From Chryseobacterium balustinum (lineage in GTDB: Bacteria > Bacteroidota > Bacteroidia > Flavobacteriales > Weeksellaceae): 64,000 bases of DNA. The stretch lies in contig NZ_FUZE01000005.1 of assembly GCF_900168205.1 (NCBI RefSeq), forward strand, positions 62,001 to 126,000, read 5' to 3'. The notes beneath the pieces are model-generated. The model saw only the letters and a list, made by a program, of their open reading frames with translations, was not told the DNA's origin and made no database searches. This document shows positions 1 through 64,000 of the stretch, piece by piece (the stretch's first letter is position 1; every line of letters begins with the position of its first letter). Made by a program: the position numbers and the translations under genes.

Positions 1-75
1 GGTTACTGTTGATTTGTTGATGACTGAAAAACCACACTCTTTAGGTATGGTTATGTTTAATGTAATTTGATTTTT

Positions 76-93
76 TTACTTTCCGATACAGTA
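76..93 (-). other. Distal attachment site (copy of mnmE 3' end)
   Basis: The plus strand reads TTACTTTCCGATACAGTA; the complement encodes Y-C-I-G-K-stop, the conserved last residues of MnmE. It matches the real mnmE end at 35097-35114 in 14 of 18 positions, with CCGATACA identical. The last 18 bp of mnmE (trmE) are the known target of SGI1-family integrases, and a tyrosine recombinase lies beside the other copy. I infer this is the far end of the integrated element. The bases to the left (1-75) are too few to identify. Confidence 0.72.
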
Positions 94-132
94 TCTATAA
101 AAGTGTTTGTTGATGGTTGTTTACACAATACA

Positions 133-370
133 AGGTGTACAAAAGTGGTACACAATTAAGATGCTGCAACATCTTTTTTTTCTACTTTACCGCACGAATC
201 TCGTCATCGCAAACACCGATGAATAAAGGATTTTAGCTATTTTAGAGGTAAAATAAAAATGGCATTTGTGCTACTTTTGTACACCTCAAGCCTTATAAAC
301 AAATGAAAATTAAATAGTTAACATTTCCCGACTGAATCTCTGATAATTAATAGATTCCGCCTGTACACCT
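133..370. repeat. Left-end AGGTGTACA repeats (likely integrase arm sites)
   Basis: AGGTGTACA occurs at 133-141, a partial copy GTGGTACAC at 145-153, and inverted copies (TGTACACCT) at 278-286 and 362-370. The same 9-mer clusters at the other element end (34940-35001). Short repeats confined to both termini of a tyrosine-recombinase element are typical of arm-type binding sites for integrase or excisionase; that role is inferred. Confidence 0.6.
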
Positions 371-901
371 CAATTTTCATCTATTTACAGAGAAAATAGT
401 TAAGTACTTATGTGCAAGCTTTATAATGATCAGAACAATTTCTTGCTTGTTCAATGAAAATTTCGGAAAATTTTCAGAATGCCAAATATACCATGCAGTA
501 GTTGAATGATTTAATTATGCTAAAAAGCAATAAATTTAATGAGCCACTTAATGTTTTTAATCGGCTCATTAAAGTGTGCTTTAGTAAACTCAAAATAATT
601 TCAACTGCTGCTTACAACCCTTTTCTTGCTTCTTATATTATAACAATCATTGAGAATCAAAATTTTACAAATTTACGGTTCCAATGAGATACTAATAATC
701 CACTACGAAATATTTAAAATCAACTACCAAATAAAACTCCTAACATTATTTTAAAATAAAACTGTCCATTGTTTATCGAAATTTATTACAATCTTGCGAA
801 CTCAAGTTCTACATTTCTTGACATCATGTCTGAGAATTGTTTTCATACGGGCGATTCTGAACCCACATCACTTAATTCTGATACTAACTCAATATGATAA
901 T
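371..901. other. Non-coding left end of the island
   Basis: No convincing gene is seen here; the 61-codon plus-strand reading frame at 502-687 starts at TTG, has no recognisable domain and overlaps a hairpin. The only clear structure is an inverted repeat at 535-573 (TTTAATGAGCC with GGCTCATTAAA), which may end transcription arriving from the large minus-strand gene at 902-6967. Confidence 0.4.
535..573 (-). terminator. Inverted repeat, possible terminator of the STAND gene
   Basis: Eleven-base perfect arms TTTAATGAGCC (535-545) and GGCTCATTAAA (563-573) enclose 17 nt. On the minus strand the hairpin is followed by an AT-rich stretch rather than a clean U run, and it lies more than 300 bp after the stop at 902, so terminator function is only possible. 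Confidence 0.3.
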
Positions 902-3900
902 TTATAATTCAAATGTTGTAATCTTTTCATTTTCAATTAGCTCACTATCATCATATATTGATTTAACTAATTTTTTTTGAAAAAATAGTTTTTCTTCAAC
1001 TGTTTGAATTTCTGCTATGGCTTTATCAGAAGCAATCACAAACCACCCTTCTCCAACTTCCCCATCTTTCATAGGAGTCATATTCATATTGCCATTTGCC
1101 CAATAAATAGACTCAACCATTAATTCTCCTGATTTATTTTTCCATGCAAATAATTTTGTGGGTTCTGGAATCCAATCAAGATGTCTAGCTAAAACAGGAT
1201 TTAGTGCTATCCATCTTGATTTTATATCAAATTGATTAAATCTATGATCTCTATGAATTATTATAAAATGACCTCCCCCACGTAGATTGTGGTAATTATC
1301 ACTAAGCTTATGAAAGACTGTCCCAAAGATATAGGCTTCAGAATCGTCTATACTATCTGAGACCGTAATTTGCGATGAAAACTCCTCTGATGGACTTCCC
1401 CAATCTAAATTTTTAATAATATTATATTCTCCTATAATTTTAAAACCATTATCATAAATAATAAAACTAGCTTCCTGCAATCTTACATTATCCTCAATGT
1501 TATCAATCCAATCTTTTCTTACAAATTTATCTTTTTCAATTTTTGGAATGAAAGTTGGCTTTTTTATTGTGTGAAAAAATGGAACACTTTTATCTTTAGA
1601 TATTAATATTTCTCTAAGTTCTTCATTGTAACATGTATGAGAATCTATCAATTCAGTGGCTAATTGCATCATTGCCCTTAATGCTGTAATAACTCGGGGT
1701 CTATGAAATGAATATTTTAAATTAATTTCTTCTAGATGACTTCTTATTTCTTTTTCAGACTCAATAGTCCATTCATTCTCATTGCCTAACTCTTTCATCA
1801 AAGATTGTGTTCTTACCAATAAGTTAGACTTATCTAGTTCTGAAATTCTTGATATATAGTTAATTATATAACCAAAAGGCCTTATTAAATCATTAGGATT
1901 ATTAACATCTGATGCTGGAAAATATGAATCATTTTTTCTTCCCAATTTTAGTGATTTTATTTCTGGAATTTCTAAGGAGTAAATAGCAGGTAGCGCATTA
2001 AACCTAATCTGCGGAATATCTTTTCCTAAAAATTCAAGAATTTCGATAGCATCATTTCTAATCTCAAAATCTTTAGACACTGCATATTCTTCGAGTATTG
2101 TAACAAAATCAACAGCCTTTTCTGGGTTGAGATGAAATAGCGAAACTATGATTTCAATAATAGAGTAATCATTAAGCTTTCTCTCCATAAGATAATTGCT
2201 TGCATACTCATTATACGCTGCAATACACTTTGCAAATAGTATTATTGCTTTTTCTCTGACTATGTTAACAGGGGATTTTAAAAGTTCAACCAAATAGTCA
2301 ACATATATCTTTTCAGACGGGATATCTAATGATTCTAATAAAGGTAAATCTGCTGAAGGCGTACTATTAGACATTAGTCTTTGGAGATATTCAAAAATTT
2401 CATTCCAGATTTCTACTTCCGGAAAGCTTTCTGTTAATAATCCCATTATGTCTCTTAAATCATAAAAATATGAACTAGGATAGTCTGTCTCAATTACATT
2501 GTATGAGAAAACCTCAAAAGCCTTTTTTGTCGCTTTTGAGGAATCAACTTTTTTTAGAGCATTAAATGCTTCTATTCTTGAGCCTCCATCATAATGTTTT
2601 ACCCATCCCGATTCGCTCGACAATTCAATACTTTTCTCAGCCAAATCTTTTGCTAAATCAGAATTTCCTTTATTCAAAGCTATTTCACTCATTTTCGAAT
2701 AAAATATTGATTCTCTTTTTGTGATTTTTGCAAAGCTGTTAATATCTTTGATATTATCAAGAGAAATTATAGGTTCTAACTTATCTATGACTTTTGACCA
2801 GTTAAAATACGAATTACCCTTATCTTCATTTTGCAGCATTTCTTTAAAATCCTCATAATTCTTTATATGTTCAAGAACTTGATTTTCAGATAATCTCTTA
2901 TAATCTGGTTTCAGAACTAATTCGTTTGAGGATGAATCAGTTTTTTCACTACCATTTGGAAGAGTAAAATCCGGAAAATAATCTATCGTATTCAAATTAT
3001 GGGTTACAAAAAAATTGTCTATTTCTTTTAAAAGATATATCCTTTCTGCGTCAAATGCATTTATATTTATACTGTCTAAAATGTATGAAAGCTGGTTTTT
3101 GAAAAAATTTTCACCACAGATTTCAATTCCTTTTTTTAGAATTCCTGTAAGTAATTCTATACTCGTGGATTCTGATGAGAATAAATACAAATCACAATAT
3201 AGGTAAATAGCACTATTATAATTTTGTTCCGTATTTATCTGTTTAATAAAATACTTTATAAAAAGAGCCAAAGCCTCATTAAAATCTATCAGCCCATTTT
3301 TTATTTGCCAATTAGACTGTTGCACTCCATCATTTAAATTATTTTCAAAACCTACTTCCAGTAAATCTTCTGAAGCATCCCAATATGCTCTTCCCTCTGT
3401 AGTCTCTTTAATATGATTAAGGTGTGATAAGAACCATACAATTCTATCAGAAGCACCCGTGGGATTTACTTTATTTATTTTTCGCAGCCACCTTATCCAA
3501 GTATTAAACTGATAGTCTTTACGATAGCCTATTCCTATTGATTCTTGTATTGCTTGTTTTAACCATTTTTCACTTTCATTACTCTCATTAATTTGAAAGT
3601 AAATGTTTGCCTGATCAATACATTCTCTTACACGCCCATCAATATCATGATTATCCAACATGAAACTTTCAATTGTTTGCAATCGTTCTAGACAAATATC
3701 TTTTGAATAATCTTCTTCAATAAGAGATGAAACTATATGTCGTTGAGTTTTACTATTCCAGTATTTTTTATTGCTATCGAATTCTAAAAAAAGCTGATGA
3801 GCTATTTTATTTATATTTTCTTTTCCGGTCAATGATACAGCGTGAATTAGGAGATCAAAATATTCCTCTTTGCACTGTTGTATTTTATACCAATAACTAT

Positions 3901-6900
3901 TGCGTGGAGAAATTTTTTTATAATAAAATTTGACAACAGGAATCATCCTTTGAGTAATTTCTCCCGAGAAACTTCCCATTATTCCCTCACTTAGTACCTG
4001 AGAAATCAAACATAACATTCTTTCAAACTCAACTAATACTTCTTCATCACTTCCAGAAGCAGCAGAGGGAATAGCAGAAGTAATAGATACTCCTTTATTG
4101 CAAAGATTAAGTAATTTATTAAACTTTATTAATGGAATAAATGGATCCAAAGAATCACTATATCCTAAATCTATTTCTTTTGTTGTGGTTTTTGAAGGAT
4201 GTTCAATATTCTTGATCCACTCCCAAACTTCATTGGTATCCTGAGTAACTTTGAAAATCAGATCAGCAATATATATTCTTCCAATCGGTGTTGTACTTTG
4301 TATCGTAAAATGTTTTTTTATAGAAGATATAAATTCAATTGCTCGATTATTATCATTTGTATCTATACATTCTTCAATTGCATTTTGGAAAAGATGAAAT
4401 ATTGCATTTTTACCTTTTTTTGTTTTAGTATTTATGCTACTTAAAATTTTGGTGAAATCATCCCATTTATTCTGCTGAATAATACTATGACCCAGACTTT
4501 CTAATATTTGAATACGTAAATCTGAATCTTTTTCTTCAAATCTATTATTTTCAGAGTCATTAGAAAATTCAATACTATTAACAGCTAATAAAATGTTGTC
4601 TATCGATTCAAAATACGCAGCAGTCGCTACCCATTCCTCCAAGGAATCTTTAGTCTCTCTATAATTATGCGAATTTTCAATTAGTATCTTCTGATTAGTA
4701 ATAACTTCAGGATAAGCTAAATTGTATAATAGCTCAGCTTCTGATTTGTATCCAGAATTAAAAAAAATCCTGGAGGCTTTTAAGGCATAAGATTCTGAAC
4801 AGTGCAATACATTTCCTGATCTTAAGTATCCTACAGCTTCACTAAACTTGTTTATTTGTAAAAGTTCTTCCGTTAGAGATGCGGGATCAATATTAAATAA
4901 CCTTCTTTCAATCTCAGCAGAACAAAACAAATATTTTAGGAGAACAATTAAACTATTTTGCTTTCTACTAATCTCAATACCCAAATTTATATCTTTCTTA
5001 ATTTCATCTGTCGGCCTAAAATTTAATAACTGGTCCGTGAAATCTTCCGGAGTTGCTACCGATAAAAATGTATCATAATCTTCGGATTCAAACAAATGAT
5101 AATTCTGATTCCATTTTGGTTCTATAATAGATTTATCATAATACTCTGCTAACTGCTTATGATAACTACGATGTAAACTGAAATCAAAATCTTTATTTAA
5201 ATAATTTATGGCTGTTTGCGTTAACAAAAACTGCTTGAATGAATTATGAAAAAAAGACAATGCTTTGTTCTCTTCATTAAATAAAATTTTCGCTTTCTCG
5301 TTAAATGATTTGTGTGTTGCTCTTTCAAAAGACCATTCTTGTAAAAAACCGATATTTATTAAGCCTTTTATTCTGGTAATTAAACCTAAAAAACTAACTA
5401 AGTTTTCGTCTTGATTAATTGGTTCCCAAATCTTTTTATAATAGTTATCTATATCTCCTTCAATTGTTGGAAGGGGATCAATAGCTTCCTCTAAACTTTC
5501 TATTCTTGATAATTTTTCTGCCAAATATGATAAATATAGGGGATGACCTTGCGATTTCTCATATATTTTTGATTTTATACCAATAGTTATTTCGGCAATG
5601 AAATCTGCGTTATCTATATAATTGTAAACGTCTTCTTTTCTTAAAGAGTCAATTTTTATAGTTCTTTCAGAATTTTGATATTCACTTTTAACCTCTTGTG
5701 GAATGTCGCTTAAATCATAAGATTGGCTACCTAAAATAATAATGACACCATTTGGTAATGTTGCAGGCAGTGGAAGCTCTCTAAGGAAACTGGTTGAAGC
5801 TGATTTATATTCTCTCGGAACATGGTCTAATCCATCAATAATGATAATTGTTTTTTGTTGAGACTCATTATATTCTTCACCAATATATTTTATTTGTTCA
5901 TAAAATACGTCTTTTAAAAAAACAAGATCCTTATATGGTAAAATATCTCTCTTGTAAATACCTGCTTCTTTTATTTGGAAAACTAAATCAAAAAATAGAT
6001 GGATTGCATTTCCTCTTTCGTAATAATTTAAGTGTGAAGATGGATTTGCAAAGTCAAAAGCATAATATTTAATAACTCTTGTAGAGGATGCTTTAGACCA
6101 TTGGTTTAATAACGTAGATTTACCTGAGCCTGGTCCTCCTGAAAGAAAAATGTAGCCAGATTCTAGGTCATTTACCTTTGAATCTAATAATTCTAAACTG
6201 CTGGTTATAGGCTGATATTTTTTTCTATCGATTACTATATCATGATTGAATGTAGTTTTAAAGCGATCTTCCCAACCTAGTTCCTGAATTATTTGGAGTC
6301 GTGAGAACTCTACAAGTCGCACAGGGCTTGCGACTTTTTCTATAATAAATCTGCTTAAGTCTTGTAGATCACTATCCTCTCTCAAGTATTTAGACTTTGC
6401 AACACTAAACTCTCTTTGTTTATAATTATAATGAAAGTCAAAACATTCAACAAATTCGTTAAATTCTTTCTCTTCTACATTAAGTATTTTTTTTAAATCT
6501 TCAAGGACGGGTTTCCACTTATCACTAATTGTATTCTTATTGCGTAGTTTTTTCCAAACCTCTTTTATAAAATCATGAAAGCTTCCTATCTTATTATTTC
6601 CGACTTTTATAGTATCATTTTCTGATAATTTTTTATTTGTAATCAAATGTGGAATAACCTTTTTATTTACATTAATTCTTTTCAAATTTTGCCAACTTGA
6701 GAAAATTACTGGTAAAAGGTTGGTAAAAATAGTGTATGATATATTTGCCTCCGAAATTGTCCATTTAACTTGATATGCATGAACTTCTGAAGATGTAGAA
6801 TATTGGATGTCATCGAGTTTTTCTGCTTCCGGATCTGCAACTTTTATCCAAGAAAGATTCTTATTAATTAAATTAAGATAAACAAACCATGCAAATTCAT

Positions 6901-6967
6901 CAAATTGAGGTAAATATCCTCCCATAGCAGCTCTTTCTCCTTTTGCCGAAATTATTTCATTATCCAT
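902..6967 (-). CDS. Avs-like STAND NTPase with N-terminal nuclease domain
   Basis: A 2021-residue protein. Residues 1-200 carry a Cap4/DUF4297-type PD-(D/E)XK signature: D52-D53, then E61 and Q66-V-K68. A STAND/NACHT-type NTPase follows, with Walker A GGPGSGKS at 277-284 and Walker B TIIIIDGLDH at 373-382. The remaining 1500 residues are long, helical and repeat-like, as expected of a sensor. This nuclease-NTPase-sensor order and size fit antiviral STAND (Avs) proteins, which bind a conserved phage protein, oligomerise and cut DNA. It stands alone on its strand and is followed only by the element end. The specific Avs class cannot be assigned from sequence alone; another nuclease-NACHT defence protein is the alternative. 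Confidence 0.75.
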   Translation of the reverse strand: MDNEIISAKGERAAMGGYLPQFDEFAWFVYLNLINKNLSWIKVADPEAEKLDDIQYSTSSEVHAYQVKWTISEANISYTIFTNLLPVIFSSWQNLKRINVNKKVIPHLITNKKLSENDTIKVGNNKIGSFHDFIKEVWKKLRNKNTISDKWKPVLEDLKKILNVEEKEFNEFVECFDFHYNYKQREFSVAKSKYLREDSDLQDLSRFIIEKVASPVRLVEFSRLQIIQELGWEDRFKTTFNHDIVIDRKKYQPITSSLELLDSKVNDLESGYIFLSGGPGSGKSTLLNQWSKASSTRVIKYYAFDFANPSSHLNYYERGNAIHLFFDLVFQIKEAGIYKRDILPYKDLVFLKDVFYEQIKYIGEEYNESQQKTIIIIDGLDHVPREYKSASTSFLRELPLPATLPNGVIIILGSQSYDLSDIPQEVKSEYQNSERTIKIDSLRKEDVYNYIDNADFIAEITIGIKSKIYEKSQGHPLYLSYLAEKLSRIESLEEAIDPLPTIEGDIDNYYKKIWEPINQDENLVSFLGLITRIKGLINIGFLQEWSFERATHKSFNEKAKILFNEENKALSFFHNSFKQFLLTQTAINYLNKDFDFSLHRSYHKQLAEYYDKSIIEPKWNQNYHLFESEDYDTFLSVATPEDFTDQLLNFRPTDEIKKDINLGIEISRKQNSLIVLLKYLFCSAEIERRLFNIDPASLTEELLQINKFSEAVGYLRSGNVLHCSESYALKASRIFFNSGYKSEAELLYNLAYPEVITNQKILIENSHNYRETKDSLEEWVATAAYFESIDNILLAVNSIEFSNDSENNRFEEKDSDLRIQILESLGHSIIQQNKWDDFTKILSSINTKTKKGKNAIFHLFQNAIEECIDTNDNNRAIEFISSIKKHFTIQSTTPIGRIYIADLIFKVTQDTNEVWEWIKNIEHPSKTTTKEIDLGYSDSLDPFIPLIKFNKLLNLCNKGVSITSAIPSAASGSDEEVLVEFERMLCLISQVLSEGIMGSFSGEITQRMIPVVKFYYKKISPRNSYWYKIQQCKEEYFDLLIHAVSLTGKENINKIAHQLFLEFDSNKKYWNSKTQRHIVSSLIEEDYSKDICLERLQTIESFMLDNHDIDGRVRECIDQANIYFQINESNESEKWLKQAIQESIGIGYRKDYQFNTWIRWLRKINKVNPTGASDRIVWFLSHLNHIKETTEGRAYWDASEDLLEVGFENNLNDGVQQSNWQIKNGLIDFNEALALFIKYFIKQINTEQNYNSAIYLYCDLYLFSSESTSIELLTGILKKGIEICGENFFKNQLSYILDSININAFDAERIYLLKEIDNFFVTHNLNTIDYFPDFTLPNGSEKTDSSSNELVLKPDYKRLSENQVLEHIKNYEDFKEMLQNEDKGNSYFNWSKVIDKLEPIISLDNIKDINSFAKITKRESIFYSKMSEIALNKGNSDLAKDLAEKSIELSSESGWVKHYDGGSRIEAFNALKKVDSSKATKKAFEVFSYNVIETDYPSSYFYDLRDIMGLLTESFPEVEIWNEIFEYLQRLMSNSTPSADLPLLESLDIPSEKIYVDYLVELLKSPVNIVREKAIILFAKCIAAYNEYASNYLMERKLNDYSIIEIIVSLFHLNPEKAVDFVTILEEYAVSKDFEIRNDAIEILEFLGKDIPQIRFNALPAIYSLEIPEIKSLKLGRKNDSYFPASDVNNPNDLIRPFGYIINYISRISELDKSNLLVRTQSLMKELGNENEWTIESEKEIRSHLEEINLKYSFHRPRVITALRAMMQLATELIDSHTCYNEELREILISKDKSVPFFHTIKKPTFIPKIEKDKFVRKDWIDNIEDNVRLQEASFIIYDNGFKIIGEYNIIKNLDWGSPSEEFSSQITVSDSIDDSEAYIFGTVFHKLSDNYHNLRGGGHFIIIHRDHRFNQFDIKSRWIALNPVLARHLDWIPEPTKLFAWKNKSGELMVESIYWANGNMNMTPMKDGEVGEGWFVIASDKAIAEIQTVEEKLFFQKKLVKSIYDDSELIENEKITTFEL

Positions 6968-7135
6968 TGAAGTAAGTTTTATTACAAAAATAACTATTTA
7001 AATTTAGGATTAAAATCTACCAATTCATTATATAGGTAATATTTTAATATAAATCTTTATAACAGTTGAAAAATCGAGAAAAATTAACTGATTTCGAACA
7101 AAATGCAACATATTGATTATTAAACATTTGTATTA

Positions 7136-7392
7136 GTGGATAGAGAATTACCTCAAAAATATGAAAGTTTGGTTTTCATCAAATTGATTAAAAAGGTTGA
7201 TAAAGGGGTAGCTTATGCACCGCTTATTTTTGGACTTTTGTCGCTTTGAGTTTATTCTCGTGAGAAAAAAGAAATTGAAAAGCAGAAGGTGGCAGTGGAA
7301 AGTATTCGATAGAACAATAATTGAAACTCATCAAACAGCAATTATTCAAATTTATATAGAAGATGGTATAGATATTACGAGTTTTCGGTAAA
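7136..7392 (+). pseudogene. Decayed coding remnant
   Basis: Reading from GTG at 7136 gives VDRELPQKYESLVFIKLIKK and continues hydrophobically, but is broken by in-frame stops after about 37 and 57 codons. A protein-like stretch continues in the same general region up to about 7392. The composition suggests a former small gene with a membrane segment and a coiled tail. I do not recognise the family. It occupies most of the 550-bp gap between two divergent defence modules. Confidence 0.3.
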
Positions 7393-7521
7393 AATATAAA
7401 GCTAACTGAGCAAATCTAGCACTTTTATATTACAAGAATGATTAATTAAACCTTCATGATCTCACTGTAGAGGAAAAAATAATGTAATTTAGATCACTAA
7501 TAATTACAATTATTGTACAGA

Positions 7522-9603
7522 ATGAGTAACAAAGAAAACTTCAAAATTATAGCTATAAATGTTGGTAAAATGCTACCAACCAAAGACACTCGTAAAAATT
7601 CTTTATTGACTTTAGATGCTTCAAAAAATTTAAAAAACAATCAAATTTACCAATTCCGAAATGAGTATCAGTTTCAGAAAAATGACTTTTCAGAGGTAGA
7701 ATACATACCTAAAACAGATGTCAATTTATATGAACTAAAAACCTCAATAAATAATATTCCAATTAACATTAATGCTGTTGTAGGTGGAAACGGTTCAGGT
7801 AAAAGTACTTTAATAGAATTACTATACTGGGCAAATTACAATATTGGAAGTATTCTAAATTTATTAGAAGATGAGAACCGTAGAAAACGGAAACCTTTTA
7901 AATTTTTAGATTTTGAACTTTTATATTCTGTTGATTTGAACACTCTAATAAATGTTGTTTTTAAAGAAGGTAATGTTTATCAACAAACCTATAAACGAAA
8001 CAACAATAAGTTTGTCGCGAATGTTTCAAAGCAAGAGATTAAAAGCATTGATGATTTAAAACAGTTCTTTTATACGATAGTTGTTAATTACTCTCATTTT
8101 GCTTTGAACTCTTTAGAAATTGGAGATTGGATTAATCCATTATTTCACAAAAACGATGGATATCAAACACCTATTGTATTAAATCCAATGCGAACCGATG
8201 GTATTATTGACATCAATAAAGAAAAATATTTGCTCACAAGAAGATTATTAGCCAATCTTCTTGAACCTATAACCGAAGGGCAAGAAGAAAACAGTTTACG
8301 CAATATTGCAAACAATAAAATTGCATCTGCTTTGGAACTGTCATACAATCCTAATCCTAATGCAACCCTAGAAGAGTCCATAGATTCAACAGTAAGAGAA
8401 AAATTAATTGAAGCCTTTCAGCAACATTTTGGATTTCAAATAACAGAACAACAACTTGATAATGATTTATTTGTGAATGTTACACTTTCGTACATTCATA
8501 AGAAGCTCATTAAAATGGCTTTTTCTGATTATAAAATATTCAAAAGATATAGAGAACCGAAAGAAAGAAATATAAAAAATATAAATGCGTATATCAGGAG
8601 AATAAAAGAAAGTGACAGTCACGCCGTTTTCAAGGTAAAAGGAGCTATTCTTTACTTAAAATATTATCAGACCTTGTTACCCAATCTCGATTTTAAAAAA
8701 CCTTTCAGTTTAGAAATTGATGAATTGTCAAAAAAGATACAGGAGATACAGAAAAAAGAATCATTTATGGTGAATACCTTTATGATGTCTCCTCCTTCTT
8801 TTTTCTATATTAACATAGTCCCAATAGATGGTTCTTCATTTGGTTCTTTAAGTTCTGGAGAAAAACAAAAAATACATAGTATTAGTTCTATTGTATATCA
8901 TCTTATTAACCTCAATTCTGTTGAACAGCTAAAGGAAGAAAAAGCAGAAGAGTCCGAAAAAATAATTCATTATAACTATATCAACATCATATTAGACGAA
9001 ATAGAACTTTATTATCACCCTGAATGGCAAAGAACATACATTGCTGATCTATTAGATTATATTGGTAAAATTAATCCTGAGAATTTAAAACATATTAAAG
9101 GATTAAACATTACCTTTTTAACTCATTCACCATATATTTTATCAGATATTCCAAACGCTTTTGTTTTGAAATTAATCAAAGGAGAGCCTCATATAGAAGG
9201 CAACGAAACCTTTGGCGCAAATGTACACGACCTCTTAGCAAATGACTTTTTTATGCAAAAGGGGTTTATGGGGGAATGGGCAAAAAGTCAAATAAAATCG
9301 GTTATTGAAAGTCTCACATTGAAGATTAATAATAAAAAGATAGAAATGCTCAACGGTCTATTAAATGAAGAGTCCGAAAAAAATAAAATTTTTATAATAA
9401 AAGGCGAGATTAAATCTATTGAAATTGAAAATTCTAGATATAAAGAAATAGAACAAACACAATGCTCTTCTATTATATCAATAGTTGGTGAACCAGTTTT
9501 GTATAATAGTTTAATGGAACTGTACAGTCAAGCATTTCCAAATGATGAAACCAATTTCATTCAATCACAAATTGACAAGCTAACTAAACTATTAAATAAA
9601 TAA
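7522..9603 (+). CDS. ptuA: Septu ATPase PtuA
   Basis: An AAA15/ABC-type ATPase of about 693 residues. Visible motifs are Walker A GGNGSGKS near residue 88, the ABC signature FGSLSSGEKQK near 453, Walker B NIILDEIELYYHPEW near 492, and a switch histidine in LTHSPYIL near 538. The reading frame opens at a TTG at 7513, but the ATG at 7522 (MSNKENF) is preferred. It is followed after 2 bp by an HNH nuclease gene, the arrangement that defines Septu anti-phage systems. In these, PtuA forms an ATPase scaffold that holds PtuB and restrains it until infection. PtuA-like ATPases also occur with retrons, but no reverse transcriptase is present here. Confidence 0.8.
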   Translation: MSNKENFKIIAINVGKMLPTKDTRKNSLLTLDASKNLKNNQIYQFRNEYQFQKNDFSEVEYIPKTDVNLYELKTSINNIPININAVVGGNGSGKSTLIELLYWANYNIGSILNLLEDENRRKRKPFKFLDFELLYSVDLNTLINVVFKEGNVYQQTYKRNNNKFVANVSKQEIKSIDDLKQFFYTIVVNYSHFALNSLEIGDWINPLFHKNDGYQTPIVLNPMRTDGIIDINKEKYLLTRRLLANLLEPITEGQEENSLRNIANNKIASALELSYNPNPNATLEESIDSTVREKLIEAFQQHFGFQITEQQLDNDLFVNVTLSYIHKKLIKMAFSDYKIFKRYREPKERNIKNINAYIRRIKESDSHAVFKVKGAILYLKYYQTLLPNLDFKKPFSLEIDELSKKIQEIQKKESFMVNTFMMSPPSFFYINIVPIDGSSFGSLSSGEKQKIHSISSIVYHLINLNSVEQLKEEKAEESEKIIHYNYINIILDEIELYYHPEWQRTYIADLLDYIGKINPENLKHIKGLNITFLTHSPYILSDIPNAFVLKLIKGEPHIEGNETFGANVHDLLANDFFMQKGFMGEWAKSQIKSVIESLTLKINNKKIEMLNGLLNEESEKNKIFIIKGEIKSIEIENSRYKEIEQTQCSSIISIVGEPVLYNSLMELYSQAFPNDETNFIQSQIDKLTKLLNK

Positions 9604-9605
9604 TC

Positions 9606-10580
9606 ATGATTTCGTTACATATAAATAAAGCAAAAAGCGTTCAGGAGTTTTTTAAAGTAGAAATAGAAGAACAAAGAAGTTCTGCACTGCAAAAACTTCA
9701 GGCAATTAATGAAAACATATTTGATCAAGCTGAACAAACTTACCTTCACAACGTCATTACTCAATTTCAAGATATCTCATTTTTAACAAAAAGCCCTTTA
9801 GAAATAGAAGCTATTAAAGGAGTAGTTGGACTATTGCCTGCAAATTCCCGTTTTGAGATGGTGAATGGAGAACTCAAGCCCATGAAAAAACAACTAACTC
9901 ATTTTATTCAAAATGCCCTTAACTATACAAATTGCCGAGATAAATTTTATCCAAAATATTTTAGAAAGATTGGAATAAAATCTTGTGTTTATTGTAATTC
10001 TCAATTAACTGTTGTTATCACTAAGAAGAATAATGAAATTGACGCAAGACTCGAAGTTGACCACCACTATCCTAAAAGTGATTTTCCGTTTTTAAGCATT
10101 TCGTTATTTAATTTGTATCCCTGTTGTGCTTCTTGTAACAAAAGAAAAAGTTCTACACCAATCAATTTTTTTCTTTATACAGATATCACATCAAAACTTT
10201 CAAAATCTGATTATAACTTTAAAATCACTAAATCTTCCGAATGTGATTATTTAGTAACGAAAGATGCTGAAAGTATTGAAATTCTATTTAATGATGTATC
10301 TACAGCAGTAGCTGGTCATCAATCGCTACAAAATATGTTCAGTATAAAAGAAATTCACGACACTCAAAAGGATATTATAGCAGAATTGATTGTCAAGAAC
10401 CAAATTTATAATGAAAGTTTCAAAGACATTCTTCAAAAGAACTTTTCAAAATTATCATTAAGTCAAAATGATTTTGATAGAGTAATTGTTGGTAATTACA
10501 CCAAAGAAAAAGATATCCATAAAAGACCATTTAGCAAAATGACAATGGACATTGCTAAACAATTGGGGCTGATAAAGTAA
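9606..10580 (+). CDS. ptuB: Septu HNH endonuclease PtuB
   Basis: A 324-residue protein with an HNH nuclease core: zinc-binding C127-x2-C130, the catalytic D152-H153-H154 block (LEVDHHYPKSDF), and C174-x2-C177 followed by N178. The N-terminal 100 residues are helical and probably bind PtuA. The ATG lies 2 bp after the ptuA stop, so the genes are translationally coupled. In characterised Septu systems PtuB is the effector that cuts DNA. The C-terminal half (residues 190-324) has no motif I recognise. Confidence 0.8.
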   Translation: MISLHINKAKSVQEFFKVEIEEQRSSALQKLQAINENIFDQAEQTYLHNVITQFQDISFLTKSPLEIEAIKGVVGLLPANSRFEMVNGELKPMKKQLTHFIQNALNYTNCRDKFYPKYFRKIGIKSCVYCNSQLTVVITKKNNEIDARLEVDHHYPKSDFPFLSISLFNLYPCCASCNKRKSSTPINFFLYTDITSKLSKSDYNFKITKSSECDYLVTKDAESIEILFNDVSTAVAGHQSLQNMFSIKEIHDTQKDIIAELIVKNQIYNESFKDILQKNFSKLSLSQNDFDRVIVGNYTKEKDIHKRPFSKMTMDIAKQLGLIK

Positions 10581-10586
10581 AACGTA

Positions 10587-10745
10587 TTGCAAACAAAATT
10601 AAATCCTATTTTTAAGCCAAATACTGCCTTTCAAAGCCAATCAATACCACATTTCCTAAACCTTTATAAAGACCTTGTAAATTCGACTTCCACAGAAAAA
10701 TTGGGCAGAGTATGGAAGTTATTGTCATGCAAAAATCCGCACTAA
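10587..10745 (+). pseudogene. Short ORF or gene fragment after ptuB
   Basis: A TTG-initiated open frame of 52 codons begins 6 bp after the ptuB stop and contains LQTKLNPIFKPNTAFQSQS and ends SCKNPH-stop. Its residue composition looks protein-like, unlike the surrounding AT-rich spacer. It may be the truncated start of a third gene once attached to the Septu pair, or a very small real gene. No family is recognised. Confidence 0.3.
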
Positions 10746-10755
10746 GTTTAAATCT

Positions 10756-11328
10756 TTACTTGAATATCAATTTATAGAGTTCTGTGATTAAACTTTCTCT
10801 TCTTTCGAAGTCGCAGTTAGTTGTAAAAAAAAGAGATTTTATACTTTCAAGTGTAAAGTCTTGATAAATATTTATTTCCTTATTGAAAACTGGATAAGAT
10901 TGACCATTTAAACTATAAATATCGATACTTGAAAAATCTGGGCGAATCTCTAAAAAGGCTTTTTCACTAGGTCTTTTAATTAAATAGTCGAATTTCTTTT
11001 CATCAGAATCCCATAAAACTTGATGACTTCTTACAAACGATTTTGGAAATTTACTTTTTACCGCATTTAAGACTAATTCATCAAGTTCGTCATTTGTAAA
11101 TAGTTCTTGCTTAGGATAATCTATTAACTTTTCGATTGGATTTGGTTCCTGATCATCGTTAAGTTTATAATCACTTGTAATTTGACGATCATAAATAATA
11201 ATACCAATAGTAATTTCAACACCAAATTGGTTTGTTGAAACAATGCTTATTTCTTTAACAATTTTCCAGTCCTCTTGATTCAATAGCTTAATTGTGACTT
11301 GTTCTGGTGATTTATTTATATTACTCAT
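10756..11328 (-). CDS. Uncharacterised protein in the CBASS operon
   Basis: A 190-residue soluble, acidic protein with no signal peptide or membrane segment. I recognise no family. Its ATG lies 4 bp after the stop of the NUDIX effector gene, so it is probably co-transcribed as the last gene of the CBASS operon. The sequence alternates beta-rich stretches (residues 10-50, 110-150) with short helices. It could be an accessory factor, an immunity or regulatory partner of the NUDIX effector, or unrelated cargo. Confidence 0.6.
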   Translation of the reverse strand: MSNINKSPEQVTIKLLNQEDWKIVKEISIVSTNQFGVEITIGIIIYDRQITSDYKLNDDQEPNPIEKLIDYPKQELFTNDELDELVLNAVKSKFPKSFVRSHQVLWDSDEKKFDYLIKRPSEKAFLEIRPDFSSIDIYSLNGQSYPVFNKEINIYQDFTLESIKSLFFTTNCDFERRESLITELYKLIFK

Positions 11329-11332
11329 ATTT

Positions 11333-12142
11333 TTATTCCCATTTTAAATTTTGAGCATATTTTGTTTGAGGGCCTAATTCAAAATTATACTCTTTGTCAC
11401 TTTCGTTATGACCTAATGATTGGATTATACTGTCAGAAACCCAAATATATTTATCCGATTTTGTATCTTTTAATTTTTTTAAAATAGGTAGTTGTTCGTC
11501 ATTAATTAATAAATCGAAAATTTCAAATACAAAAATCCCTTTGCCGCCACTATCAAGGTTTATAATTGGTGATTGAATTTTCTTTTTAAATTCGTAATCT
11601 ATATAGCGAAATTCCCAATTCGGCAATATCTTTTCAGAAATAAGTTCTTCACAAAATTCTCTCCAAGGAGATATTTCACGATCTTTTTTTGAGTTAAACC
11701 ATTTTAAAAATTTTACCACGTTTTTTCCTTTAACATGAACTCTTAAATCGTTTTTTGCAATTCCTTTTTCTGTTTCAAATTTCCTGTCTGGTTTTACTCC
11801 TAATTCTTCAAATATTGTTTTACTACTTGGAAGCGATTTATAACATCCACCTACAGGCTGGTAATACCCTCTAGTTCTACTTTTAACTAAAAGATATTCA
11901 TTTTCCACTTTAATTCTATACAAATATGCTATTGATAATCTAATATCTTTTGAACAGTATAAAACTTTAGTCTGAAACAAAAACCATAATTGTTTATAAT
12001 TATCTATTAACCAGCCTAACACCAATGTTATTAACGAAATTATACCTGCCCTTGTAAATGGAGAATGCCAAAAATCATCATCAAAAAATCCGATGATAAT
12101 TAGCAAAACGGGTATTGTGTATTTTATGACATTATCCTTCAT
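11333..12142 (-). CDS. cap16: CBASS membrane NUDIX effector (Cap16-like)
   Basis: A 269-residue protein with two N-terminal membrane helices (about residues 8-21 and 31-47) and a C-terminal NUDIX-like domain. The NUDIX region begins near GYYQPVGGC (about residue 92) and contains a degenerate NUDIX box, REFCEELISEKI. This architecture matches the SMODS-associated NUDIX family (Cap16), a CBASS effector that is presumed to act at the membrane after binding the cyclic nucleotide. Its start overlaps the stop of the upstream ATPase gene by 4 bp (ATGA). The NUDIX box departs from the consensus G-x5-E-x7-RE-U-x-EE-x-G-U, so hydrolase activity is uncertain. Confidence 0.72.
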   Translation of the reverse strand: MKDNVIKYTIPVLLIIIGFFDDDFWHSPFTRAGIISLITLVLGWLIDNYKQLWFLFQTKVLYCSKDIRLSIAYLYRIKVENEYLLVKSRTRGYYQPVGGCYKSLPSSKTIFEELGVKPDRKFETEKGIAKNDLRVHVKGKNVVKFLKWFNSKKDREISPWREFCEELISEKILPNWEFRYIDYEFKKKIQSPIINLDSGGKGIFVFEIFDLLINDEQLPILKKLKDTKSDKYIWVSDSIIQSLGHNESDKEYNFELGPQTKYAQNLKWE

Positions 12143-13023
12143 ATTATTTTTGGACTTGGTTTTAGTTGAATTATTGTTTCTTGAATCGATTCAAAGTCTA
12201 ATGGCTTTGATGGGAAACATTTAGATACAGCTTCAGGTAAGACTCTCAGTCGGATGTCTGAAAAAGAAAAAGCTAAACCATCATTATGTTTTTCTCCAGT
12301 TAAATCTGCTAAAGACTTTAATTCGTCATTGGTTAATCCAATTTCCCCGATTGATTTTTCGAATAATTGCATTCTTTCATCAAAACTGGGTCTTTCGAAT
12401 TCTAAAATTATTGCAGCTCTTCGAATTATAGCCTCATCAAGAAAATGAAGTCTATTGGTTGACATAAATAAAATAGCTCTTCCATTTAATTCTCTTAATT
12501 CATCTATTTTTTGAATTAGTGTGTTTACTGCTGCTTTTTCTTCTTGGTGCATTTGCATTGTTGACCTAGTGGAAGCAATAGCGTCTGCTTCGTCAATCAA
12601 CAGAAAAGCAATTCGTCTCTTACCTGCTTGATTTTTTAATTCACTAAATGCATCATTGACTAAATTTCCCATTTGTCCATGTAATCCTTCTCCTCTGACC
12701 CTGGTACTTAGTTTTAAGAAAAAGCCATCTTTTTTAAGTTCTCTCAACATCCTGTCTGCAATCGCTTCGGCAGAAATGGTTTTTCCAGTTCCTGCATCTC
12801 CGGATAATATTATTAAAGGATATTTTTCTTGAAGTTGGGAAATTATAGGTAATTCAGTTTTATGAAACTTCTTGCTCCACTCAATTAGCCCTTCTTGATC
12901 TAGAAGGAGTTTTAAATTTGAGAATATTCTATCAAATTTTGAATCAAAACCGACCAAATTTTTTGTTCTTTCGTGGATATTCTTACTGGGTAGTTCCACT
13001 ATATTGTCGAAAATATTACTCAT
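12139..13023 (-). CDS. cap6: CBASS TRIP13/Pch2-like AAA+ ATPase Cap6
   Basis: A 294-residue AAA+ protein with Walker A GDAGTGKT at 75-82, Walker B LLIDEAD at 141-147, a sensor-1 region (AILFMSTNRL) and an arginine-finger region (EAIIRRAA). Single-domain AAA+ proteins of this size encoded beside a HORMA gene are Cap6, which unfolds the activated HORMA protein and switches the system off. It is encoded 3 bp after the HORMA gene and overlaps the effector gene by 4 bp. Hexamer formation and HORMA remodelling are inferred from the family. Confidence 0.85.
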   Translation of the reverse strand: MSNIFDNIVELPSKNIHERTKNLVGFDSKFDRIFSNLKLLLDQEGLIEWSKKFHKTELPIISQLQEKYPLIILSGDAGTGKTISAEAIADRMLRELKKDGFFLKLSTRVRGEGLHGQMGNLVNDAFSELKNQAGKRRIAFLLIDEADAIASTRSTMQMHQEEKAAVNTLIQKIDELRELNGRAILFMSTNRLHFLDEAIIRRAAIILEFERPSFDERMQLFEKSIGEIGLTNDELKSLADLTGEKHNDGLAFSFSDIRLRVLPEAVSKCFPSKPLDFESIQETIIQLKPSPKII

Positions 13024-13026
13024 AAA

Positions 13027-13542
13027 TTATTTATAGTTGGTTTTTTGTAATTCATATCCTTTGCTAGCATATAATTGAGCATTGGAACCTTGAAGACTAG
13101 GAAATGAATTATCAATAGAGGAAGCCGTCCATGATAACTTAAACCCTTTTGAAAAATTTTCTTTATCTGTTGCATTTAAATTTTTCCATTTCTGAGTATA
13201 TGCCAAAATGACTGATAATCTTGTGTTTGGAATGTCAGTCCAATCATTATTCTTCCCTGCTCTTTCACTTTCTGTAGATGTTCCAATAGAATTTACAATA
13301 AATTTAGAAGCTCGAATTACTCTTCCTGTCTCGCTATTCAGTAATACGACATCAACTGAATATAAATATTCATGTTCAGCCAATCGAAGTATGTCATAGA
13401 ATATTTTATCAACATATTCCATTGTCCATTTTCCAGTTCTTCTTGCAATTGTTCTAATATCAGCTTCACAGCCTTCGAAAGTTTTTCTTATATCTAAAAC
13501 TGTATAAGTGCTTGTTTTTGTAGTTGTTCCGTACATAAGCAT
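13027..13542 (-). CDS. cap7: CBASS HORMA-domain protein Cap7
   Basis: A 171-residue protein whose start (TTTKTSTYTVLDIRKTFEG) is typical of bacterial HORMA proteins, followed by a single alpha/beta HORMA core. In type III CBASS this protein senses phage peptides through its closure loop and then binds and activates the CD-NTase. Two starts are possible, ATG at 13542 and ATG at 13536. The first overlaps the TAA of the upstream CD-NTase gene by one base (TAATG), which suggests coupling. Only one HORMA gene is present, so this is a single-HORMA operon. Confidence 0.82.
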   Translation of the reverse strand: MLMYGTTTKTSTYTVLDIRKTFEGCEADIRTIARRTGKWTMEYVDKIFYDILRLAEHEYLYSVDVVLLNSETGRVIRASKFIVNSIGTSTESERAGKNNDWTDIPNTRLSVILAYTQKWKNLNATDKENFSKGFKLSWTASSIDNSFPSLQGSNAQLYASKGYELQKTNYK

Positions 13543-14525
13543 TAATCTAAATTAAAAGTTGGTCCGAAAACACGTTTCCATTCTTGAATAGTGTCTCCTT
13601 TATTATTTTTTGATTCGGCAATATTTAAGGTATCAAAAGCATCTTCAGCTTCTTCAATAATTTCATCCCATTTGTTTTTATCAAGACGTTTTACAATATT
13701 GTTCTCTTTGTTAGTATTGTCAGCAATGTAAATAGGTGAGTCATAATTGACAGGAACTGATTTAATTGAATCTTTAAATTGAATTATAGGAAATGATGGA
13801 CTACTTACAAATTGAAAGAATCGGATGAGACCCTCCTCAATACTTTCTAGTATACCATAGTTGTCATCTAAATAAGCAACGATTAATTCAATTGAAAATG
13901 ATGATAAACCTGGTTCATTATCTGTAGGCTGTAATTCTTTATAATTTTTCCACCATTTTATTGCTCGGACAATTGACGTGTAAGATGAATTATTTTGTCT
14001 TTTTTCAAGAGAGAAGCTTAATTGCTTGCTGATACTTGTAATATATTTTTTTCCTCCACGTCGACTCGGTTGCCAAACATAATCCGCTATATCAGTCAAT
14101 GGAACTACAGGAACAATATCAACTTGTAAACCTGTTCCACTAAAAGAAATTGTTATTGATTTTGTATTCCCTTTAGCATCAACATCTCTTCGAATATCTT
14201 TCTGTGGATATATGCTTTCTAAATAGGAAATAATGAAATTATATAATTTAGGTAAATCATTATGAATTTCTTTATCTCCAGCAATAAAGAGCACTAAATC
14301 TATATCAATAGGATTTTCTCCGGTGGGTTTCAAAATCGTATGCTTTTTCCAAGAACCAGCAATAATATACTTTTGGACTTTTAGCCCGTGACTATTATCA
14401 TCAGAAATCTTTTTTTCTAGTTTTTCTTTTAAGTTATTGATTTGATCTCTGTATTTACCCATATTTTCAGGCTGGAGTTTGATCTTTTCAATAAAGTTTT
14501 GCAATTCTTGATTTGATAACTTCAT
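13542..14525 (-). CDS. CBASS CD-NTase (cyclic oligonucleotide synthase)
   Basis: A 327-residue nucleotidyltransferase of the cGAS/DncV-like superfamily. The nucleotide-binding motif GSWKKHT is at 57-63, metal-binding D74 and D76 are in NPIDIDLVLF, and the third acidic residue D136 is in QVDIVPVV. It is first in a five-gene minus-strand operon with HORMA, TRIP13 and a membrane NUDIX effector. That arrangement is type III CBASS. On activation by the HORMA protein it should make a cyclic di- or trinucleotide that triggers the effector. The product and CD-NTase clade cannot be read from the sequence by eye. Confidence 0.88.
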   Translation of the reverse strand: MKLSNQELQNFIEKIKLQPENMGKYRDQINNLKEKLEKKISDDNSHGLKVQKYIIAGSWKKHTILKPTGENPIDIDLVLFIAGDKEIHNDLPKLYNFIISYLESIYPQKDIRRDVDAKGNTKSITISFSGTGLQVDIVPVVPLTDIADYVWQPSRRGGKKYITSISKQLSFSLEKRQNNSSYTSIVRAIKWWKNYKELQPTDNEPGLSSFSIELIVAYLDDNYGILESIEEGLIRFFQFVSSPSFPIIQFKDSIKSVPVNYDSPIYIADNTNKENNIVKRLDKNKWDEIIEEAEDAFDTLNIAESKNNKGDTIQEWKRVFGPTFNLD

Positions 14526-14619
14526 AAATCTTAGTTTTGATACATATAATATATCAAACAGTTGTCCACTTATTCGTATCGGACTTTATGTCAGTTTTAG
14601 TTTGTTATTAAACTAAATA

Positions 14620-14775
14620 TCAGCTAATTCTTAATACTAGGTTCGTATTTTTTATTGTTGGAATCAAGGAGGCATTACCAAATTTCTCAATGTCGTTATT
14701 TGTCGCAATGACAAGCTCTTCATGTCCTTTAAGTTTTCTCAACCAAGATATACAGAGTGTCAGATAGATATTTTT
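14620..14775 (-). pseudogene. C-terminal fragment of a lost gene
   Basis: Between the CBASS and HerA operons the minus strand encodes about 50 residues, including LTLCISWLRKLKGHEELVIA and TNNDIEKFGNASLIPT, ending at TGA (14622-14620). A stop codon lies just upstream in frame and no start is present. The fragment looks like the tail of a real protein that has been truncated. I do not recognise the family. The rest of the 336-bp gap (14526-14861) shows no other coding signal. Confidence 0.4.
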
Positions 14776-14861
14776 CTACTTAGGTAATTATTAGAGTGAC
14801 GAATATACTTTGTTACTGGCTTTTCAAGTCCTATGAAAGCATATTAGTAGTGGTAGTGCAT

Positions 14862-16667
14862 TTATTTGTACCATTCATTTTTTAATTCCTCAAAATTCAT
14901 GTCCTTCCATTCACTTTTCCAAAGTTCCCAATATGGAATGTCATTTGAGGAAGGTTGTGGATCACATCTGTCTATTTTAACTATTGATGGTAAAATTATG
15001 GATTCGCCCACAAGAATTGCTTCACCCTGTTTCAAAGAAGTCATTTTGTCAACTAATGAACCTAAAGAATCTGGTAATAATTTTTTGACATAACTTTGGT
15101 CGACTGGATTTGTAAGTCGCATTGCGATAAAATTGTTGCATTGTGAAAAAATAGTTTCCGAGATTTCAGAAGGTCTTTGACTAGCTAAAAGCAACGTCAC
15201 TCCATACTTTCTACCTTCCTTAGCAATCCTTTCAATTGACTTTTTTGAAGAACGAAATTTGACTAGTTCACTATTTGGAACATACTTATGTGCTTCTTCA
15301 TATACTAATAATATAGGAACATCATTGTTGATTGTTTCGCTTGGATTAGAATTACACCTTAGTCTTTTATAAAAATATCCATGCTCAAAAATTAATCTTG
15401 AAATTAATGAGACAGTAATGCTTAGAACCTCGAAAGGAACACCACTCAAATCAATAACAGAGATGTTTGATTTATTCGTTGAAGTATAACCTAATAGATT
15501 TTTTAGAGTATTTTCAAAAGATATGGTTTTAGCATCGGTACCAAATAGGAACGAAAGGCGGTCTTGATTGATTTTTTCTTGAAATCTCACAAAAAATTTG
15601 TCAAGTGTTCCCTCTGCATAATCACCTTTCGTTACATTTTGATTTTTTGTAGGGTGAAACTGGAATTCTCCTTCAAAGTACTTGGCAATTTTTTCTTCTT
15701 CACTTAATAACAAACCCGTGTCAACCGTTGTACTGCTATCCGTGCATGTATATGAAGCATCAACAACCATATAGCGACTGGGAGACTTTGAGTTTTTTGT
15801 TTCGTTTTTTAAGTTGTATAAAGCATTTTGAACTTCTGTGATGTCAAAAAACAAAGGAGTGTCATAGAACACTTTTGTGAGATTTGGATTGTGCTTCTTT
15901 TTATTTTCTGTAACTAATTTCCTAAATACCGAAGATTGGTTGTAATTGTCTCTTTCACCAGTATCCAGTAATATCTCCTCAAGTTCTTCACTGTTTAATA
16001 ACCAATACGGTAAGGCAAGATTAGAAATGTCAATAAAATTTGCATTAGGGAATGCTGACTTGTATTCTGAATGAATATCAAAAATGATGACATGAGAATT
16101 GTTTAATGAAAAATCGCCATCTTTTGTTGAAACTGCTTTCTGAATAATTGATGATAAAGTATGAGATTTTCCTGAACCAGTTGATCCAACGATAGCTATA
16201 TGCTTGTTAAAAAACTTATTTCCATTTACAGGAACTCTAACTGTTGGATTAGATGATAAAGATGAGAAAGTATAACTTTCCATTGTATCTATTGATTCTT
16301 CATATATTTTTTTAATCTCTTCAACAGTTGCAGGTATTACATTCTTAGGTGGTATAGCAAGTGAATCTCCTCCTCTCTCAAATTTTCCATCTCTTAAAAC
16401 ACCAAGAGGAAATGCTTCAATAATATGCTCTCTAACATGTTTTGTTTCTCCATTTTCATCTTTAATATCTCGAATTGAAATTTGAAAATTTTCAATTATG
16501 GCTATTAGACTGGCGTTCTCACTATCTTCAATTTTTAAGTATGAACCCACTTTCAAAGTTTCGTCAACATTTTTGAATATTTCTAAATCTTTAACAGATA
16601 TTTTTACTTTATCAGGAAATACCGCAATAACCTGAGCATTCTGCTCAATTGATTCTTCTGTGCTCAT
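14862..16667 (-). CDS. herA: HerA-like hexameric ATPase of a DUF4297-HerA defence system
   Basis: A 601-residue HerA/FtsK-type translocase. An N-terminal HAS-barrel-like region (1-120) precedes the ATPase core, with Walker A GSTGSGKS at 161-168, FDIHSEY (HerA motif) near 195, Walker B VPILLVYEEAHKYVP near 450, and LLLASQRPSEI near 497. Its ATG follows the TAG of the nuclease gene with no gap, so the two are coupled. DUF4297-HerA pairs are known anti-phage systems in which the ATPase and nuclease assemble into a large complex that degrades DNA. The nuclease partner here is not NurA, which separates it from archaeal DNA-repair HerA. Confidence 0.85.
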   Translation of the reverse strand: MSTEESIEQNAQVIAVFPDKVKISVKDLEIFKNVDETLKVGSYLKIEDSENASLIAIIENFQISIRDIKDENGETKHVREHIIEAFPLGVLRDGKFERGGDSLAIPPKNVIPATVEEIKKIYEESIDTMESYTFSSLSSNPTVRVPVNGNKFFNKHIAIVGSTGSGKSHTLSSIIQKAVSTKDGDFSLNNSHVIIFDIHSEYKSAFPNANFIDISNLALPYWLLNSEELEEILLDTGERDNYNQSSVFRKLVTENKKKHNPNLTKVFYDTPLFFDITEVQNALYNLKNETKNSKSPSRYMVVDASYTCTDSSTTVDTGLLLSEEEKIAKYFEGEFQFHPTKNQNVTKGDYAEGTLDKFFVRFQEKINQDRLSFLFGTDAKTISFENTLKNLLGYTSTNKSNISVIDLSGVPFEVLSITVSLISRLIFEHGYFYKRLRCNSNPSETINNDVPILLVYEEAHKYVPNSELVKFRSSKKSIERIAKEGRKYGVTLLLASQRPSEISETIFSQCNNFIAMRLTNPVDQSYVKKLLPDSLGSLVDKMTSLKQGEAILVGESIILPSIVKIDRCDPQPSSNDIPYWELWKSEWKDMNFEELKNEWYK

Positions 16668-17900
16668 CTATAATATGTTTTTAATTTTATTTAGGTTCTC
16701 GACTTGAATTTTTACTTCTTTAATAGAATTCGAATTGTAATCGAAATAAATGTCTTTTAAATAAAATTGATAAATTTCAGACCGTCTACCAGTTAAACTG
16801 AGAGTGTCCTCTAAATATTCCAATTTATTCAGAAATTTAAGTTTGATTTGATATGAAAGAGCTGGCTTTTTAATTACAGATTTCAGATTGAATTCGGCTC
16901 CCTCATAATCAAAACCATCTTCAATTATAATTTCATCTTCTGTTAAATCCTTTTTTAATTCTATCAACTCTGAATTATCTATTCCATGAATATATATATA
17001 GGGGCAAAATGGAGTAGGTTGATTTATTATTTTCGTATAATTCTTAATAACTAGATTTAAGAGTGTTTTTGTATCACTTCGTGAATAGGAGCTTGGTTCA
17101 ATTTCAAAAAGAAAAAACCTTTCTTTGAACAAAATATTTACATTACTAAAATATTCCTTTCTTAAATTAGCATAATGAGCTTTTTCTCCTTTTATTGCGA
17201 CATACCATTCATTAAATAATATCCTTGAATTATTTACCCGATTTAAAAACTCTGCTTTTGTAATATTTCTATTTGATTGATTTGTGTCTTTAGAAATGTC
17301 TCTTAATACCCTTAATGCACTATTGTAAAAATAGAATTCAGATGAAAATTCACTACAATTAAATGTTGTCTTGAAAAGACTTATAATTTCCTTAAATTGT
17401 TTTTCAAATTCAACCGCATTTATGTCAATTTCAAGTAATCTAATAAATTCAATTAAGTCAGCATCACTAAGACCAAGTTCAATGTGATGAAAATGTTTGA
17501 CTTTAGTATTTACATTGTTGATTTTTTCTGTCCTAGTGTAAGTTAAAAAGTTATCTTTTAAGTTTTGAATACTTAAGGGCAAAGCTAATTTTGAATGACC
17601 TGCCTTATAGTAGCCTCTCAATTTGTATTTTATTTCAGCCTTATTACCTAATTTTACCTCTTTAAAATGATTCAACATTAGTCTAATTGGTTCAGCAATT
17701 ACAGAATGATTGTATTCAGTCTTTTCATAGTATTTACATTGAATCGCTGTTGTTTCTGACGCAGTTGTAATGTCAATATCTTCTACCCCTTCTACTAAAA
17801 TAGATTCTGTGCCATCTGATAGGTTAAGTAGAGAAATTATAGAATAGTCAAACTGATAAAAGTATCCTCGAATTGTATCTATTGCGGTTCTGTCTGCCAT
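16668..17900 (-). CDS. DUF4297 (Cap4-like) nuclease partner of HerA
   Basis: A 410-residue protein with the DUF4297 N-terminus: GYFYQFDYSI at 12-21, E37-G-V-E40-D41-I-D43, and Q54-C-K56. Together these form a PD-(D/E)XK-type active site. The C-terminal 250 residues are mixed alpha/beta and probably contact HerA. It is encoded directly upstream of the HerA gene, stop codon abutting start codon. The same nuclease fold occurs at the N-terminus of the STAND protein at 902-6967, so the island carries this domain in two contexts. Confidence 0.8.
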   Translation of the reverse strand: MADRTAIDTIRGYFYQFDYSIISLLNLSDGTESILVEGVEDIDITTASETTAIQCKYYEKTEYNHSVIAEPIRLMLNHFKEVKLGNKAEIKYKLRGYYKAGHSKLALPLSIQNLKDNFLTYTRTEKINNVNTKVKHFHHIELGLSDADLIEFIRLLEIDINAVEFEKQFKEIISLFKTTFNCSEFSSEFYFYNSALRVLRDISKDTNQSNRNITKAEFLNRVNNSRILFNEWYVAIKGEKAHYANLRKEYFSNVNILFKERFFLFEIEPSSYSRSDTKTLLNLVIKNYTKIINQPTPFCPYIYIHGIDNSELIELKKDLTEDEIIIEDGFDYEGAEFNLKSVIKKPALSYQIKLKFLNKLEYLEDTLSLTGRRSEIYQFYLKDIYFDYNSNSIKEVKIQVENLNKIKNIL

Positions 17901-18183
17901 TTTATTTTGTTGTGTTTGTTGTCATCCTCAGCATAAGAAATAACTTATTCATTGCCGTTACATTATGGCCAATAACAGTAATGTTAAATTGATCTATAAA
18001 ACCAAAACAATTTTTATCTATTTGCCAATGTATTGAAGTGCTTATTCTTTTTTTTCATTCTAAATGATGGCGACATCATTTTTGGATTTCACTTAAATGT
18101 AGTTAATGAGTTTACTATTCCATCATTGTTGGGAACTTCCAAAATAATATTGTAATAATTCTAGTTGTTAATTTGTTTGAAAA

Positions 18184-19146
18184 TTAAAACTCATCCCTCC
18201 TTTGATTCATAACGTTGTAAACAACACCTCTCTTACAAAAATCGATATCACCACTTATAAATTTTACAATTACAACTTTATCTGGATTTGTCTTACTGTC
18301 AAATTGAACATCAAAAATACCTTTCTGATTTTTTGAATTCTTCAACGCAAAAGTTAAATGTCTTGGAATCACTCCACCAAATTTTGTGTCGTAAATTTTT
18401 CGCTTCTCACTATTCGTTTTACCATTTTCTAAAATTGGTATTACGTGTAACTCTTTCATTCCATTTCTAAATTGGAAATCATAGTCTTTCGTTCTGATTG
18501 CATAAGTTGAATTTAAATCTTTTGAAAGCTGTTCATATTTAACGGTATAATCGCCATCTTCATAATCCAAGCCTTTATTAAGATTTATTGCAAATAATGT
18601 ATCACTTTGAATTTTATAGGTGTTTTCTTTTGTCTGATTATTATCTGATTTATCATGGTGCATAAGCATCCCAATTATTCCGAAAATGAAAAAACAACCA
18701 ACAATACAAGCTAAAATTATAAGACCTATCTTTAAACAACCACCATTTTTTTTAACAGGAGGTTGAATAACCGTTCTTTGTTTTAACAAAGTAATGTCAT
18801 CATCACTCATTGAGGTTAATTGCGCAACGTATTTAAATAATTTGTCAATATGAATATTCGCATTAGTAATTTCAGCAGGTTGATTAAAAGAGCCTATTTT
18901 CCTCCTAATTTCAAGGTTAATTTCGGTTTTATTTTCGCTGATAGAATTTAGGTGAAAGTCTAAATAAACACCTATACTTAAAAATTCAAATGACTCAAAA
19001 GTAAATTGATTAAATATTTCGTTGGATGAAGAAAATCTATAATTTTTATTTAATAACGGAATATTTAAAATGCTGTTTTTAATCTTTTCAAGGGGAAAAT
19101 CAACTTGAATCGTTTTTTTTGGATTTGGAATTGCAAATACCGCCAT
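18184..19146 (-). CDS. Single-pass membrane protein of unknown function
   Basis: A 320-residue protein. Residues 1-130 look like a cytoplasmic alpha/beta domain. A proline-lysine linker (QPPVKKNGGC) then leads into one strong membrane segment at about 139-162 (LKIGLIILACIVGCFFIFG), and the remaining 155 residues follow on the other side. No family is recognised. It lies alone between the HerA system and a secreted-protein gene, 283 bp from the former, and that 283-bp spacer shows no gene. Its place in a defence island makes it a candidate membrane component, but nothing in the sequence proves a role. Confidence 0.6.
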   Translation of the reverse strand: MAVFAIPNPKKTIQVDFPLEKIKNSILNIPLLNKNYRFSSSNEIFNQFTFESFEFLSIGVYLDFHLNSISENKTEINLEIRRKIGSFNQPAEITNANIHIDKLFKYVAQLTSMSDDDITLLKQRTVIQPPVKKNGGCLKIGLIILACIVGCFFIFGIIGMLMHHDKSDNNQTKENTYKIQSDTLFAINLNKGLDYEDGDYTVKYEQLSKDLNSTYAIRTKDYDFQFRNGMKELHVIPILENGKTNSEKRKIYDTKFGGVIPRHLTFALKNSKNQKGIFDVQFDSKTNPDKVVIVKFISGDIDFCKRGVVYNVMNQRRDEF

Positions 19147-19290
19147 AATTTTAGTCTGTGCTTTTAAAAATATTTGAATTTATGAAATTTAGGTAATCTA
19201 ATTTTTAACCATCGTGAGATACTCTTTTAAAGTACTTGAGCGAGTTTGGTACGGAACTCATTTAAATATCTATTTACAGAAATATTAGCA

Positions 19291-19995
19291 TTAATTGTTA
19301 GTAATAATTGGAGCGAGTTCCTTCTTTAATTCTTCAAACTCTTCCTTACTCATCATATCAATTTCCAAAAGTTCTTTTGCTTCTTTTAATTTTGCAATTG
19401 CTTCTTCTCTGGTCATTTTTCTGTTTTTCAAAAGGATTTCACCAGACTCAATTCCTAACTCTGTATCCATCACGCTCAAATATTTATTAATTCCGAAAGC
19501 TCTGCCATTTATTTCTCCCAAAACCATGACTACGTATAAAGGTTTATTTTTACTACCTCTATGATATGTCTTGATTTCGTTTACAACAACCTTAGTGTTC
19601 TTTAAACTGTTATCTGCCATATTCTGTGCGTTTCCACCCATCGCTGACATAACACTTCCAAATCCAGCAGGTCTTCCTAATTGTATAAATTCATATGTTT
19701 TTTTGGAAGTACTCCTAGATTGTGCTACACCTCCTCTTGCTCTGTTACCGTAACTGCCAGAATAAGTTTTTGTACTCATTTCTTGGGAGGTTGGTGATCC
19801 TAATATTAAAGTATCGCCAACTTTTACACTATTTTTACTGGTGGTGATATATTCTTTAATCAAAGCACCACTTTTAACAGAGGTAAAATAATTAATATCC
19901 TGAGTATTGTCGTAAGTCAGTAGTTCAATATCTACTTGAGCTCGAATAGTTATTACTGATAAGAGAATAGTGAAAAAAGTAATTGTTGTTTTCAT
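19291..19995 (-). CDS. Exported protein with C-terminal SHOCT-like motif
   Basis: A 234-residue protein with a signal peptide (MKTTITFFTILLSVITIRAQ, cleavage near residue 20). The middle part contains a glycine/serine-rich loop (GSYGNRARGGVAQSRST). The C-terminus (TREEAIAKLKEAKELLEID then MMSKEEFEELKKELAPI) resembles a SHOCT oligomerisation motif. This combination is common in flavobacterial envelope proteins of unknown function. It shares orientation with the membrane protein at 18184-19146 but is separated by 144 bp, so an operon is possible but not certain. Confidence 0.6.
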   Translation of the reverse strand: MKTTITFFTILLSVITIRAQVDIELLTYDNTQDINYFTSVKSGALIKEYITTSKNSVKVGDTLILGSPTSQEMSTKTYSGSYGNRARGGVAQSRSTSKKTYEFIQLGRPAGFGSVMSAMGGNAQNMADNSLKNTKVVVNEIKTYHRGSKNKPLYVVMVLGEINGRAFGINKYLSVMDTELGIESGEILLKNRKMTREEAIAKLKEAKELLEIDMMSKEEFEELKKELAPIITNN

Positions 19996-20064
19996 AATGG
20001 TTATTTAAAAATTGTTTATAATTCATGTAATGAGGAAAATATTACCTTGATTAAATATATAAAG

Positions 20065-20180
20065 TTCAAAGATAATTATTGTAATCATCGACAAATTGCG
20101 TGATACCGTAAATTGCAAAAAAAATTAAATAATTCTCTCCTAAGTTGTATTTGCTGCAGTAATCAAATTGCTTCCTTTTA
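20065..20180. repeat. Direct repeat copy A (about 116 bp)
   Basis: This stretch begins TTCAAAGATAATTATT and includes the last codons of the small gene at 20140-20394. It is about 90% identical by eye to 21616-21731. The two copies flank the attC-like structure and the HEPN-like gene. The repeat includes coding and downstream sequence, so it is a duplicated gene 3' end and not a transposon terminus. Confidence 0.7.
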
Positions 20181-20394
20181 GGGTAGGTGCTTTAAAGTCA
20201 ATTTTAATCAATGGATATATAAAAATACCATAACCTTGCGAATGATTTTCTGCTCGAAGTTCTTTATCCTTTATGCTATCGAAGGTTGCTTTACTTACAA
20301 AATGAATAAACTCCATAGTTTTGATTTTCTGATCGTTTTTTGAGACCTTTGTATTAACGTTTTGCAGATTTGCGATGTGCGGGATTTTCACCAC
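20140..20394 (-). CDS. Small or truncated protein of unknown family
   Basis: The open frame spans 84 codons, but the N-terminal part runs through attC-like repeat sequence, and the likely start is the internal ATG at 20316 (MEFIHFVSKATFDSIKDKEL), giving 58 residues. The opening resembles proteins that begin with a FIHFVS-ATF-SI motif, and the tail KGSNLITAANTT may mark a truncated product. A fossil of a paralogous tail (VKGSILITAINVN) is encoded in the repeat copy at 21616-21731. It may be a broken cassette gene. Confidence 0.4.
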   Translation of the reverse strand: MVKIPHIANLQNVNTKVSKNDQKIKTMEFIHFVSKATFDSIKDKELRAENHSQGYGIFIYPLIKIDFKAPTLKGSNLITAANTT

Positions 20395-20485
20395 TAATGT
20401 TTATACGTAGCACAAAACTTTCGGCTACCATTAAACTATCTGCGGAGCACGAAACCCCGCCTATTGCAAATGTGCTGTTAGCAGC
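20353..20485. repeat. attC-like imperfect palindrome
   Basis: Two arms pair across about 130 bp: ATTAACG then TTTGCGATGTGCGGG on the left (20353-20383), and CCCCGCCTATTGCAAAT then GTTAGCAGC on the right (20455-20485). Inner segments also pair (AGCACA near 20409 with TGTGCT near 20471). A core TAAC/GTTA at each tip, imperfect complementarity and a location just after a gene stop are the hallmarks of integron attC sites. No integron integrase is present in the window, so it would be an isolated cassette. Confidence 0.5.
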
Positions 20486-20519
20486 TGGGCTTACCTTCAT
20501 TCGATTGCGGACTGTCATT

Positions 20520-21410
20520 CTAAAATTTAGGATAATATGTTATTGGCTCTTTATTAATTAACTCTCCAAAAGCTTGTTGTATAAACCTAAACCAACTTTC
20601 TGTAAACTCTTTAATTGTGTCGTGTGAATAAACATAGATTGGTAAATTTTCCTTCCCTTTTTCTTTGATAAGTCTTTCGTTGTAATGAACTGGGATGTCT
20701 CCTTGTATTTCCGAGTTGAACTCATAATACAGTCCTAAGTCGTTGTAATGAGTAATTGTGTCCCTCGGTGCAACTGCTATCTTTATCCAATCAAAGTAAT
20801 TTGTATGAATGAAGGCCATTAATGTGTCAGTGTCTTTGTTAGAATCTACAGTATGCATAAATCCTTCAAATTTCTGTTTCTCATCTTTAAAGCGTCCAAA
20901 TGTCGTGTGAGGCGAAATTCCTTTGTAGTAATAAGAAAAGAAGCCCACAAACCTGTCTAAGCCAGCTTTTATAGACATTAGCAATGCTTGGATTTCTATT
21001 TGATATTTAGTTCTTCTCAAAACATTAGAATCTCTTGGGTCATCGTCACTAATTGAATATTTAATGTCGTCCCACAAGAAGTCCTTTATGTAATAGTCAA
21101 TGTAATTGTTATAATGATGAAATGGTGCAACAAGAGATGGATACATTGCATTTATTAAAGTAATTAGGTCGTCATAGACATTCAGTTTGATAGGAATTGA
21201 CACTTCTTTTCCATCTACCTGTGTTACTAGGTCTTTAGTTGGAAATTTGGCATGTTCTTCTGGTGATGTTCCCTTTTCATAAAATGTCATTGAAATCCTC
21301 ATAAACTCAGATAATAGATTATCTAAATCATATTTTGAGGAAATAATTTTGTCTGCATACGATTTACGATTACGTTCAGCTTCTTCTATGTCTCTGAATA
21401 TGTTGTCCAT
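20520..21410 (-). CDS. HEPN-like protein in a cassette-like unit
   Basis: A 296-residue all-helical protein. Near the C-terminal third is R-D-T-I-T-H (in IAVAPRDTITHYN), an R-x4-H motif as found in HEPN ribonuclease or toxin folds. The protein has no signal peptide or membrane helix. The coding region is bounded on its 5' side by GTTAGCAGC (complement of 21431-21439) and on its 3' side by GCTGCTAAC (complement of 20477-20485), which together look like the two ends of an integron cassette. HEPN assignment is tentative. It could be a solitary toxin or abortive-infection protein. Confidence 0.55.
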   Translation of the reverse strand: MDNIFRDIEEAERNRKSYADKIISSKYDLDNLLSEFMRISMTFYEKGTSPEEHAKFPTKDLVTQVDGKEVSIPIKLNVYDDLITLINAMYPSLVAPFHHYNNYIDYYIKDFLWDDIKYSISDDDPRDSNVLRRTKYQIEIQALLMSIKAGLDRFVGFFSYYYKGISPHTTFGRFKDEKQKFEGFMHTVDSNKDTDTLMAFIHTNYFDWIKIAVAPRDTITHYNDLGLYYEFNSEIQGDIPVHYNERLIKEKGKENLPIYVYSHDTIKEFTESWFRFIQQAFGELINKEPITYYPKF

Positions 21411-21430
21411 TGTGTTAGTTCTTTAGGCTT

Positions 21431-21439
21431 GCTGCTAAC
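21431..21439. other. Cassette boundary core GCTGCTAAC
   Basis: On the minus strand this reads GTTAGCAGC and lies 20 bp before the ATG of the HEPN-like gene. It is the inverted match of GTTAGCAGC at 20477-20485 on the far side. In integron cassettes the same geometry arises from the R' core of the preceding attC. The upstream attC is otherwise not complete here. Confidence 0.4.
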
Positions 21440-21615
21440 GTCCAAATTTACGCATTGCGTCAATCCAGACTATATTATATTCGCAAAGCCATTTTTGATA
21501 ATAGTGTTAGATTTTATTTTGATGAATTGATTATTAGTTTCATACAGTCTAATTTCGGTCAAACCTAAGTTTTGGATTCACGATCATTTTCTCATCTAAT
21601 TTTTTTGATGGAGAA

Positions 21616-21731
21616 TTCAAAGATAATTATTTCAATCATCAACAAATTGCGTGATACCGTAAATTGCAAAAAAAATTTAAATAATTTTCTCCTAATTTAC
21701 ATTTATAGCAGTAATCAAAATGCTTCCTTTT
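21616..21731. repeat. Direct repeat copy B (about 116 bp)
   Basis: Second copy of 20065-20180. On the minus strand its first part still encodes VKGSILITAINVN-stop, close to KGSNLITAANTT at the end of the small gene at 20140-20394. This shows that a homologous gene once ended here and that only its tail survives. The region between 21440 and 21853 holds no other coding signal. Confidence 0.65.
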
Positions 21732-21853
21732 ACAGAATGACGATTTTGCTTTTTCTTTATTTTTAAGAAAAAATAAAAATAATAAAAATGGAAAAATAAA
21801 AACTCAGTGTTTTTACCTAATTTTAGATAGTTATGTTGCACCTTTCTAAAGAC

Positions 21854-21883
21854 AAGAAATACTAACTCTCGTTAGTATTTCTT
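21854..21883 (-). terminator. Strong hairpin after the HTH gene
   Basis: Thirteen-base perfect arms AAGAAATACTAAC (21854-21866) and GTTAGTATTTCTT (21871-21883) enclose a TCTC loop. It lies 14 bp after the stop of the minus-strand HTH gene and is followed on that strand by a moderately U-rich stretch. It probably ends HTH transcription. Confidence 0.55.
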
Positions 21884-21897
21884 CATATTTTCTTATT

Positions 21898-22119
21898 TTA
21901 AAGTCCAACCATTTCAAAGAATTTAGATAACTTGATATTCTTAGCTTCACAAATTCTCATTATAGTAATTAAACTAATTTGGTAAGTAGTATCTTCTCTG
22001 ATCCTTCTAACAGTTTTTTCGTCAAGATTATTTTCGGTTGCAAACTGACTATTATTATTCAAGGGAACAACCCACGTATCCCTTATAAATTCAACAATCT
22101 TTCTATTTGTAACTTTCAT
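21898..22119 (-). CDS. Small HTH transcriptional regulator
   Basis: A 73-residue protein with a Cro/C1-type helix-turn-helix: NNSQFATENNLDEKTVRRIR (residues 22-41) followed by a second helical part (ISLITIMRICEAKNIKLSKF). It is transcribed divergently from the RNA and sigma-dCas12f locus. The 81-bp gap to the start of the predicted RNA contains a perfect 8-bp inverted repeat (22151-22172). The simplest reading is that it represses itself and the divergent transcript. HTH proteins of this size are also common as antitoxins or plasmid regulators. Confidence 0.7.
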   Translation of the reverse strand: MKVTNRKIVEFIRDTWVVPLNNNSQFATENNLDEKTVRRIREDTTYQISLITIMRICEAKNIKLSKFFEMVGL

Positions 22120-22150
22120 AGAAACAAATAAAAGTGATATTCTATAAAAT

Positions 22151-22172
22151 AATTCGGACTCAAATCCGAATT
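22151..22172. promoter_or_regulatory. Inverted-repeat operator between divergent units
   Basis: AATTCGGA (22151-22158) and TCCGAATT (22165-22172) form a perfect 8-bp inverted repeat with a 6-bp spacer. It lies 32 bp upstream of the HTH gene start and 15 bp before a TATATTTG promoter element facing the other way. Binding by the adjacent HTH protein is inferred from position and symmetry. Confidence 0.55.
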
Positions 22173-22186
22173 GTCATAATTTTTTA

Positions 22187-22194
22187 TATATTTG
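22187..22194 (+). promoter_or_regulatory. TATATTTG -7 element for the upstream RNA
   Basis: TATATTTG fits the Bacteroidota -7 consensus TAnnTTTG. A TTG at 22171-22173 lies only 13 bp upstream, shorter than the usual -33/-7 spacing, and overlaps the operator. The predicted start, about 22200, coincides with the first hairpin of the structured RNA. Confidence 0.5.
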
Positions 22195-22200
22195 TACCAC

Positions 22201-22400
22201 AAGTTACAAGAGTGTAACTTTGCGATAGTTCACAAAAAATATAGAAGCTATTGCTTAGATTCTCGACTAGAAAACTGGCACTTTTCAAAAAGCGACGAGT
22301 TGATAAGTAAATGTGCCCACGACTTCGGCGTGGGCTCGCTTATCGTTGCTTGGTATGCCAGTACCACTAGTCGGTAAGTTGAGTTCCACGCTTTTTCTTT
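22201..22400 (+). ncRNA. Highly structured RNA upstream of the sigma-dCas12f operon
   Basis: Several strong nested stems are visible. AAGTTACA (22201) pairs with TGTAACTT (22213) around AGAG. GCGATAG (22222) pairs with CTATTGC (22248). A large multi-part stem follows: GACTAG (22265) with CTAGTC (22367), CTGGCA (22275) with TGCCAG (22356), GATAAG (22302) with CTTATC (22339), and GCCCACG (22315) with CGTGGGC (22329) capped by a C-TTCG-G loop. The RNA would end near TTTTTCTTTT (22392-22401). It could be a regulatory leader, a trans-acting RNA partner of dCas12f, or a second guide RNA. It has no useful coding potential. The structure is clear; the function is not. Confidence 0.5.
22326..22337 (+). 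promoter_or_regulatory. Candidate dCas12f target upstream of its own operon
   Basis: CGGCGTGGGCTC here is identical to 24497-24508, where the last 11 bases follow the CAAC that ends the predicted guide-RNA scaffold. The strand is the coding strand of the sigma gene and the site lies 164 bp before its ATG. That is the orientation in which an R-loop-recruited sigma factor could start transcription of the operon. The site also forms the 3' arm of the strongest hairpin of the upstream RNA, so an RNA-level role is the alternative. Confidence 0.45.
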
Positions 22401-22457
22401 TGTGCTGAACTAAAAGAAATAAAGCTTAAAATGTGAGTAGAATTCTTCCTTAGATAT

Positions 22458-22500
22458 AAGCAGTTCCTTCCAGCAAAAATTTTGCTTAAACAGACTGCTT
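22458..22500 (+). promoter_or_regulatory. Leader hairpin directly before the sigma start codon
   Basis: AAGCAG (22458-22463) pairs with CTGCTT (22495-22500), and AGCAAAA (22472-22478) pairs with TTTTGCT (22480-22486) inside it. The outer stem ends at the base before the ATG at 22501, so folding would limit ribosome access. Translational control of the sigma factor is inferred. Confidence 0.4.
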
Positions 22501-23316
22501 ATGAAAAGAACAAACACTTCGCCTCGAAAGTTAACGGATTTTCAGCTGTACAAACTGCTGAAAGAAGGAAATCCCGTTGCTCTCAATCATATTCATTTGC
22601 GCTACAAAAGGCTTCTTTTTTGGCTTGGAAAACAAAAGTTTGATGATGATTTTGTTGTGGAAACTCTTGTTCAGGATGTATTTCTTAAACTATGGGTAAA
22701 CCGTGATTCCATTGAAACCCCTAACCATATTCTTGGCTTCCTAAGGTTTGTGATGAAAAGAGATTGCATCTCCTATTTCAACGCTCCTAAAAATAAATTC
22801 GCCCGTTTAATGGCGTCTCTTGAAAGTTTTGAAAATTATCAGGATTATCTTGCAGGTTACGATCCACTACATGATAAAGAAATTCTTCTCAATCAGGAAT
22901 CTGATCAGAAAAATTTTGATGAAGTTAAAAATGTTTTAAATGTACTGGATTCCAAAAGAAAACATATTATTGAACTTTGCCTAGAATATGGCTTTCAGTA
23001 CAAACCCATCGCAGAAGCAATGGGAAGCAGTGTGACCAACATCAGCAATGAGGTAACTAAAGCTATAGACGATCTAAAGAAAATTCTTAACAAAACTTCT
23101 TTTGAACCAGCACAAAAAAAAGCATTCAACAATGAAGAGAAGTCCGAAAAGCTCAGCAGTCAACAGCTAGAGATTATGAAAAGAAGATGCGAACAAAAAG
23201 CTTCATTTGCAGTTATTGCCAAAGAACTCAAATTACCTGAGAAGGAAGTGCACCGTGAATTTCTATATGCGTACCAACATCTACAAAATCATAACACTTC
23301 CGAAATACCTCTTTGA
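22501..23316 (+). CDS. ECF-like sigma factor paired with dCas12f
   Basis: A 271-residue sigma-70-family protein. Region 2 lies at about 20-100, with the core-binding helix VETLVQDVFLKLW at 53-65, and region 4 at about 137-196, with the HTH YKPIAEAMGSSVTNIS. Beyond these, residues 216-262 form an extra region-4-like HTH (KASFAVIAKELKLPEKEV) that ordinary ECF sigma factors of 180-200 residues lack. No anti-sigma gene is adjacent. The stop is 1 bp before the dCas12f ATG, so the proteins are made together. In dCas12f-sigma systems reported from Bacteroidota, the guide RNA replaces promoter recognition and the sigma factor recruits RNA polymerase. That role is inferred here from the gene pair. Confidence 0.8.
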   Translation: MKRTNTSPRKLTDFQLYKLLKEGNPVALNHIHLRYKRLLFWLGKQKFDDDFVVETLVQDVFLKLWVNRDSIETPNHILGFLRFVMKRDCISYFNAPKNKFARLMASLESFENYQDYLAGYDPLHDKEILLNQESDQKNFDEVKNVLNVLDSKRKHIIELCLEYGFQYKPIAEAMGSSVTNISNEVTKAIDDLKKILNKTSFEPAQKKAFNNEEKSEKLSSQQLEIMKRRCEQKASFAVIAKELKLPEKEVHREFLYAYQHLQNHNTSEIPL

Positions 23317-23317
23317 A

Positions 23318-24412
23318 ATGGAAAAGTCCACTATAACATTGACCCGAAAAATTCAGGTGCTGATTGACGTTCCTGCAGACGAAAAAAAAGAGATGTGGGA
23401 AAAACTTTACCGATATCAAAACCGCTGTTTCCGTGCAGCTAATTTCATTGTTTCCCATTTGTACGTACAGGAAATGATCAAGGATTTCTTTTACCTAACT
23501 GAAGAAGTCCAATACAAGCTGGCTGATGCAAACAAAGATGAAATGGGAATGTTTACACGTTCGAAAACAAATACAACTGCACGAATGGTCTTTGACCGTT
23601 TCAAAGGAGAGATCCCGACTGATATTCTGGGAAGTCTCAACAATACTATTCAATCCACCTTTTCTAAAAACAAAGCAGACTATTGGCGGGGTACAAAATC
23701 ACTGAGAAACTTTAAAAGAGACATTCCAATTCCGCTTCCTGTAAAATGCATCAGCAAAATGAGATATGACTCTGAACTGAAAGCGTTTTGCTTCAATATG
23801 TTTGCTATTCCGGTTAAAACGTATTTAGGACAAGACTTCTCAGATAAGCGTCTGATTATGGAACGGCTATTAAAAGCAGAGATAAAACTTTGCACTTCAC
23901 AAATTCAACTGAAAGACGGAAAAATCTTTTGGCTTGCAGTATTTGAATTTGAAAAGGAAAATCACTCATTAAAACCCGAAATCATTGCAGCAGCTTCCTT
24001 GTCTCTGGAACATCCTATTGTTGTAAAAGCCAATAATGTGCGAATCAATATTGGCTCAAAACAAGAGTTTCTATACCGCAGACTTGCGATACAGGCAAGT
24101 CAGAAAAGGATTCAGTCTGGCATTAGTTACGCACGTTCAGGTAACGGAGCAAAACGCAAACAAAAAGCATTGTATAAAACAGAAAATCTGGAAAGCAGAT
24201 ATGTAAGCCATCGGCTTCATTTGTACAGCAGAAAGCTTATTGATTTCTGCATCCAGCAACAGGCGGGAACCCTTATTCTTACAAATCAGGAAGACAAAAT
24301 AGGAATTGCAAAAGAACAGGAATTTGTACTTCGCAACTGGAGTTATTATGACTTACAGACCAAAATAAAATATAAAGCTGAAAAGGCCGGAATCGAATTG
24401 ATCATCGGCTAG
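23318..24412 (+). CDS. dcas12f: Nuclease-dead Cas12f/TnpB-like RNA-guided protein
   Basis: A 364-residue protein starting at ATG 23318 (MEKSTITLTRKI); the longer frame from 23207 overlaps the sigma gene and is rejected. The N-terminal 200 residues match the WED/REC layout of Cas12f and TnpB (YRYQNRCFRAANFIV near 31-45). The C-terminal part follows the RuvC layout (RRLAIQASQKR, SRYVSHRLHLYSRKLIDFCI, RNWSYYDLQTKIKYKAEKAG). All catalytic positions are lost: the first Asp site reads SLSLEHP (227-233), the Glu site reads TLILTNQED (318-326), and the protein stops at IELIIG before the zinc ribbon and final Asp. It should bind guide RNA and DNA without cutting. A decayed transposon TnpB is unlikely given the intact frame, sigma partner and guide-like RNA. 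Confidence 0.82.
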   Translation: MEKSTITLTRKIQVLIDVPADEKKEMWEKLYRYQNRCFRAANFIVSHLYVQEMIKDFFYLTEEVQYKLADANKDEMGMFTRSKTNTTARMVFDRFKGEIPTDILGSLNNTIQSTFSKNKADYWRGTKSLRNFKRDIPIPLPVKCISKMRYDSELKAFCFNMFAIPVKTYLGQDFSDKRLIMERLLKAEIKLCTSQIQLKDGKIFWLAVFEFEKENHSLKPEIIAAASLSLEHPIVVKANNVRINIGSKQEFLYRRLAIQASQKRIQSGISYARSGNGAKRKQKALYKTENLESRYVSHRLHLYSRKLIDFCIQQQAGTLILTNQEDKIGIAKEQEFVLRNWSYYDLQTKIKYKAEKAGIELIIG

Positions 24413-24420
24413 CTTGAAAA

Positions 24421-24515
24421 AATAAATGAGGGTGCTTGTAAACCCGTAGGGTGAGGTCTTGTACACTCACTAAATACTTTTTAAGAGTATATACAACGGC
24501 GTGGGCTCTTTTTTT
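24421..24515 (+). ncRNA. Candidate natural single guide RNA for dCas12f
   Basis: Starting 8 bp after the dCas12f stop, three short stems follow each other: GGGT/ACCC (24430-24433 with 24442-24445, loop GCTTGTAA), GTGAG/CTCAC (24451-24455 with 24466-24470) and ATACT/AGTAT (24474-24478 with 24486-24490). TTGTA (24459-24463), in the loop of the second stem, can pair with TACAA (24492-24496) as a pseudoknot. The scaffold ends in CAAC, as Cas12f repeats do, followed by the putative guide GGCGTGGGCTC (24498-24508) and seven Ts. It may be cut from the operon transcript. The 5' end and exact guide length are not visible. Confidence 0.6.
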
Positions 24516-24553
24516 ATCTTAAAACGAATTGCTAACTACTATTTAATTTCTTA

Positions 24554-26848
24554 TTAACGTTCAAAGATTGCATCAATATCATCTTCACCTGAGCCTCCTG
24601 AAAAATAGCTGACGTGACTGTCTCTATCATATTCAGATTCATAATAGCTTTCTAAATATCTTGTGACCTTTGAATCGATATCTATACTTGCAATAATTCT
24701 AGATGTATCAAATGAAATTCTATCCAGCACATTTTCGTTAAAGCCATCTAAAATGGAATCAAGATTTTCTCTGATTTCATCTTCAATACCGTGTATATCA
24801 ACATCTATTTCAGGATGACCTTGGTAATGGTCGAAAGATTGATTAATATGTTTATTATAATCAATATCTAAATCGTTATTATCAACAAAGCTCCTTAAAT
24901 ATTTTTCAGTCAAGATATCAACTTGCATCAAAATATGTTCATCTTCAATTTTGCAATCATCGACAAAATCTAGTAATTTTTTCAAAGTATCTTCATCGGA
25001 TACATCGTCTATGAAACTGTATAAAAATTCAAAATTTTTATATTCAATTTTTGGCTCAAAATCTGTTAAAATTATCAATAATTCCCACAATCGATTTCCG
25101 CTAGGATTGTTAGTGTTTACTAACTTGTTTAAAAAAAGCTCTACCTTTTTATTTATTTTTTCGTTATAAGAATATAAATAGCATAATGAAATTAAAAAAT
25201 CCCAATTTTTCTCGTCCATTTTATATTCAAAGAAATAATCAAATAAATTTTCAAAGATTCTGTTACCATATGATTTATTAATCTTATTAGACATTAAAAG
25301 AGCATGTAAATAATCTATTGAAAGTATGTTATCTAATGCTTTTAAAATATTGCAAATTAAATCAATTTCATTTGAGTATGAGTTTAGTACGAAATCAGCA
25401 ATTGATGGGTTGAATAAAATATATTCATATTTATTTTCTTCAATTTGATTTCTATTTAATAGCGATTTTGTTGCTAATTTTCGTACACCTTCAAAACTTT
25501 TATCAGAACTATCACCCATATTTACTGTGTGAATTTTTAAAAAAATAGTATAAGAATTTCTTAAATTATCCTCAGTTATTTTTCCATTATTAAATACAGT
25601 TAAATATGTAAGAGCTCTCACACAGTCATCGGTTTGATTTTGAAAATAATCTGCCCAAATAACCTCAGGCTGATCTAAACTTTTGATGATGTAGGTCCAA
25701 TAATTTTCGGATTTTAAATTTCCAATAACAGAAGAGTCAGTTATAAACTCTATTATTCGGGGATTAAAATTTTGATGTTTTATTATTTCTTTGTACCTCT
25801 TGTCCTCGTATATAATATCAATAAATTGTTCCGGTAAGTTTGAATGATATATATGATTGTAAAGAATTTTTGCTTTATCAAGATTAGTCAAATTTTTAAT
25901 TGTTAATAAAAATTCATTATCGCGAATTTTTAAGTTTTGAAAAATATGACTTAAGCTGTATGCTTTATTTAAAATGTTCGTTCTTGATGTAAGAATAAAC
26001 TTTTTGCTTTTATCTTTTTTTATTCTACTTATGAATTTGACAATATGAGAATCTTTTTTATTGTTAATAGCGTCATACATATTACTACCCAAAAAATCGT
26101 CACAGTAAAATAGAATTTTTTTCTGTTCATTTTCACGAAACAAGCTCTCTGCTTCGCTAATATTTTCTTCAACATCGCAAAATTCATAACCTTTTGCTAT
26201 GTAGTGAATTGCCAAATTATCTGCAAGTGTAGTTTTACCGATTCCTGGCTCACCAGTCAAAATGATTACATTATTTTCTTCTAATATTCTTAATCCTTTA
26301 TGATGATTTTCGGTTACTACATATCTGTAAGCCTTTTCCTCAATTTCTCGTATTGTAACTTGGCTTCTGCCTTTTATGGCATTGTTATAAAGAATCTCTA
26401 ATACGCTCGTACTAGTAATCCATAATTTATAGTTTCTTTCAACGATATCTTGATTTTTCTTTTTAGATAAAAAACTATTTAAATCTTCCACTCCCCAAAC
26501 ATCTACCTCTGTTAGAATATATGGTTGGAAAAGTTTTTTAATTTCTTGTTTATTTATTCTAGAAAGCTTTTTTGAAGTGACAAAAATATACCTACTAGGA
26601 TTTAGTTTTTTTACTTTATCTAACTCTTCAGTTTTTAATTTTGAGATTAGTTGAGGATAAGGAGTTTCAAAATAATGTTTGCACTGTATAATTCCTTCCT
26701 TTTTTTCTCCAATCCAAAATCTACCATCAACACCACCGTCTCGTCCGGACTTAAAAATTTCTACTCTATCATTTAGTTCTTTCTCAATGACAGAAGCAGC
26801 TAAAATTTCAAATTCTCGATCATTTAATTTTGAAAAGTCATATTCCAT
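24554..26848 (-). CDS. Mrr-type nuclease fused to STAND NTPase
   Basis: A 764-residue protein. Residues 1-120 form an Mrr-like restriction endonuclease domain, with FEILAASVIEKEL, D37-G-G-V-D41 and Q55-C-K57. A STAND-type NTPase (nSTAND3-like) follows, with Walker A GEPGIGKTT at 199-207 and Walker B KILFYCDDFLGS near 245. The C-terminal 400 residues are helical. Proteins of this layout are found in defence islands and are thought to sense infection and cut DNA. It is convergent with the guide RNA, 38 bp away, and stands alone on its strand. The acidic, serine-rich C-terminal end (SGGSGEDDIDAIFER) is unusual. Confidence 0.75.
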   Translation of the reverse strand: MEYDFSKLNDREFEILAASVIEKELNDRVEIFKSGRDGGVDGRFWIGEKKEGIIQCKHYFETPYPQLISKLKTEELDKVKKLNPSRYIFVTSKKLSRINKQEIKKLFQPYILTEVDVWGVEDLNSFLSKKKNQDIVERNYKLWITSTSVLEILYNNAIKGRSQVTIREIEEKAYRYVVTENHHKGLRILEENNVIILTGEPGIGKTTLADNLAIHYIAKGYEFCDVEENISEAESLFRENEQKKILFYCDDFLGSNMYDAINNKKDSHIVKFISRIKKDKSKKFILTSRTNILNKAYSLSHIFQNLKIRDNEFLLTIKNLTNLDKAKILYNHIYHSNLPEQFIDIIYEDKRYKEIIKHQNFNPRIIEFITDSSVIGNLKSENYWTYIIKSLDQPEVIWADYFQNQTDDCVRALTYLTVFNNGKITEDNLRNSYTIFLKIHTVNMGDSSDKSFEGVRKLATKSLLNRNQIEENKYEYILFNPSIADFVLNSYSNEIDLICNILKALDNILSIDYLHALLMSNKINKSYGNRIFENLFDYFFEYKMDEKNWDFLISLCYLYSYNEKINKKVELFLNKLVNTNNPSGNRLWELLIILTDFEPKIEYKNFEFLYSFIDDVSDEDTLKKLLDFVDDCKIEDEHILMQVDILTEKYLRSFVDNNDLDIDYNKHINQSFDHYQGHPEIDVDIHGIEDEIRENLDSILDGFNENVLDRISFDTSRIIASIDIDSKVTRYLESYYESEYDRDSHVSYFSGGSGEDDIDAIFER

Positions 26849-26981
26849 GTTACGCGTTCGTTTTATCCAAATTTAAGGAATAATAAGTTTTCAATTATAT
26901 ATAAAAGAACAAAAAAAAGAAAAATGAGGGATTGGTAGGAGTTGGCATTTTAGTGTTATTAACTACTTCCTAAACTTTTAT

Positions 26982-27575
26982 CTATCGGCTTTCATAACCA
27001 TCTTTAAACCTTAAAAACTTCTCTGCATCTTTTGGATTTTTATTCATCCATCTGTTCATGAGTTCGGTATTATATTTAAGCTGATCATAATCATCCACTC
27101 GATAAAGCGATTGACCGTTATTTCTAATTTCATTCAGGATTTCCTGTCTGAGCTCGCTCTTGCTGCGAAGGCTCTCAGTGTACCACTGCTTTGCAAAAAC
27201 AATATTTCCGATGGCTGTTACAACTGAAAGAAACAGAGCCGTAATCATTCCATAAAAAACGGTTTTTACGAGTGATGATTTTTTCTCCACCTGCTCAAGT
27301 TGTATGAGTGCTTTATCAGAAAAGTTTGCCTCAATAGTTTTGGGAATTGCCAGAAGAAAGTCTTGTCTTTTTTGTTCTTCTGTTTCCAGCATTCTAGATG
27401 ATTTATCAAGAGTTGCATTTAAATTAATCAAAGATGCCTCTATCTTTTTATCCATGTGCACAATATCTTCACGGGAATTCATGAGCGTAATGTAATGTTC
27501 TATAGTGGCTTCATTAGTTTCAATTACCTTCTTGAGTAGTGCTACGCCATCAGGCTGTCTATTTTCTTTATCCAT
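26982..27575 (-). CDS. Membrane-anchored mobilisation accessory protein
   Basis: A 197-residue protein with a long coiled-coil-like N-terminal half (residues 1-110), one membrane helix at about 113-133 (VFYGMITALFLSVVTAIGNI) and a short C-terminal tail. Its ATG lies 2 bp after the relaxase stop codon, so it belongs to the mobilisation operon. Similar proteins follow the relaxase gene in many Bacteroidota mobilisable elements. It may link the relaxosome to a helper conjugation apparatus. The role is inferred from position. Confidence 0.6.
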   Translation of the reverse strand: MDKENRQPDGVALLKKVIETNEATIEHYITLMNSREDIVHMDKKIEASLINLNATLDKSSRMLETEEQKRQDFLLAIPKTIEANFSDKALIQLEQVEKKSSLVKTVFYGMITALFLSVVTAIGNIVFAKQWYTESLRSKSELRQEILNEIRNNGQSLYRVDDYDQLKYNTELMNRWMNKNPKDAEKFLRFKDGYESR

Positions 27576-27577
27576 TT

Positions 27578-28510
27578 TTATCTAAATTTTCTTTTTTTCT
27601 TTTTTAGCAAATCATCTTCCTGTGCTGAAGTAAAAGTAGGCTTCAGTAATTCCTTCGCAATATTTTCCAGCTGATTGCTGACAGACGATGATTTTTTTTG
27701 TTCGGTAAAATTTGCATTCACATTTTCATTTTCACCAAATTGAATATTTTTTGAACCTAGATATACTGCTCTTTCTTGATTTTCCTGCAGTTTCTGCTTG
27801 ATGTCTGTAATCTTTAATGTACTGGTGATTTCAGAGAGTTTGTATCCAGGCTTGTAATCACGCTCAGTCTGATAATTGATATCTTCAAATCTTACGATTC
27901 GCATCCCAGAGATTCCTACTTTTTCATTTTGAGAAAGTGTTATCCTATAGCCTAAATTTTTCATTGAATCGATGAGCTCGTCAAAGTTTCTCGAAGTTTT
28001 AAGAGAAGCGATCAACGCTTCAAGCATCAGTTTTTTCGTTTCCTTGCCAATCTCAATATCTGTCTTCAGATTCATTTCCCGACAAACTTCACGAACCGCC
28101 TTTCCGAAGTTCTCACCGATTTTGTGAGCTTTAATCGTATTGATACCATGAATATCAACTCGGTTTACGATGAAGTGAATGTGTTTTTGTTTTGTTGACA
28201 AATGAATATCCAAAACCATTTGGTTATTATCGGTAACCCCTATCTTTTTAAAAGCTTTCAATGCAAGCTGTGTGAGTTCTTCGTTGGAAAGTTTATCTCC
28301 AATGGATTTTTCAGGAGAGATGTATCCGGTCAGTGCCCAGTTCTTCACATTTTTGTTTCTGTCGGCAACGGTTTTCATTTCTTTAAATTGGTGTTCCGGA
28401 TCTTCGGTTAACAGATTATTTTGGTAAACTCTCTGTGCAGTTCCTTTATCATTGCCGTTGTATTCAATAGCGATCTTTGAGATGTTTCTGGTCGTTGCGC
28501 TGTTATTCAT
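27578..28510 (-). CDS. Relaxase / mobilisation nuclease
   Basis: A 310-residue relaxase of the MobA/VirD2-like fold. The three-histidine metal site is H103, H110 and H112 in DIHLSTKQKHIHFIVNRVD, and an N-terminal tyrosine (Y17 or Y29) could be the nicking residue. It is short compared with relaxases that carry helicase domains. It is encoded 12 bp after the ribbon-helix-helix protein and 2 bp before a membrane accessory gene. It should nick oriT, which probably lies upstream at 29003-29216. No type IV secretion genes are present, so transfer would need a helper element. Confidence 0.8.
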   Translation of the reverse strand: MNNSATTRNISKIAIEYNGNDKGTAQRVYQNNLLTEDPEHQFKEMKTVADRNKNVKNWALTGYISPEKSIGDKLSNEELTQLALKAFKKIGVTDNNQMVLDIHLSTKQKHIHFIVNRVDIHGINTIKAHKIGENFGKAVREVCREMNLKTDIEIGKETKKLMLEALIASLKTSRNFDELIDSMKNLGYRITLSQNEKVGISGMRIVRFEDINYQTERDYKPGYKLSEITSTLKITDIKQKLQENQERAVYLGSKNIQFGENENVNANFTEQKKSSSVSNQLENIAKELLKPTFTSAQEDDLLKKKKRKFR

Positions 28511-28522
28511 TTTTGGATTTCA

Positions 28523-28978
28523 TTAAGTAGGTTTCTCTCTGTTTTGTTTCTCATACAGATAATGATAAATCAGGTTGGTGACGGTCTCAATTTCCTGAAG
28601 GATCTGCTTCTTATTTTCAAATTCTGAGAACTCACGATGCCTCAATAAATTTTTAATTCTGATGAAATGATTCCCATATTGTAGCAGCACTTCATCGGTT
28701 TTAAATTCATTTATTTTAAGTTCTTTTTCCATGTAAACCATCCTCGCATAAGTGGATAATTTGAGTTTTAGTTTTTGAGCAGATTTTTGGTTTTCATCAT
28801 ACTCAGAATCCGTCACCCGAAAAGAAATTATTTTGCTTAAATGGTTATTGTTTTTCTTTTTCAAACCACCTTTTCTACCGAGCTCCTGAAAGTGCTTTTT
28901 TCTCTTTTCGGCATCAAGTTTCTTTTCATTTTCCTCGACGGCTTTCGTGATAAAGTCCTGTAAGAAATCTTTTTCCAT
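28523..28978 (-). CDS. Ribbon-helix-helix relaxosome protein (MobC-like)
   Basis: A basic protein of 151 residues from the ATG at 28978 (MEKDFLQDFIT); an upstream in-frame ATG at 29002 is less likely. It contains the typical mobilisation motif ELGRKGGLKKKNNN, then ISFRVTDSEYDENQKSAQK, which matches the ribbon-helix-helix of plasmid MobC proteins. It probably binds oriT and loads the relaxase encoded next. Candidate binding sites are the inverted repeat at 29040-29069 and the three repeats at 29130-29209 just upstream. Confidence 0.75.
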   Translation of the reverse strand: MEKDFLQDFITKAVEENEKKLDAEKRKKHFQELGRKGGLKKKNNNHLSKIISFRVTDSEYDENQKSAQKLKLKLSTYARMVYMEKELKINEFKTDEVLLQYGNHFIRIKNLLRHREFSEFENKKQILQEIETVTNLIYHYLYEKQNREKPT

Positions 28979-29039
28979 TGTGTTTATATTAGTGTATTTC
29001 AAAACATTTCTGACGATAGGAAGAAATCAAAAATCCCAA

Positions 29040-29069
29040 TTTACAATCAGCGGTTACGCTTATTGTAAA
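29040..29069. other. Candidate oriT inverted repeat
   Basis: TTTACAAT (29040-29047) and ATTGTAAA (29062-29069) form a perfect 8-bp inverted repeat 62 bp upstream of the mobilisation operon start. An inverted repeat next to a nick region, just ahead of the relaxosome genes, is the usual oriT arrangement. The nick site itself cannot be identified by eye. Confidence 0.4.
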
Positions 29070-29129
29070 CTTTGGGTACTTTTTGCACTAACTGTCTACC
29101 GTATTTTTTACAATATCTTTTTATTATTA

Positions 29130-29209
29130 CCTGTTACTATTTTACTCAGGTTCATACCTATTGCTATTTTACATAGGTTTCCCGATGACCTTGTATTATT
29201 TTATACAGG
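29130..29209. repeat. Three 21-bp iteron-like repeats
   Basis: Repeats start at 29130, 29157 and 29189. Each is 21 bp, begins CCT, has ATTTTA (second copy CTATTTTAC, third TTATTTTATAC) and ends AGG, with the ends complementary (for example CCTAT and ATAGG in copy two). They lie between the primase and mobilisation genes. They may bind the ribbon-helix-helix protein at oriT or an initiator at a replication origin. Confidence 0.55.
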
Positions 29210-29216
29210 AGCAATC

Positions 29217-30092
29217 TTATCTCTTTAATCGGTATGATACTTTTGAATCCGTATTTTTATTTATCAGCCATTCATTTAAATCTTTGAAATCCGAATACAA
29301 AACCCGACAGTCTTCAGCGTTTTCACTTGCATTTTTAATCATTTCTACCGCACGGTTTCCTGCTGCATCATTATCAAAATAGAGCTCAATATTTTCATAC
29401 TGATCAATAGATTTTTTAATGGTGGAAATCATCGCTACCGAATTTAAAATGATATAATCTGAAGGTTCTTTGTCCAAAGATTTCTCTACATTTTTGAAGG
29501 AAAGAAAATCAAAAAAGCCTTCGAAAATTCTTAGTGATTTTGAATCGTTTTTGATGGTTGAAATATCTTTTTTACCCAAACATATCTTTGAATATTTACT
29601 GCGAATTTCATAACCTCCGGAATCGTTTTTAAAGCCAATTCCAAAATAATTATTACCGTTCATTTTGTAGTGAATCTCTTTTAAGAACTCCGTTTGATTT
29701 TCTACTTTTCGACTTATCAGATATTCCAAAAGGGCAGGATGCCGGATTTCTTTTTCGTCAAGTATTTCATAATTTTTTGCAGGATTTTCGAAACTCTGAT
29801 TGGAGATATTTTGCTTTTGAAAAGAAGAAAAATTCTGATTTTCTGCCCAGGCTAGAATTTCACTTGTAGTCTTATTCAAATATTTTTTCAAAAGGCGTAC
29901 GTTGTTACCTCCAATACCTTCTGAAAAAAGATACCAGTAGTTTAAACTTTTATTGATTTTAAAAGAGGGTTGGGATTCGCTGGCAAAGGGGTTGAGATAC
30001 CAAGCTTCTTTTTCAGTTTGTTTCGTGGGAAGGTGTCCGAGAGAAAGGAGGACTTCTTCCAACGATATGCGGTTCAATTGTTCGCAGTTCAT
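29217..30092 (-). CDS. CHC2/Toprim DNA primase of the element
   Basis: A 291-residue primase-like protein. The N-terminal part resembles a compact zinc-binding domain without obvious CHC2 cysteines (YLNPFASESQPSFKINKSLN near 32-51). The C-terminal Toprim domain has the conserved Glu in LRIFEGFFDFLS near 187-198 and the DxD motif in IELYFDNDAAGNRA near 236-249. Primases of this size are standard in Bacteroidota mobilisable and integrative elements, where they prime the transferred or excised strand. A promoter-proximal block of TTACCTA repeats lies just upstream. Confidence 0.75.
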   Translation of the reverse strand: MNCEQLNRISLEEVLLSLGHLPTKQTEKEAWYLNPFASESQPSFKINKSLNYWYLFSEGIGGNNVRLLKKYLNKTTSEILAWAENQNFSSFQKQNISNQSFENPAKNYEILDEKEIRHPALLEYLISRKVENQTEFLKEIHYKMNGNNYFGIGFKNDSGGYEIRSKYSKICLGKKDISTIKNDSKSLRIFEGFFDFLSFKNVEKSLDKEPSDYIILNSVAMISTIKKSIDQYENIELYFDNDAAGNRAVEMIKNASENAEDCRVLYSDFKDLNEWLINKNTDSKVSYRLKR

Positions 30093-30109
30093 ATTTTATA
30101 TTTTTTTAT

Positions 30110-30306
30110 TGAAGATTCTTACCTATTTACCTTGTGACTGGTAATCAATTAAATAATTCTATATTTTAAACTGACCTTCGTCTACCTACTTACCAAATTT
30201 CATTTCAGGAGGTAACTTTAGGTATCAGCAAATCTTTCTACTTACCTAATTAAAGAACTAATAGTAAGTAACTTAATGGATTTAGGTAGGTTGGTAGGTT
30301 ACCTAT
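30110..30306. repeat. Clustered TTACCTA/TAGGTAA repeats, possible origin
   Basis: The 222-bp gap between the VapE-like gene and the primase holds many variants of TTACCTA in both orientations, such as CTTACCTATTTACC near 30119, CTACCTACTTACC near 30182, CTTACCTAAT near 30242 and TAGGTAGGTTGGTAGGTTAC near 30284. Such density upstream of a primase gene suggests an iteron-type replication origin or an operator array. Both readings are inferred. Confidence 0.45.
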
Positions 30307-30314
30307 TAAGTATT

Positions 30315-31469
30315 TTAAATTTTCGACCTGATGAGATAACCATAAATTTGCCTTTGCGGATGTTTAACTCTTGGAAACTTGAAGGACGACAATGCTCTTC
30401 CGATTTTTAAATGATTGAGGCGTACTCCATGAGAATTGAGATCAATCATAACTTCTGTAGCAGTTTTAAATTCTTCCAGATTATCAGATGCTTCATAAAA
30501 CTTGCTGACCATTTCTTGCTCTAAAGTCATTTGAGTGAATCGCTCATTGCGTTTTTCATTCTCAGAAATATCTGCCAAGGTGAGTTCAGGATTGTAGTTT
30601 TTCCGTTTATAAGCATTGTAATAAGCTTGAGCCCAGACTTTATCAATATCAATTTCAGATGAATAATTGAAGTTTATTTTCTCAGTAACTTCGAAAATAA
30701 TCCAACGAACGCTTCCTGAGTCATCTGTTAGAAAGTCTGTTTTGTTGGTAGAACCCACGAAGCTGCAAATCCTTTCCAGATATTCGGCTTTTCTTGCATA
30801 AGGCAATCTTTCATTGATATGCGTTTTTGAAATCATCGCTTTCAAAGAATTGACGTCAGCTTTAGCTAAAACGGAGAGTTCATCCAGATTAATAATCAAA
30901 TTTTTGCATAATTTGATTCTGCTATCTTTATCCAAACCAATATCTTCCGAGAGATAATTGGTGAGTTTTCTGGGAATAAAAAATCTTAAGAATGTTGACT
31001 TTCCACTGTTTTGAATCGTATTTGCCAATACAAGACAATGTTTGTTGATTTTCTCTTTTTCTAAAGCACAATAAACCGCTCTTGTAAACCATTTTTCAAC
31101 ATGATACACAAATCTTTCATCATCATTAGTTTTCACATAACTGCATAATCTTCGGATATGATCTTCACCGTCCCAATCTTCCAACCTTTCAATATATTCT
31201 GAGATAGGATTATACTGTTCGATCAAATGACTTCTTACCAAAATTTCCAGTTTATTTATTGGGATATTGATTCCGGATTGAATAAGCTCTATGAACAATG
31301 AATTTAAATTTAGGTCTGTCCACTGCTTATCATTTTTCAGTTTAATTTCAAACTCAAGAGATATCATATTAAATCTTAAACAATACTTTGAATTGAGATA
31401 ATTTAGAGTGCGATCAAAAATAGTTTTACCTTCTGTACCAATTTGATACAGAGTATTATTATCTTCCAT
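30315..31469 (-). CDS. VapE-like virulence-associated E / superfamily 3 helicase
   Basis: A 384-residue protein from the ATG at 31469 (MEDNNTLYQIG); the open frame runs further upstream to 31541 without a better start. The VirE/VapE ATPase core shows YIERLEDWDGEDHIRRL, Walker A NTIQNSGKSTFLR, LIINLDELSVL (Walker B) and FVGSTNKTDFL. This family is found in mobile elements beside primases and acts as a replicative helicase-like ATPase. Together with the Toprim primase it probably supports replication of the excised element. Confidence 0.78.
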   Translation of the reverse strand: MEDNNTLYQIGTEGKTIFDRTLNYLNSKYCLRFNMISLEFEIKLKNDKQWTDLNLNSLFIELIQSGINIPINKLEILVRSHLIEQYNPISEYIERLEDWDGEDHIRRLCSYVKTNDDERFVYHVEKWFTRAVYCALEKEKINKHCLVLANTIQNSGKSTFLRFFIPRKLTNYLSEDIGLDKDSRIKLCKNLIINLDELSVLAKADVNSLKAMISKTHINERLPYARKAEYLERICSFVGSTNKTDFLTDDSGSVRWIIFEVTEKINFNYSSEIDIDKVWAQAYYNAYKRKNYNPELTLADISENEKRNERFTQMTLEQEMVSKFYEASDNLEEFKTATEVMIDLNSHGVRLNHLKIGRALSSFKFPRVKHPQRQIYGYLIRSKI

Positions 31470-31575
31470 AAAATATCTGGGTATTGTGGAAACAGAAACA
31501 AATAAATAATATATTTGTACTTTACTTCCAAGTAAAAACAAAGCTTTTTAGCCTTACTAATGCCATAGTAAGGCT

Positions 31576-31860
31576 TTATTTTTTGCGTAAAGAAAATTCT
31601 ATAGCTTCCTGTTGAATTTCGTCATTAGATTTATGATTGTTTTTTAACAACCATTCATCAATTTTTTTTCTTTCAAAAAAGAGAACTTTACCGTTGGGTT
31701 TTGAAAAGGCAATACTATTTGAATGTACCAATTTGTAGATATAGGATTTCTTAAATCCTGTATAATCTGAAAGTTCTTCCACATTCAGAATTTCCTTTAA
31801 ACCAAAAATATGTTTTTCAATTCGGTTGAGTTTGTGAAGAATGATTTCGTTATTTTCCAT
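31576..31860 (-). CDS. Excisionase-like helix-turn-helix protein
   Basis: A 94-residue protein with a MerR/Xis-type winged helix: LNVEELSDYTGFKKSYIYKL (residues 24-43), then a wing (NGKVLFFERKKIDEWL). This domain is typical of Bacteroidota excisionases and of helix-turn-helix regulators placed upstream of replication genes in mobilisable elements. It lies 106 bp upstream of the VapE-like gene, same strand. It could direct excision, activate the replication and mobilisation genes, or both. Confidence 0.7.
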   Translation of the reverse strand: MENNEIILHKLNRIEKHIFGLKEILNVEELSDYTGFKKSYIYKLVHSNSIAFSKPNGKVLFFERKKIDEWLLKNNHKSNDEIQQEAIEFSLRKK

Positions 31861-32011
31861 TGCTTTCGTTTAACAAATTTAATGAAGCAAAGGTCATTAT
31901 AGAAAAGTATAAAAACAATATAGTCGAACACTTAAAGACTAAATAAGAGGGATGTGGACTAATCCCGAATGTCAAAAGTGTAAAAAAGAATAATCTGGAT
32001 TCGGAATAATT

Positions 32012-33274
32012 TTATAATTGAACAAATTCAGATTCAATTTTATCAATAACCTTTTGAGAAATGCTCTGCTTTTCTGAAAAAGGTTTGAATAATTTGGTCG
32101 CTGAAAGAACACTATCAATAATCGCATTTGGATTTTTAATGGTAAACTGATCAGCAATTCCTAATAAATCTTGTCTTTTGATGGAGTTTCTCTTTCCATT
32201 GATAGACATAGCTCTTGAAACTCTTGTGTAATTTTTCAGTGCATCGAGTGGATAAGTTAAATCGTATGCAGGTGCGAGGTTCCAACGGTCTTTTTCAATA
32301 TTATAAATGAAAGAAAAATTCTTTAAATGATCATCAATATTTGCAAAAACCAAATTGAACACCATTCGCTTAAATAGCTGTTCGATATCTTTATGAGGAA
32401 GTCTTAAATCTAATGATAATCTAAACAGATTTTCATATGTTGAATTTTCAGGTTTTGTAAAATCCCAACCCGTCATTCCTGATGCTGTAAGAATATGATA
32501 TTTCTCACCATGCTGCCTATCAAATCGTAGAGTAGCAAAATGCTTATCATCAATCATTTTAGAGTCCATCATTTCAATCCCTAAATTTCTAGCAATTTGA
32601 TAGTAAACAAACTCCACTTTCTCTTTAGAATAACCTTCATTTTCGTCGACCGAAAGTTTAATCAGGTAGTGATTATAATCTTCTGAAGTTTCTAAATCAC
32701 CCGCCTTTAATACACCGGTATTCTTGTTTTCTGAAACCAAAATTTTAGGTCTTGCACCGCCAGCCGAAGTTCCCATCTTAAAAATATTGAGCAAAGCAAA
32801 ATCACTCAATCCTTTTTCTTCAATAGATGTTCTGACATCCAAAACCTTTTTCACCACGTCAGTGATCTCCTCAATATTTATTGAGGTATTTGAATTAATA
32901 TCTTTAGCCGGAGCAAATTCTAATGCCCCCATTCCTCTTTTACCAACATAAGTAAGCTGTTCCAATGGAGAAATACTAACAAAATCTTTTTGAGTAGCTT
33001 CTAACCATTCTTTAAAGACAATATTTCCAAAATAATCAGGCAAAGAATCTGCAATCATTGGAGGCAGCCCTCTAAAAGTTTCGCCTTCAAATTCTGAAAA
33101 AACCTGAACATTTGGACTTCTTCTAATGACATAAGGAAACAGTCTTTTATACAAATCCATTTCTAAAAACGCCGGATTATATTGGAAAGATGATTTGCGT
33201 TGATTTTCATCATAGCCAATCTTACCGATTTCTAAACTTTGAAAATGAACAGATATGATTTGATTTTTAGCCAT
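32012..33274 (-). CDS. hipA: HipA-family serine/threonine kinase toxin
   Basis: A 420-residue kinase of the HipA family. Visible motifs are the N-terminal couple domain, the phosphate-binding GTSAGGARPKI near 169, the catalytic loop NIDDHLKNFSF near 314-324 and the metal-binding APAYDLTYPL near 336. HipA toxins phosphorylate a translation factor or aminoacyl-tRNA synthetase and cause dormancy. It is encoded 2 bp after the HTH antitoxin gene. It lies between the excisionase and integrase genes and may stabilise the element. The full length and motifs suggest it is active. Confidence 0.85.
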   Translation of the reverse strand: MAKNQIISVHFQSLEIGKIGYDENQRKSSFQYNPAFLEMDLYKRLFPYVIRRSPNVQVFSEFEGETFRGLPPMIADSLPDYFGNIVFKEWLEATQKDFVSISPLEQLTYVGKRGMGALEFAPAKDINSNTSINIEEITDVVKKVLDVRTSIEEKGLSDFALLNIFKMGTSAGGARPKILVSENKNTGVLKAGDLETSEDYNHYLIKLSVDENEGYSKEKVEFVYYQIARNLGIEMMDSKMIDDKHFATLRFDRQHGEKYHILTASGMTGWDFTKPENSTYENLFRLSLDLRLPHKDIEQLFKRMVFNLVFANIDDHLKNFSFIYNIEKDRWNLAPAYDLTYPLDALKNYTRVSRAMSINGKRNSIKRQDLLGIADQFTIKNPNAIIDSVLSATKLFKPFSEKQSISQKVIDKIESEFVQL

Positions 33275-33276
33275 AT

Positions 33277-33543
33277 TTAATACATGGATTGATTATCGTT
33301 AAGAGTTTCTATTTTATCAGCAACAAATTGATTCAACGATTTCATTTCATCAAAATATTGTAACACTTTAAGTAAGGTTTCAAGTGTAGGATTTTCTCCG
33401 TTCTCAAGCTTTGCAATAGTAAATCTCGAAAGTTCTAATTCCTCGGCGAGTTCTTGCTTTGTGAGGTTTTCTGCTTTACGCATTTCCCTGCACCAACTTC
33501 CAATACTATTTTTAACTTCTTTTATAGTAATAAAATCAAGCAT
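33277..33543 (-). CDS. hipB: HipB-type HTH antitoxin
   Basis: An 88-residue protein from the ATG at 33543 (MLDFITIKEVK); the frame extends to 33567 but that region is operator sequence. The Cro/C1-type helix-turn-helix is LTKQELAEELELSRFTIAKL. It is the standard partner of HipA: it neutralises the kinase and represses the operon. The two palindromes at 33548-33611, directly upstream, are its likely operators. Confidence 0.82.
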   Translation of the reverse strand: MLDFITIKEVKNSIGSWCREMRKAENLTKQELAEELELSRFTIAKLENGENPTLETLLKVLQYFDEMKSLNQFVADKIETLNDNQSMY

Positions 33544-33547
33544 AAAA

Positions 33548-33611
33548 TTGTTTATTATAATAAACAAATATAGCTAAAATCAAACATATTGTTTACTATA
33601 ATAAACAATAT
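33548..33611 (-). promoter_or_regulatory. Paired hipBA operators
   Basis: The perfect 20-bp palindrome TTGTTTATTATAATAAACAA lies at 33548-33567. A second, with arms ATATTGTTTA and TAAACAATAT, lies at 33586-33611. Both share TTGTTTA-n6-TAAACAA. The first begins 4 bp from the hipB ATG, so repressor binding would block transcription initiation. Confidence 0.75.
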
Positions 33612-33718
33612 AACAAAAGATCAAGTAACTCCTTATAGACTCATATTTCATTGCAGATCAATTTAAAAAGATTAATTATAAAAATGAAAGCAGTCGATGC
33701 GGAGAATAAAAAAGTATA

Positions 33719-33737
33719 CACCGCAATTTTTGCGGTG
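33719..33737 (-). terminator. Terminator of the integrase gene
   Basis: CACCGCAA (33719-33726) and TTGCGGTG (33730-33737) form a GC-rich 8-bp stem with a three-T loop. On the minus strand it is followed by TATACTTTTTTATT, a good U tract, and it lies 51 bp after the integrase stop. On the plus strand a T-rich run also follows further away. Confidence 0.7.
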
Positions 33738-33787
33738 AATAATCTTACTTCATTTTTTTGAAGGTCTACTTTCTATTCTTATTTTCA

Positions 33788-34927
33788 TCATAGCTCAATA
33801 TTTAATTCCGGAATAATCTCTGCCGCCTCTTTCATTTTGCTATCTACAATTTTTGCATAAATCTGCGTAGTTCTCAATTCTCGATGCCCTAATCTTTTGG
33901 AAACTGTATAAATGTCAGCACCATTTTCCAATAGTAGCACTGCGTTGGTATGTCTAGCTGAGTGAAAAGTTATATGTTTCGGAACTGCAGCCCGATTGCA
34001 CCAACGGACGATTTCAGTATTATAGGTCATTCCATATCTCAAACCTTTGAAAACTTTCTCTAGTGGATCTTGTCTTTCTCCTAACAAGTCTCTGGCTTGT
34101 TTTGAAATATAGAGATATTCTACGCCATCAGTTTTTTCTTGTCGGAAATTAACTCTTGAAATATCACCTTCATCACGAACTTCTTTCCAAATTAAAGAAC
34201 TAATATCTGACCAGCGTAATCCGGACAAACAAGAAAAAAGAAAAGCTTTCTTTAATACCGGATACTTACATTCTGCTTTGGCTAAACGTTGCAACTCATC
34301 AAAAATTAGATATTCTCTTTGGCTTTCAGCTTGTTCAAATGATTTTATTTTTGACGCATAATTGATTGTCAAATAACCATTATCGAAAGCACTTCTAAGT
34401 GCAGCCTTAAATTTATTAAAATACGAATATTTGGAATTTTGAGATAGTGGAATTTCACTTTTAGTAAGAGCGTCTTTCTCAAAATATCTGTGAACTTTTT
34501 TGACGAATCTCTCATCAATTTCATCGAAAGTCATGCTTTTAGAAACAATCTTTTTGAGATGTTGCAAAGTAGAAAACCAGTTACCGTAATTATTGGAAGA
34601 ATCTTGCAATCGTTTCTCATCTGTTAACTCCTCAAAATATGTTAAAAAACTTCTTTTACTTTTTACAGTATCTTTCAAGTCGTAACGTCCTTGTACATAT
34701 TCAGCTTTTTTGATTGCCAAAATACTTTCTGCGAGAACCAAAGTTTCTCTATTTTCTTTTTTTTCATTAGCCGTTTTTGGTTCGGGATGCAAATACAGTT
34801 TCAAGTACTCGAAATCACGTAGATGAATTCTTTTTCCTTGAACATTTGTTGATGAACCTTTGTAATACTCAATGAAAAGACTAATCCTTCCATCAGCTAA
34901 ATTTTTCTGTTTTAAAGTGATATTCAT
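33788..34927 (-). CDS. Tyrosine recombinase (integrase)
   Basis: A 379-residue phage-type integrase from the ATG at 34927 (MNITLKQKNLADG). The frame extends to a GTG at 34957, but that region is covered by AGGTGTACA repeats. It has an N-terminal arm-binding/SAM-like part (about 100-190), then catalytic residues: Arg in CLSGLRWSDISSL, Lys in the beta hairpin, H-x-x-R in FHSARHTN, His in LGHRELRTT and the nucleophile in QIYAKI. It lies 169 bp from the 3' end of mnmE, facing away from it. It should integrate and excise the element at the mnmE tail. Confidence 0.88.
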   Translation of the reverse strand: MNITLKQKNLADGRISLFIEYYKGSSTNVQGKRIHLRDFEYLKLYLHPEPKTANEKKENRETLVLAESILAIKKAEYVQGRYDLKDTVKSKRSFLTYFEELTDEKRLQDSSNNYGNWFSTLQHLKKIVSKSMTFDEIDERFVKKVHRYFEKDALTKSEIPLSQNSKYSYFNKFKAALRSAFDNGYLTINYASKIKSFEQAESQREYLIFDELQRLAKAECKYPVLKKAFLFSCLSGLRWSDISSLIWKEVRDEGDISRVNFRQEKTDGVEYLYISKQARDLLGERQDPLEKVFKGLRYGMTYNTEIVRWCNRAAVPKHITFHSARHTNAVLLLENGADIYTVSKRLGHRELRTTQIYAKIVDSKMKEAAEIIPELNIEL

Positions 34928-34939
34928 ATATTTTATTTG

Positions 34940-35001
34940 AGGTGTACATTTGTACACCTTTGTACTAATTTTCTTAGCTCAAGGTGTACAACAGGTGTAC
35001 A
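34940..35001. repeat. Right-end AGGTGTACA repeats (integrase arm sites)
   Basis: AGGTGTACA occurs at 34940-34948, 34982-34990 and 34993-35001, with an inverted copy TGTACACCT at 34951-34959. The first two face each other and span the region just upstream of the integrase start, so the sites could serve both recombination and autoregulation of int. Matching repeats lie at the other end of the element. Confidence 0.65.
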
Positions 35002-35096
35002 AATATATAAATAAACTCCAAAAAGAGAAAATAAATTTTTTATAAATATCTGATAATCAAATAAAAGAAAGAAAAAGAAACCAAAGAAAAGCTAAA

Positions 35097-35114
35097 TTAT
35101 TTCCCGATACAAAA
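35097..35114 (-). other. Attachment site at the mnmE 3' end
   Basis: The plus strand reads TTATTTCCCGATACAAAA, the complement of the last six codons of mnmE (F-C-I-G-K-stop). It matches the distal site at 76-93. Because the codons are part of the functional gene, integration regenerates the mnmE end and leaves the gene intact. Confidence 0.72.
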
Positions 35115-36482
35115 CTTAGAAAAAATATTCCCCAACACCTCATCATTCGTCACTTCACCTGAAATTTCGCCAAGATGTTCTAAAGCATTTCTTAATTCAT
35201 AAGCCAACAACTCTGTTGAAATTTGAAAAGTAATCGCTTCTTTCACTTTATTCACGGCATCCAAAGATTTTCCTAAGGCTTCAAAGTGACGTTGATTGGT
35301 GATTACTACGTTGCTTTCTTCAGATTTTAGCTGCTCTACGTAAGAAGATAATTCGTTTTTTAAATCTTGCATATTTTGATTTTCAACAGCAGAAATGGTA
35401 ATGAAATCAAAATCTTGTGAGATTTCTTTTCTGAAAATATTTTCCACCAGCTCATATTGGGCAGGAGAAACTTCATCTATTTTCGTGGCGCAGATGATGA
35501 GTTTTAAATCATCTCTTTGTAAAGATTTTATCATTTCGATGTCTTCAGAAAAGTTTTCTGTGGCAGCATCGGCGAGGTAAACCAGAATATTGGCGTTTTC
35601 TACTTTCTCTTTTGCTTTTTTTACACCGATTGCTTCGATTTCATCAACTGTTTCACGCAGACCGGCAGTGTCAATTAATCTGAATGCATGACCTTTTATG
35701 TGAAGAATTTCTTCAATGGTATCTCTCGTTGTTCCGGCAATGTTGCTTACAATTGCTCTTTCCTCTTTCAATAAAGCGTTCAGAAGAGTTGATTTCCCGG
35801 CGTTTGGTTTTCCGATAATGGCAACGGCAGTTCCGTTTTTAATGGCATTTCCGTATTGAAAGCTTTCAATAAGAGAATTTAATTTTGCTTCAATTTTATC
35901 AAGTAATTGATTCAGGGCAGTCCTGTCTGCAAATTCAACGTCTTCTTCAGCAAAATCGAGTTCCAATTCAATTAAAGAAACAAAATTTAATAAATCGGTT
36001 CTTAAAAAAGAAATTTCGTTGGTTATTCCTCCTTTTAGCTGGTTTAAGGCTACTTTTCTTGAAGCTTCATTTTCTGAAGCAATCAAATCGGCAATCGATT
36101 CAGCCTGGCTTAAATCAATTCTTCCGTTCATGAAAGCCCGCATCGTAAATTCACCAGCTTTTGCCATTCTTGCTCCGTTTTTAATAAGAACTTCCAGAAT
36201 TTTCTTAGCAATATGTGGCGAACCGTGAAAAGAAATTTCCACAGAATCTTCAGCGGTAAAGGTTTTCGGAGCTTTAAAAACAGAAATCATCACTTCGTCA
36301 ATTACCTCATCGCCATCTTTTATAAATCCGTAATGAACAGTGTGTGACTGTGCTTTTTCGAGATTTTTACCGTCAAAAATTTTAGCTGAAACAGGAATTG
36401 CATCATCACCAGAAATTCTTATAATTCCGATGGCTCCGATTCCGTTGGCTGTGGCAAGTGCGCAGATAGTGTCATGATTCAT
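35097..36482 (-). CDS. mnmE: tRNA modification GTPase MnmE
   Basis: A 461-residue protein of standard length. The N-terminal tetrahydrofolate-binding domain begins MNHDTICALATANGIGAIGI. The central helical domain holds the G domain, with G1 GKPNAGKST near 226, G3 DTAG near 272 and G4 ATKID near 336. The C-terminal motif FCIGK carries the catalytic cysteine. With MnmG it makes cmnm5U at the wobble position of tRNA. It is complete despite hosting the island at its end. A TAAATTTG element ends only 4 bp before the ATG, so the transcript may be leaderless. Confidence 0.95.
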   Translation of the reverse strand: MNHDTICALATANGIGAIGIIRISGDDAIPVSAKIFDGKNLEKAQSHTVHYGFIKDGDEVIDEVMISVFKAPKTFTAEDSVEISFHGSPHIAKKILEVLIKNGARMAKAGEFTMRAFMNGRIDLSQAESIADLIASENEASRKVALNQLKGGITNEISFLRTDLLNFVSLIELELDFAEEDVEFADRTALNQLLDKIEAKLNSLIESFQYGNAIKNGTAVAIIGKPNAGKSTLLNALLKEERAIVSNIAGTTRDTIEEILHIKGHAFRLIDTAGLRETVDEIEAIGVKKAKEKVENANILVYLADAATENFSEDIEMIKSLQRDDLKLIICATKIDEVSPAQYELVENIFRKEISQDFDFITISAVENQNMQDLKNELSSYVEQLKSEESNVVITNQRHFEALGKSLDAVNKVKEAITFQISTELLAYELRNALEHLGEISGEVTNDEVLGNIFSKFCIGK

Positions 36483-36486
36483 TTTG

Positions 36487-36494
36487 CAAATTTA
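36487..36494 (-). promoter_or_regulatory. mnmE: TAAATTTG -7 element of mnmE
   Basis: On the minus strand TAAATTTG ends 4 nt before the mnmE ATG (TAAATTTG-CAAA-ATG). It matches the Bacteroidota -7 consensus. With the usual 4-8 nt to the start site, transcription would begin at or next to the A of the ATG. Confidence 0.5.
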
Positions 36495-36567
36495 CGGTTT
36501 TATATGAAAATTTTTTATGCTAATCTGCAAACAGATTTTTTCGGATTGAATTTTACCTAAAATTATT

Positions 36568-37149
36568 TTATTTAAGCTTTTCACCTAACGAATACACTTT
36601 TTCAATCCATTTTTGACGTTGCTCTTCTTTTGAATTTTTAATAACTCCTATATACGTAACTTTTACAGGCTTTACTCCGCAAAATTCTAAGGTAGATTTT
36701 TTGAGCTGATTGATACTTGGTCGTCCGTAAAATATTCTGTAATACCAACTTGGTTGATCTAATGTTGTAATGATGTGCGCTGTTTTACCTGTTAAAAATT
36801 TATCCCACCAAACCGAATTTTCACGATATTTAAATGCTAAACCGGGAAGAAAAAGACGGTCGATAAAACCTTTTGTAATCGCAGGAAGTCCGCCCCACCA
36901 AACGGGATGTATCCAAACCAAATGATCTGCCCATTGTATGATTTCCCAGGCTTTTATTAAATCAGGTTCCAATTCCATTCTTTTTTGATACCCAAACTGC
37001 AGATTGGGATTGAACTCCAAATCTGCAATGGTAATTTCCTGAATTTCTGCTCCTGAATGCACAGCTCCTTTTTTATAAGCTTCTGCGAGACCAAAGTTGA
37101 AGGAATCTCTGTTAGGATGTCCATTAATGATAAGAATTTTTTTCATCAT
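36568..37149 (-). CDS. NAD(P)H-dependent quinone reductase (flavodoxin fold)
   Basis: A 193-residue MdaB/KefF-type flavoprotein: KILIINGHPNRDSFN forms the FMN phosphate loop, and WADHLVWIHPVWWGGLPAI is the conserved middle motif, followed by FIDRLFLPGLAFKY. Enzymes of this family carry out two-electron reduction of quinones or drugs. The start overlaps the stop of the preceding dehydrogenase gene by 4 bp, and a Crp-type regulator lies further upstream, so the three probably form one redox-responsive group. Confidence 0.85.
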   Translation of the reverse strand: MMKKILIINGHPNRDSFNFGLAEAYKKGAVHSGAEIQEITIADLEFNPNLQFGYQKRMELEPDLIKAWEIIQWADHLVWIHPVWWGGLPAITKGFIDRLFLPGLAFKYRENSVWWDKFLTGKTAHIITTLDQPSWYYRIFYGRPSINQLKKSTLEFCGVKPVKVTYIGVIKNSKEEQRQKWIEKVYSLGEKLK

Positions 37150-38168
37150 CTAGTTTTTATATGGATAGTTTCATAATTATTAAGTGATTTGAAAAGTGAA
37201 TCCGGCTGATGCAGCTGATGGCTGAAATAGATATTATTTTCAAGTTTATTTTTCAGCAGTTCTTCTGAATGTAAAACTGCGGATAATGCTGTGAGTTCTG
37301 CCTGTCCTTTCTTACTCTGAAGGCTTACTTTCTTAACTTCATTTTTATTTTTAATAACAATTTCAAAAACCGATTGGTCTCCATTGCCACTTGATCCGAA
37401 AATCATTTTTCTCTCTTTTAAAGATAAAATATTAAAAACCCTCAAACTTTGAAATGCTCCGAGCAACCAGGTGATGAACTTTGAATTATAGGTCATTTTC
37501 ACACTTACATTCGGTATTTTTTCAATTTTGTTTAATATATACAAATCGGGTACATCAAAATTGTAAGCCGTCCGCTTTCCTATTCCAAAATCAAAGGTGA
37601 AATATTCGGAGTTTAAAAAGTGTTTTATAGAAACAGGCTGGTTATTTTTATAATTAAAAAAAGGCTTTGCTACGTTTTCCGCCATAAAATGAGCCGAACT
37701 TTCACCCGCCAGGTCTTTTACTGAATAATAAACAAAAAGTTTTACTTCTTCAATATTTTTCATCTGGCCGGCTGCATCATTCACTAATCCGCTTACAATA
37801 CCGCCCATCCATCCTGAACTAAAAACAATCCTGCTGCTGATACGCTGCCTTTTTGCAAAATCATAGGCTTTCATAAGATCCGGAGTGGGTTTCGTAATAT
37901 CTAAATAATCGATATTATTTTTAATAGCGAAATCAAGAATCTGGTCTTCTTTGTCATTCACAGACAGTATGATCAAATTGATATTTTTTTCAAGAATAGT
38001 TTTAAATGTCTGTGGTTTGGTAACATCAATTACCAGATCATTTTCTGTTTTCCCTTCTCTTCTTCCTCCAATAAAAATTGTATAATGTGGATTCCTTGAT
38101 CTAAGAATCCGGGCGATTGTTTTACCGACCATTCCGCTTCCGCCGATAATTAAAATGTTTGACTGCAT
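37146..38168 (-). CDS. Saccharopine dehydrogenase-like NAD(P)-binding protein
   Basis: A 340-residue protein with an N-terminal Rossmann fold (ILIIGGSGMVGKTIARIL, G-x-G-x-x-G) followed by a second mixed domain, as in the saccharopine dehydrogenase-like family. The substrate cannot be predicted. Its stop codon overlaps the start of the quinone reductase gene by 4 bp, so the two are translated together. The upstream Crp-type gene ends 53 bp before it. Confidence 0.7.
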   Translation of the reverse strand: MQSNILIIGGSGMVGKTIARILRSRNPHYTIFIGGRREGKTENDLVIDVTKPQTFKTILEKNINLIILSVNDKEDQILDFAIKNNIDYLDITKPTPDLMKAYDFAKRQRISSRIVFSSGWMGGIVSGLVNDAAGQMKNIEEVKLFVYYSVKDLAGESSAHFMAENVAKPFFNYKNNQPVSIKHFLNSEYFTFDFGIGKRTAYNFDVPDLYILNKIEKIPNVSVKMTYNSKFITWLLGAFQSLRVFNILSLKERKMIFGSSGNGDQSVFEIVIKNKNEVKKVSLQSKKGQAELTALSAVLHSEELLKNKLENNIYFSHQLHQPDSLFKSLNNYETIHIKTR

Positions 38169-38221
38169 CTATTTTTTTTACAAAATTATAGAGTTGCAAT
38201 ATCAATCAACAGGACAAATGT

Positions 38222-38788
38222 CTAAAAAGAAATCTCTTTCCTGATACGGCTCAAATGTCTTTGGGTAATGCCTAAATAAGAAGCTAAATGTTGTAAGGGA
38301 ATTTGCTGAATATAATTTGGCTGGTTTTCAATTAAAAAACCATATCTCTGTGCTGCACTGTCTCGTTGAAGCTGGAAAAAACGTTTTTCAAGTTCCAGAT
38401 ATTCTTGTTCTGCAACTATTCTGAGAAATTCATTCCATTTCGGATTTTCAGAGGCAAGTTTTTGAATTTTTTCTTTCTTAATGATCAATAGGGTAGCGTC
38501 TGAAATGGCCTGCATATTTTCTATGCTTGGTTTATCGGAAATAAATGAAGAATAAGAAGCCATCAAATCATTAGGAAACCTAAAACAATATGTATTATCT
38601 TTTCCCTCATCTGAAGTATAAAAAGATCTGAAGATTCCAGATTGTATAAAAGCGATTTCTTTACATTTTTCGCCTTCTTTTACAAAAAAATCATTTTTTG
38701 TGAGCATTCTTTCTTCAAAAAAAGTTAAAAGATTGTCTATTTCATTTTGTGAAAACAGATTGAAACTTTGAAAGAACTGCTGAATCAT
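38222..38788 (-). CDS. Crp/Fnr-family transcriptional regulator
   Basis: A 188-residue protein with an N-terminal cyclic-nucleotide-binding fold (about 20-120; EGEKCKEIAFIQSGIFRSFY) and a C-terminal recognition helix (LQHLASYLGITQRHLSRIRK). No Fnr-type cysteine cluster is visible. The family often regulates adjacent redox genes, which here are a dehydrogenase and a quinone reductase encoded downstream on the same strand. It may also bind no ligand, as with many flavobacterial members. Confidence 0.85.
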   Translation of the reverse strand: MIQQFFQSFNLFSQNEIDNLLTFFEERMLTKNDFFVKEGEKCKEIAFIQSGIFRSFYTSDEGKDNTYCFRFPNDLMASYSSFISDKPSIENMQAISDATLLIIKKEKIQKLASENPKWNEFLRIVAEQEYLELEKRFFQLQRDSAAQRYGFLIENQPNYIQQIPLQHLASYLGITQRHLSRIRKEISF

Positions 38789-38843
38789 TGAGTAAATAAA
38801 TTATGTTGTTAATCGTAACAAATTTAAGTAAAGATTTTGCAGT

Positions 38844-38880
38844 AAAAAAAACACCACCTCTATTAAATAGAGATGATGTT
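38844..38880 (-). terminator. Intrinsic terminator
   Basis: On the minus strand arms AACATCATCTCTAT and ATAGAGGTGGTGTT pair fully if G-U pairs are allowed, with a TTA loop and a run of Ts after the stem (complement of 38844-38850). It ends transcripts entering from the right before the Crp-type gene. Confidence 0.7.
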
Positions 38881-39009
38881 AAAGGATATTAGTTTTTTAG
38901 TATATAACTGTGATCGGTTTTGTAAGCACAAAAATAGTTGATAAGAATTTATTTTTCATCAGGATATACCTCATAAATAATACCGTAAAAATACGGTTGC
39001 ATAAAATAA

Positions 39010-39041
39010 AATTGTCCTGCAAAGAATCTTGCAGGACAATT
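39010..39041 (-). terminator. Intrinsic terminator of the aminopeptidase gene
   Basis: Thirteen-base perfect arms AATTGTCCTGCAA and TTGCAGGACAATT flank a 6-nt loop. On the minus strand TTTATTTTATG follows. It lies 32 bp after the stop of the aminopeptidase P gene. The 129 bp between this and the next terminator hold no clear gene. Confidence 0.75.
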
Positions 39042-39072
39042 ATTATAATTTGTATCAGAATAATTAATTCTT

Positions 39073-40842
39073 TTAAAGTGGGCTCACAAGTGATAAAAAC
39101 CAATCTTTTACTTCACCTTCCAAATGTGGAGCCAATTTTTCTTCACAAGTTTTATGATAAGAATTTAGCCAAATGATTTCATCCTCAGAAAGAATTTCTT
39201 TGACGATGGTATCTTTAAAGAACGGACAGAACGTCAATGTTTCAAATTCATAAAAAGTTCCAGATCCTGTGGTTTCTGATTCTTTTACGGCAATCAGATT
39301 TTCATGGCGAATTCCGTATTCGCCTTCTACATAATATCCAGGCTCATTTGAAACAACCATTCCAACTAAAAGTTCCTGCGGATTCATATCTTTTCTGATA
39401 TTTTGCGGACCTTCATGTACATTCATAAAGCTTCCAACTCCGTGACCTGTTCCGTGATTGTAGTCTTTTCCGTTCATCCATAAAGGAAGTCTTGCAATCG
39501 CATCAAGCTGAACTCCTCTTGTTCCTTTTGGGAATTTCACCATCGATAAACGGATCATTCCCTGTAAAACGAGGGTAGAATTGGTTTTGAACTCTTCAGA
39601 AACAGCTCCTAAAGCTAAAGTTCTTGTAATATCTGTTGTTCCTTCTAAATATTGACCTCCTGAATCAACCAAAATACTTGCGTCATTGGTCACTTCTTTG
39701 CTTCCTTCACTTTTTGCAGAATAGTGCATCATGGCACCGTTGTCTTTGTACCCAACGATACTTCCGAAACTTTCACCCACAAAATTTTCTCCTGCAGCAC
39801 GGAATTCTCTCAGCTTTTTACCAATAGAATATTCGTTCATGGTTTCTTTTCCAGCATTGTGCGTTAACCAGTAAAGGAATTTTACCATTGCAACACCGTC
39901 TCTTGCCATTACTTTTCTGAATCCTTCCAACTCAGTTTCGTTTTTCTGAGCCTTCATCAGGTTTCCGGGAACAGCAGCTTTTACAAATTCATTGTCAATT
40001 TTTAAAGCTTCAAAAATAGATTGGTTGCTGTTTGGTGAAACTAAAACTTTTTCGTTTTTGATAGTTCTTAAATGATTGTTGAATTCTTCGTAAGGCATCA
40101 TTTTTACAAATGATTCATCCATTTGTTTTCTGGCTTCAACTTCCATTTTTTCAAGGTCGGTAAACAGAATTGCATCATTTTTAGTGATTAAAATATATCC
40201 TAAAAATACAGGATTGCTTTCTACGTCGCTTCCTCTTAAGTTCAACGTCCAAGCAACATCATCAAGACTTGAAATCACATGAACGGTAACTTCCTGCTCT
40301 TCCATTTTTTGACGGATTGCAGAGATTTTATCTGTTACAGATTTTCCTGCTCTGTCTAATGGATGCACGAAAATCGGGTTTTTAGAAGGAGTTCCTCTTT
40401 CTTTCCAAACCTCTTTTAATAAAGGAGAATCAACTAAGGTTAAATTTTTAGCGTTCAGTTTTTGGTATAAAAGTTCCCAGTTTGAATGCGAAGTTGCGAA
40501 TGCATTGACTGCGACTTTTCCATTGGCAGGAATTTCAGAGATAATCCAATCGATATAATTGGGCGTTCCTTCCATTCCGTCTTTGAAAAGATCGATTCCT
40601 GAACCAGCCAATTCGATCGGAGCTTGCGTGAAATATCTTCCGTCCGTCCAAAGCCCGGCTTTATCTTTAGTAATTACTACAAAACCTGCTGAACCAAGAA
40701 AACCTGAAAGCCAAGCTCTTTCTTGCCATTCTTCGGGTAAATATTCGCTCATGTGAGGATCTGCAGAATATACTATAAATGCATCAACATTATTTTTCTG
40801 CATTTCTTCACGAAGCGCAGCTACTTTTTCCTTTGAAGTCAT
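39073..40842 (-). CDS. Aminopeptidase P family (Xaa-Pro) metallopeptidase
   Basis: A 589-residue three-domain enzyme of the long APP1 type. Two creatinase N-terminal domains (residues 1-310) precede the pita-bread catalytic domain. Metal ligands are visible: ILVDSGGQYLEGTTDITRT (two Asp), NHGTGHGVGSF (His), SNEPGYYVEGEYG (Glu) and RHENLIAV (Glu). It removes an N-terminal residue preceding proline and is cytoplasmic, with no signal peptide. It is a single-gene unit with its own terminator. Confidence 0.9.
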   Translation of the reverse strand: MTSKEKVAALREEMQKNNVDAFIVYSADPHMSEYLPEEWQERAWLSGFLGSAGFVVITKDKAGLWTDGRYFTQAPIELAGSGIDLFKDGMEGTPNYIDWIISEIPANGKVAVNAFATSHSNWELLYQKLNAKNLTLVDSPLLKEVWKERGTPSKNPIFVHPLDRAGKSVTDKISAIRQKMEEQEVTVHVISSLDDVAWTLNLRGSDVESNPVFLGYILITKNDAILFTDLEKMEVEARKQMDESFVKMMPYEEFNNHLRTIKNEKVLVSPNSNQSIFEALKIDNEFVKAAVPGNLMKAQKNETELEGFRKVMARDGVAMVKFLYWLTHNAGKETMNEYSIGKKLREFRAAGENFVGESFGSIVGYKDNGAMMHYSAKSEGSKEVTNDASILVDSGGQYLEGTTDITRTLALGAVSEEFKTNSTLVLQGMIRLSMVKFPKGTRGVQLDAIARLPLWMNGKDYNHGTGHGVGSFMNVHEGPQNIRKDMNPQELLVGMVVSNEPGYYVEGEYGIRHENLIAVKESETTGSGTFYEFETLTFCPFFKDTIVKEILSEDEIIWLNSYHKTCEEKLAPHLEGEVKDWFLSLVSPL

Positions 40843-41056
40843 TTTTCTATCAATTTTAAAGACGTGAAGTTACGAAAAAATGCAGTTTTAAAGTGTTTTT
40901 AATCAAAAATATTCTTGATTATCAGCTATAATTTTAAATCAGATTTGAAAAATAATTTTAATGAGTTAAGGAAAAACTAACAGAATTCAGATACCACATC
41001 AAGTCGATATCATAAAAAAATTAACTTTTTGGAAAGATTATTGCAGTATCGGCAAC

Positions 41057-41494
41057 ATGGGAACGCAAAACTATAATAACCACAGAAAATTTTATCCGCC
41101 GCATCATTTCATTTATCTGCCATTGTTGCTAATAGCGGAAATTTTTGGAGTTTATAAAATATTTAATGATTCAGAAAACCAACTGTTGTGGGTACTGTTT
41201 TCAGTTCTTATATTTTTAATGCTCTATTTAGCCCTTATGGTGCGTCAACATTATGCACTGGGGCTTCAAAATCGTTTAGTAAGACTTGAATTTAAGCAAA
41301 GATATTTTGAGCTATTCAACAAAAGATCAGATGAAGTGGAAGAGAAGCTGAATTTTGGACAAATCGCGGCTTTGAGATTTGCTTATGATGAAGAATTTAA
41401 AGAGCTTTTATATAAAGCTTTAAATGAAAATATTTCAGGAGATCAGATCAAAAAATCCATTAAAAAGTGGAGACCAGATCACCATCGAATTTAA
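41057..41494 (+). CDS. DUF6526-like inner-membrane protein
   Basis: A 145-residue protein with two adjacent membrane helices (about 17-37 and 45-63: FIYLPLLLIAEIFGVYKIF and LLWVLFSVLIFLMLYLALMV), then a charged helical cytoplasmic tail. It begins MGTQNYNNHRKFYPPHHF. This layout is common and conserved in Flavobacteriia with unknown function. A small lipoprotein gene and a topoisomerase gene follow on the same strand within 210 bp. Confidence 0.7.
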   Translation: MGTQNYNNHRKFYPPHHFIYLPLLLIAEIFGVYKIFNDSENQLLWVLFSVLIFLMLYLALMVRQHYALGLQNRLVRLEFKQRYFELFNKRSDEVEEKLNFGQIAALRFAYDEEFKELLYKALNENISGDQIKKSIKKWRPDHHRI

Positions 41495-41522
41495 AATAAT
41501 TAACAACCTAAATTATATTACT

Positions 41523-41690
41523 ATGAAAAAGTGGACTTTATACAGCATGACTATTCTTAGTTTAATGCTACTTACAAGCTGTGAAGCAGTAGAAACAATC
41601 TTTAAAGCAGGAATGTGGTGGGGAATCATTCTGGTTGCAGGAGTGGTAGGAATTTTAGTATGGCTTTTCTCTCGGGGTAAGAACTCATAA
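41523..41690 (+). CDS. Small lipoprotein with membrane helix
   Basis: A 55-residue protein from ATG 41523 (MKKWTLYSMTILSLMLLTSC); the longer frame from 41424 overlaps the preceding gene and is rejected. The lipobox LLTSC predicts lipid attachment at Cys20. A second hydrophobic segment follows (WWGIILVAGVVGILVWLFS). Function is unknown. It is in a short plus-strand group with the DUF6526-like and topoisomerase genes. Confidence 0.65.
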   Translation: MKKWTLYSMTILSLMLLTSCEAVETIFKAGMWWGIILVAGVVGILVWLFSRGKNS

Positions 41691-41699
41691 CCAATTTTT

Positions 41700-42803
41700 A
41701 TGGAACAATCAGACTTAGAGATTATTTCTCATCTTAAGCCATCGAAGATTGTAAAAATTATGAAAGATCCGGTAGCTTCTGCAAAGGCGGTAAATCTTAT
41801 TTACACTTCCGATGCAGAAACTTCCGGAATTATTCGTAGAAAAAGAGGCAAAAAATACCTGTATTATAAAGACGGCGAAAAAATTAAAAACAAGGATGAA
41901 ATTGCAAGAATTAATAGCTTGGTGATTCCTCCGGCTTGGGAAAATGTATGGATCTGTGCTTTAGACAACGGTCATCTTCAGGCGACAGGATTTGATGCAA
42001 GAAAACGAAAGCAGTATAGATATCATTCACTTTGGAGTGCTCTTCGAAATCATACCAAATTTTACAGAATGCTGCAGTTTGGTTATGCTTTACCGGAAAT
42101 CCGTCTGCAACTTGAAAAAGATCTGGCTTTAAGAAATTTTGAAAAGCGAAAAATTTTGGCTTTGATTGTCAGTTTAATGCAACGCACCAATATTCGTATT
42201 GGGAATAGTATTTACGAAAAACTCTACGGTTCTTTTGGTTTGACCACTTTAAAGGGGAAACACGTAAAAGTAGAAGGACAAAAAATTAATTTTTCATTTA
42301 AAGGTAAAAAAGGAGTTATGCATGATGTCAAGCTGAAAAGCAAAAGATTGGCAAAACTAATTATGAAATGCAAAGAAATTCCGGGAAAAGAGCTTTTTCA
42401 ATATATTGATGATGAGGGAATAAGACATTCTGTAGATTCTGGAATGGTGAATGATTATATTAAAGAAATCAGCGGTGAAGATTTTACAGCTAAAGATTTC
42501 AGAACTTGGTCTGGAACGGTGAATGCTTTAATTGCCTTTAAAGAAATCGGCTATGCTGAAAATAATTCGCAATACAAAAAGAAAGTAAAAGCAGCATTAG
42601 ATATTGTTGCAGAGCATCTTGGAAATACAAGTACAGTTTGCCGAAAATATTACGTGCATCCTTTGGTGATCAATTTGTACGAAAATAATTCTATCAAAAA
42701 ATATCTTGATCAGCTCGAAATTATTGAAGAAAATGATGGTAAAGCAGATTTGACACAGGAAGAGAAATTGGTTTTAAAAATTCTGGAAAAAGAAAAAATG
42801 TAA
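41700..42803 (+). CDS. DNA topoisomerase IB
   Basis: A 367-residue eukaryotic-type (poxvirus-like) topoisomerase IB. Motifs include IPPAWENVWICALDNGHLQA, GFDARKRKQYRYHSLW, LALIVSLMQRTNIRIGN (first catalytic Arg region), FRTWSGTVNALIAF (second) and, near the C-terminus, VCRKYYVHP, which holds the nucleophilic tyrosine. It relaxes supercoils in an ATP-independent way. The gene ends exactly where the convergent AraC gene ends. Confidence 0.9.
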   Translation: MEQSDLEIISHLKPSKIVKIMKDPVASAKAVNLIYTSDAETSGIIRRKRGKKYLYYKDGEKIKNKDEIARINSLVIPPAWENVWICALDNGHLQATGFDARKRKQYRYHSLWSALRNHTKFYRMLQFGYALPEIRLQLEKDLALRNFEKRKILALIVSLMQRTNIRIGNSIYEKLYGSFGLTTLKGKHVKVEGQKINFSFKGKKGVMHDVKLKSKRLAKLIMKCKEIPGKELFQYIDDEGIRHSVDSGMVNDYIKEISGEDFTAKDFRTWSGTVNALIAFKEIGYAENNSQYKKKVKAALDIVAEHLGNTSTVCRKYYVHPLVINLYENNSIKKYLDQLEIIEENDGKADLTQEEKLVLKILEKEKM

Positions 42804-43679
42804 CTATTTAATCAAAAACTGATTCCTGTATGCAGTCGGTGTAATTCCCGTAATTCTCTTAAAAAGCTGTGCAAAGTGTGAGGCTGTGTGAAAATTGAGT
42901 TCATAAGCAATCTCGGCAATATCTTTACTCGACTGAAGTAATGCTTTACTGTAATTGATATCAATTTCATTAATCCATTGTTTGGGCGATTTTTTAGTAA
43001 CATTTTTTACACATTTGTTAAGATAGCTTTCGGTAACCGATAATTTATCTGCAAAAAAGGCAACACGCTTTTCATTAATGTGATATTTAAACAACAAATC
43101 TCTGAATTGAAGCGATACTTCCATTGCACGGGTAACCGATCGGTGATGTGAATTTGAATCTGAATTCAGCATTTTTATCAGAATTAGGTGTAGCATTGTA
43201 ATCGTCACATCATTTACATTCAAATTATTAAGCCATAATTCCTGTTCCATAATAGAAAGAAGCTGGGTAATGGTTTCGTACGTTAAAGCATCCTGTTTTA
43301 GGAAAGGATTCATAAAGAAAATACTTGTCGAGTGCTTTGGAAGCTCTTGTTCAGACAGAATATTGTTTTCGTACGCCAGAAAAAAACCTTCAATATCATC
43401 GGAAAGTTCTAAAGTGGCGGTAATAGTTCCCTGTTTAATAAAAATAACACCGCCTTTTTCGGCTGCATATTCTTTATTTTCAAGATACTGTTTGAGATGT
43501 CCGTTGGTGACGAAAATAATAAAATTAAAAGTCGTGCGATAGGGAATCACCGGCATTAAAATCCCTTTCAGATAATCTTCCAGCCTGTAAAGTTGTATAT
43601 CTGCGTTGTTGGCTAATATTTTTTCCGTAATGTTGGGAAGGAAAAGTTTTTTGTACTGAAAATTGGATAATATTTCCAT
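42804..43679 (-). CDS. AraC-family transcriptional regulator
   Basis: A 291-residue protein with an N-terminal cupin-type sensor (about 1-160) and a C-terminal pair of HTH motifs (KRVAFFADKLSVTESYLNK and IAEIAYELNFHTASHFAQLF followed by GITPTAYR). This layout is typical of AraC regulators of metabolic or stress genes. It lies next to a urease-associated TonB receptor gene but 122 bp away, with no direct evidence of a link. Confidence 0.88.
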   Translation of the reverse strand: MEILSNFQYKKLFLPNITEKILANNADIQLYRLEDYLKGILMPVIPYRTTFNFIIFVTNGHLKQYLENKEYAAEKGGVIFIKQGTITATLELSDDIEGFFLAYENNILSEQELPKHSTSIFFMNPFLKQDALTYETITQLLSIMEQELWLNNLNVNDVTITMLHLILIKMLNSDSNSHHRSVTRAMEVSLQFRDLLFKYHINEKRVAFFADKLSVTESYLNKCVKNVTKKSPKQWINEIDINYSKALLQSSKDIAEIAYELNFHTASHFAQLFKRITGITPTAYRNQFLIK

Positions 43680-43801
43680 CTGAAGAAAATGTTTATTCTT
43701 TTGTATTTTGATTAACTAAGATATAAAAAGTACAATAAATAAGTTTCTGTTTTAATGTAAATCAACTGCTTAGAATATTGTACTTTTTACTTGATTATAT
43801 A

Positions 43802-46048
43802 TTAAAATTTATAATATAAGCCTACTCTCACTCCAAACGGATTTCCCGGTGTATACGTAAGATCTGTGATAGGTTCTGATTCACCTTTCAGCTGGGTTTC
43901 TGTAGCAAACTGCGCTTCATTCCATTTTACATTGAAGAGATTGTTAACCTGAATATTGGCTCCCCATTTTTGGCGATTGTAAGAAAGCATCAAATCATTT
44001 ACAAAATAAGCTTTTGTACGAATGCTATTGTCTTCAACGGCAGGTCGTTCTCCCAAATAACGGTATTGCAAACCAAGCGAAAAACCGTGCATGAAATCCC
44101 AGTTTACAGAACCGGTACTTGTTACAACCGGAGCTAACGGAACATAATCCTGACCATTTTCTTCTTCAATAAATCTTGCATGAGAATAATTAATATCTGC
44201 ATTCAGGTAAAAATTTTCCAGAGGCTGAAAACGAATTCCCAAATCTGCACCAAAACGTCTTGATTTACCTGAAGGTTCTACCACCGCTTCATCACCAACA
44301 TACACAAACTCCTGTTGCAGATACATATACCATAAAGTCGGGGTGATTATTAATGATTTGAAAGGATGCAGACGTACTCCAAAATCTCCTCCCAACGAGT
44401 AGGGTAGGGTGTTATCATTCTTATTGGCCACCACTACACGAATATCATTGGAATGGAAACCCATTCCTGTCTTTAAAAACCACATGATATTATCATTCTG
44501 AGCATAAGAAAAATTCAGTTTTGGGCTGAGTCTTGTTTCTTCTTTCGATTGTCCGGAAGGCAATTGCTCAACATCCAGCAAATCATGCAGATTAAAAATA
44601 AAATGATCTACCCTCAACGCCGGATTGATAGTGAATTTTCCTGTTTTCCAAATCAGACCTGAAAAAGCATGAAGGTTGGTTTCGGTTCCCTGAACATCGG
44701 CCAGTCGATCCAACAATAAATCTCTGTGATAAACATGATTCAATTGTAATGTATTGATATCGTCATTCCGAAATCCTATACCGCTGATCCAATTTAATGA
44801 GCTGTTATCAAACGAAAAGTTCTTAGTATGTTTTACTTCCATACCATACATATTTCTTCCGTCTGTCTGCTGAATTTCGTCTCCGTAATCTTTATCTTTC
44901 AGATAAAATGTAAAGTCTGAATAAAGATTAAAATTATATTTAGAATAAAAAGCCATTGCCTCAATATTCTCGGAAGGTGAAATGATATGTTTGTAATTCA
45001 TCTCAACATTGGTTCGTGAAGTTTCTCCGCCTTCTGTAGGGTCGATGCTTTGCCATCTGTCGATAATGCCATTATTCACGGCACGTTCCGGAATTTGCCC
45101 TGAAGCATTCCATGAAGAATTGAAATTTGAAAACTGTAGATTAAAATAATCGTTATCTGTGATCCACTGGTTGTATTTTCCGAAAATATTGATGCGGTTA
45201 AAATTTTGTTTCACATCAAAAGCTCCGTCTGTATAATTGTATTCTGCAGCCAGATAAACACTTTTTCTTTCTTTTGTATCGTTAAGAATATTAAACATTC
45301 CCAATATTCTTTTTGAATTGAATGAGCCACCTTCAAGCTTAATCATGCTGTTTTGTAAATGATCGTAAGTTTTAAAATCGACGTATCCGGCGGTATTAAA
45401 ATCACCACGATCCATATAATAAGCACCTTTTCCGAAGTCGATATTGTTTACCGTTTCCGGAATTACAAAATGCAAATCAGAATAACCTTGTCCGTGCGCA
45501 TGAGATACTACGTTTACGGGCATTCCATCTACGTTTACACTTACATCAGTTCCGTGATCGGCATCAAATCCTCTTAAAAATAATTGCTCGGCTTTTCCGC
45601 CACCTGCATGTTGGGCGATAAATAATCCCGGAACTTTCCTCAATAAATCCTGAGCAGAATTTACCGGAAATTTATTAAGATCAACCTTTGTAATCGCAGT
45701 TAAAAACGAATTGTGATTGATGGAAACTTCAGAAATATGAAACGGTTTGTGCTGTAGAAAAACAACTTTATTTTTATCCTCATCATTGGTAATTGCCCAT
45801 TTTACCTCATCATATCCTTTGTGAGTGATAACCAACGTATCGGGAAAAGATTTAATGGAAAATTGTACCGTTCCGTCTTCTCCGGAATGAGCATGACTGT
45901 TCCCATGATCATATTGTACCAAAACATCCGCAATCGGGAATTTATCATCGGCATCTTTTATTAATAATTTCTTTTCTGTTTCCTGTGCCAAAACTTTAGC
46001 GTTGAAGCTTAGAGCCAGAAAAGCAACTATTATTTTAGTGATTTTCAT
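43802..46048 (-). CDS. TonB-dependent receptor of the urease cluster (probable nickel uptake)
   Basis: A 748-residue outer-membrane receptor with a signal peptide (MKITKIIVAFLALSFNAKVL), a carboxypeptidase-regulatory-like domain (23-100) that includes the His-rich stretch HGNSHAHSGEDG, a plug (DLLRKVPGLFIAQHAGGGKA) and a 22-strand barrel ending in FGVRVGLYYKF. It is last in the run of urease genes, after the urea channel and a UreH-type permease. Nickel or a nickel complex is the likely substrate, because urease needs nickel. That is inferred from context. Confidence 0.8.
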   Translation of the reverse strand: MKITKIIVAFLALSFNAKVLAQETEKKLLIKDADDKFPIADVLVQYDHGNSHAHSGEDGTVQFSIKSFPDTLVITHKGYDEVKWAITNDEDKNKVVFLQHKPFHISEVSINHNSFLTAITKVDLNKFPVNSAQDLLRKVPGLFIAQHAGGGKAEQLFLRGFDADHGTDVSVNVDGMPVNVVSHAHGQGYSDLHFVIPETVNNIDFGKGAYYMDRGDFNTAGYVDFKTYDHLQNSMIKLEGGSFNSKRILGMFNILNDTKERKSVYLAAEYNYTDGAFDVKQNFNRINIFGKYNQWITDNDYFNLQFSNFNSSWNASGQIPERAVNNGIIDRWQSIDPTEGGETSRTNVEMNYKHIISPSENIEAMAFYSKYNFNLYSDFTFYLKDKDYGDEIQQTDGRNMYGMEVKHTKNFSFDNSSLNWISGIGFRNDDINTLQLNHVYHRDLLLDRLADVQGTETNLHAFSGLIWKTGKFTINPALRVDHFIFNLHDLLDVEQLPSGQSKEETRLSPKLNFSYAQNDNIMWFLKTGMGFHSNDIRVVVANKNDNTLPYSLGGDFGVRLHPFKSLIITPTLWYMYLQQEFVYVGDEAVVEPSGKSRRFGADLGIRFQPLENFYLNADINYSHARFIEEENGQDYVPLAPVVTSTGSVNWDFMHGFSLGLQYRYLGERPAVEDNSIRTKAYFVNDLMLSYNRQKWGANIQVNNLFNVKWNEAQFATETQLKGESEPITDLTYTPGNPFGVRVGLYYKF

Positions 46049-46085
46049 TATTTAAGATTATTTTTATTATTAATCTTGATTAAGA

Positions 46086-47039
46086 TTATTTAGACTTTAA
46101 GAAATTTTTTAAAGCTGATTTAATTTTTAGATTTTGATTGAATGGTTTAAATTCAGACTTTGTTTTTGCAAATACTTTTTGAATTAAAAGTGTTACCCAG
46201 GTTCCTGCTACAAATGGGAAAGTAAGTACCCCGCCAACTTCGCTTAGAATATTGTTGTCTACTAAAACATCATCGATAACTACGGTAACCGCAACTGCCA
46301 AAAGCACCCAAAGCCCGTCGATTTTTTTGAAGCCCGAAAAAACAATTGCAGAAAGTACAGCATTGAACCCGAAGAGCCCCAAATGAATCTGATCAATTGG
46401 TTCACCATTGAGATGTGCAATATATCCTCCTAGAATAGACGCCACAAATCCGTAAAGAGCCGCAATCGGAGAACTTATAAAAACCGCAATGAAAAAGATA
46501 ATCCCCGAAAGAACTCCACCTTGGAAAATAACTTCACCAAAAGCATTGGTAGAATAAAGAAATTCATCATTATTGGTAGGTAATATAGTTTCTGTAATAA
46601 ATTTTGATGGCGGAATCTCTGTAAAATGATGCAGTAAAAAAATAAAAACCCAGGCGATTAAAATAAAAGGTAACGTAAAAACCGGAATTTTTCTTTTTAT
46701 AAAAAAATGCTGAATAATACTTGCTAACGATCCTCCAACTACAACCAAAACCCAAATCAGCAATGTATTTTTGAATACAAAAGAGAGCGCAACGCCAACA
46801 AGAGCAGCACTGAAACCATATAAACCAGAATTGATTTCAGATTTGTCATATTTAAGAAATTGGGCAGTAAGCGTTCCTGCTGCAGTTGCCATTACGGCAG
46901 ACAAACCCTGTTCCCAGCTTCCCATAAAAATCCCAATGAGAAAAAGAAGACCTGTCCATCGGTTTTCCTGAAGCATAATCTGCCCGGTTCCTTTTAAAAT
47001 ATTGTCTACAAAAGGTATTTTTTCAAAAAATTTATCCAT
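46086..47039 (-). CDS. Urea channel / transporter (UT family)
   Basis: A 317-residue membrane protein with about ten hydrophobic segments and the two UT-type repeats: NILKGTGQIMLQENRWTGLL then GLYGFSAALVGVAL in the first, and GFVASILGGYIAHLNGE then HLGLFGFNAVLSAIVF in the second. UT proteins let urea pass the inner membrane by facilitated diffusion. It is encoded downstream of UreH and upstream of the TonB receptor, all on the same strand, so it feeds substrate to the urease encoded here. Confidence 0.88.
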   Translation of the reverse strand: MDKFFEKIPFVDNILKGTGQIMLQENRWTGLLFLIGIFMGSWEQGLSAVMATAAGTLTAQFLKYDKSEINSGLYGFSAALVGVALSFVFKNTLLIWVLVVVGGSLASIIQHFFIKRKIPVFTLPFILIAWVFIFLLHHFTEIPPSKFITETILPTNNDEFLYSTNAFGEVIFQGGVLSGIIFFIAVFISSPIAALYGFVASILGGYIAHLNGEPIDQIHLGLFGFNAVLSAIVFSGFKKIDGLWVLLAVAVTVVIDDVLVDNNILSEVGGVLTFPFVAGTWVTLLIQKVFAKTKSEFKPFNQNLKIKSALKNFLKSK

Positions 47040-47182
47040 AAGTTTAATTATTCAAAGTTTAATTATTCAAAGTTTAAAATTGTGAGGGAAAAGTGAGTGA
47101 TCAATTTGTTTCGCTTGTGAATTTTCAGGCATTTCATATTGACGATTGGTTTGCAACATAAAAATTGACGATTCACATATAA

Positions 47183-47884
47183 TCACCATCCCAAAAACAC
47201 CATTCCTATTCCGCAAACGGTAACCACAGCTCCGCTGATGACTCCCATATATCTTTCAATTTTTTCGGTATTGAATAATGTGGAATATCCGTATCGTCCT
47301 AAAAGAACCATTCCGAGCATGGTGAGCACTGTGGTTATGGTAAAGGAAGTAACCAAAATCAAAATCTCCGACATAGAATGCTTTACTCCCGAATAAAAAA
47401 GGAGCGGGATAAGCGGTTCACTCGGTCCCATTACAAAAATCATAAAAAGTACAAGCGGGGTTACTTTTATTCTTTTCTGCGGCATTACGATTTCGCTGTG
47501 GTTGTGTTCATAAACGTAAACATCATCTCCCAAGACATCAAAATGTTTGTGAGGCTTGTTTCTGATAGCCTGAATGAATCCGTAGATCAAATAAATTCCA
47601 CCAAAAGTAAGCAAAGCCCATCCTGAAAAATTGCCTCTTAAATCCTGAAACCATGAAATTTTATTCAATTGCCATCCAAGAAAAACGCCGATAAACCCTA
47701 AAGCTAAAGAACTTAAAACATGTCCGAATCCACAAACAACCGTTAAGATTGATGTTTTGGTGACGCTCCATTTTTTTGATTTTGAAATCACAATAAACGG
47801 CAGATAATGATCCGGTCCGGAAGCTGTATGTATAAAACTTATTGAAACTGCACTTAGTAAAAGCGCCCAAACAGTACTGTCCAT
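47183..47884 (-). CDS. UreH-type nickel permease
   Basis: A 233-residue membrane protein with six or seven helices. It begins MDSTVWALLLSAVSISFIHT and carries H-x(4)-D-H in FIHTASGPDHYLPFIV, the nickel/cobalt signature of UreH and related NiCoT-like proteins, and a short His-containing loop (YVYEHNHSEIV). It is encoded 2 bp after ureD. It should import nickel for urease maturation. Confidence 0.85.
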   Translation of the reverse strand: MDSTVWALLLSAVSISFIHTASGPDHYLPFIVISKSKKWSVTKTSILTVVCGFGHVLSSLALGFIGVFLGWQLNKISWFQDLRGNFSGWALLTFGGIYLIYGFIQAIRNKPHKHFDVLGDDVYVYEHNHSEIVMPQKRIKVTPLVLFMIFVMGPSEPLIPLLFYSGVKHSMSEILILVTSFTITTVLTMLGMVLLGRYGYSTLFNTEKIERYMGVISGAVVTVCGIGMVFLGW

Positions 47885-47886
47885 TT

Positions 47887-48684
47887 TTAATTGTTTTTAT
47901 CTAAATCCCACAAAATCTCCTGAACGTACAGGAAAAAATTAAACATCACTTCGCCGCCGTGTCCCAAAGCTCTTACCACAAATCCGTTTTCTTCCATTGC
48001 TGAAACGCCTATTTCCATTTCGTCTTTAAACTGTTCGGAATGATCAATAATGGTTTGTATCAGGTCATCTTTTTCAACATTTTCTTTGGTGCTGTAAAAA
48101 ATCAAGGTTCCCTGATGTGTATATTGTTCAAGATTTCCGATGGTATTTATCGGGATCAGATCAGGTTGAATGAGAACATTGTCTTTGATGATCAGTTTAT
48201 TATCATGATAAATTTCCATCAGATTCTGGAAGCGTTTTAGCTTAAAAACTTCTCCGTAATGTTTTCTTCCACATGTAATAATTTCGCTGATGATGATCTG
48301 ACTGTTTTTCCCGATATTGATTTTCGCCTTACTTTTAAAATTAGAATCTTCATGCGGAACCACAGGATGCGGAACGTATGCAAAAGACGTTTCATCATCC
48401 ATTACAATATTAATCTCCTGAAGAGCTTCATCCTTCATATTGAAAAGCCTTTGATAAGATTGCGACTGCAGCTGCATAGAAGCTCCTTTTTCCAAACTGA
48501 TATCCAAATGATAATGATCTCCGTCTAAAATTCCGGGCGAAGAACTCATTATCATCTGATACAGCTTGTTGTCTTCTTTACGCTGTCCCACAGAAACACA
48601 TCTGAACGGAAGTGAGACATACAGGTCTTTTATATAAGATTTTCCACTTTTGAAGCCTGCGATTATATTTAAATGACTATCCAT
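47887..48684 (-). CDS. ureD: Urease accessory protein UreD
   Basis: A 265-residue protein of UreD type, with the conserved SSPGILDGDHYHLDISLEKG, QSQSYQRLF, YVPHPVVPHEDSNF and HYGEVFKLKRF motifs. UreD (UreH in some bacteria) binds the urease apoprotein and scaffolds UreF and UreG for nickel delivery. It directly abuts ureG and precedes the nickel permease gene by 2 bp. Confidence 0.9.
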   Translation of the reverse strand: MDSHLNIIAGFKSGKSYIKDLYVSLPFRCVSVGQRKEDNKLYQMIMSSSPGILDGDHYHLDISLEKGASMQLQSQSYQRLFNMKDEALQEINIVMDDETSFAYVPHPVVPHEDSNFKSKAKINIGKNSQIIISEIITCGRKHYGEVFKLKRFQNLMEIYHDNKLIIKDNVLIQPDLIPINTIGNLEQYTHQGTLIFYSTKENVEKDDLIQTIIDHSEQFKDEMEIGVSAMEENGFVVRALGHGGEVMFNFFLYVQEILWDLDKNN

Positions 48685-49323
48685 TTATCTTACAAGATTC
48701 GGTTCTTCTACATCCTCCAAAAGTGCATATTTCTTGATCCAGCCAATTACTTTTTCAAGACCTTCTTCTGTTTTAAGATTGGTAAAGACAAAAGGATTTC
48801 CGTTTCTCATTCTTCGTGCATCATTTTCCATTACTTCAAGGCTGGCTCCAACGTGTGGCGCAAGATCGATTTTGTTGATGATTAATAAATCTGAACGTGT
48901 AATTCCAGGCCCCCCTTTTCTTGGGATTTTTTCGCCTTCCGCAACGTCAATGATAAAGATGGTAACATCTGCAAGATCCGGACTGAAAGTTGCCGATAAA
49001 TTGTCGCCGCCGCTTTCAATCATAATCAATTCAATTTCCGGAAAACGTGCAGCGAGCTCGTCTACTGCTTCCAAATTCATACTTGCATCTTCACGAATAG
49101 CAGTGTGGGGACAACCTCCCGTTTCTACACCGATAATTCTATCGTGAGGAAGAAGGCTGTTTTTAGCCATAAATTCTGCATCTTCTTTGGTGTAAATATC
49201 ATTGGTAATAACGCCTAGATCATATTTTCCGAACATTTTTCTACTCAAACGTTCTAATAAAGCTGTTTTTCCTGAACCTACAGGTCCTGCTACGCCAAGT
49301 TTTATATATTTTCTATTTTCCAT
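48685..49323 (-). CDS. ureG: Urease accessory GTPase UreG
   Basis: A 212-residue GTPase with P-loop GPVGSGKT near 13-20, the metal-binding CPH motif ([15 protein letters not shown]), [15 protein letters not shown] and NKIDLAP (G4). GTP hydrolysis by UreG drives nickel delivery into the urease active site. It is separated from ureF by 294 bp of repeat-containing spacer, so ureG-ureD-permease may have their own promoter. Confidence 0.95.
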
Positions 49324-49529
49324 TTTATTTAAATTTTAATTATTGTATTTTTTTATCGTTAAATCCACAAGTGTTTTTTATATTTTTCGCTTGTAAAGGC
49401 GTGTTACCTAGATATTAGGATGTTTTATTGTTATTCTGACGAAAGGAAGAATCTTTTATTTATATGAACTGGAATAATTGATTATTTATACATAAACCAC
49501 CCCGTCAAAAATTCTACGAATTTTCGCCA

Positions 49530-49546
49530 CCCCTCCAAAGGAGGGG
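49530..49546. repeat. Hairpin repeat between ureG and ureF
   Basis: CCCCTCC (49530-49536) and GGAGGGG (49540-49546) form a perfect stem with an AAA loop, followed by AATTTT. It sits in a 294-bp spacer that also contains CACCCCGTCAAAAATTCTAC. Such GC-rich hairpins embedded in similar text are familiar dispersed intergenic repeats in Chryseobacterium. It may act as a partial terminator that separates the structural and late accessory urease genes. Confidence 0.5.
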
Positions 49547-49617
49547 AATTTTCACGTTGTTATTTAATTGACAATGAAATGAATTCACCATTGACAATCC
49601 ATTTACCATCAACCAAA

Positions 49618-50316
49618 TCACGACATATAAAGCCTTGAATAAAGCCTTTCGTGCTGCATACATCTTATATCGAAAGCGGTGTTGCAAAGTCCAACCAGAT
49701 CTCGGTCGATTTCAATGGTTTCTAATGCTACTTTTTCCATAACCGGATATAGAGAAAATAAAATATCCTGACCATCGAGCTGACCAAGCGGAACGAGTTT
49801 CACAGCATTGGTGATCATTCCTGTAACTGAAGTGTAATAAAATCCTAAAAGCGCTTCTTGCAAAGGAATTTTCATCAAAGCAGCATACATTCCGAAAACG
49901 ATGCAGTAATGTGAATTTGCCTTGCGGTTTTGAATTGCTTTTTCGTAATCTTCCATCAAAGAAAAACTTTCTCTTCTTTTAAATATTTTGATTAAACGCA
50001 ATCCTAATTTCTGACTTGCCTGACGAATTTCTTTGGGACATTTCAAAGAATTACATTCATTATCGAGATTTAATAATAATTCTAAATCTCCGTTTTGTGT
50101 GGCTTCATAAGACATTTTTACAAATGCTCCGTCATTATATTTTAGGTTGTACTTAAGCATATTTTCAACAAATTCTTTTGCTGTTTGTCTGTCGTGAACA
50201 ATTCTTTGCTGTACAAAAGTTTCCAATCCGTTGGAGTGGCTGTAACCGCCGATGGGTAAAGTAGGGTCTGAAAGATGCAGTAATCCCGACAAAAAGTTTA
50301 AATTCAAATTATTCAT
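49618..50316 (-). CDS. ureF: Urease accessory protein UreF
   Basis: A 232-residue all-helical protein with the UreF motifs DPTLPIGGYSHSNGLETFV near 17-35, and NAVKLVPLGQLDGQ near the C-terminus. UreF is an activator that bridges UreD and UreG and checks GTP-dependent nickel loading. Its start overlaps the ureE stop by 8 bp. Confidence 0.93.
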   Translation of the reverse strand: MNNLNLNFLSGLLHLSDPTLPIGGYSHSNGLETFVQQRIVHDRQTAKEFVENMLKYNLKYNDGAFVKMSYEATQNGDLELLLNLDNECNSLKCPKEIRQASQKLGLRLIKIFKRRESFSLMEDYEKAIQNRKANSHYCIVFGMYAALMKIPLQEALLGFYYTSVTGMITNAVKLVPLGQLDGQDILFSLYPVMEKVALETIEIDRDLVGLCNTAFDIRCMQHERLYSRLYMS

Positions 50317-50818
50317 CTTTTGGAGCTGCCATTTTTAAAATTTTATTAAAAATTGAAGATCCTAAACTTCCGTGTCCGTGTGGTTCTACATTAGATTTTA
50401 GAAGGTTTAAGAGTTTCACGTGTTTTCTTTCGGGTTTAAATCCGCTTGCTTCCAGCCATCTGAACATCGGCATTTCAAAAGGAAGTAAGACTTTATCTTC
50501 CTGAATAAAAAGGGGGATATGTTTATTCCCGATTTCGTAGCAGACTGTTCCCATTTCCAGTAAAGAAACCGGAGACATAATGATGGCTTCCGTTTCCAAA
50601 ACATTGATAGCAATTACTTTTTCATCATCTTCAAAAAGGATATCACCTTCTCTCAGACGTTGTCCTTCTCTGAGGAATTTGATGGCGATATCTGTTCCGC
50701 CTCTTGTTTTTTTTCGCTGAATTCTTTTTGTGGTTTCAAACCATTCCAAATCCAGATAATCAACAATTTTTGTTGTTGGGTTTTGGGCAAGATTGCCTGT
50801 TGTTTCGTTAATAATCAT
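50309..50818 (-). CDS. ureE: Urease nickel-carrier UreE
   Basis: A 169-residue metallochaperone: N-terminal peptide-binding domain (YLDLEWFETTKRIQRKKTRG) and a C-terminal metal domain (IGNKHIPLFI, with the conserved GNKH). The C-terminal tail has a short NVEPHGHGSLG with two His and not a long His-rich tail. The order ureE-ureF-ureG is usual, but here ureE starts 2 bp after an unknown outer-membrane gene. It delivers nickel to the urease complex. Confidence 0.9.
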   Translation of the reverse strand: MIINETTGNLAQNPTTKIVDYLDLEWFETTKRIQRKKTRGGTDIAIKFLREGQRLREGDILFEDDEKVIAINVLETEAIIMSPVSLLEMGTVCYEIGNKHIPLFIQEDKVLLPFEMPMFRWLEASGFKPERKHVKLLNLLKSNVEPHGHGSLGSSIFNKILKMAAPKDE

Positions 50819-50820
50819 TT

Positions 50821-51459
50821 TTACTGTGATTTTTTTCTGAAGTCAATGTTCTTAGAAACCCCGACTCCAAAGGTTGATCCGTTGATTCCGGCGACATAAG
50901 TTTTCGTCCAGCCGTCTTGTTTTGTTTTAGTCTGCAGCATCGAAAGCTCCGCAAATTTGAATTTCAAAGCCCATCCGCCTCCTAAAAATAGGGCGACCAA
51001 AGGATAAGCGCGAAGACGGTATCCGTTAAAATTCTGCATCGATGAGGTGGTTTCAGATATTTGTTGTCCCCAAACATAATGAGCATCTACCTGTGCAATC
51101 AGGGCAAAATATTTTCCTAAAGTTACAGACGGACTGTACCAAAAGCCGGCTTCGTTCTGCTTGTAAACAACATTTTTATTTTCTACATTTTGCGCATAGG
51201 CATAATTAACTCCGATGACATCGTTGTTGTTGATAAAATATCCAATTCCGACAGGTGCACTGGAAACTGAGCTGTTGCTTCCCGACGGTGTATTGGTTTT
51301 GGAATAATCTAATGAACCATAAATCATAAACTGACCTTTTGGACCTGCTTCTTCGCTTTTCAGTCTCATCCCTCCTAAAAACTGTCCGTTCATTTTCCCT
51401 GAAAACATAAGTATTCCGGTAAAAGCGAGAGCAAATGCTGCTTTGTTAAAGTTTTTCAT
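50821..51459 (-). CDS. Outer-membrane-like protein in the urease operon
   Basis: A 212-residue protein with a signal peptide (MKNFNKAAFALAFTGILMFS) and a beta-rich body rich in Gly and aromatic residues (APVGIGYFINNNDVIGVNYA, LGGGWALKFKFAELSML) that looks like a small 8-10-strand barrel. It lies between ureC and ureE with 2 bp to ureE. No standard urease accessory protein has this form. It may help nickel or urea pass the outer membrane, or may be a chance insertion. Function is not known. Confidence 0.65.
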   Translation of the reverse strand: MKNFNKAAFALAFTGILMFSGKMNGQFLGGMRLKSEEAGPKGQFMIYGSLDYSKTNTPSGSNSSVSSAPVGIGYFINNNDVIGVNYAYAQNVENKNVVYKQNEAGFWYSPSVTLGKYFALIAQVDAHYVWGQQISETTSSMQNFNGYRLRAYPLVALFLGGGWALKFKFAELSMLQTKTKQDGWTKTYVAGINGSTFGVGVSKNIDFRKKSQ

Positions 51460-51502
51460 TATTAAACTTAAATCTGTTATTATTTAAAATTATTCTTTGA
51501 AG

Positions 51503-51535
51503 AAACCTTATAGATTGTGAAAACCTATAAGGTTT
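51503..51535. terminator. Hairpin between ureC and the outer-membrane gene
   Basis: AAACCTTATAG (51503-51513) and CTATAAGGTTT (51525-51535) form an 11-bp perfect stem with an 11-nt loop, 10 bp after the ureC stop. On the minus strand only a weak U stretch follows. It may set the amount of accessory-gene transcript or protect the upstream mRNA. Confidence 0.45.
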
Positions 51536-51544
51536 GCTTTGTTT

Positions 51545-53266
51545 TTAGAATAAATAATACAACTGTGTTAACGGCAGCTTTTCTGCAGGCTCACAAGTGA
51601 TATATTCACCATCTACTGTCACTTTGTAGTTTTCAGGATTCACTTCGATTAATGGAGTTTTATCGTTGTGAATAAGATCTTTTTTAGAAATGTTTCGACA
51701 GTTTTTTACAGGAAGAATCATTTTTTCCAGATTGTATTCTGCAATAGTTCCGTTGTCGATAGAGATCTGAGAAACAAAATTGGCGCAGGTCTTAAACTTT
51801 GCTTTTCCGTGTGCACCAAACATATTTCTGTAAATAACCGGTTGCGGTGTTGGGATAGAAGCATTGGGATCACCCATTTTAGCAGCAATTACAAATCCAC
51901 CTTTTACAACCATTTCGGGTTTTACCCCAAATAATGCAGGTTTCCAGATGACTAAATCAGCTATTTTCCCTTTTTCTACGGAACCTACATATTCTGAAAT
52001 TCCGTGTGCTATTGCAGGGTTGATTGTATATTTTGAGATATATCTTTTTGTACGGTAATTGTCGTTTCCTGCTCCTTCATCTTCATTCAGACTACCTCTC
52101 TGGTCTTTCATTTTGCTGGCGGTTTGCCATGTTCTGGTAATTACTTCGCCCACTCTTCCCATCGCCTGAGAATCTGAACTCATAATACTGAAAACGCCCA
52201 TGTCGTGAAGAATGTCTTCTGCTGCGATCGTTTCGGGACGAATTCTGGAATCTGCAAAAGCTACATCTTCCGGAATATCTTTGCTTAAATGGTGACAAAC
52301 CATCAACATATCCAAATGTTCGTCGATTGTATTTATCGTATAAGGACGGGTAGGGTTTGTAGAAGCCGGAAGAACGTTTGGATACATAGCTGCTTTGATG
52401 ATATCGGGAGCATGACCTCCACCTGCACCTTCTGTGTGGAATGTGTGAATTACTCTTCCTTTAATGGCTTCCATTGTATCTTCTAAAAATCCTGCTTCAT
52501 TTAAAGTATCGGTGTGAATGGCTACTTGAACGTCATATTTATCGGCAACTTTCAAAGATGCATCGATTGTTGCAGGAGTTGCGCCCCAATCTTCGTGGAT
52601 CTTTACTCCTAATGCTCCAGCTTCCACCTGTTCTTCAATTGGTTCTTCTGCCGCACAATTTCCTTTTCCGAAAAAACCTAGGTTCATAGGATATTCTTCT
52701 GCAGCTTCCAGCATTTTTCGGATGTTGAATTTTCCTGGAGTAACGGTTGTGGCATTTGTTCCGTCATTGGGTCCGGTTCCGCCGCCAATCATGGTTGTAA
52801 TACCGCTGTATAAAGCTGTTTCAATTTGTTGCGGACAAATAAAGTGTATGTGTGTATCGATTCCACCTGCGGTTACAATATATCCTTTTCCGCCATGTAC
52901 TTCTGTGGAAGCTCCGATGATCATATTGGGTGAAACGCCATCCATTGTATCAGGATTTCCAGCTTTTCCGATGCCTATGATTTTTCCGTCTTTGATTCCG
53001 ATATCTGCCTTTACAATTCCCCAGTGATCGATAATCACAGCACCTGTAATGCAAAGATCCAGAACTCCTTCATCTCTTTTTGAGGTAACGTTTTGTCCCA
53101 TGCCGTCACGAACAGTTTTACCACCGCCAAAAACGGCTTCGTCACCATAATGCGTAAAATCTTTTTCGATTTCGATAATAATTTCGGTATCGCCCAACCG
53201 GATTTTGTCGCCCGACGTAGGACCTAAGATATTGGCATATTGTTTTCTATCTACATGTAAGCTCAT
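51545..53266 (-). CDS. ureC: Urease alpha (catalytic) subunit UreC
   Basis: A 573-residue enzyme with all urease active-site residues: H139 and H141 in GGIDTHIHF, the carbamylated lysine K222 in GVKIHEDWG with H224, H251 in [14 protein letters not shown]277 in [15 protein letters not shown], the flap C324-H325 in MVCHHLSKD, and D365 in MSSDSQAMG. It hydrolyses urea to ammonia and carbamate on a di-nickel centre, in complex with UreA and UreB. The start overlaps ureB by 20 bp. The separate A, B and C subunits match the usual bacterial organisation. Confidence 0.97.
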
Positions 53267-53636
53267 AACTATTGGTTTTAAAGTTTAATTTTTCTGCTTT
53301 TGCAAGGCTGATTTCTTTCTGCTCTTCGGAAGTAATGGAGGCATCCACAAGATTATTAAAACCTCTTGCGATTTTGTTTCCTCCGATTTCTACCAATTCC
53401 ACTTCTTTTTCTTCGCCCGGCTCAAAACGTACGGCGGTGCTTGCTATTATATTGAGTCTTTTTCCGAATGCTTTTTCACGGTCGAAGCTCATCGCTTTAT
53501 TAACTTCAAAAAAATGAAAATGAGAACCCACCTGAATGGGTCTGTCTCCTGTATTTGTTACTTTTATTTTTACGGTTTCTCTGCCTTCATTGCAGATAAT
53601 GGTACCGTTTTTTACAAAGATTTCTCCTGGTATCAT
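53247..53636 (-). CDS. ureB: Urease beta subunit UreB
   Basis: A 129-residue protein starting [11 protein letters not shown], with [20 protein letters not shown] and [20 protein letters not shown], the standard UreB core. It is non-catalytic and forms the trimeric scaffold with UreA and UreC. Its 3' end overlaps ureC by 20 bp, and it begins 12 bp after ureA. Confidence 0.95.
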
Positions 53637-53648
53637 AATAATTTTGTT

Positions 53649-53951
53649 TTAACGGATTGGGTTGTGTACGGTAACGAGCTTAGTTCCATCAGGAAAAGTT
53701 GCTTCGATTTGAACATCATGAATCATGTCTGCAACTCCGGGCATTACGTCATCTGTGGTCAGAAGATTTGCACCTTCCTGCATGAGTGTTGCTACTTTTT
53801 TTCCGTCTCTTGCACCTTCAAGGAGGAAGTGACTGATTAATGCAACAGATTCTGGATAATTGAGTTTCAAACCTCTTTCCTTTCTTTTAAGGGCAAGCTC
53901 TCCTGCTAGGAAAAGCATAAGCTTTTCCGTTTCTCTTGGTGTTAAATGCAT
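53649..53951 (-). CDS. ureA: Urease gamma subunit UreA
   Basis: A 100-residue protein of standard length: [40 protein letters not shown] and [20 protein letters not shown] are characteristic. It is first in the urease operon, so the promoter should lie in 53952-54099. That stretch is AT-rich and no clear regulator site is seen in it. Confidence 0.95.
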
Positions 53952-54099
53952 AATGTTGTTTTTTTAATTGAACATGACTTCTCCATCTACCTTATTCTTT
54001 AAAAGGCAAACAGAAGTATCTGAAAATTGAATAAATGATAGACTCCGTTAATCTGTATTTAAGATACAGATCATCGAGTACATAAGATGTGAAAATGAA

Positions 54100-54465
54100 T
54101 TAGCAGCCCGCGATCTGCAGAGAGTGATACAAAATGTATCGGGGTGCTGAAAGATAAATACGGTTTTGAATGACCGCAATAGGTTTGTAAGCAAAAGATT
54201 GAGCAAACAAACAGCTTAACCATTTTTGGCTTAAAATTGAATAATCAAATTTTACTTTCTCAATTGTATTAGAATCAGTATCATCCTGATCAGACAAACT
54301 GTATAGATCTGTCTGGTTGGTGTCGGATTTTTGTAAAAAATGATTTTTTAAAGATTGGTCATAGGATAGCTTATTATTTTGCTCTTTCTGTGCCAGAATA
54401 CCAACACAAAAAGCTGCAAAAAACAGCACTAACGAAAATAAAAAAAATCTTTTTTTCATGACCAT
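54100..54465 (-). CDS. Small exported protein of unknown function
   Basis: A protein of 121 residues from the ATG at 54465 (MVMKKRFFLFSLVLFFAAFC), or 119 from the ATG at 54459; a still longer frame reaching 54534 has no support. It has a signal peptide ending near ILAQKEQ, a polar middle (YSLSDQDDTDSNTIEKV) and a hydrophobic tail with two cysteines (SLQIAGC at the end). It lies 148 bp upstream of ureA on the same strand, so it could be linked to the urease genes, but no function can be assigned. Confidence 0.5.
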   Translation of the reverse strand: MVMKKRFFLFSLVLFFAAFCVGILAQKEQNNKLSYDQSLKNHFLQKSDTNQTDLYSLSDQDDTDSNTIEKVKFDYSILSQKWLSCLFAQSFAYKPIAVIQNRIYLSAPRYILYHSLQIAGC

Positions 54466-54699
54466 GAAATGATGGTATAAAAGTATGACATTGTGAAAGG
54501 GCTGCCTATCAAAAAGATGATTTAATATATCCAAAATCGCAACAAAAATAATAGGATGAGAATTTCTGTTTTACTATTAATGGCTGATTTTTAAATGATT
54601 ACTAAAATTTGACGATGTGATAAATATTTAAGTATTAATAATCAACCAGCTTTATCTCACCAAAAGATTTTGAATTTTTTTCTTTCCTTATAAATGTTG

Positions 54700-54707
54700 T
54701 AAATTTG
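54700..54707 (+). promoter_or_regulatory. pruA: TAAATTTG -7 element of pruA
   Basis: TAAATTTG ends 32 bp before the pruA ATG. A TTG at 54670-54672 is upstream but at a longer distance (27 bp) than the usual 19-21. The element is a good match to the Bacteroidota -7 consensus TAnnTTTG. Confidence 0.55.
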
Positions 54708-54739
54708 TAACAAAGCAAAAATTAAACAATACAACTCAT

Positions 54740-56365
54740 ATGTCAAAAGCAATTTCGCAAGTACCATTTGCAGTAAATGAGCCGGTAACTTCTTACGAAC
54801 CGGGATCAGCAGAAGTAAAATCTCTTCTTGCAACTTACAAAAAAATGTGGGCAGAAAAGATAGAAATCCCAATGGTGATCAATGGTAAAGAAGTAAAAAC
54901 AGGTGATACCGTAAAACTTCAGTCTCCACAAGATCATGCACACGATTTCGGTTTTTATCATAAAGGAACGATGCAGCATGTAGATGATGCAATCAATACT
55001 GCGTTAGCGGCAAAAAAAGCGTGGAATGACCTAGGTTGGGAACACCGTGCAGCAATTTTCTTAAAGGCAGCTGATCTTTTGGCAGGACCTTACAGAGATG
55101 TTATCAATGCAGCGACCATGATTGGGCAGTCTAAGAATGTTCACCAGACTGAAATTGATGCAGCTTGTGAGTTCATCGATTTCTTGAGATTCAACGTAGA
55201 ATTTATGACAGAAATGTATTCTGAGCAGCCGGTTTCTGATGCAGGAATCTGGAACAGAGTAGAGTACAGACCATTAGAAGGATTCTGTTTTGCAGTAACG
55301 CCTTTCAACTTTACAGCGATTTCTGGAAACTTGCCGACTTGTATGGCAATGCTTGGAAATGTTGTGGTTTGGAAACCTTCAGACAAACAAATCTATTCTG
55401 CAAAAGTAATTATGGATGTTTTAATCGAAGCGGGTCTTCCTGCAGGGGTCATCAACATGATTTTTACAGACGGAAAAGAAACTGCTGAGAAAGTAATGGC
55501 TCACAGAGATTTTGCAGGACTTCATTTTACAGGATCTACAAAAGTTTTCCAGGGAATGTGGAAAATGATTGGCGACAATATTCACAACTACAGAACATAC
55601 CCAAGAATCGTAGGTGAAACTGGTGGAAAAGACTTTGTAATTGCGCATCCTTCTGCAAACGTAGAAGCTGTAGCAACAGGTTTGGTAAGAGGTTCTTTCG
55701 AATATCAAGGACAAAAATGTTCAGCAGCTTCAAGAGCTTATATTCCTAGATCTCTTTGGGCTGATGTGAAAAAGGTAATGGAAACTCAGATTGCTTCAAT
55801 TAAAGTAGGTTCTCCGGAAGATCCTTCAAACTTTGTGAATGCGGTAATCGATAAAAATTCTTTCGAAAAGTGTAAAGGTTATATCGACAGAGCAAATGCT
55901 TCAGATGTTGCAAATGTTGTAATCGGTGGTAAAACTGATGATTCTAAAGGCTGGTTCGTATATCCAACAGTTATCGAAACTACAGATTCTCAGTACGAAA
56001 GTATGGTTGAAGAAATCTTTGGCCCTATTCTTTCTGTTTTTGTTTATGAAGATGCAGACTGGTCTGAAACTTTAAAAGTTGTAGATTCTTCTTCTCCTTA
56101 TTCATTGACGGGTTCAGTTTTCGCACAAGACCGTTATGCGGTAAATGAAGCTTTCAAAGCGTTAGAAAATGCTTCTGGAAACTTCTATATCAACGACAAA
56201 CCAACCGGTGCAGTTGTTGGTCAACAGCCTTTCGGTGGAGGTAGAGCTTCAGGAACAAACGACAAAGCGGGTTCTAAAATGAACTTACTAAGATGGACTT
56301 CTGTAAGATCTATTAAAGAAACTTTTGTTTCTCCTAAAGATTACAAATACCCATATCTTGGTTAA
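54740..56365 (+). CDS. pruA: L-glutamate gamma-semialdehyde dehydrogenase
   Basis: A 541-residue aldehyde dehydrogenase of the PruA/RocA type. Seen are FCFAVTPFNFTAISGNLPTC (N-terminal NAD region), LHFTGSTKVFQG, VGETGGKDFVI with the catalytic Glu, and SFEYQGQKCSAASRAYIP with the catalytic Cys. GPILSVFVYEDADWSETL and QQPFGGGRASGTNDKAGS complete the family signature. It performs the second step of proline breakdown to glutamate. No fused proline dehydrogenase domain is present, so PutA's other activity is encoded elsewhere. Confidence 0.94.
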   Translation: MSKAISQVPFAVNEPVTSYEPGSAEVKSLLATYKKMWAEKIEIPMVINGKEVKTGDTVKLQSPQDHAHDFGFYHKGTMQHVDDAINTALAAKKAWNDLGWEHRAAIFLKAADLLAGPYRDVINAATMIGQSKNVHQTEIDAACEFIDFLRFNVEFMTEMYSEQPVSDAGIWNRVEYRPLEGFCFAVTPFNFTAISGNLPTCMAMLGNVVVWKPSDKQIYSAKVIMDVLIEAGLPAGVINMIFTDGKETAEKVMAHRDFAGLHFTGSTKVFQGMWKMIGDNIHNYRTYPRIVGETGGKDFVIAHPSANVEAVATGLVRGSFEYQGQKCSAASRAYIPRSLWADVKKVMETQIASIKVGSPEDPSNFVNAVIDKNSFEKCKGYIDRANASDVANVVIGGKTDDSKGWFVYPTVIETTDSQYESMVEEIFGPILSVFVYEDADWSETLKVVDSSSPYSLTGSVFAQDRYAVNEAFKALENASGNFYINDKPTGAVVGQQPFGGGRASGTNDKAGSKMNLLRWTSVRSIKETFVSPKDYKYPYLG

Positions 56366-56413
56366 TTAGTAATGAATAATGGGCAATGAGTAATTTTTTG
56401 CCTGCATAAATAT

Positions 56414-56441
56414 AGTCTCGGAATTTTATTTCGGGGCTTTT
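56414..56441 (+). terminator. Terminator after pruA
   Basis: AGTCTCGGAAT and ATTTCGGGGCT pair with a few G-U pairs and a TTT loop, followed by TTTTCTATTTT. It lies 49 bp after the pruA stop. Confidence 0.5.
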
Positions 56442-56554
56442 CTATTTTAAGATATTAGAATTTGTAAGATTAAATATTTTAAATGTCAGAATCCTGAAAA
56501 GATGATTTATCAAAGCATAGAGTAAAGCCCGATGAAATATTTAAGTAAAATAAA

Positions 56555-56580
56555 AAAAGTGACTCATTTGAATCACTTTT
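56555..56580 (-). terminator. Terminator after the ABC permease gene
   Basis: AAAAGTGA-C-TC and GA-A-TCACTTTT form a hairpin. On the minus strand it is followed by TTTTTTTATTTTAC, a clear U tract. It lies 26 bp after the permease stop. Confidence 0.65.
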
Positions 56581-56605
56581 AATTTTGAATAATATGTAAA
56601 TAAAT

Positions 56606-57451
56606 TTACCAGTCTCTTTTTTTCAGAATCAAATAAGATCCGAAAATAAATAAAGCACACCAAACTAAACAAGCAATAAGGCTTTCTGTAGGATATGTAA
56701 ATTCATATTTTAAACCAAATGCTTTAGCCATATTTAACCTCAACATCGGATTAGGAATTAAATTAGACATACTTTCCAAAGGAAAAAGCTTGCTAAAGAA
56801 AAAGTTATTTTGTAGAATTTCATTTCGTTGAGCAGCCTGTGTTCCTGCTACTTTAGTGTAAGTTTCAATTCCACCGAGAATAGATTCTCCTATCCAAATC
56901 ACAAAAAATGCAAGGAAAACAAAAATCGATTTTCTTAAAAGAATTGATAAAAACATTAGAAAACAAAAGAATGCAAATAGCTTTAGAAAATAATTTCCAA
57001 TGAAAAACATTTCTTTATAAACCAATGCTGATTCTGTAGTTTTTGAATATTTTAAACCTAAAAACAAAGTAATAGCAAATACAATAATTGTTGAAATTAG
57101 AGTGAAAATACCAATCGTTAATAATTTGGAACCAATAAATTCTTCTCTGCTTAAACCGTCAATTGTATTCTGCTTAAACATTCTGTTGCTAAATTCCTGA
57201 CAGATTGAGAAAACGATAATTAGCCCTAAAAATATTTTTAATAATGCTACAATATAGGTGGTGAAGTTCCATATTTCAGGAAAGTTATACATTCCCTGTT
57301 CTTTTAAATTGATGGTGTCTCCAAAAAGTTTCAGATCAATCAAACCAATACAAAGAAAGATTACCAGTATTGCAAAATACATAATGGTAAAAACCTTGAA
57401 CGGTGTATAATTCAGATTTTTATAATATTCTAATTTTAATAATTTCATCAT
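56606..57451 (-). CDS. ABC transporter permease (ABC-2 type)
   Basis: A 281-residue protein with six hydrophobic segments (for example FTIMYFAILVIFLCIGLIDL near 19-38 and LFAFFCFLMFLSILL). It begins MMKLLKLEYYKNLNYTPF; ABC-2 permeases often begin this way. It follows the ATP-binding protein gene by 2 bp. The pair has no periplasmic partner and is an exporter-type complex. The substrate is unknown. Confidence 0.82.
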   Translation of the reverse strand: MMKLLKLEYYKNLNYTPFKVFTIMYFAILVIFLCIGLIDLKLFGDTINLKEQGMYNFPEIWNFTTYIVALLKIFLGLIIVFSICQEFSNRMFKQNTIDGLSREEFIGSKLLTIGIFTLISTIIVFAITLFLGLKYSKTTESALVYKEMFFIGNYFLKLFAFFCFLMFLSILLRKSIFVFLAFFVIWIGESILGGIETYTKVAGTQAAQRNEILQNNFFFSKLFPLESMSNLIPNPMLRLNMAKAFGLKYEFTYPTESLIACLVWCALFIFGSYLILKKRDW

Positions 57452-57453
57452 GA

Positions 57454-58356
57454 TTAATTAGTGTTTTTTACAAGTTCAAGGAATTGATTTTCAAGCGATT
57501 GTTTTTTCTTAGCCAAGTGCGACAAGAAAATACCTTTTTCAGCAAGTTTCTGGTTTAATGCCGATGCAGAAATCGACGCATCATCACGAACCTGTGCTTT
57601 TATCAGTTCACCGTCTGCCGTAACTGAAGTAAACCATTGAAGTTCTTCTAAAGCGTGTAAAAGTGCAGTATTACTATCTGCTTTCAATTCAAAAAAGCCT
57701 TGGTTGCTGGTTATTTCATCCACTCTTCCGGAATAAATTGCGTTACCTTCTTTTAAAACAATCACATGACTGCAAATCTTTTCGATTTCATCTAAAAGGT
57801 GACTCGCAATAATGATGGTAATTCCTTGTTTTGCAATAGTCCCGATAATTTCTCTGATCTGAATAATTCCTTCAGGATCTAAACCATTCGTAGGTTCATC
57901 CAAAATCAAAACTTCAGGATTGTTGAGCAAAGCAGAAGCGATTGCCAAACGTTGCTTCATTCCCAAAGAAAAGGTTTTAAACGTATCTTTTTTTCTTTCT
58001 AAAAGCTTTACTGTATTTAAAACTTCATCAATTCTCGAAAAAGGAGTTCCTTTAATTTCGGCAACAATTTTCAGATTGGTTTCTGCACTTAAATAAGGGT
58101 AGAAGTTGGGTTGTTCAATAATGGCTCCGATCTTTTTAAGCGTTTCAGGAGTTGTTCCTTTTTGTCCAAACCAAAACCAGTCGCCGCTTGTGGGATTAAT
58201 GGTTGAAAGAAGCATCCCGAAAGTGGTAGATTTTCCACTTCCGTTGGGACCAAGAAGACCGTAAACATTACCTCTTTCCACATCAAAAGAAATATTGTTG
58301 ACTACGACTCTTTTGAATTTTTTCGTCAGATTCTTTACTGATAAAATTTTTTCCAT
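57454..58356 (-). CDS. ABC transporter ATP-binding protein
   Basis: A 300-residue ATPase from the ATG at 58356 (MEKILSVKNLTKKFKRV); the frame runs on to 58497 but those codons cross a tandem repeat and are not supported. Walker A LGPNGSGKST, Q-loop, signature FSLGMKQRLAIASALL, Walker B VLILDEPTNGLDPEG and a switch His (IIIASHLLDE) are all visible. It drives the adjacent six-helix permease. A drug, lipid or peptide exporter is the usual role of this class. Confidence 0.88.
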   Translation of the reverse strand: MEKILSVKNLTKKFKRVVVNNISFDVERGNVYGLLGPNGSGKSTTFGMLLSTINPTSGDWFWFGQKGTTPETLKKIGAIIEQPNFYPYLSAETNLKIVAEIKGTPFSRIDEVLNTVKLLERKKDTFKTFSLGMKQRLAIASALLNNPEVLILDEPTNGLDPEGIIQIREIIGTIAKQGITIIIASHLLDEIEKICSHVIVLKEGNAIYSGRVDEITSNQGFFELKADSNTALLHALEELQWFTSVTADGELIKAQVRDDASISASALNQKLAEKGIFLSHLAKKKQSLENQFLELVKNTN

Positions 58357-58423
58357 GTAGTATATTGTATGTACTATGAGTTTCTCTTTTTTGTGAAATG
58401 TTACAAAGAAGATTAATTTTAAT

Positions 58424-58464
<41 letters not shown>

Positions 58465-58532
58465 ACTTTTAGCTAACAACAAATAACTAACAACCAATTT
58501 TTTTCATTAAATTTGATTTAAAAGATGTTGGT

Positions 58533-59888
58533 ATGAAGTTAATTGAACTTGCAAAAGAATTAAATGTTTCCGCAGAATCTATCAAGCAGTTTATTCAGGA
58601 TTTTGATCTTGATTTGATTGATTGTATTTCGACTCAATTTGAAGTGAAAGAAGATTTTGAAAAATTTGCCCGTGAAAATGTAGATTTTTTAAAACTATAT
58701 GAAAAGGATCTAGATGAAAACAAAACCGTTGAGCAAATTGCAGAAACCATCAATCAACCCAAAGAAAAAATAGAAAAAGCCATTGAAGAAAGTCCGTCAA
58801 ATATTTTTGATAACGGATTATTTCGTTCTTCTATTTCAAGTTACGGGATCGATCAGAAATTAGGTGGAAACTATAAATTTGTCTACAATTATTTTGGGAA
58901 TAAAACCAAGCTTCAGCAAAGAGATTTCATCGGTTACAGAGATCTTTTCTTTTATATTTCCGATGTTTTAGAACCGTTTTTAAATCCTCAGCAAACCAAA
59001 GACTGGGGAATTCATAAGCCAGCAGGAATTATTTTGTACGGGCCTCCGGGAAGTGGAAAAATATTTTGGGCCAATAAAATTGCTGAAATCATCAATTATA
59101 AATTTAAAGAAGTTAAAAAACATTATTTAGGAACTTCATTCATCGACGGAAATCAAACCAACTTCAATGATTTTTTGGTATCGATGATGAAGGAAGATAA
59201 AGTTTTGCTTTTCCTTGAAGATTTTGATGAAATTATGATGGAAAGAAATGCTGAAAATAATGTGGCTTCCTGCAATCTTGAAACTCAAGAGATTATTCTT
59301 CACCACGTTTCAAAATTTGAAAGCGAAGGGGTTTTGATGGTTGGTTCTGCCAATTCTGTTGTTGATATCAACGAAGAAATTCTTGCACCCGGAAGATTTG
59401 ATGTTGTCATTCCTGTTTTCCCGCCGAATGCTGCCGAAAGATCAGAGATTATTCTCTATTCAATGACCAAAAATCTGGATAAAGATTCTCTTCTTTTTAA
59501 AATTCTTAAAAATAATAAAGCCGATAAAATTCCTTTCTGGACAGAAACTGTTGCAAAAATGAAAGTTTTCAGCAATACAATGCTTATCGATTTTACCCAA
59601 AGTTTAAAAAAGAGAATTAAAAACCGTTACCAAAGAACGAAAGATGAAAAATTGAAAATTGATGAGACTCTTCTCAATGGTGCTTTGCGTGATGCTGCTG
59701 CAAAATTAACGGAAGAGTATCTTAATCAAATTGCTCAGTTTTTAAATGATGTTATTATCAATAATCTAGACGATTTTCAAATGAGGATTCATGCTTTGAA
59801 GTCTGAGCTCGAGACTTATCAGGAAGTTGAAATTCCGAGACGTGAAATTGGGTTTCAGCATAATGATGAAGGCGAAAAAGAGAAATAA
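58533..59888 (+). CDS. AAA-family ATPase with altered Walker motifs
   Basis: A 451-residue protein. The N-terminal 90 residues contain two short helix-turn-helix-like or IF-2 N-terminal-like helical blocks (MKLIELAKELNVSAESIKQF). The AAA domain has Walker A GPPGSGKI at 170-177, in which the usual Thr/Ser after Lys is Ile, and a Walker B-like LLFLEDFDEI at 225-234. The sensor region reads GVLMVGSANSV, and EEILAPGRFDVVIPV follows. The changes may lower ATPase activity. Proteins of this type occur widely in Flavobacteriia. Partners are unknown. Confidence 0.75.
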   Translation: MKLIELAKELNVSAESIKQFIQDFDLDLIDCISTQFEVKEDFEKFARENVDFLKLYEKDLDENKTVEQIAETINQPKEKIEKAIEESPSNIFDNGLFRSSISSYGIDQKLGGNYKFVYNYFGNKTKLQQRDFIGYRDLFFYISDVLEPFLNPQQTKDWGIHKPAGIILYGPPGSGKIFWANKIAEIINYKFKEVKKHYLGTSFIDGNQTNFNDFLVSMMKEDKVLLFLEDFDEIMMERNAENNVASCNLETQEIILHHVSKFESEGVLMVGSANSVVDINEEILAPGRFDVVIPVFPPNAAERSEIILYSMTKNLDKDSLLFKILKNNKADKIPFWTETVAKMKVFSNTMLIDFTQSLKKRIKNRYQRTKDEKLKIDETLLNGALRDAAAKLTEEYLNQIAQFLNDVIINNLDDFQMRIHALKSELETYQEVEIPRREIGFQHNDEGEKEK

Positions 59889-60254
59889 ATCTACCTTTTG
59901 TAAAAATATGAATTTCCATTACTTTTAAATAGTAGTGGATTTTTTTTGTCTCAAACTTAATGTTGTAAGTATTTCTAAATTGTTACTTTTTTGTTATTAT
60001 TAATTTTTCATGTGATTGGTTGTTTTTGTGTTGTTTTTGATTTTTTATAATTTGATTGATTGCTGAAAATTATTTAATATTTATTAAATGTTGTCATATA
60101 AGCAATTCTATGTAGTGTGAGTATGTGTTGAGTATGTACTTTCTATGCTCAGAGTAGCGCTTTTCACAGGTCATCTTATATATTTGTTCATCTTTTAATT
60201 CTGATAAAGAAACTAACTCATTTTCAAAACTTATCAACATTAATATAAAAACTT
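59889..60254. promoter_or_regulatory. 365-bp leader region of the secreted-protein gene
   Basis: No gene is visible. A TATATTTG element at 60179-60186 lies 69 bp before the ATG of the next gene and fits the Bacteroidota -7 consensus. The rest is AT-rich with no strong hairpin. Its -33 element is not clear. Confidence 0.4.
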
Positions 60255-61214
60255 ATGAAAAGAAAACTATTTTCTCTTGGGGTAATCTTGGCTTTTACTC
60301 AGATAAATGCACAATCTTATCAAACATTAGCGGTTTCAGGATTTAATGCAGATGTGATTGCAAACGGAGTTGGTCCGTCTTTGAATTCTACAACGATGAG
60401 CTTAGATAAAGACACCGATAATTTTGCTTATATGTCTAGAGATTTCAAAGTAAATTCTTCCGCTTCCGCTTTAACGTATGGCTTGCCGGAAAATGGTTTG
60501 ATTACTTCTGCTGTAGCAACAACCAGCGGATTAACTTATCAATTGGCTTCTTACTCTGCAAATAATTCTTTAAGACTTCCCAATGCAAATGATATAGGTA
60601 CACTTACTTTATCAACACCAACAGCAGCCAATAATCTATATGTACTTGCCGTAAGTGGAAGCGGGCCTTCTACAGGAGATATTACCGTTAATTTTCAAGA
60701 TGGAACAACACAGGTTTTTGCCGCTACAAATTTTCAAGACTGGTATGGCGGAACAAGTGCTGCCATTCAGGGAATCGGTAGGATCAACAGAGCTTCCAAT
60801 GCTTTAGATGCAGCAGGTGGAACAAACCCAAGAATTTATCAGATCTCATTAGCGATAAATGCAGCCAATCAAAGTAAATTAATTACTTCTATTACTGTTC
60901 AAAAAACTTCTACAGCGGTAACGGTGATCAATGTATTTGGAGTTTCTGCACAGGTTGCTCAGCTTTCTGTTTCAGATCTTAAAAAGGCTAAAGACCAATC
61001 AATTTATCCAAATCCTTTTTCAAATGAATTGAATTTAGCAAATATTTCAGATTTGGTCTCTATCGATATTTTAGATTTTTCAGGTAAGACTGTTAAGAGA
61101 AATATTCAGCCAAAATTAAAATTAGACCTTTCATTCTTAGATAAAGGCAACTATATTCTTGTTCTTAAAAATAAGAACGGAACTTCAACTTCTCAGAAAG
61201 TTGTAAAACATTAA
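60255..61214 (+). CDS. T9SS-secreted protein with C-terminal sorting domain
   Basis: A 319-residue protein with a signal peptide (MKRKLFSLGVILAFTQINAQ), a beta-rich Ser/Thr/Asn-rich body of about 220 residues, and a type IX secretion type-A C-terminal domain (SIYPNPFSNELNLA, LDFSGKTVKRN and ending LDKGNYILVLKNKNGTSTSQ). It should be exported and attached to, or released from, the cell surface. The body has no enzyme motif. It is a single-gene unit with its own terminator. Confidence 0.85.
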   Translation: MKRKLFSLGVILAFTQINAQSYQTLAVSGFNADVIANGVGPSLNSTTMSLDKDTDNFAYMSRDFKVNSSASALTYGLPENGLITSAVATTSGLTYQLASYSANNSLRLPNANDIGTLTLSTPTAANNLYVLAVSGSGPSTGDITVNFQDGTTQVFAATNFQDWYGGTSAAIQGIGRINRASNALDAAGGTNPRIYQISLAINAANQSKLITSITVQKTSTAVTVINVFGVSAQVAQLSVSDLKKAKDQSIYPNPFSNELNLANISDLVSIDILDFSGKTVKRNIQPKLKLDLSFLDKGNYILVLKNKNGTSTSQKVVKH

Positions 61215-61268
61215 TTAGGAGTTTTTTTCACTTTGATTATTATATAATTTACACGAAAATCATTGTGG

Positions 61269-61304
61269 AACAAGCCGGTTTTAATTAATCGGCTTGTTTT
61301 TGCT
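61269..61304 (+). terminator. Intrinsic terminator of the secreted-protein gene
   Basis: AACAAGCCG (61269-61277) and CGGCTTGTT (61290-61298) pair perfectly around a 12-nt AT-rich loop, followed by a TTTTTGCTTTT-type U tract. Confidence 0.8.
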
Positions 61305-61431
61305 TTTATAAACTAATGATACGTTTCATTAAATGCTTTGTTTCTTTACATTAAAAATTAACGTATTTGAAGCTAATTTTGTAAACCTCTAATTAGTTTT
61401 TTAACATTACCCAAACTCGTGATTTTATCCG

Positions 61432-61439
61432 TAAATTTG
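61432..61439 (+). promoter_or_regulatory. prfB: TAAATTTG -7 element of prfB
   Basis: TAAATTTG ends 19 bp before the predicted TTG start of prfB. The upstream -33 TTG is not clear, but the -7 match is exact. The transcript would have a very short leader. Confidence 0.5.
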
Positions 61440-61458
61440 CTTTTCAAATTTTTTAGTT

Positions 61459-62571
61459 TTGATTAATAACGACCAGATAAAAGAAATTCAATCTAGAATT
61501 GAAGACCTTCATAAATATCTTCAAATTGATAAAAAGAAGATAGAGATTTCTAATGATGACGAAAAAACGGCAGCTCCAGAATTTTGGGATAATCCCAAAA
61601 CGGCTGAGGTTTTTCTGAAGCAGCTTCGTTCCAAGAAAAAATGGGTAGAAGAATATGAAGAGATCAATACTCAGTTTGAGGATCTTCAGGTTTTGCTTGA
61701 ATTTGCTAAAGAAGATGCTGATTCTGAAAAAGAATTAGATGAAGCTTTCCCTCAACTATTAGAGAAAATAGAAAATCTGGAGTTTAAAAACATGCTTTCT
61801 AATGAAGGTGATGAGCTTTCAGCAGTTCTTCAAATCACTGCAGGAGCTGGTGGAACCGAAAGTTGCGACTGGGCCGCAATGTTGATGAGAATGTATAATA
61901 TGTGGGCGGAAAAACAGGGCTATAAAATAAAAGAACTGAATTATCAGGAAGGTGAAGTTGCCGGTGTGAAAACCGTAACCTTAGAAATTGATGGTGAATA
62001 TGCCTTTGGATATCTGAAAGGTGAAAATGGAGTTCACAGATTGGTAAGAATTTCTCCTTTTGATTCTAATGCGAAACGTCATACAAGTTTTGTTTCTGTT
62101 TATGTTTATCCGTTGGTGGATGATACGATTGAAATCAACATCAATCCGGCAGATATTTCATTTGAAACAATGCGAAGTTCCGGAGCGGGTGGACAAAACG
62201 TGAACAAGGTAGAAACTGCGGTTCGTCTTCGTCATGCACCAACGGGAATTATCATTGAAAACTCAGAGTCGCGTTCTCAGCTTCAGAATAAAGAAAAAGC
62301 GATGCAGCTTTTGAAATCCAGATTGTATGAAATGGAATTGGAGGAACGTCTGAAAGCACGAACTGAAATAGAAGCCAACAAAATGAAAATCGAGTGGGGA
62401 AGTCAGATCCGAAATTATGTGATGCATCCTTACAAACTGGTAAAAGATGTGCGTTCGGGTCACGAAACATCAGATGTTGATGGAGTGATGAACGGAAATC
62501 TTACGCCTTTCCTTAAAGCGTTTCTGATGGCCGATGGAACGGCGGTTTCAGATGATGATCTCGACCTATAA
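61459..62571 (+). CDS. prfB: Peptide chain release factor 2
   Basis: A 370-residue release factor with the GGQ motif in [13 protein letters not shown] and the stop-codon reading SPF motif in [12 protein letters not shown]. The start is TTG at 61459 ([11 protein letters not shown]); no in-frame ATG is visible before residue 100. The usual programmed +1 frameshift site CTT-TGA-C after the Y-L codons is absent; the frame reads TAT-CTT-CAA-ATT without a stop. The autoregulation by frameshifting seen in many bacteria therefore does not operate here. Confidence 0.93.
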
Positions 62572-62658
62572 AAAAACATGTTTACATTTTTGTTAAAATA
62601 TGCTAATATATTTTCAGCATAATTTTATTAAGCTTATTTTTGTTCATCATCATTACAT

Positions 62659-63375
62659 ATGGAAGAATTCAATAGCTGGAGAGATTTATTAAACCCTGAG
62701 TTTTATATCAACATGGGTGGGTTTTGGGTAATATTGTTTATCATATTTGCCGAAACAGGGTTGTTTGTAGGGTTTTTCCTTCCGGGAGATTCACTGCTTT
62801 TTGTTTCAGGAATCTATGCGGTAGACATTATTTCTAAAACATTCGGTTCTACGGGAAGTGACTTTTTAGATACCACCATTTTGGCAAGTGCAGTAGCTTT
62901 TGCAGCGATTGTAGGTAATCAGGTAGGGTATTGGTTCGGAAGCAAAACAGGTCCGGCTTTATACAAGAAAAAAGATACGATGCTTTTCAAGAAAAAATAC
63001 CTTTACCAGGCACACGATTTTTTTGAAAAAAACGGAGCTTTAGCAATTATTATGGCAAGATTTTTACCGGTGGTAAGAACTTTTATGCCCATCGTTGCAG
63101 GAATTGTGAAGATGGACAAAAAAGCATTTCTTCGTGATAATATTATCGGGGGTGTTCTTTGGTCTTTCAGTTTAATTTTTGCTGGACATTACTTAGACAA
63201 ATTATTCCTTGATCAATTCGGAATCAATCTGAAAGAAAAACTAGAGTTTATCATTATTGTAATTGTTTTAATTACGACTGTTCCTGTGGTTCTGAAATTT
63301 ATGTTTGGTGCACCAAAAGGAAATCCGAAACTGGAAGACGAAGTTTTAGATGATTTGATTGACAAAGAAAAATAA
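62659..63375 (+). CDS. DedA-family membrane protein
   Basis: A 238-residue protein of the DedA/SNARE-associated family with four to five membrane helices. It contains the conserved ETGLFVGFFLPGDSLLFVSG, GNQVGYWFGSKTG, MARFLPVVRTFMPIVAG and GVLWSFSLIFAGH. The family flips phospholipids or undecaprenyl phosphate and supports proton homeostasis and envelope stability. It is followed by a bidirectional terminator shared with the convergent hydrolase gene. Confidence 0.88.
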   Translation: MEEFNSWRDLLNPEFYINMGGFWVILFIIFAETGLFVGFFLPGDSLLFVSGIYAVDIISKTFGSTGSDFLDTTILASAVAFAAIVGNQVGYWFGSKTGPALYKKKDTMLFKKKYLYQAHDFFEKNGALAIIMARFLPVVRTFMPIVAGIVKMDKKAFLRDNIIGGVLWSFSLIFAGHYLDKLFLDQFGINLKEKLEFIIIVIVLITTVPVVLKFMFGAPKGNPKLEDEVLDDLIDKEK

Positions 63376-63391
63376 TCAATTTAAAATATAG

Positions 63392-63424
63392 AAAATAACC
63401 TGCAGTTTTGCGGGTTATTTTTTT
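63392..63424. terminator. Bidirectional terminator
   Basis: AAAATAACC (63392-63400) and GGTTATTTT (from 63413) form a stem with an inner TGC/GCG pair and an AGTTTT loop. On the plus strand TTTT follows; on the minus strand the complement of AAAATA follows. It separates the DedA gene from the convergent hydrolase and overlaps the hydrolase stop codon. Confidence 0.7.
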
Positions 63425-64000
63425 ATCCATTCCAGAATATTGGGATAAATAATGCTGTCTCTTTTTTTCTTGTTGAAAAACCTTGGAGCATGACCGGTTT
63501 TATCCATAAACACCAATTTATGTGGAATATTCATCTTTGTTAAAGCTGAATCTAAAGCTAAACCTTGTTTCTGATTTACCAAAAAATCCTGATTTCCCTG
63601 AAATAAAAGCGTCGGAACATTTGTCACATTGGCTACCGGACTTGCTTTTTGAAAATCTTCAGATAAATTTTTACGGTTAAATTTAGTTCCCACCACTTTT
63701 TGAATAGTTCCCGAAGTATATTTTGAATAAAATGATTTTAAATATTCATGCGAATAAAAATCTGTCGGTCCACTGAGCGAAATAATCTTCTTAATTTTAT
63801 CAGAATTTTGATAACCGTAAAGCAGTGCTAAATGACCACCTGCACTTTCACCTAATAGAATATAATTGTTCGGAAGAAGTTCTGCTTTTTCTGATAGTGC
63901 ATTGAATTTTTCAATCACAGCATTGATGTCTTCTAACTGATCTTTGTAAGTGAGATGTTTTGAAACCAAGCGGTAATTCATATTAATGCTTGGAATATTA
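63415..64000 (-). CDS. Alpha/beta hydrolase (esterase), 5' end outside the window
   Basis: The window holds the last 195 codons. The frame stays open past the internal ATG at 63981 (SINMNYRLV continues upstream), so the N-terminus is missing. The nucleophile elbow is GESAGG in ILLGESAGGHLALLYG. The acid is in FLVNQ or VFMDK and the His is in DKTGHAPRFF. This is an acetyl-esterase-like (BD-FAE or HSL type) hydrolase. The substrate is not known. Confidence 0.75.
   Translation of the reverse strand, partial: NIPSINMNYRLVSKHLTYKDQLEDINAVIEKFNALSEKAELLPNNYILLGESAGGHLALLYGYQNSDKIKKIISLSGPTDFYSHEYLKSFYSKYTSGTIQKVVGTKFNRKNLSEDFQKASPVANVTNVPTLLFQGNQDFLVNQKQGLALDSALTKMNIPHKLVFMDKTGHAPRFFNKKKRDSIIYPNILEWIKK

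Follow-up and report, generated by a model that had tools for sequence, protein, structure and literature searches.

The guide RNA of a sigma factor and nuclease-dead Cas12f (dCas12f) gene pair in Chryseobacterium balustinum probably directs the complex to the DNA of a folded leader in front of its own genes, where the complex would bind, start transcription, and switch on its own operon. Self-activation of this kind is predicted because the first 11 bases of the guide match the folded leader ahead of the sigma factor and dCas12f genes. The window, by which we mean the whole analyzed stretch of 64,000 nucleotides (contig NZ_FUZE01000005.1, positions 62,001 to 126,000), carries the following features of the system:

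21898–22119, minus strand: short gene for an HTH protein, divergently oriented and predicted to regulate the leader promoter (HTH_26, 21.3 bits against a cut-off of 22)
22151–22172, no strand: palindrome AATTCGGACTCAAATCCGAATT, possible operator (sequence)
22187–22194 and 22215–22222 (span 22187–22222), plus strand: two TAnnTTTG boxes, possible promoter elements of what we take to be the Bacteroidota promoter motif (sequence)
22244–22392, plus strand: folded leader, member of a covarying RNA family (model R1, E 5e-33; covariation; fold z of -4.07 for 22228–22392)
22327–22337, plus strand: GGCGTGGGCTC, predicted DNA target, exact match to the first 11 guide bases
22381–22396, plus strand: GAGTTCCACGC, the 3' strand, then a T-run; pairs with 22327–22337 in a terminator-like helix (covariation; putative role in termination)
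22501–23316, plus strand: ECF sigma factor with a C-terminal HTH extension, 271 amino acids (frame, profile matches, and structure match)
23318–24412, plus strand: dCas12f, 364 amino acids (frame and match to a solved chain)
24428–24497, plus strand: predicted guide-RNA scaffold (conserved sequence and covarying stems)
24498–24515, plus strand: guide GGCGTGGGCTC, then a T-run (sequence; 3' end of the RNA approximate)

Judging by sequence matches, the pair belongs to a kind whose structure has already been solved. The sigma factor frame stops with TGA and is followed, after a single base, by the dCas12f ATG at 23318, which opens 364 codons with a stop ending at 24412; re-reading the frames confirmed the preliminary description in that both are intact and 1 bp apart. 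Profile searches with the sigma protein yielded TIGR02937 and sigma-70 region 4 above the cut-off and region 2 below it, together with a weak HTH_38 match at residues 217–244, also below the cut-off. The protein aligned to "RpoE" of PDB entry 9n9q (E 5e-83) over query residues 17–264, a span that covers the extra HTH region. The extra HTH had been proposed as the mark of a new variant, an idea we discarded, as the solved RpoE already contains it. Residues 1–364 of dCas12f aligned to residues 1–365 of "Nuclease-deactivated Cas12f" (PDB 9n9c; also 9n9m, 9n9o, and 9n9q; E 1.7e-162), and with both proteins matching chains of the solved complex, the earlier assignment of the pair to the reported sigma-dCas12f kind holds. 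Cas12f nucleases matched far less well (best E 2e-40). Curated profiles scored dCas12f below their cut-offs (NF040570 guided_TnpB, 55 of 100 bits; PF07282, 13 of 26 bits), and a PF07282 search of the organism's own genome returned 0 matches.

Alignment to the active chain 9nzo_B (506 amino acids) places the Asp of GVDLG opposite the Ser of AASLS in dCas12f and the Glu of QMERL opposite the Thr of ILTNQ, and the match ends at residue 414 of 9nzo_B, approximately 90 residues short of the nuclease C-terminus. We take this Asp and Glu to be the RuvC catalytic residues, and the missing C-terminal part to be the zinc ribbon and last Asp; with these identities assumed, the alignment bears out the earlier claim that the RuvC Asp and Glu are changed and that the zinc ribbon and final Asp are gone. 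The short C-terminus appears to be common to the kind and not a local loss, because the solved dead protein is likewise 365 amino acids long. The structure prediction that had been suggested as a check gave a poor model of dCas12f (pLDDT 42); hence, the fold assignment rests on sequence identity to the solved chains.

Relatives of dCas12f are encoded at 54 loci in named genomes (up to three per genome), most of which belong to Chryseobacterium and its neighbors and share 77–93% identity. A sigma factor gene adjoins dCas12f in 52 of the 54, and the remaining two (L053 and L054) are partial genes; the pairing is conserved in relatives, as the preliminary description had proposed to check. The organism's own genome holds a second sigma-dCas12f copy on contig C19 (L159), 90% identical and with the same guide as that in the window. 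Overall, dCas12f occurred in 9 of 59 related genomes and, across the order, in 23 of 395 genomes and 7 of 108 genera, with five of these genomes at 60–65% identity. Carriage by viruses or plasmids was considered and rejected, as the relatives found there were distant (<60% identity) and confined to 2 phage and 8 plasmid records; search patterns for the system gave no match in the viral_contigs set. The surroundings of the pair fit a mobile defence island. Positions 902–17900 of the window encode an Avs1b-like protein of 2021 amino acids, HORMA and TRIP13 as in CBASS, and a DUF4297-HerA pair, and positions 24554–34927 encode an nSTAND3-Mrr protein of 764 amino acids, a relaxase, a Toprim protein, HipA, and a phage-type integrase, genes like those of an integrative element. 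Of the earlier claim of such an island, the presence of an integrase, a relaxase, and several defence genes stands, and "mobile" is to be read as a description of gene content.

Directly 3' of the dCas12f gene lies a conserved scaffold that, together with the guide behind it, constitutes the predicted guide RNA of the dCas12f, in agreement, at the level of prediction, with the earlier claim that the system has a guide RNA of its own. Reading of the loci placed the scaffold, from GAGGGTGCTTGTA to about TATACAAC, 3' of the dCas12f gene in 53 of 54 (none in L049; cut short in L016). An alignment of 29 chosen copies contains three stems with 16 pairs, four of them with double changes, and the single-sequence fold of the window scaffold was no better than shuffles (z of -0.80). 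The guide start GGCGTGGG follows the dCas12f gene in 51 of 54 loci (absent from L016, L047, and L049) and mostly continues into pyrimidines and a T-run. Some relatives carry two or three tandem guide RNAs with differing guides; for example, extra tandem guide RNAs at L018, L027, L136, L213, and L215 have other guides (TGAGCGG, GGGGCGG, AGAGCGCC, and AGAGCTCC). A search for a CRISPR array in 21500–25500 found two-copy repeats only.

The leader ahead of the pair belongs to a family modeled over 149 positions from 33 chosen copies, with 34 pairs, of which 12 show double changes, and 97.9% of cells paired. Its covariation score was reached by 0 of 500 shuffles and fell when partners were slid. A search of 21400–25000 against Rfam gave no match to the leader and a single chance-level hit outside it (22.7 bits against a gathering score of 114). 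The leader was present in all 22 genomes chosen for dCas12f (weakly in G383), and 13 of the 54 dCas12f loci had no leader by the model. The family reaches far beyond dCas12f, to 50 of 246 genomes and 8 of 81 genera of the order. Within the genus, BLAST found it in 19 of 27 genomes without dCas12f and in 9 of 9 with it, counts that are lower bounds (G009 scored 0 in this search and 2 in another). The difference is too weak to serve as evidence, and co-occurrence was dropped as an argument. Because the leader is common without dCas12f, it has another use, with its sequence kept by RNA structure.

The gene following the leader was tabulated for 46 loci, a table in which three places were entered twice and from which most Chryseobacterium dCas12f loci were left out. 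It belonged to a family of 170–190-amino-acid proteins in 19 cases, was SusC-like in 11 (a label that, outside the organism's own genome, denotes similarity to the contig C27 protein), was a sigma factor gene in 5, and was another gene or none in 11. On contig C27 of the organism's own genome, the leader precedes a SusC-type receptor (TonB plug) and then SusD. The 170–190-amino-acid family (L168:7083-7619 and relatives behind the leader) has 338 homologues; among the 120 homologues listed, names were "hypothetical" or uncharacterised. Two members had no Pfam match, and five structure models (best pLDDT 75, others 43–48) gave no fold match at E 0.001.

The guide target coincides with two structural elements, as it forms the 3' arm of the leader's apical hairpin and also the 5' strand of a terminator-like helix at the leader end. 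The apical arm is complementary to the leader 3' end, which is mostly followed by a T-run, and in the window GGCGTGGGCTC pairs with GAGTTCCACGCC except for a small internal loop. Across the alignment, 99.1% of cells pair in this helix and 4 of its 10 pairs are changed on both sides, in six cells only; 0 of 500 shuffles reached its covariation score. By eye, the helix is kept even in the odd leader L208. A terminator scan did not report the helix, which its loop limit of 8 excludes. Because the apical arm and the leader 3' end form a covarying second helix with a T-run mostly next, the leader is likely an attenuator-like switch. Upstream, a small divergent ORF is present in 40 of the 46 tabulated loci; when eight such ORFs were tested for an HTH, four scored above the cut-off, that of the window fell just below it, and three failed.

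The predicted target lies on the coding strand, ~160 bases ahead of the sigma factor gene and just outside the region covered by the preliminary description (22501–24412). Beyond the 11 matched bases, the T-run of the guide faces GCTTATC of the leader. A 15-mer around the target has one exact place in the organism's own genome and one with two mismatches, and the other two strong leaders of this genome fit the guide poorly (on C19 at L159, GGCAAGGGCTC, with two changes in the target; on C27, GGCGTGGGTCTC). A weak leader-like place on contig C17 (L219; E 7e-10), before a frame of 154 amino acids, contains GGCGTGGGCTT, equal to 10 guide bases. To compare guides with leaders across loci, we counted exact guide prefixes in the window and in 37 of the 41 loci for which the model found a leader (L013, L016, L027, and L047 were left out). 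A prefix of at least 10 bases occurred in the locus's own leader in 15 of these 38, and outside the leaders, over 1.04 Mb counting both strands, in 0 of 38; in the leaders it was shorter than 10 in the other 23, and shorter than 6 in eight of them. In nine whole dCas12f genomes, GGCGTGGGYTC has 31 exact sites, of which sorting by hand against leader positions assigned 17 to leaders and 7 to guide RNAs; the remaining 7 places had no leader by model R1. The reversed pattern has four sites in the same genomes.

These counts bear on the foremost alternative, namely that the complex works as its solved relatives do, with other promoters as its main targets, and that the leader is matched only incidentally, through a short seed. 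We consider this unlikely, given that leaders hold 17 of the 24 sites outside guide RNAs in the nine genomes; it does find favor in the shortness of the match in the window and in one of the seven non-leader sites, in G019 (contig C18, L116), that agrees with the guide of that genome over 17 bases, longer than its leader matches. The G019 site is preceded by C, falls within an opposite-strand ORF that we interpret as an aldo/keto reductase, and represents either a further target or chance; because of it, our confidence in self-activation is slightly lowered.

More distant relatives were assessed with 12 guides from six places. Seven begin with GCG or GGCG, and the best sites of all seven fall at the same apical place, on the same strand, and after G, which argues against targets chiefly at other promoters. 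Only two of the seven beat shuffles individually: over the first 14 guide bases, the G112 guide and the second G407 guide each agree with a leader of their own genome at 13 positions, which 0 of 2000 shuffles reached in either case. For G378 and G329, all five guides likewise fit best at the apical place, but 168 to 1694 of 2000 shuffles did equally well. In G112 (65% identity), the 19-base pattern GCGTGGGCTCNCTTATTNT, written after its guide and leaders had been seen, matches exactly at three places in 4.1 Mb, i.e., the guide RNA and two leaders, so that leaders are the only exact sites of this fitted pattern besides the guide RNA itself, again contrary to what the other-promoter alternative leads one to expect. 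Six other sites listed for the pattern carry three mismatches. Guide and leaders agree at 17 of 19 bases, and other sites compared at 14 to 16. One of the two leaders precedes the genome's own sigma factor gene, and the other lies 340 kb away, ahead of a SusC-like gene of 1014 amino acids. The remaining 5 of the 12 distant guides (the first of G407, three of G354, and one of L047) are not aimed at the apical site, and their failure to fit a leader speaks for other promoters, as does the genome search with the G354 guides, whose two exact sites are both guide RNAs (two more sites have two mismatches). Guides with CCTTCCC, at L165 (G354) and L047, fit no leader tested. That guides point to leaders stands out clearly in two of the distant genomes and in many Chryseobacterium loci; for other loci the rule is tentative. 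Among 39 leaders read, a G stands before the apical GC in 38 and a T in L209 (2 of the 41 rows were unread), and this G is also paired within the leader; relative to the G112 guide, that of Chryseobacterium carries one additional G.

Taken as self-activation, the arrangement suggests a sequence of steps. The divergent HTH protein would regulate the leader promoter, and RNA started there would pair the apical strand (22327–22337) with the 3' strand (22381–22391) ahead of the T-run and stop. The published dCas12f-sigmaE system reportedly has a 5'-G beside the target and an RNA start about 46 bp downstream. With that distance, counted from the G next to the target, a guided complex sitting at the apical strand would start RNA near 22373, a position that by its coordinates falls between the 5' and the 3' strand of the terminator. 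Because this start lies past the 5' strand, the guided transcript would likely escape the terminator, which could not form without that strand, and would read through into the sigma factor and dCas12f genes. In relatives such as G112, leader-led SusC-like genes would also be switched on by the guide.

Two further explanations were weighed. In an antisense switch, the guide RNA would pair with the 3' strand of the leader RNA and prevent termination, helped by dCas12f. The guide does equal the terminator 5' strand, complementary to the 3' strand bar the small internal loop, and the two strands of the leader covary; we nevertheless judge this improbable, as the agreement in G112 extends beyond the helix (CTTATT), which leader DNA explains and its 3' strand does not, and as one entry of the solved relative names Cas12f together with RpoE, a hint of action on DNA. 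Repression of its own operon by the complex, blocking read-through from the leader promoter in the manner of TldR proteins, would suit a target that lies between the promoter-like boxes and the sigma factor gene and is hardly probable, as a sigma factor gene adjoining in 52 of 54 loci fits activation better.

Self-activation may be one case of something wider. Tentatively, and as a possibility we would not call probable, we suggest a Flavobacteriales family of terminator leaders opened by RNA-guided initiation, in which the guide copies the terminator 5' strand, the start always lies just past it, and the resulting transcripts are unable to terminate. A single complex, equipped in some relatives with as many as three guides, would then open its own operon together with several SusC(D) operons, and the leader would serve as a gate that carries its own address.

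The solved sigma-dCas12f complex points to promoter choice by RNA, and the question addressed here is what the natural targets of such complexes are and how the complexes themselves are switched on. What the present analysis adds is the likely wiring of the guide to the leader of its own operon. A guide aimed at a definable, repeated, folded leader, found also before its own operon, would make a circuit of self-activation and SusC genes that is directly testable. This wiring gives a rationale for initiation just beyond a terminator strand, and through the SusC link nutrient-uptake genes behind like leaders are predicted to be switched on in some related bacteria. The leader moreover adds an RNA family without an Rfam entry.

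Published dCas12f-sigmaE work is said to describe RNA-guided transcription in Bacteroidota. The window shares with the solved dCas12f-sigmaE complex (9n9c, 9n9m, 9n9o, and 9n9q) two homologous proteins, the gene pair, and an adjoining predicted guide RNA; it differs in belonging to another lineage and may also differ in its guide, which is predicted to aim at the folded leader of its own operon. With Cas12f nucleases (9nzo, 9nzr, and others), the window protein is homologous over query residues 82–361, whereas its RuvC Asp and Glu are replaced, its C-terminal part is gone, and no repeat array is found in 21500–25500. TldR is described as a RuvC-dead protein of the TnpB lineage that acts as an RNA-guided repressor (PMC13418256). 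The window dCas12f is likewise a RuvC-dead protein of that lineage with a predicted role as an RNA-guided regulator and, in contrast to that repressor, has a sigma factor gene beside it.
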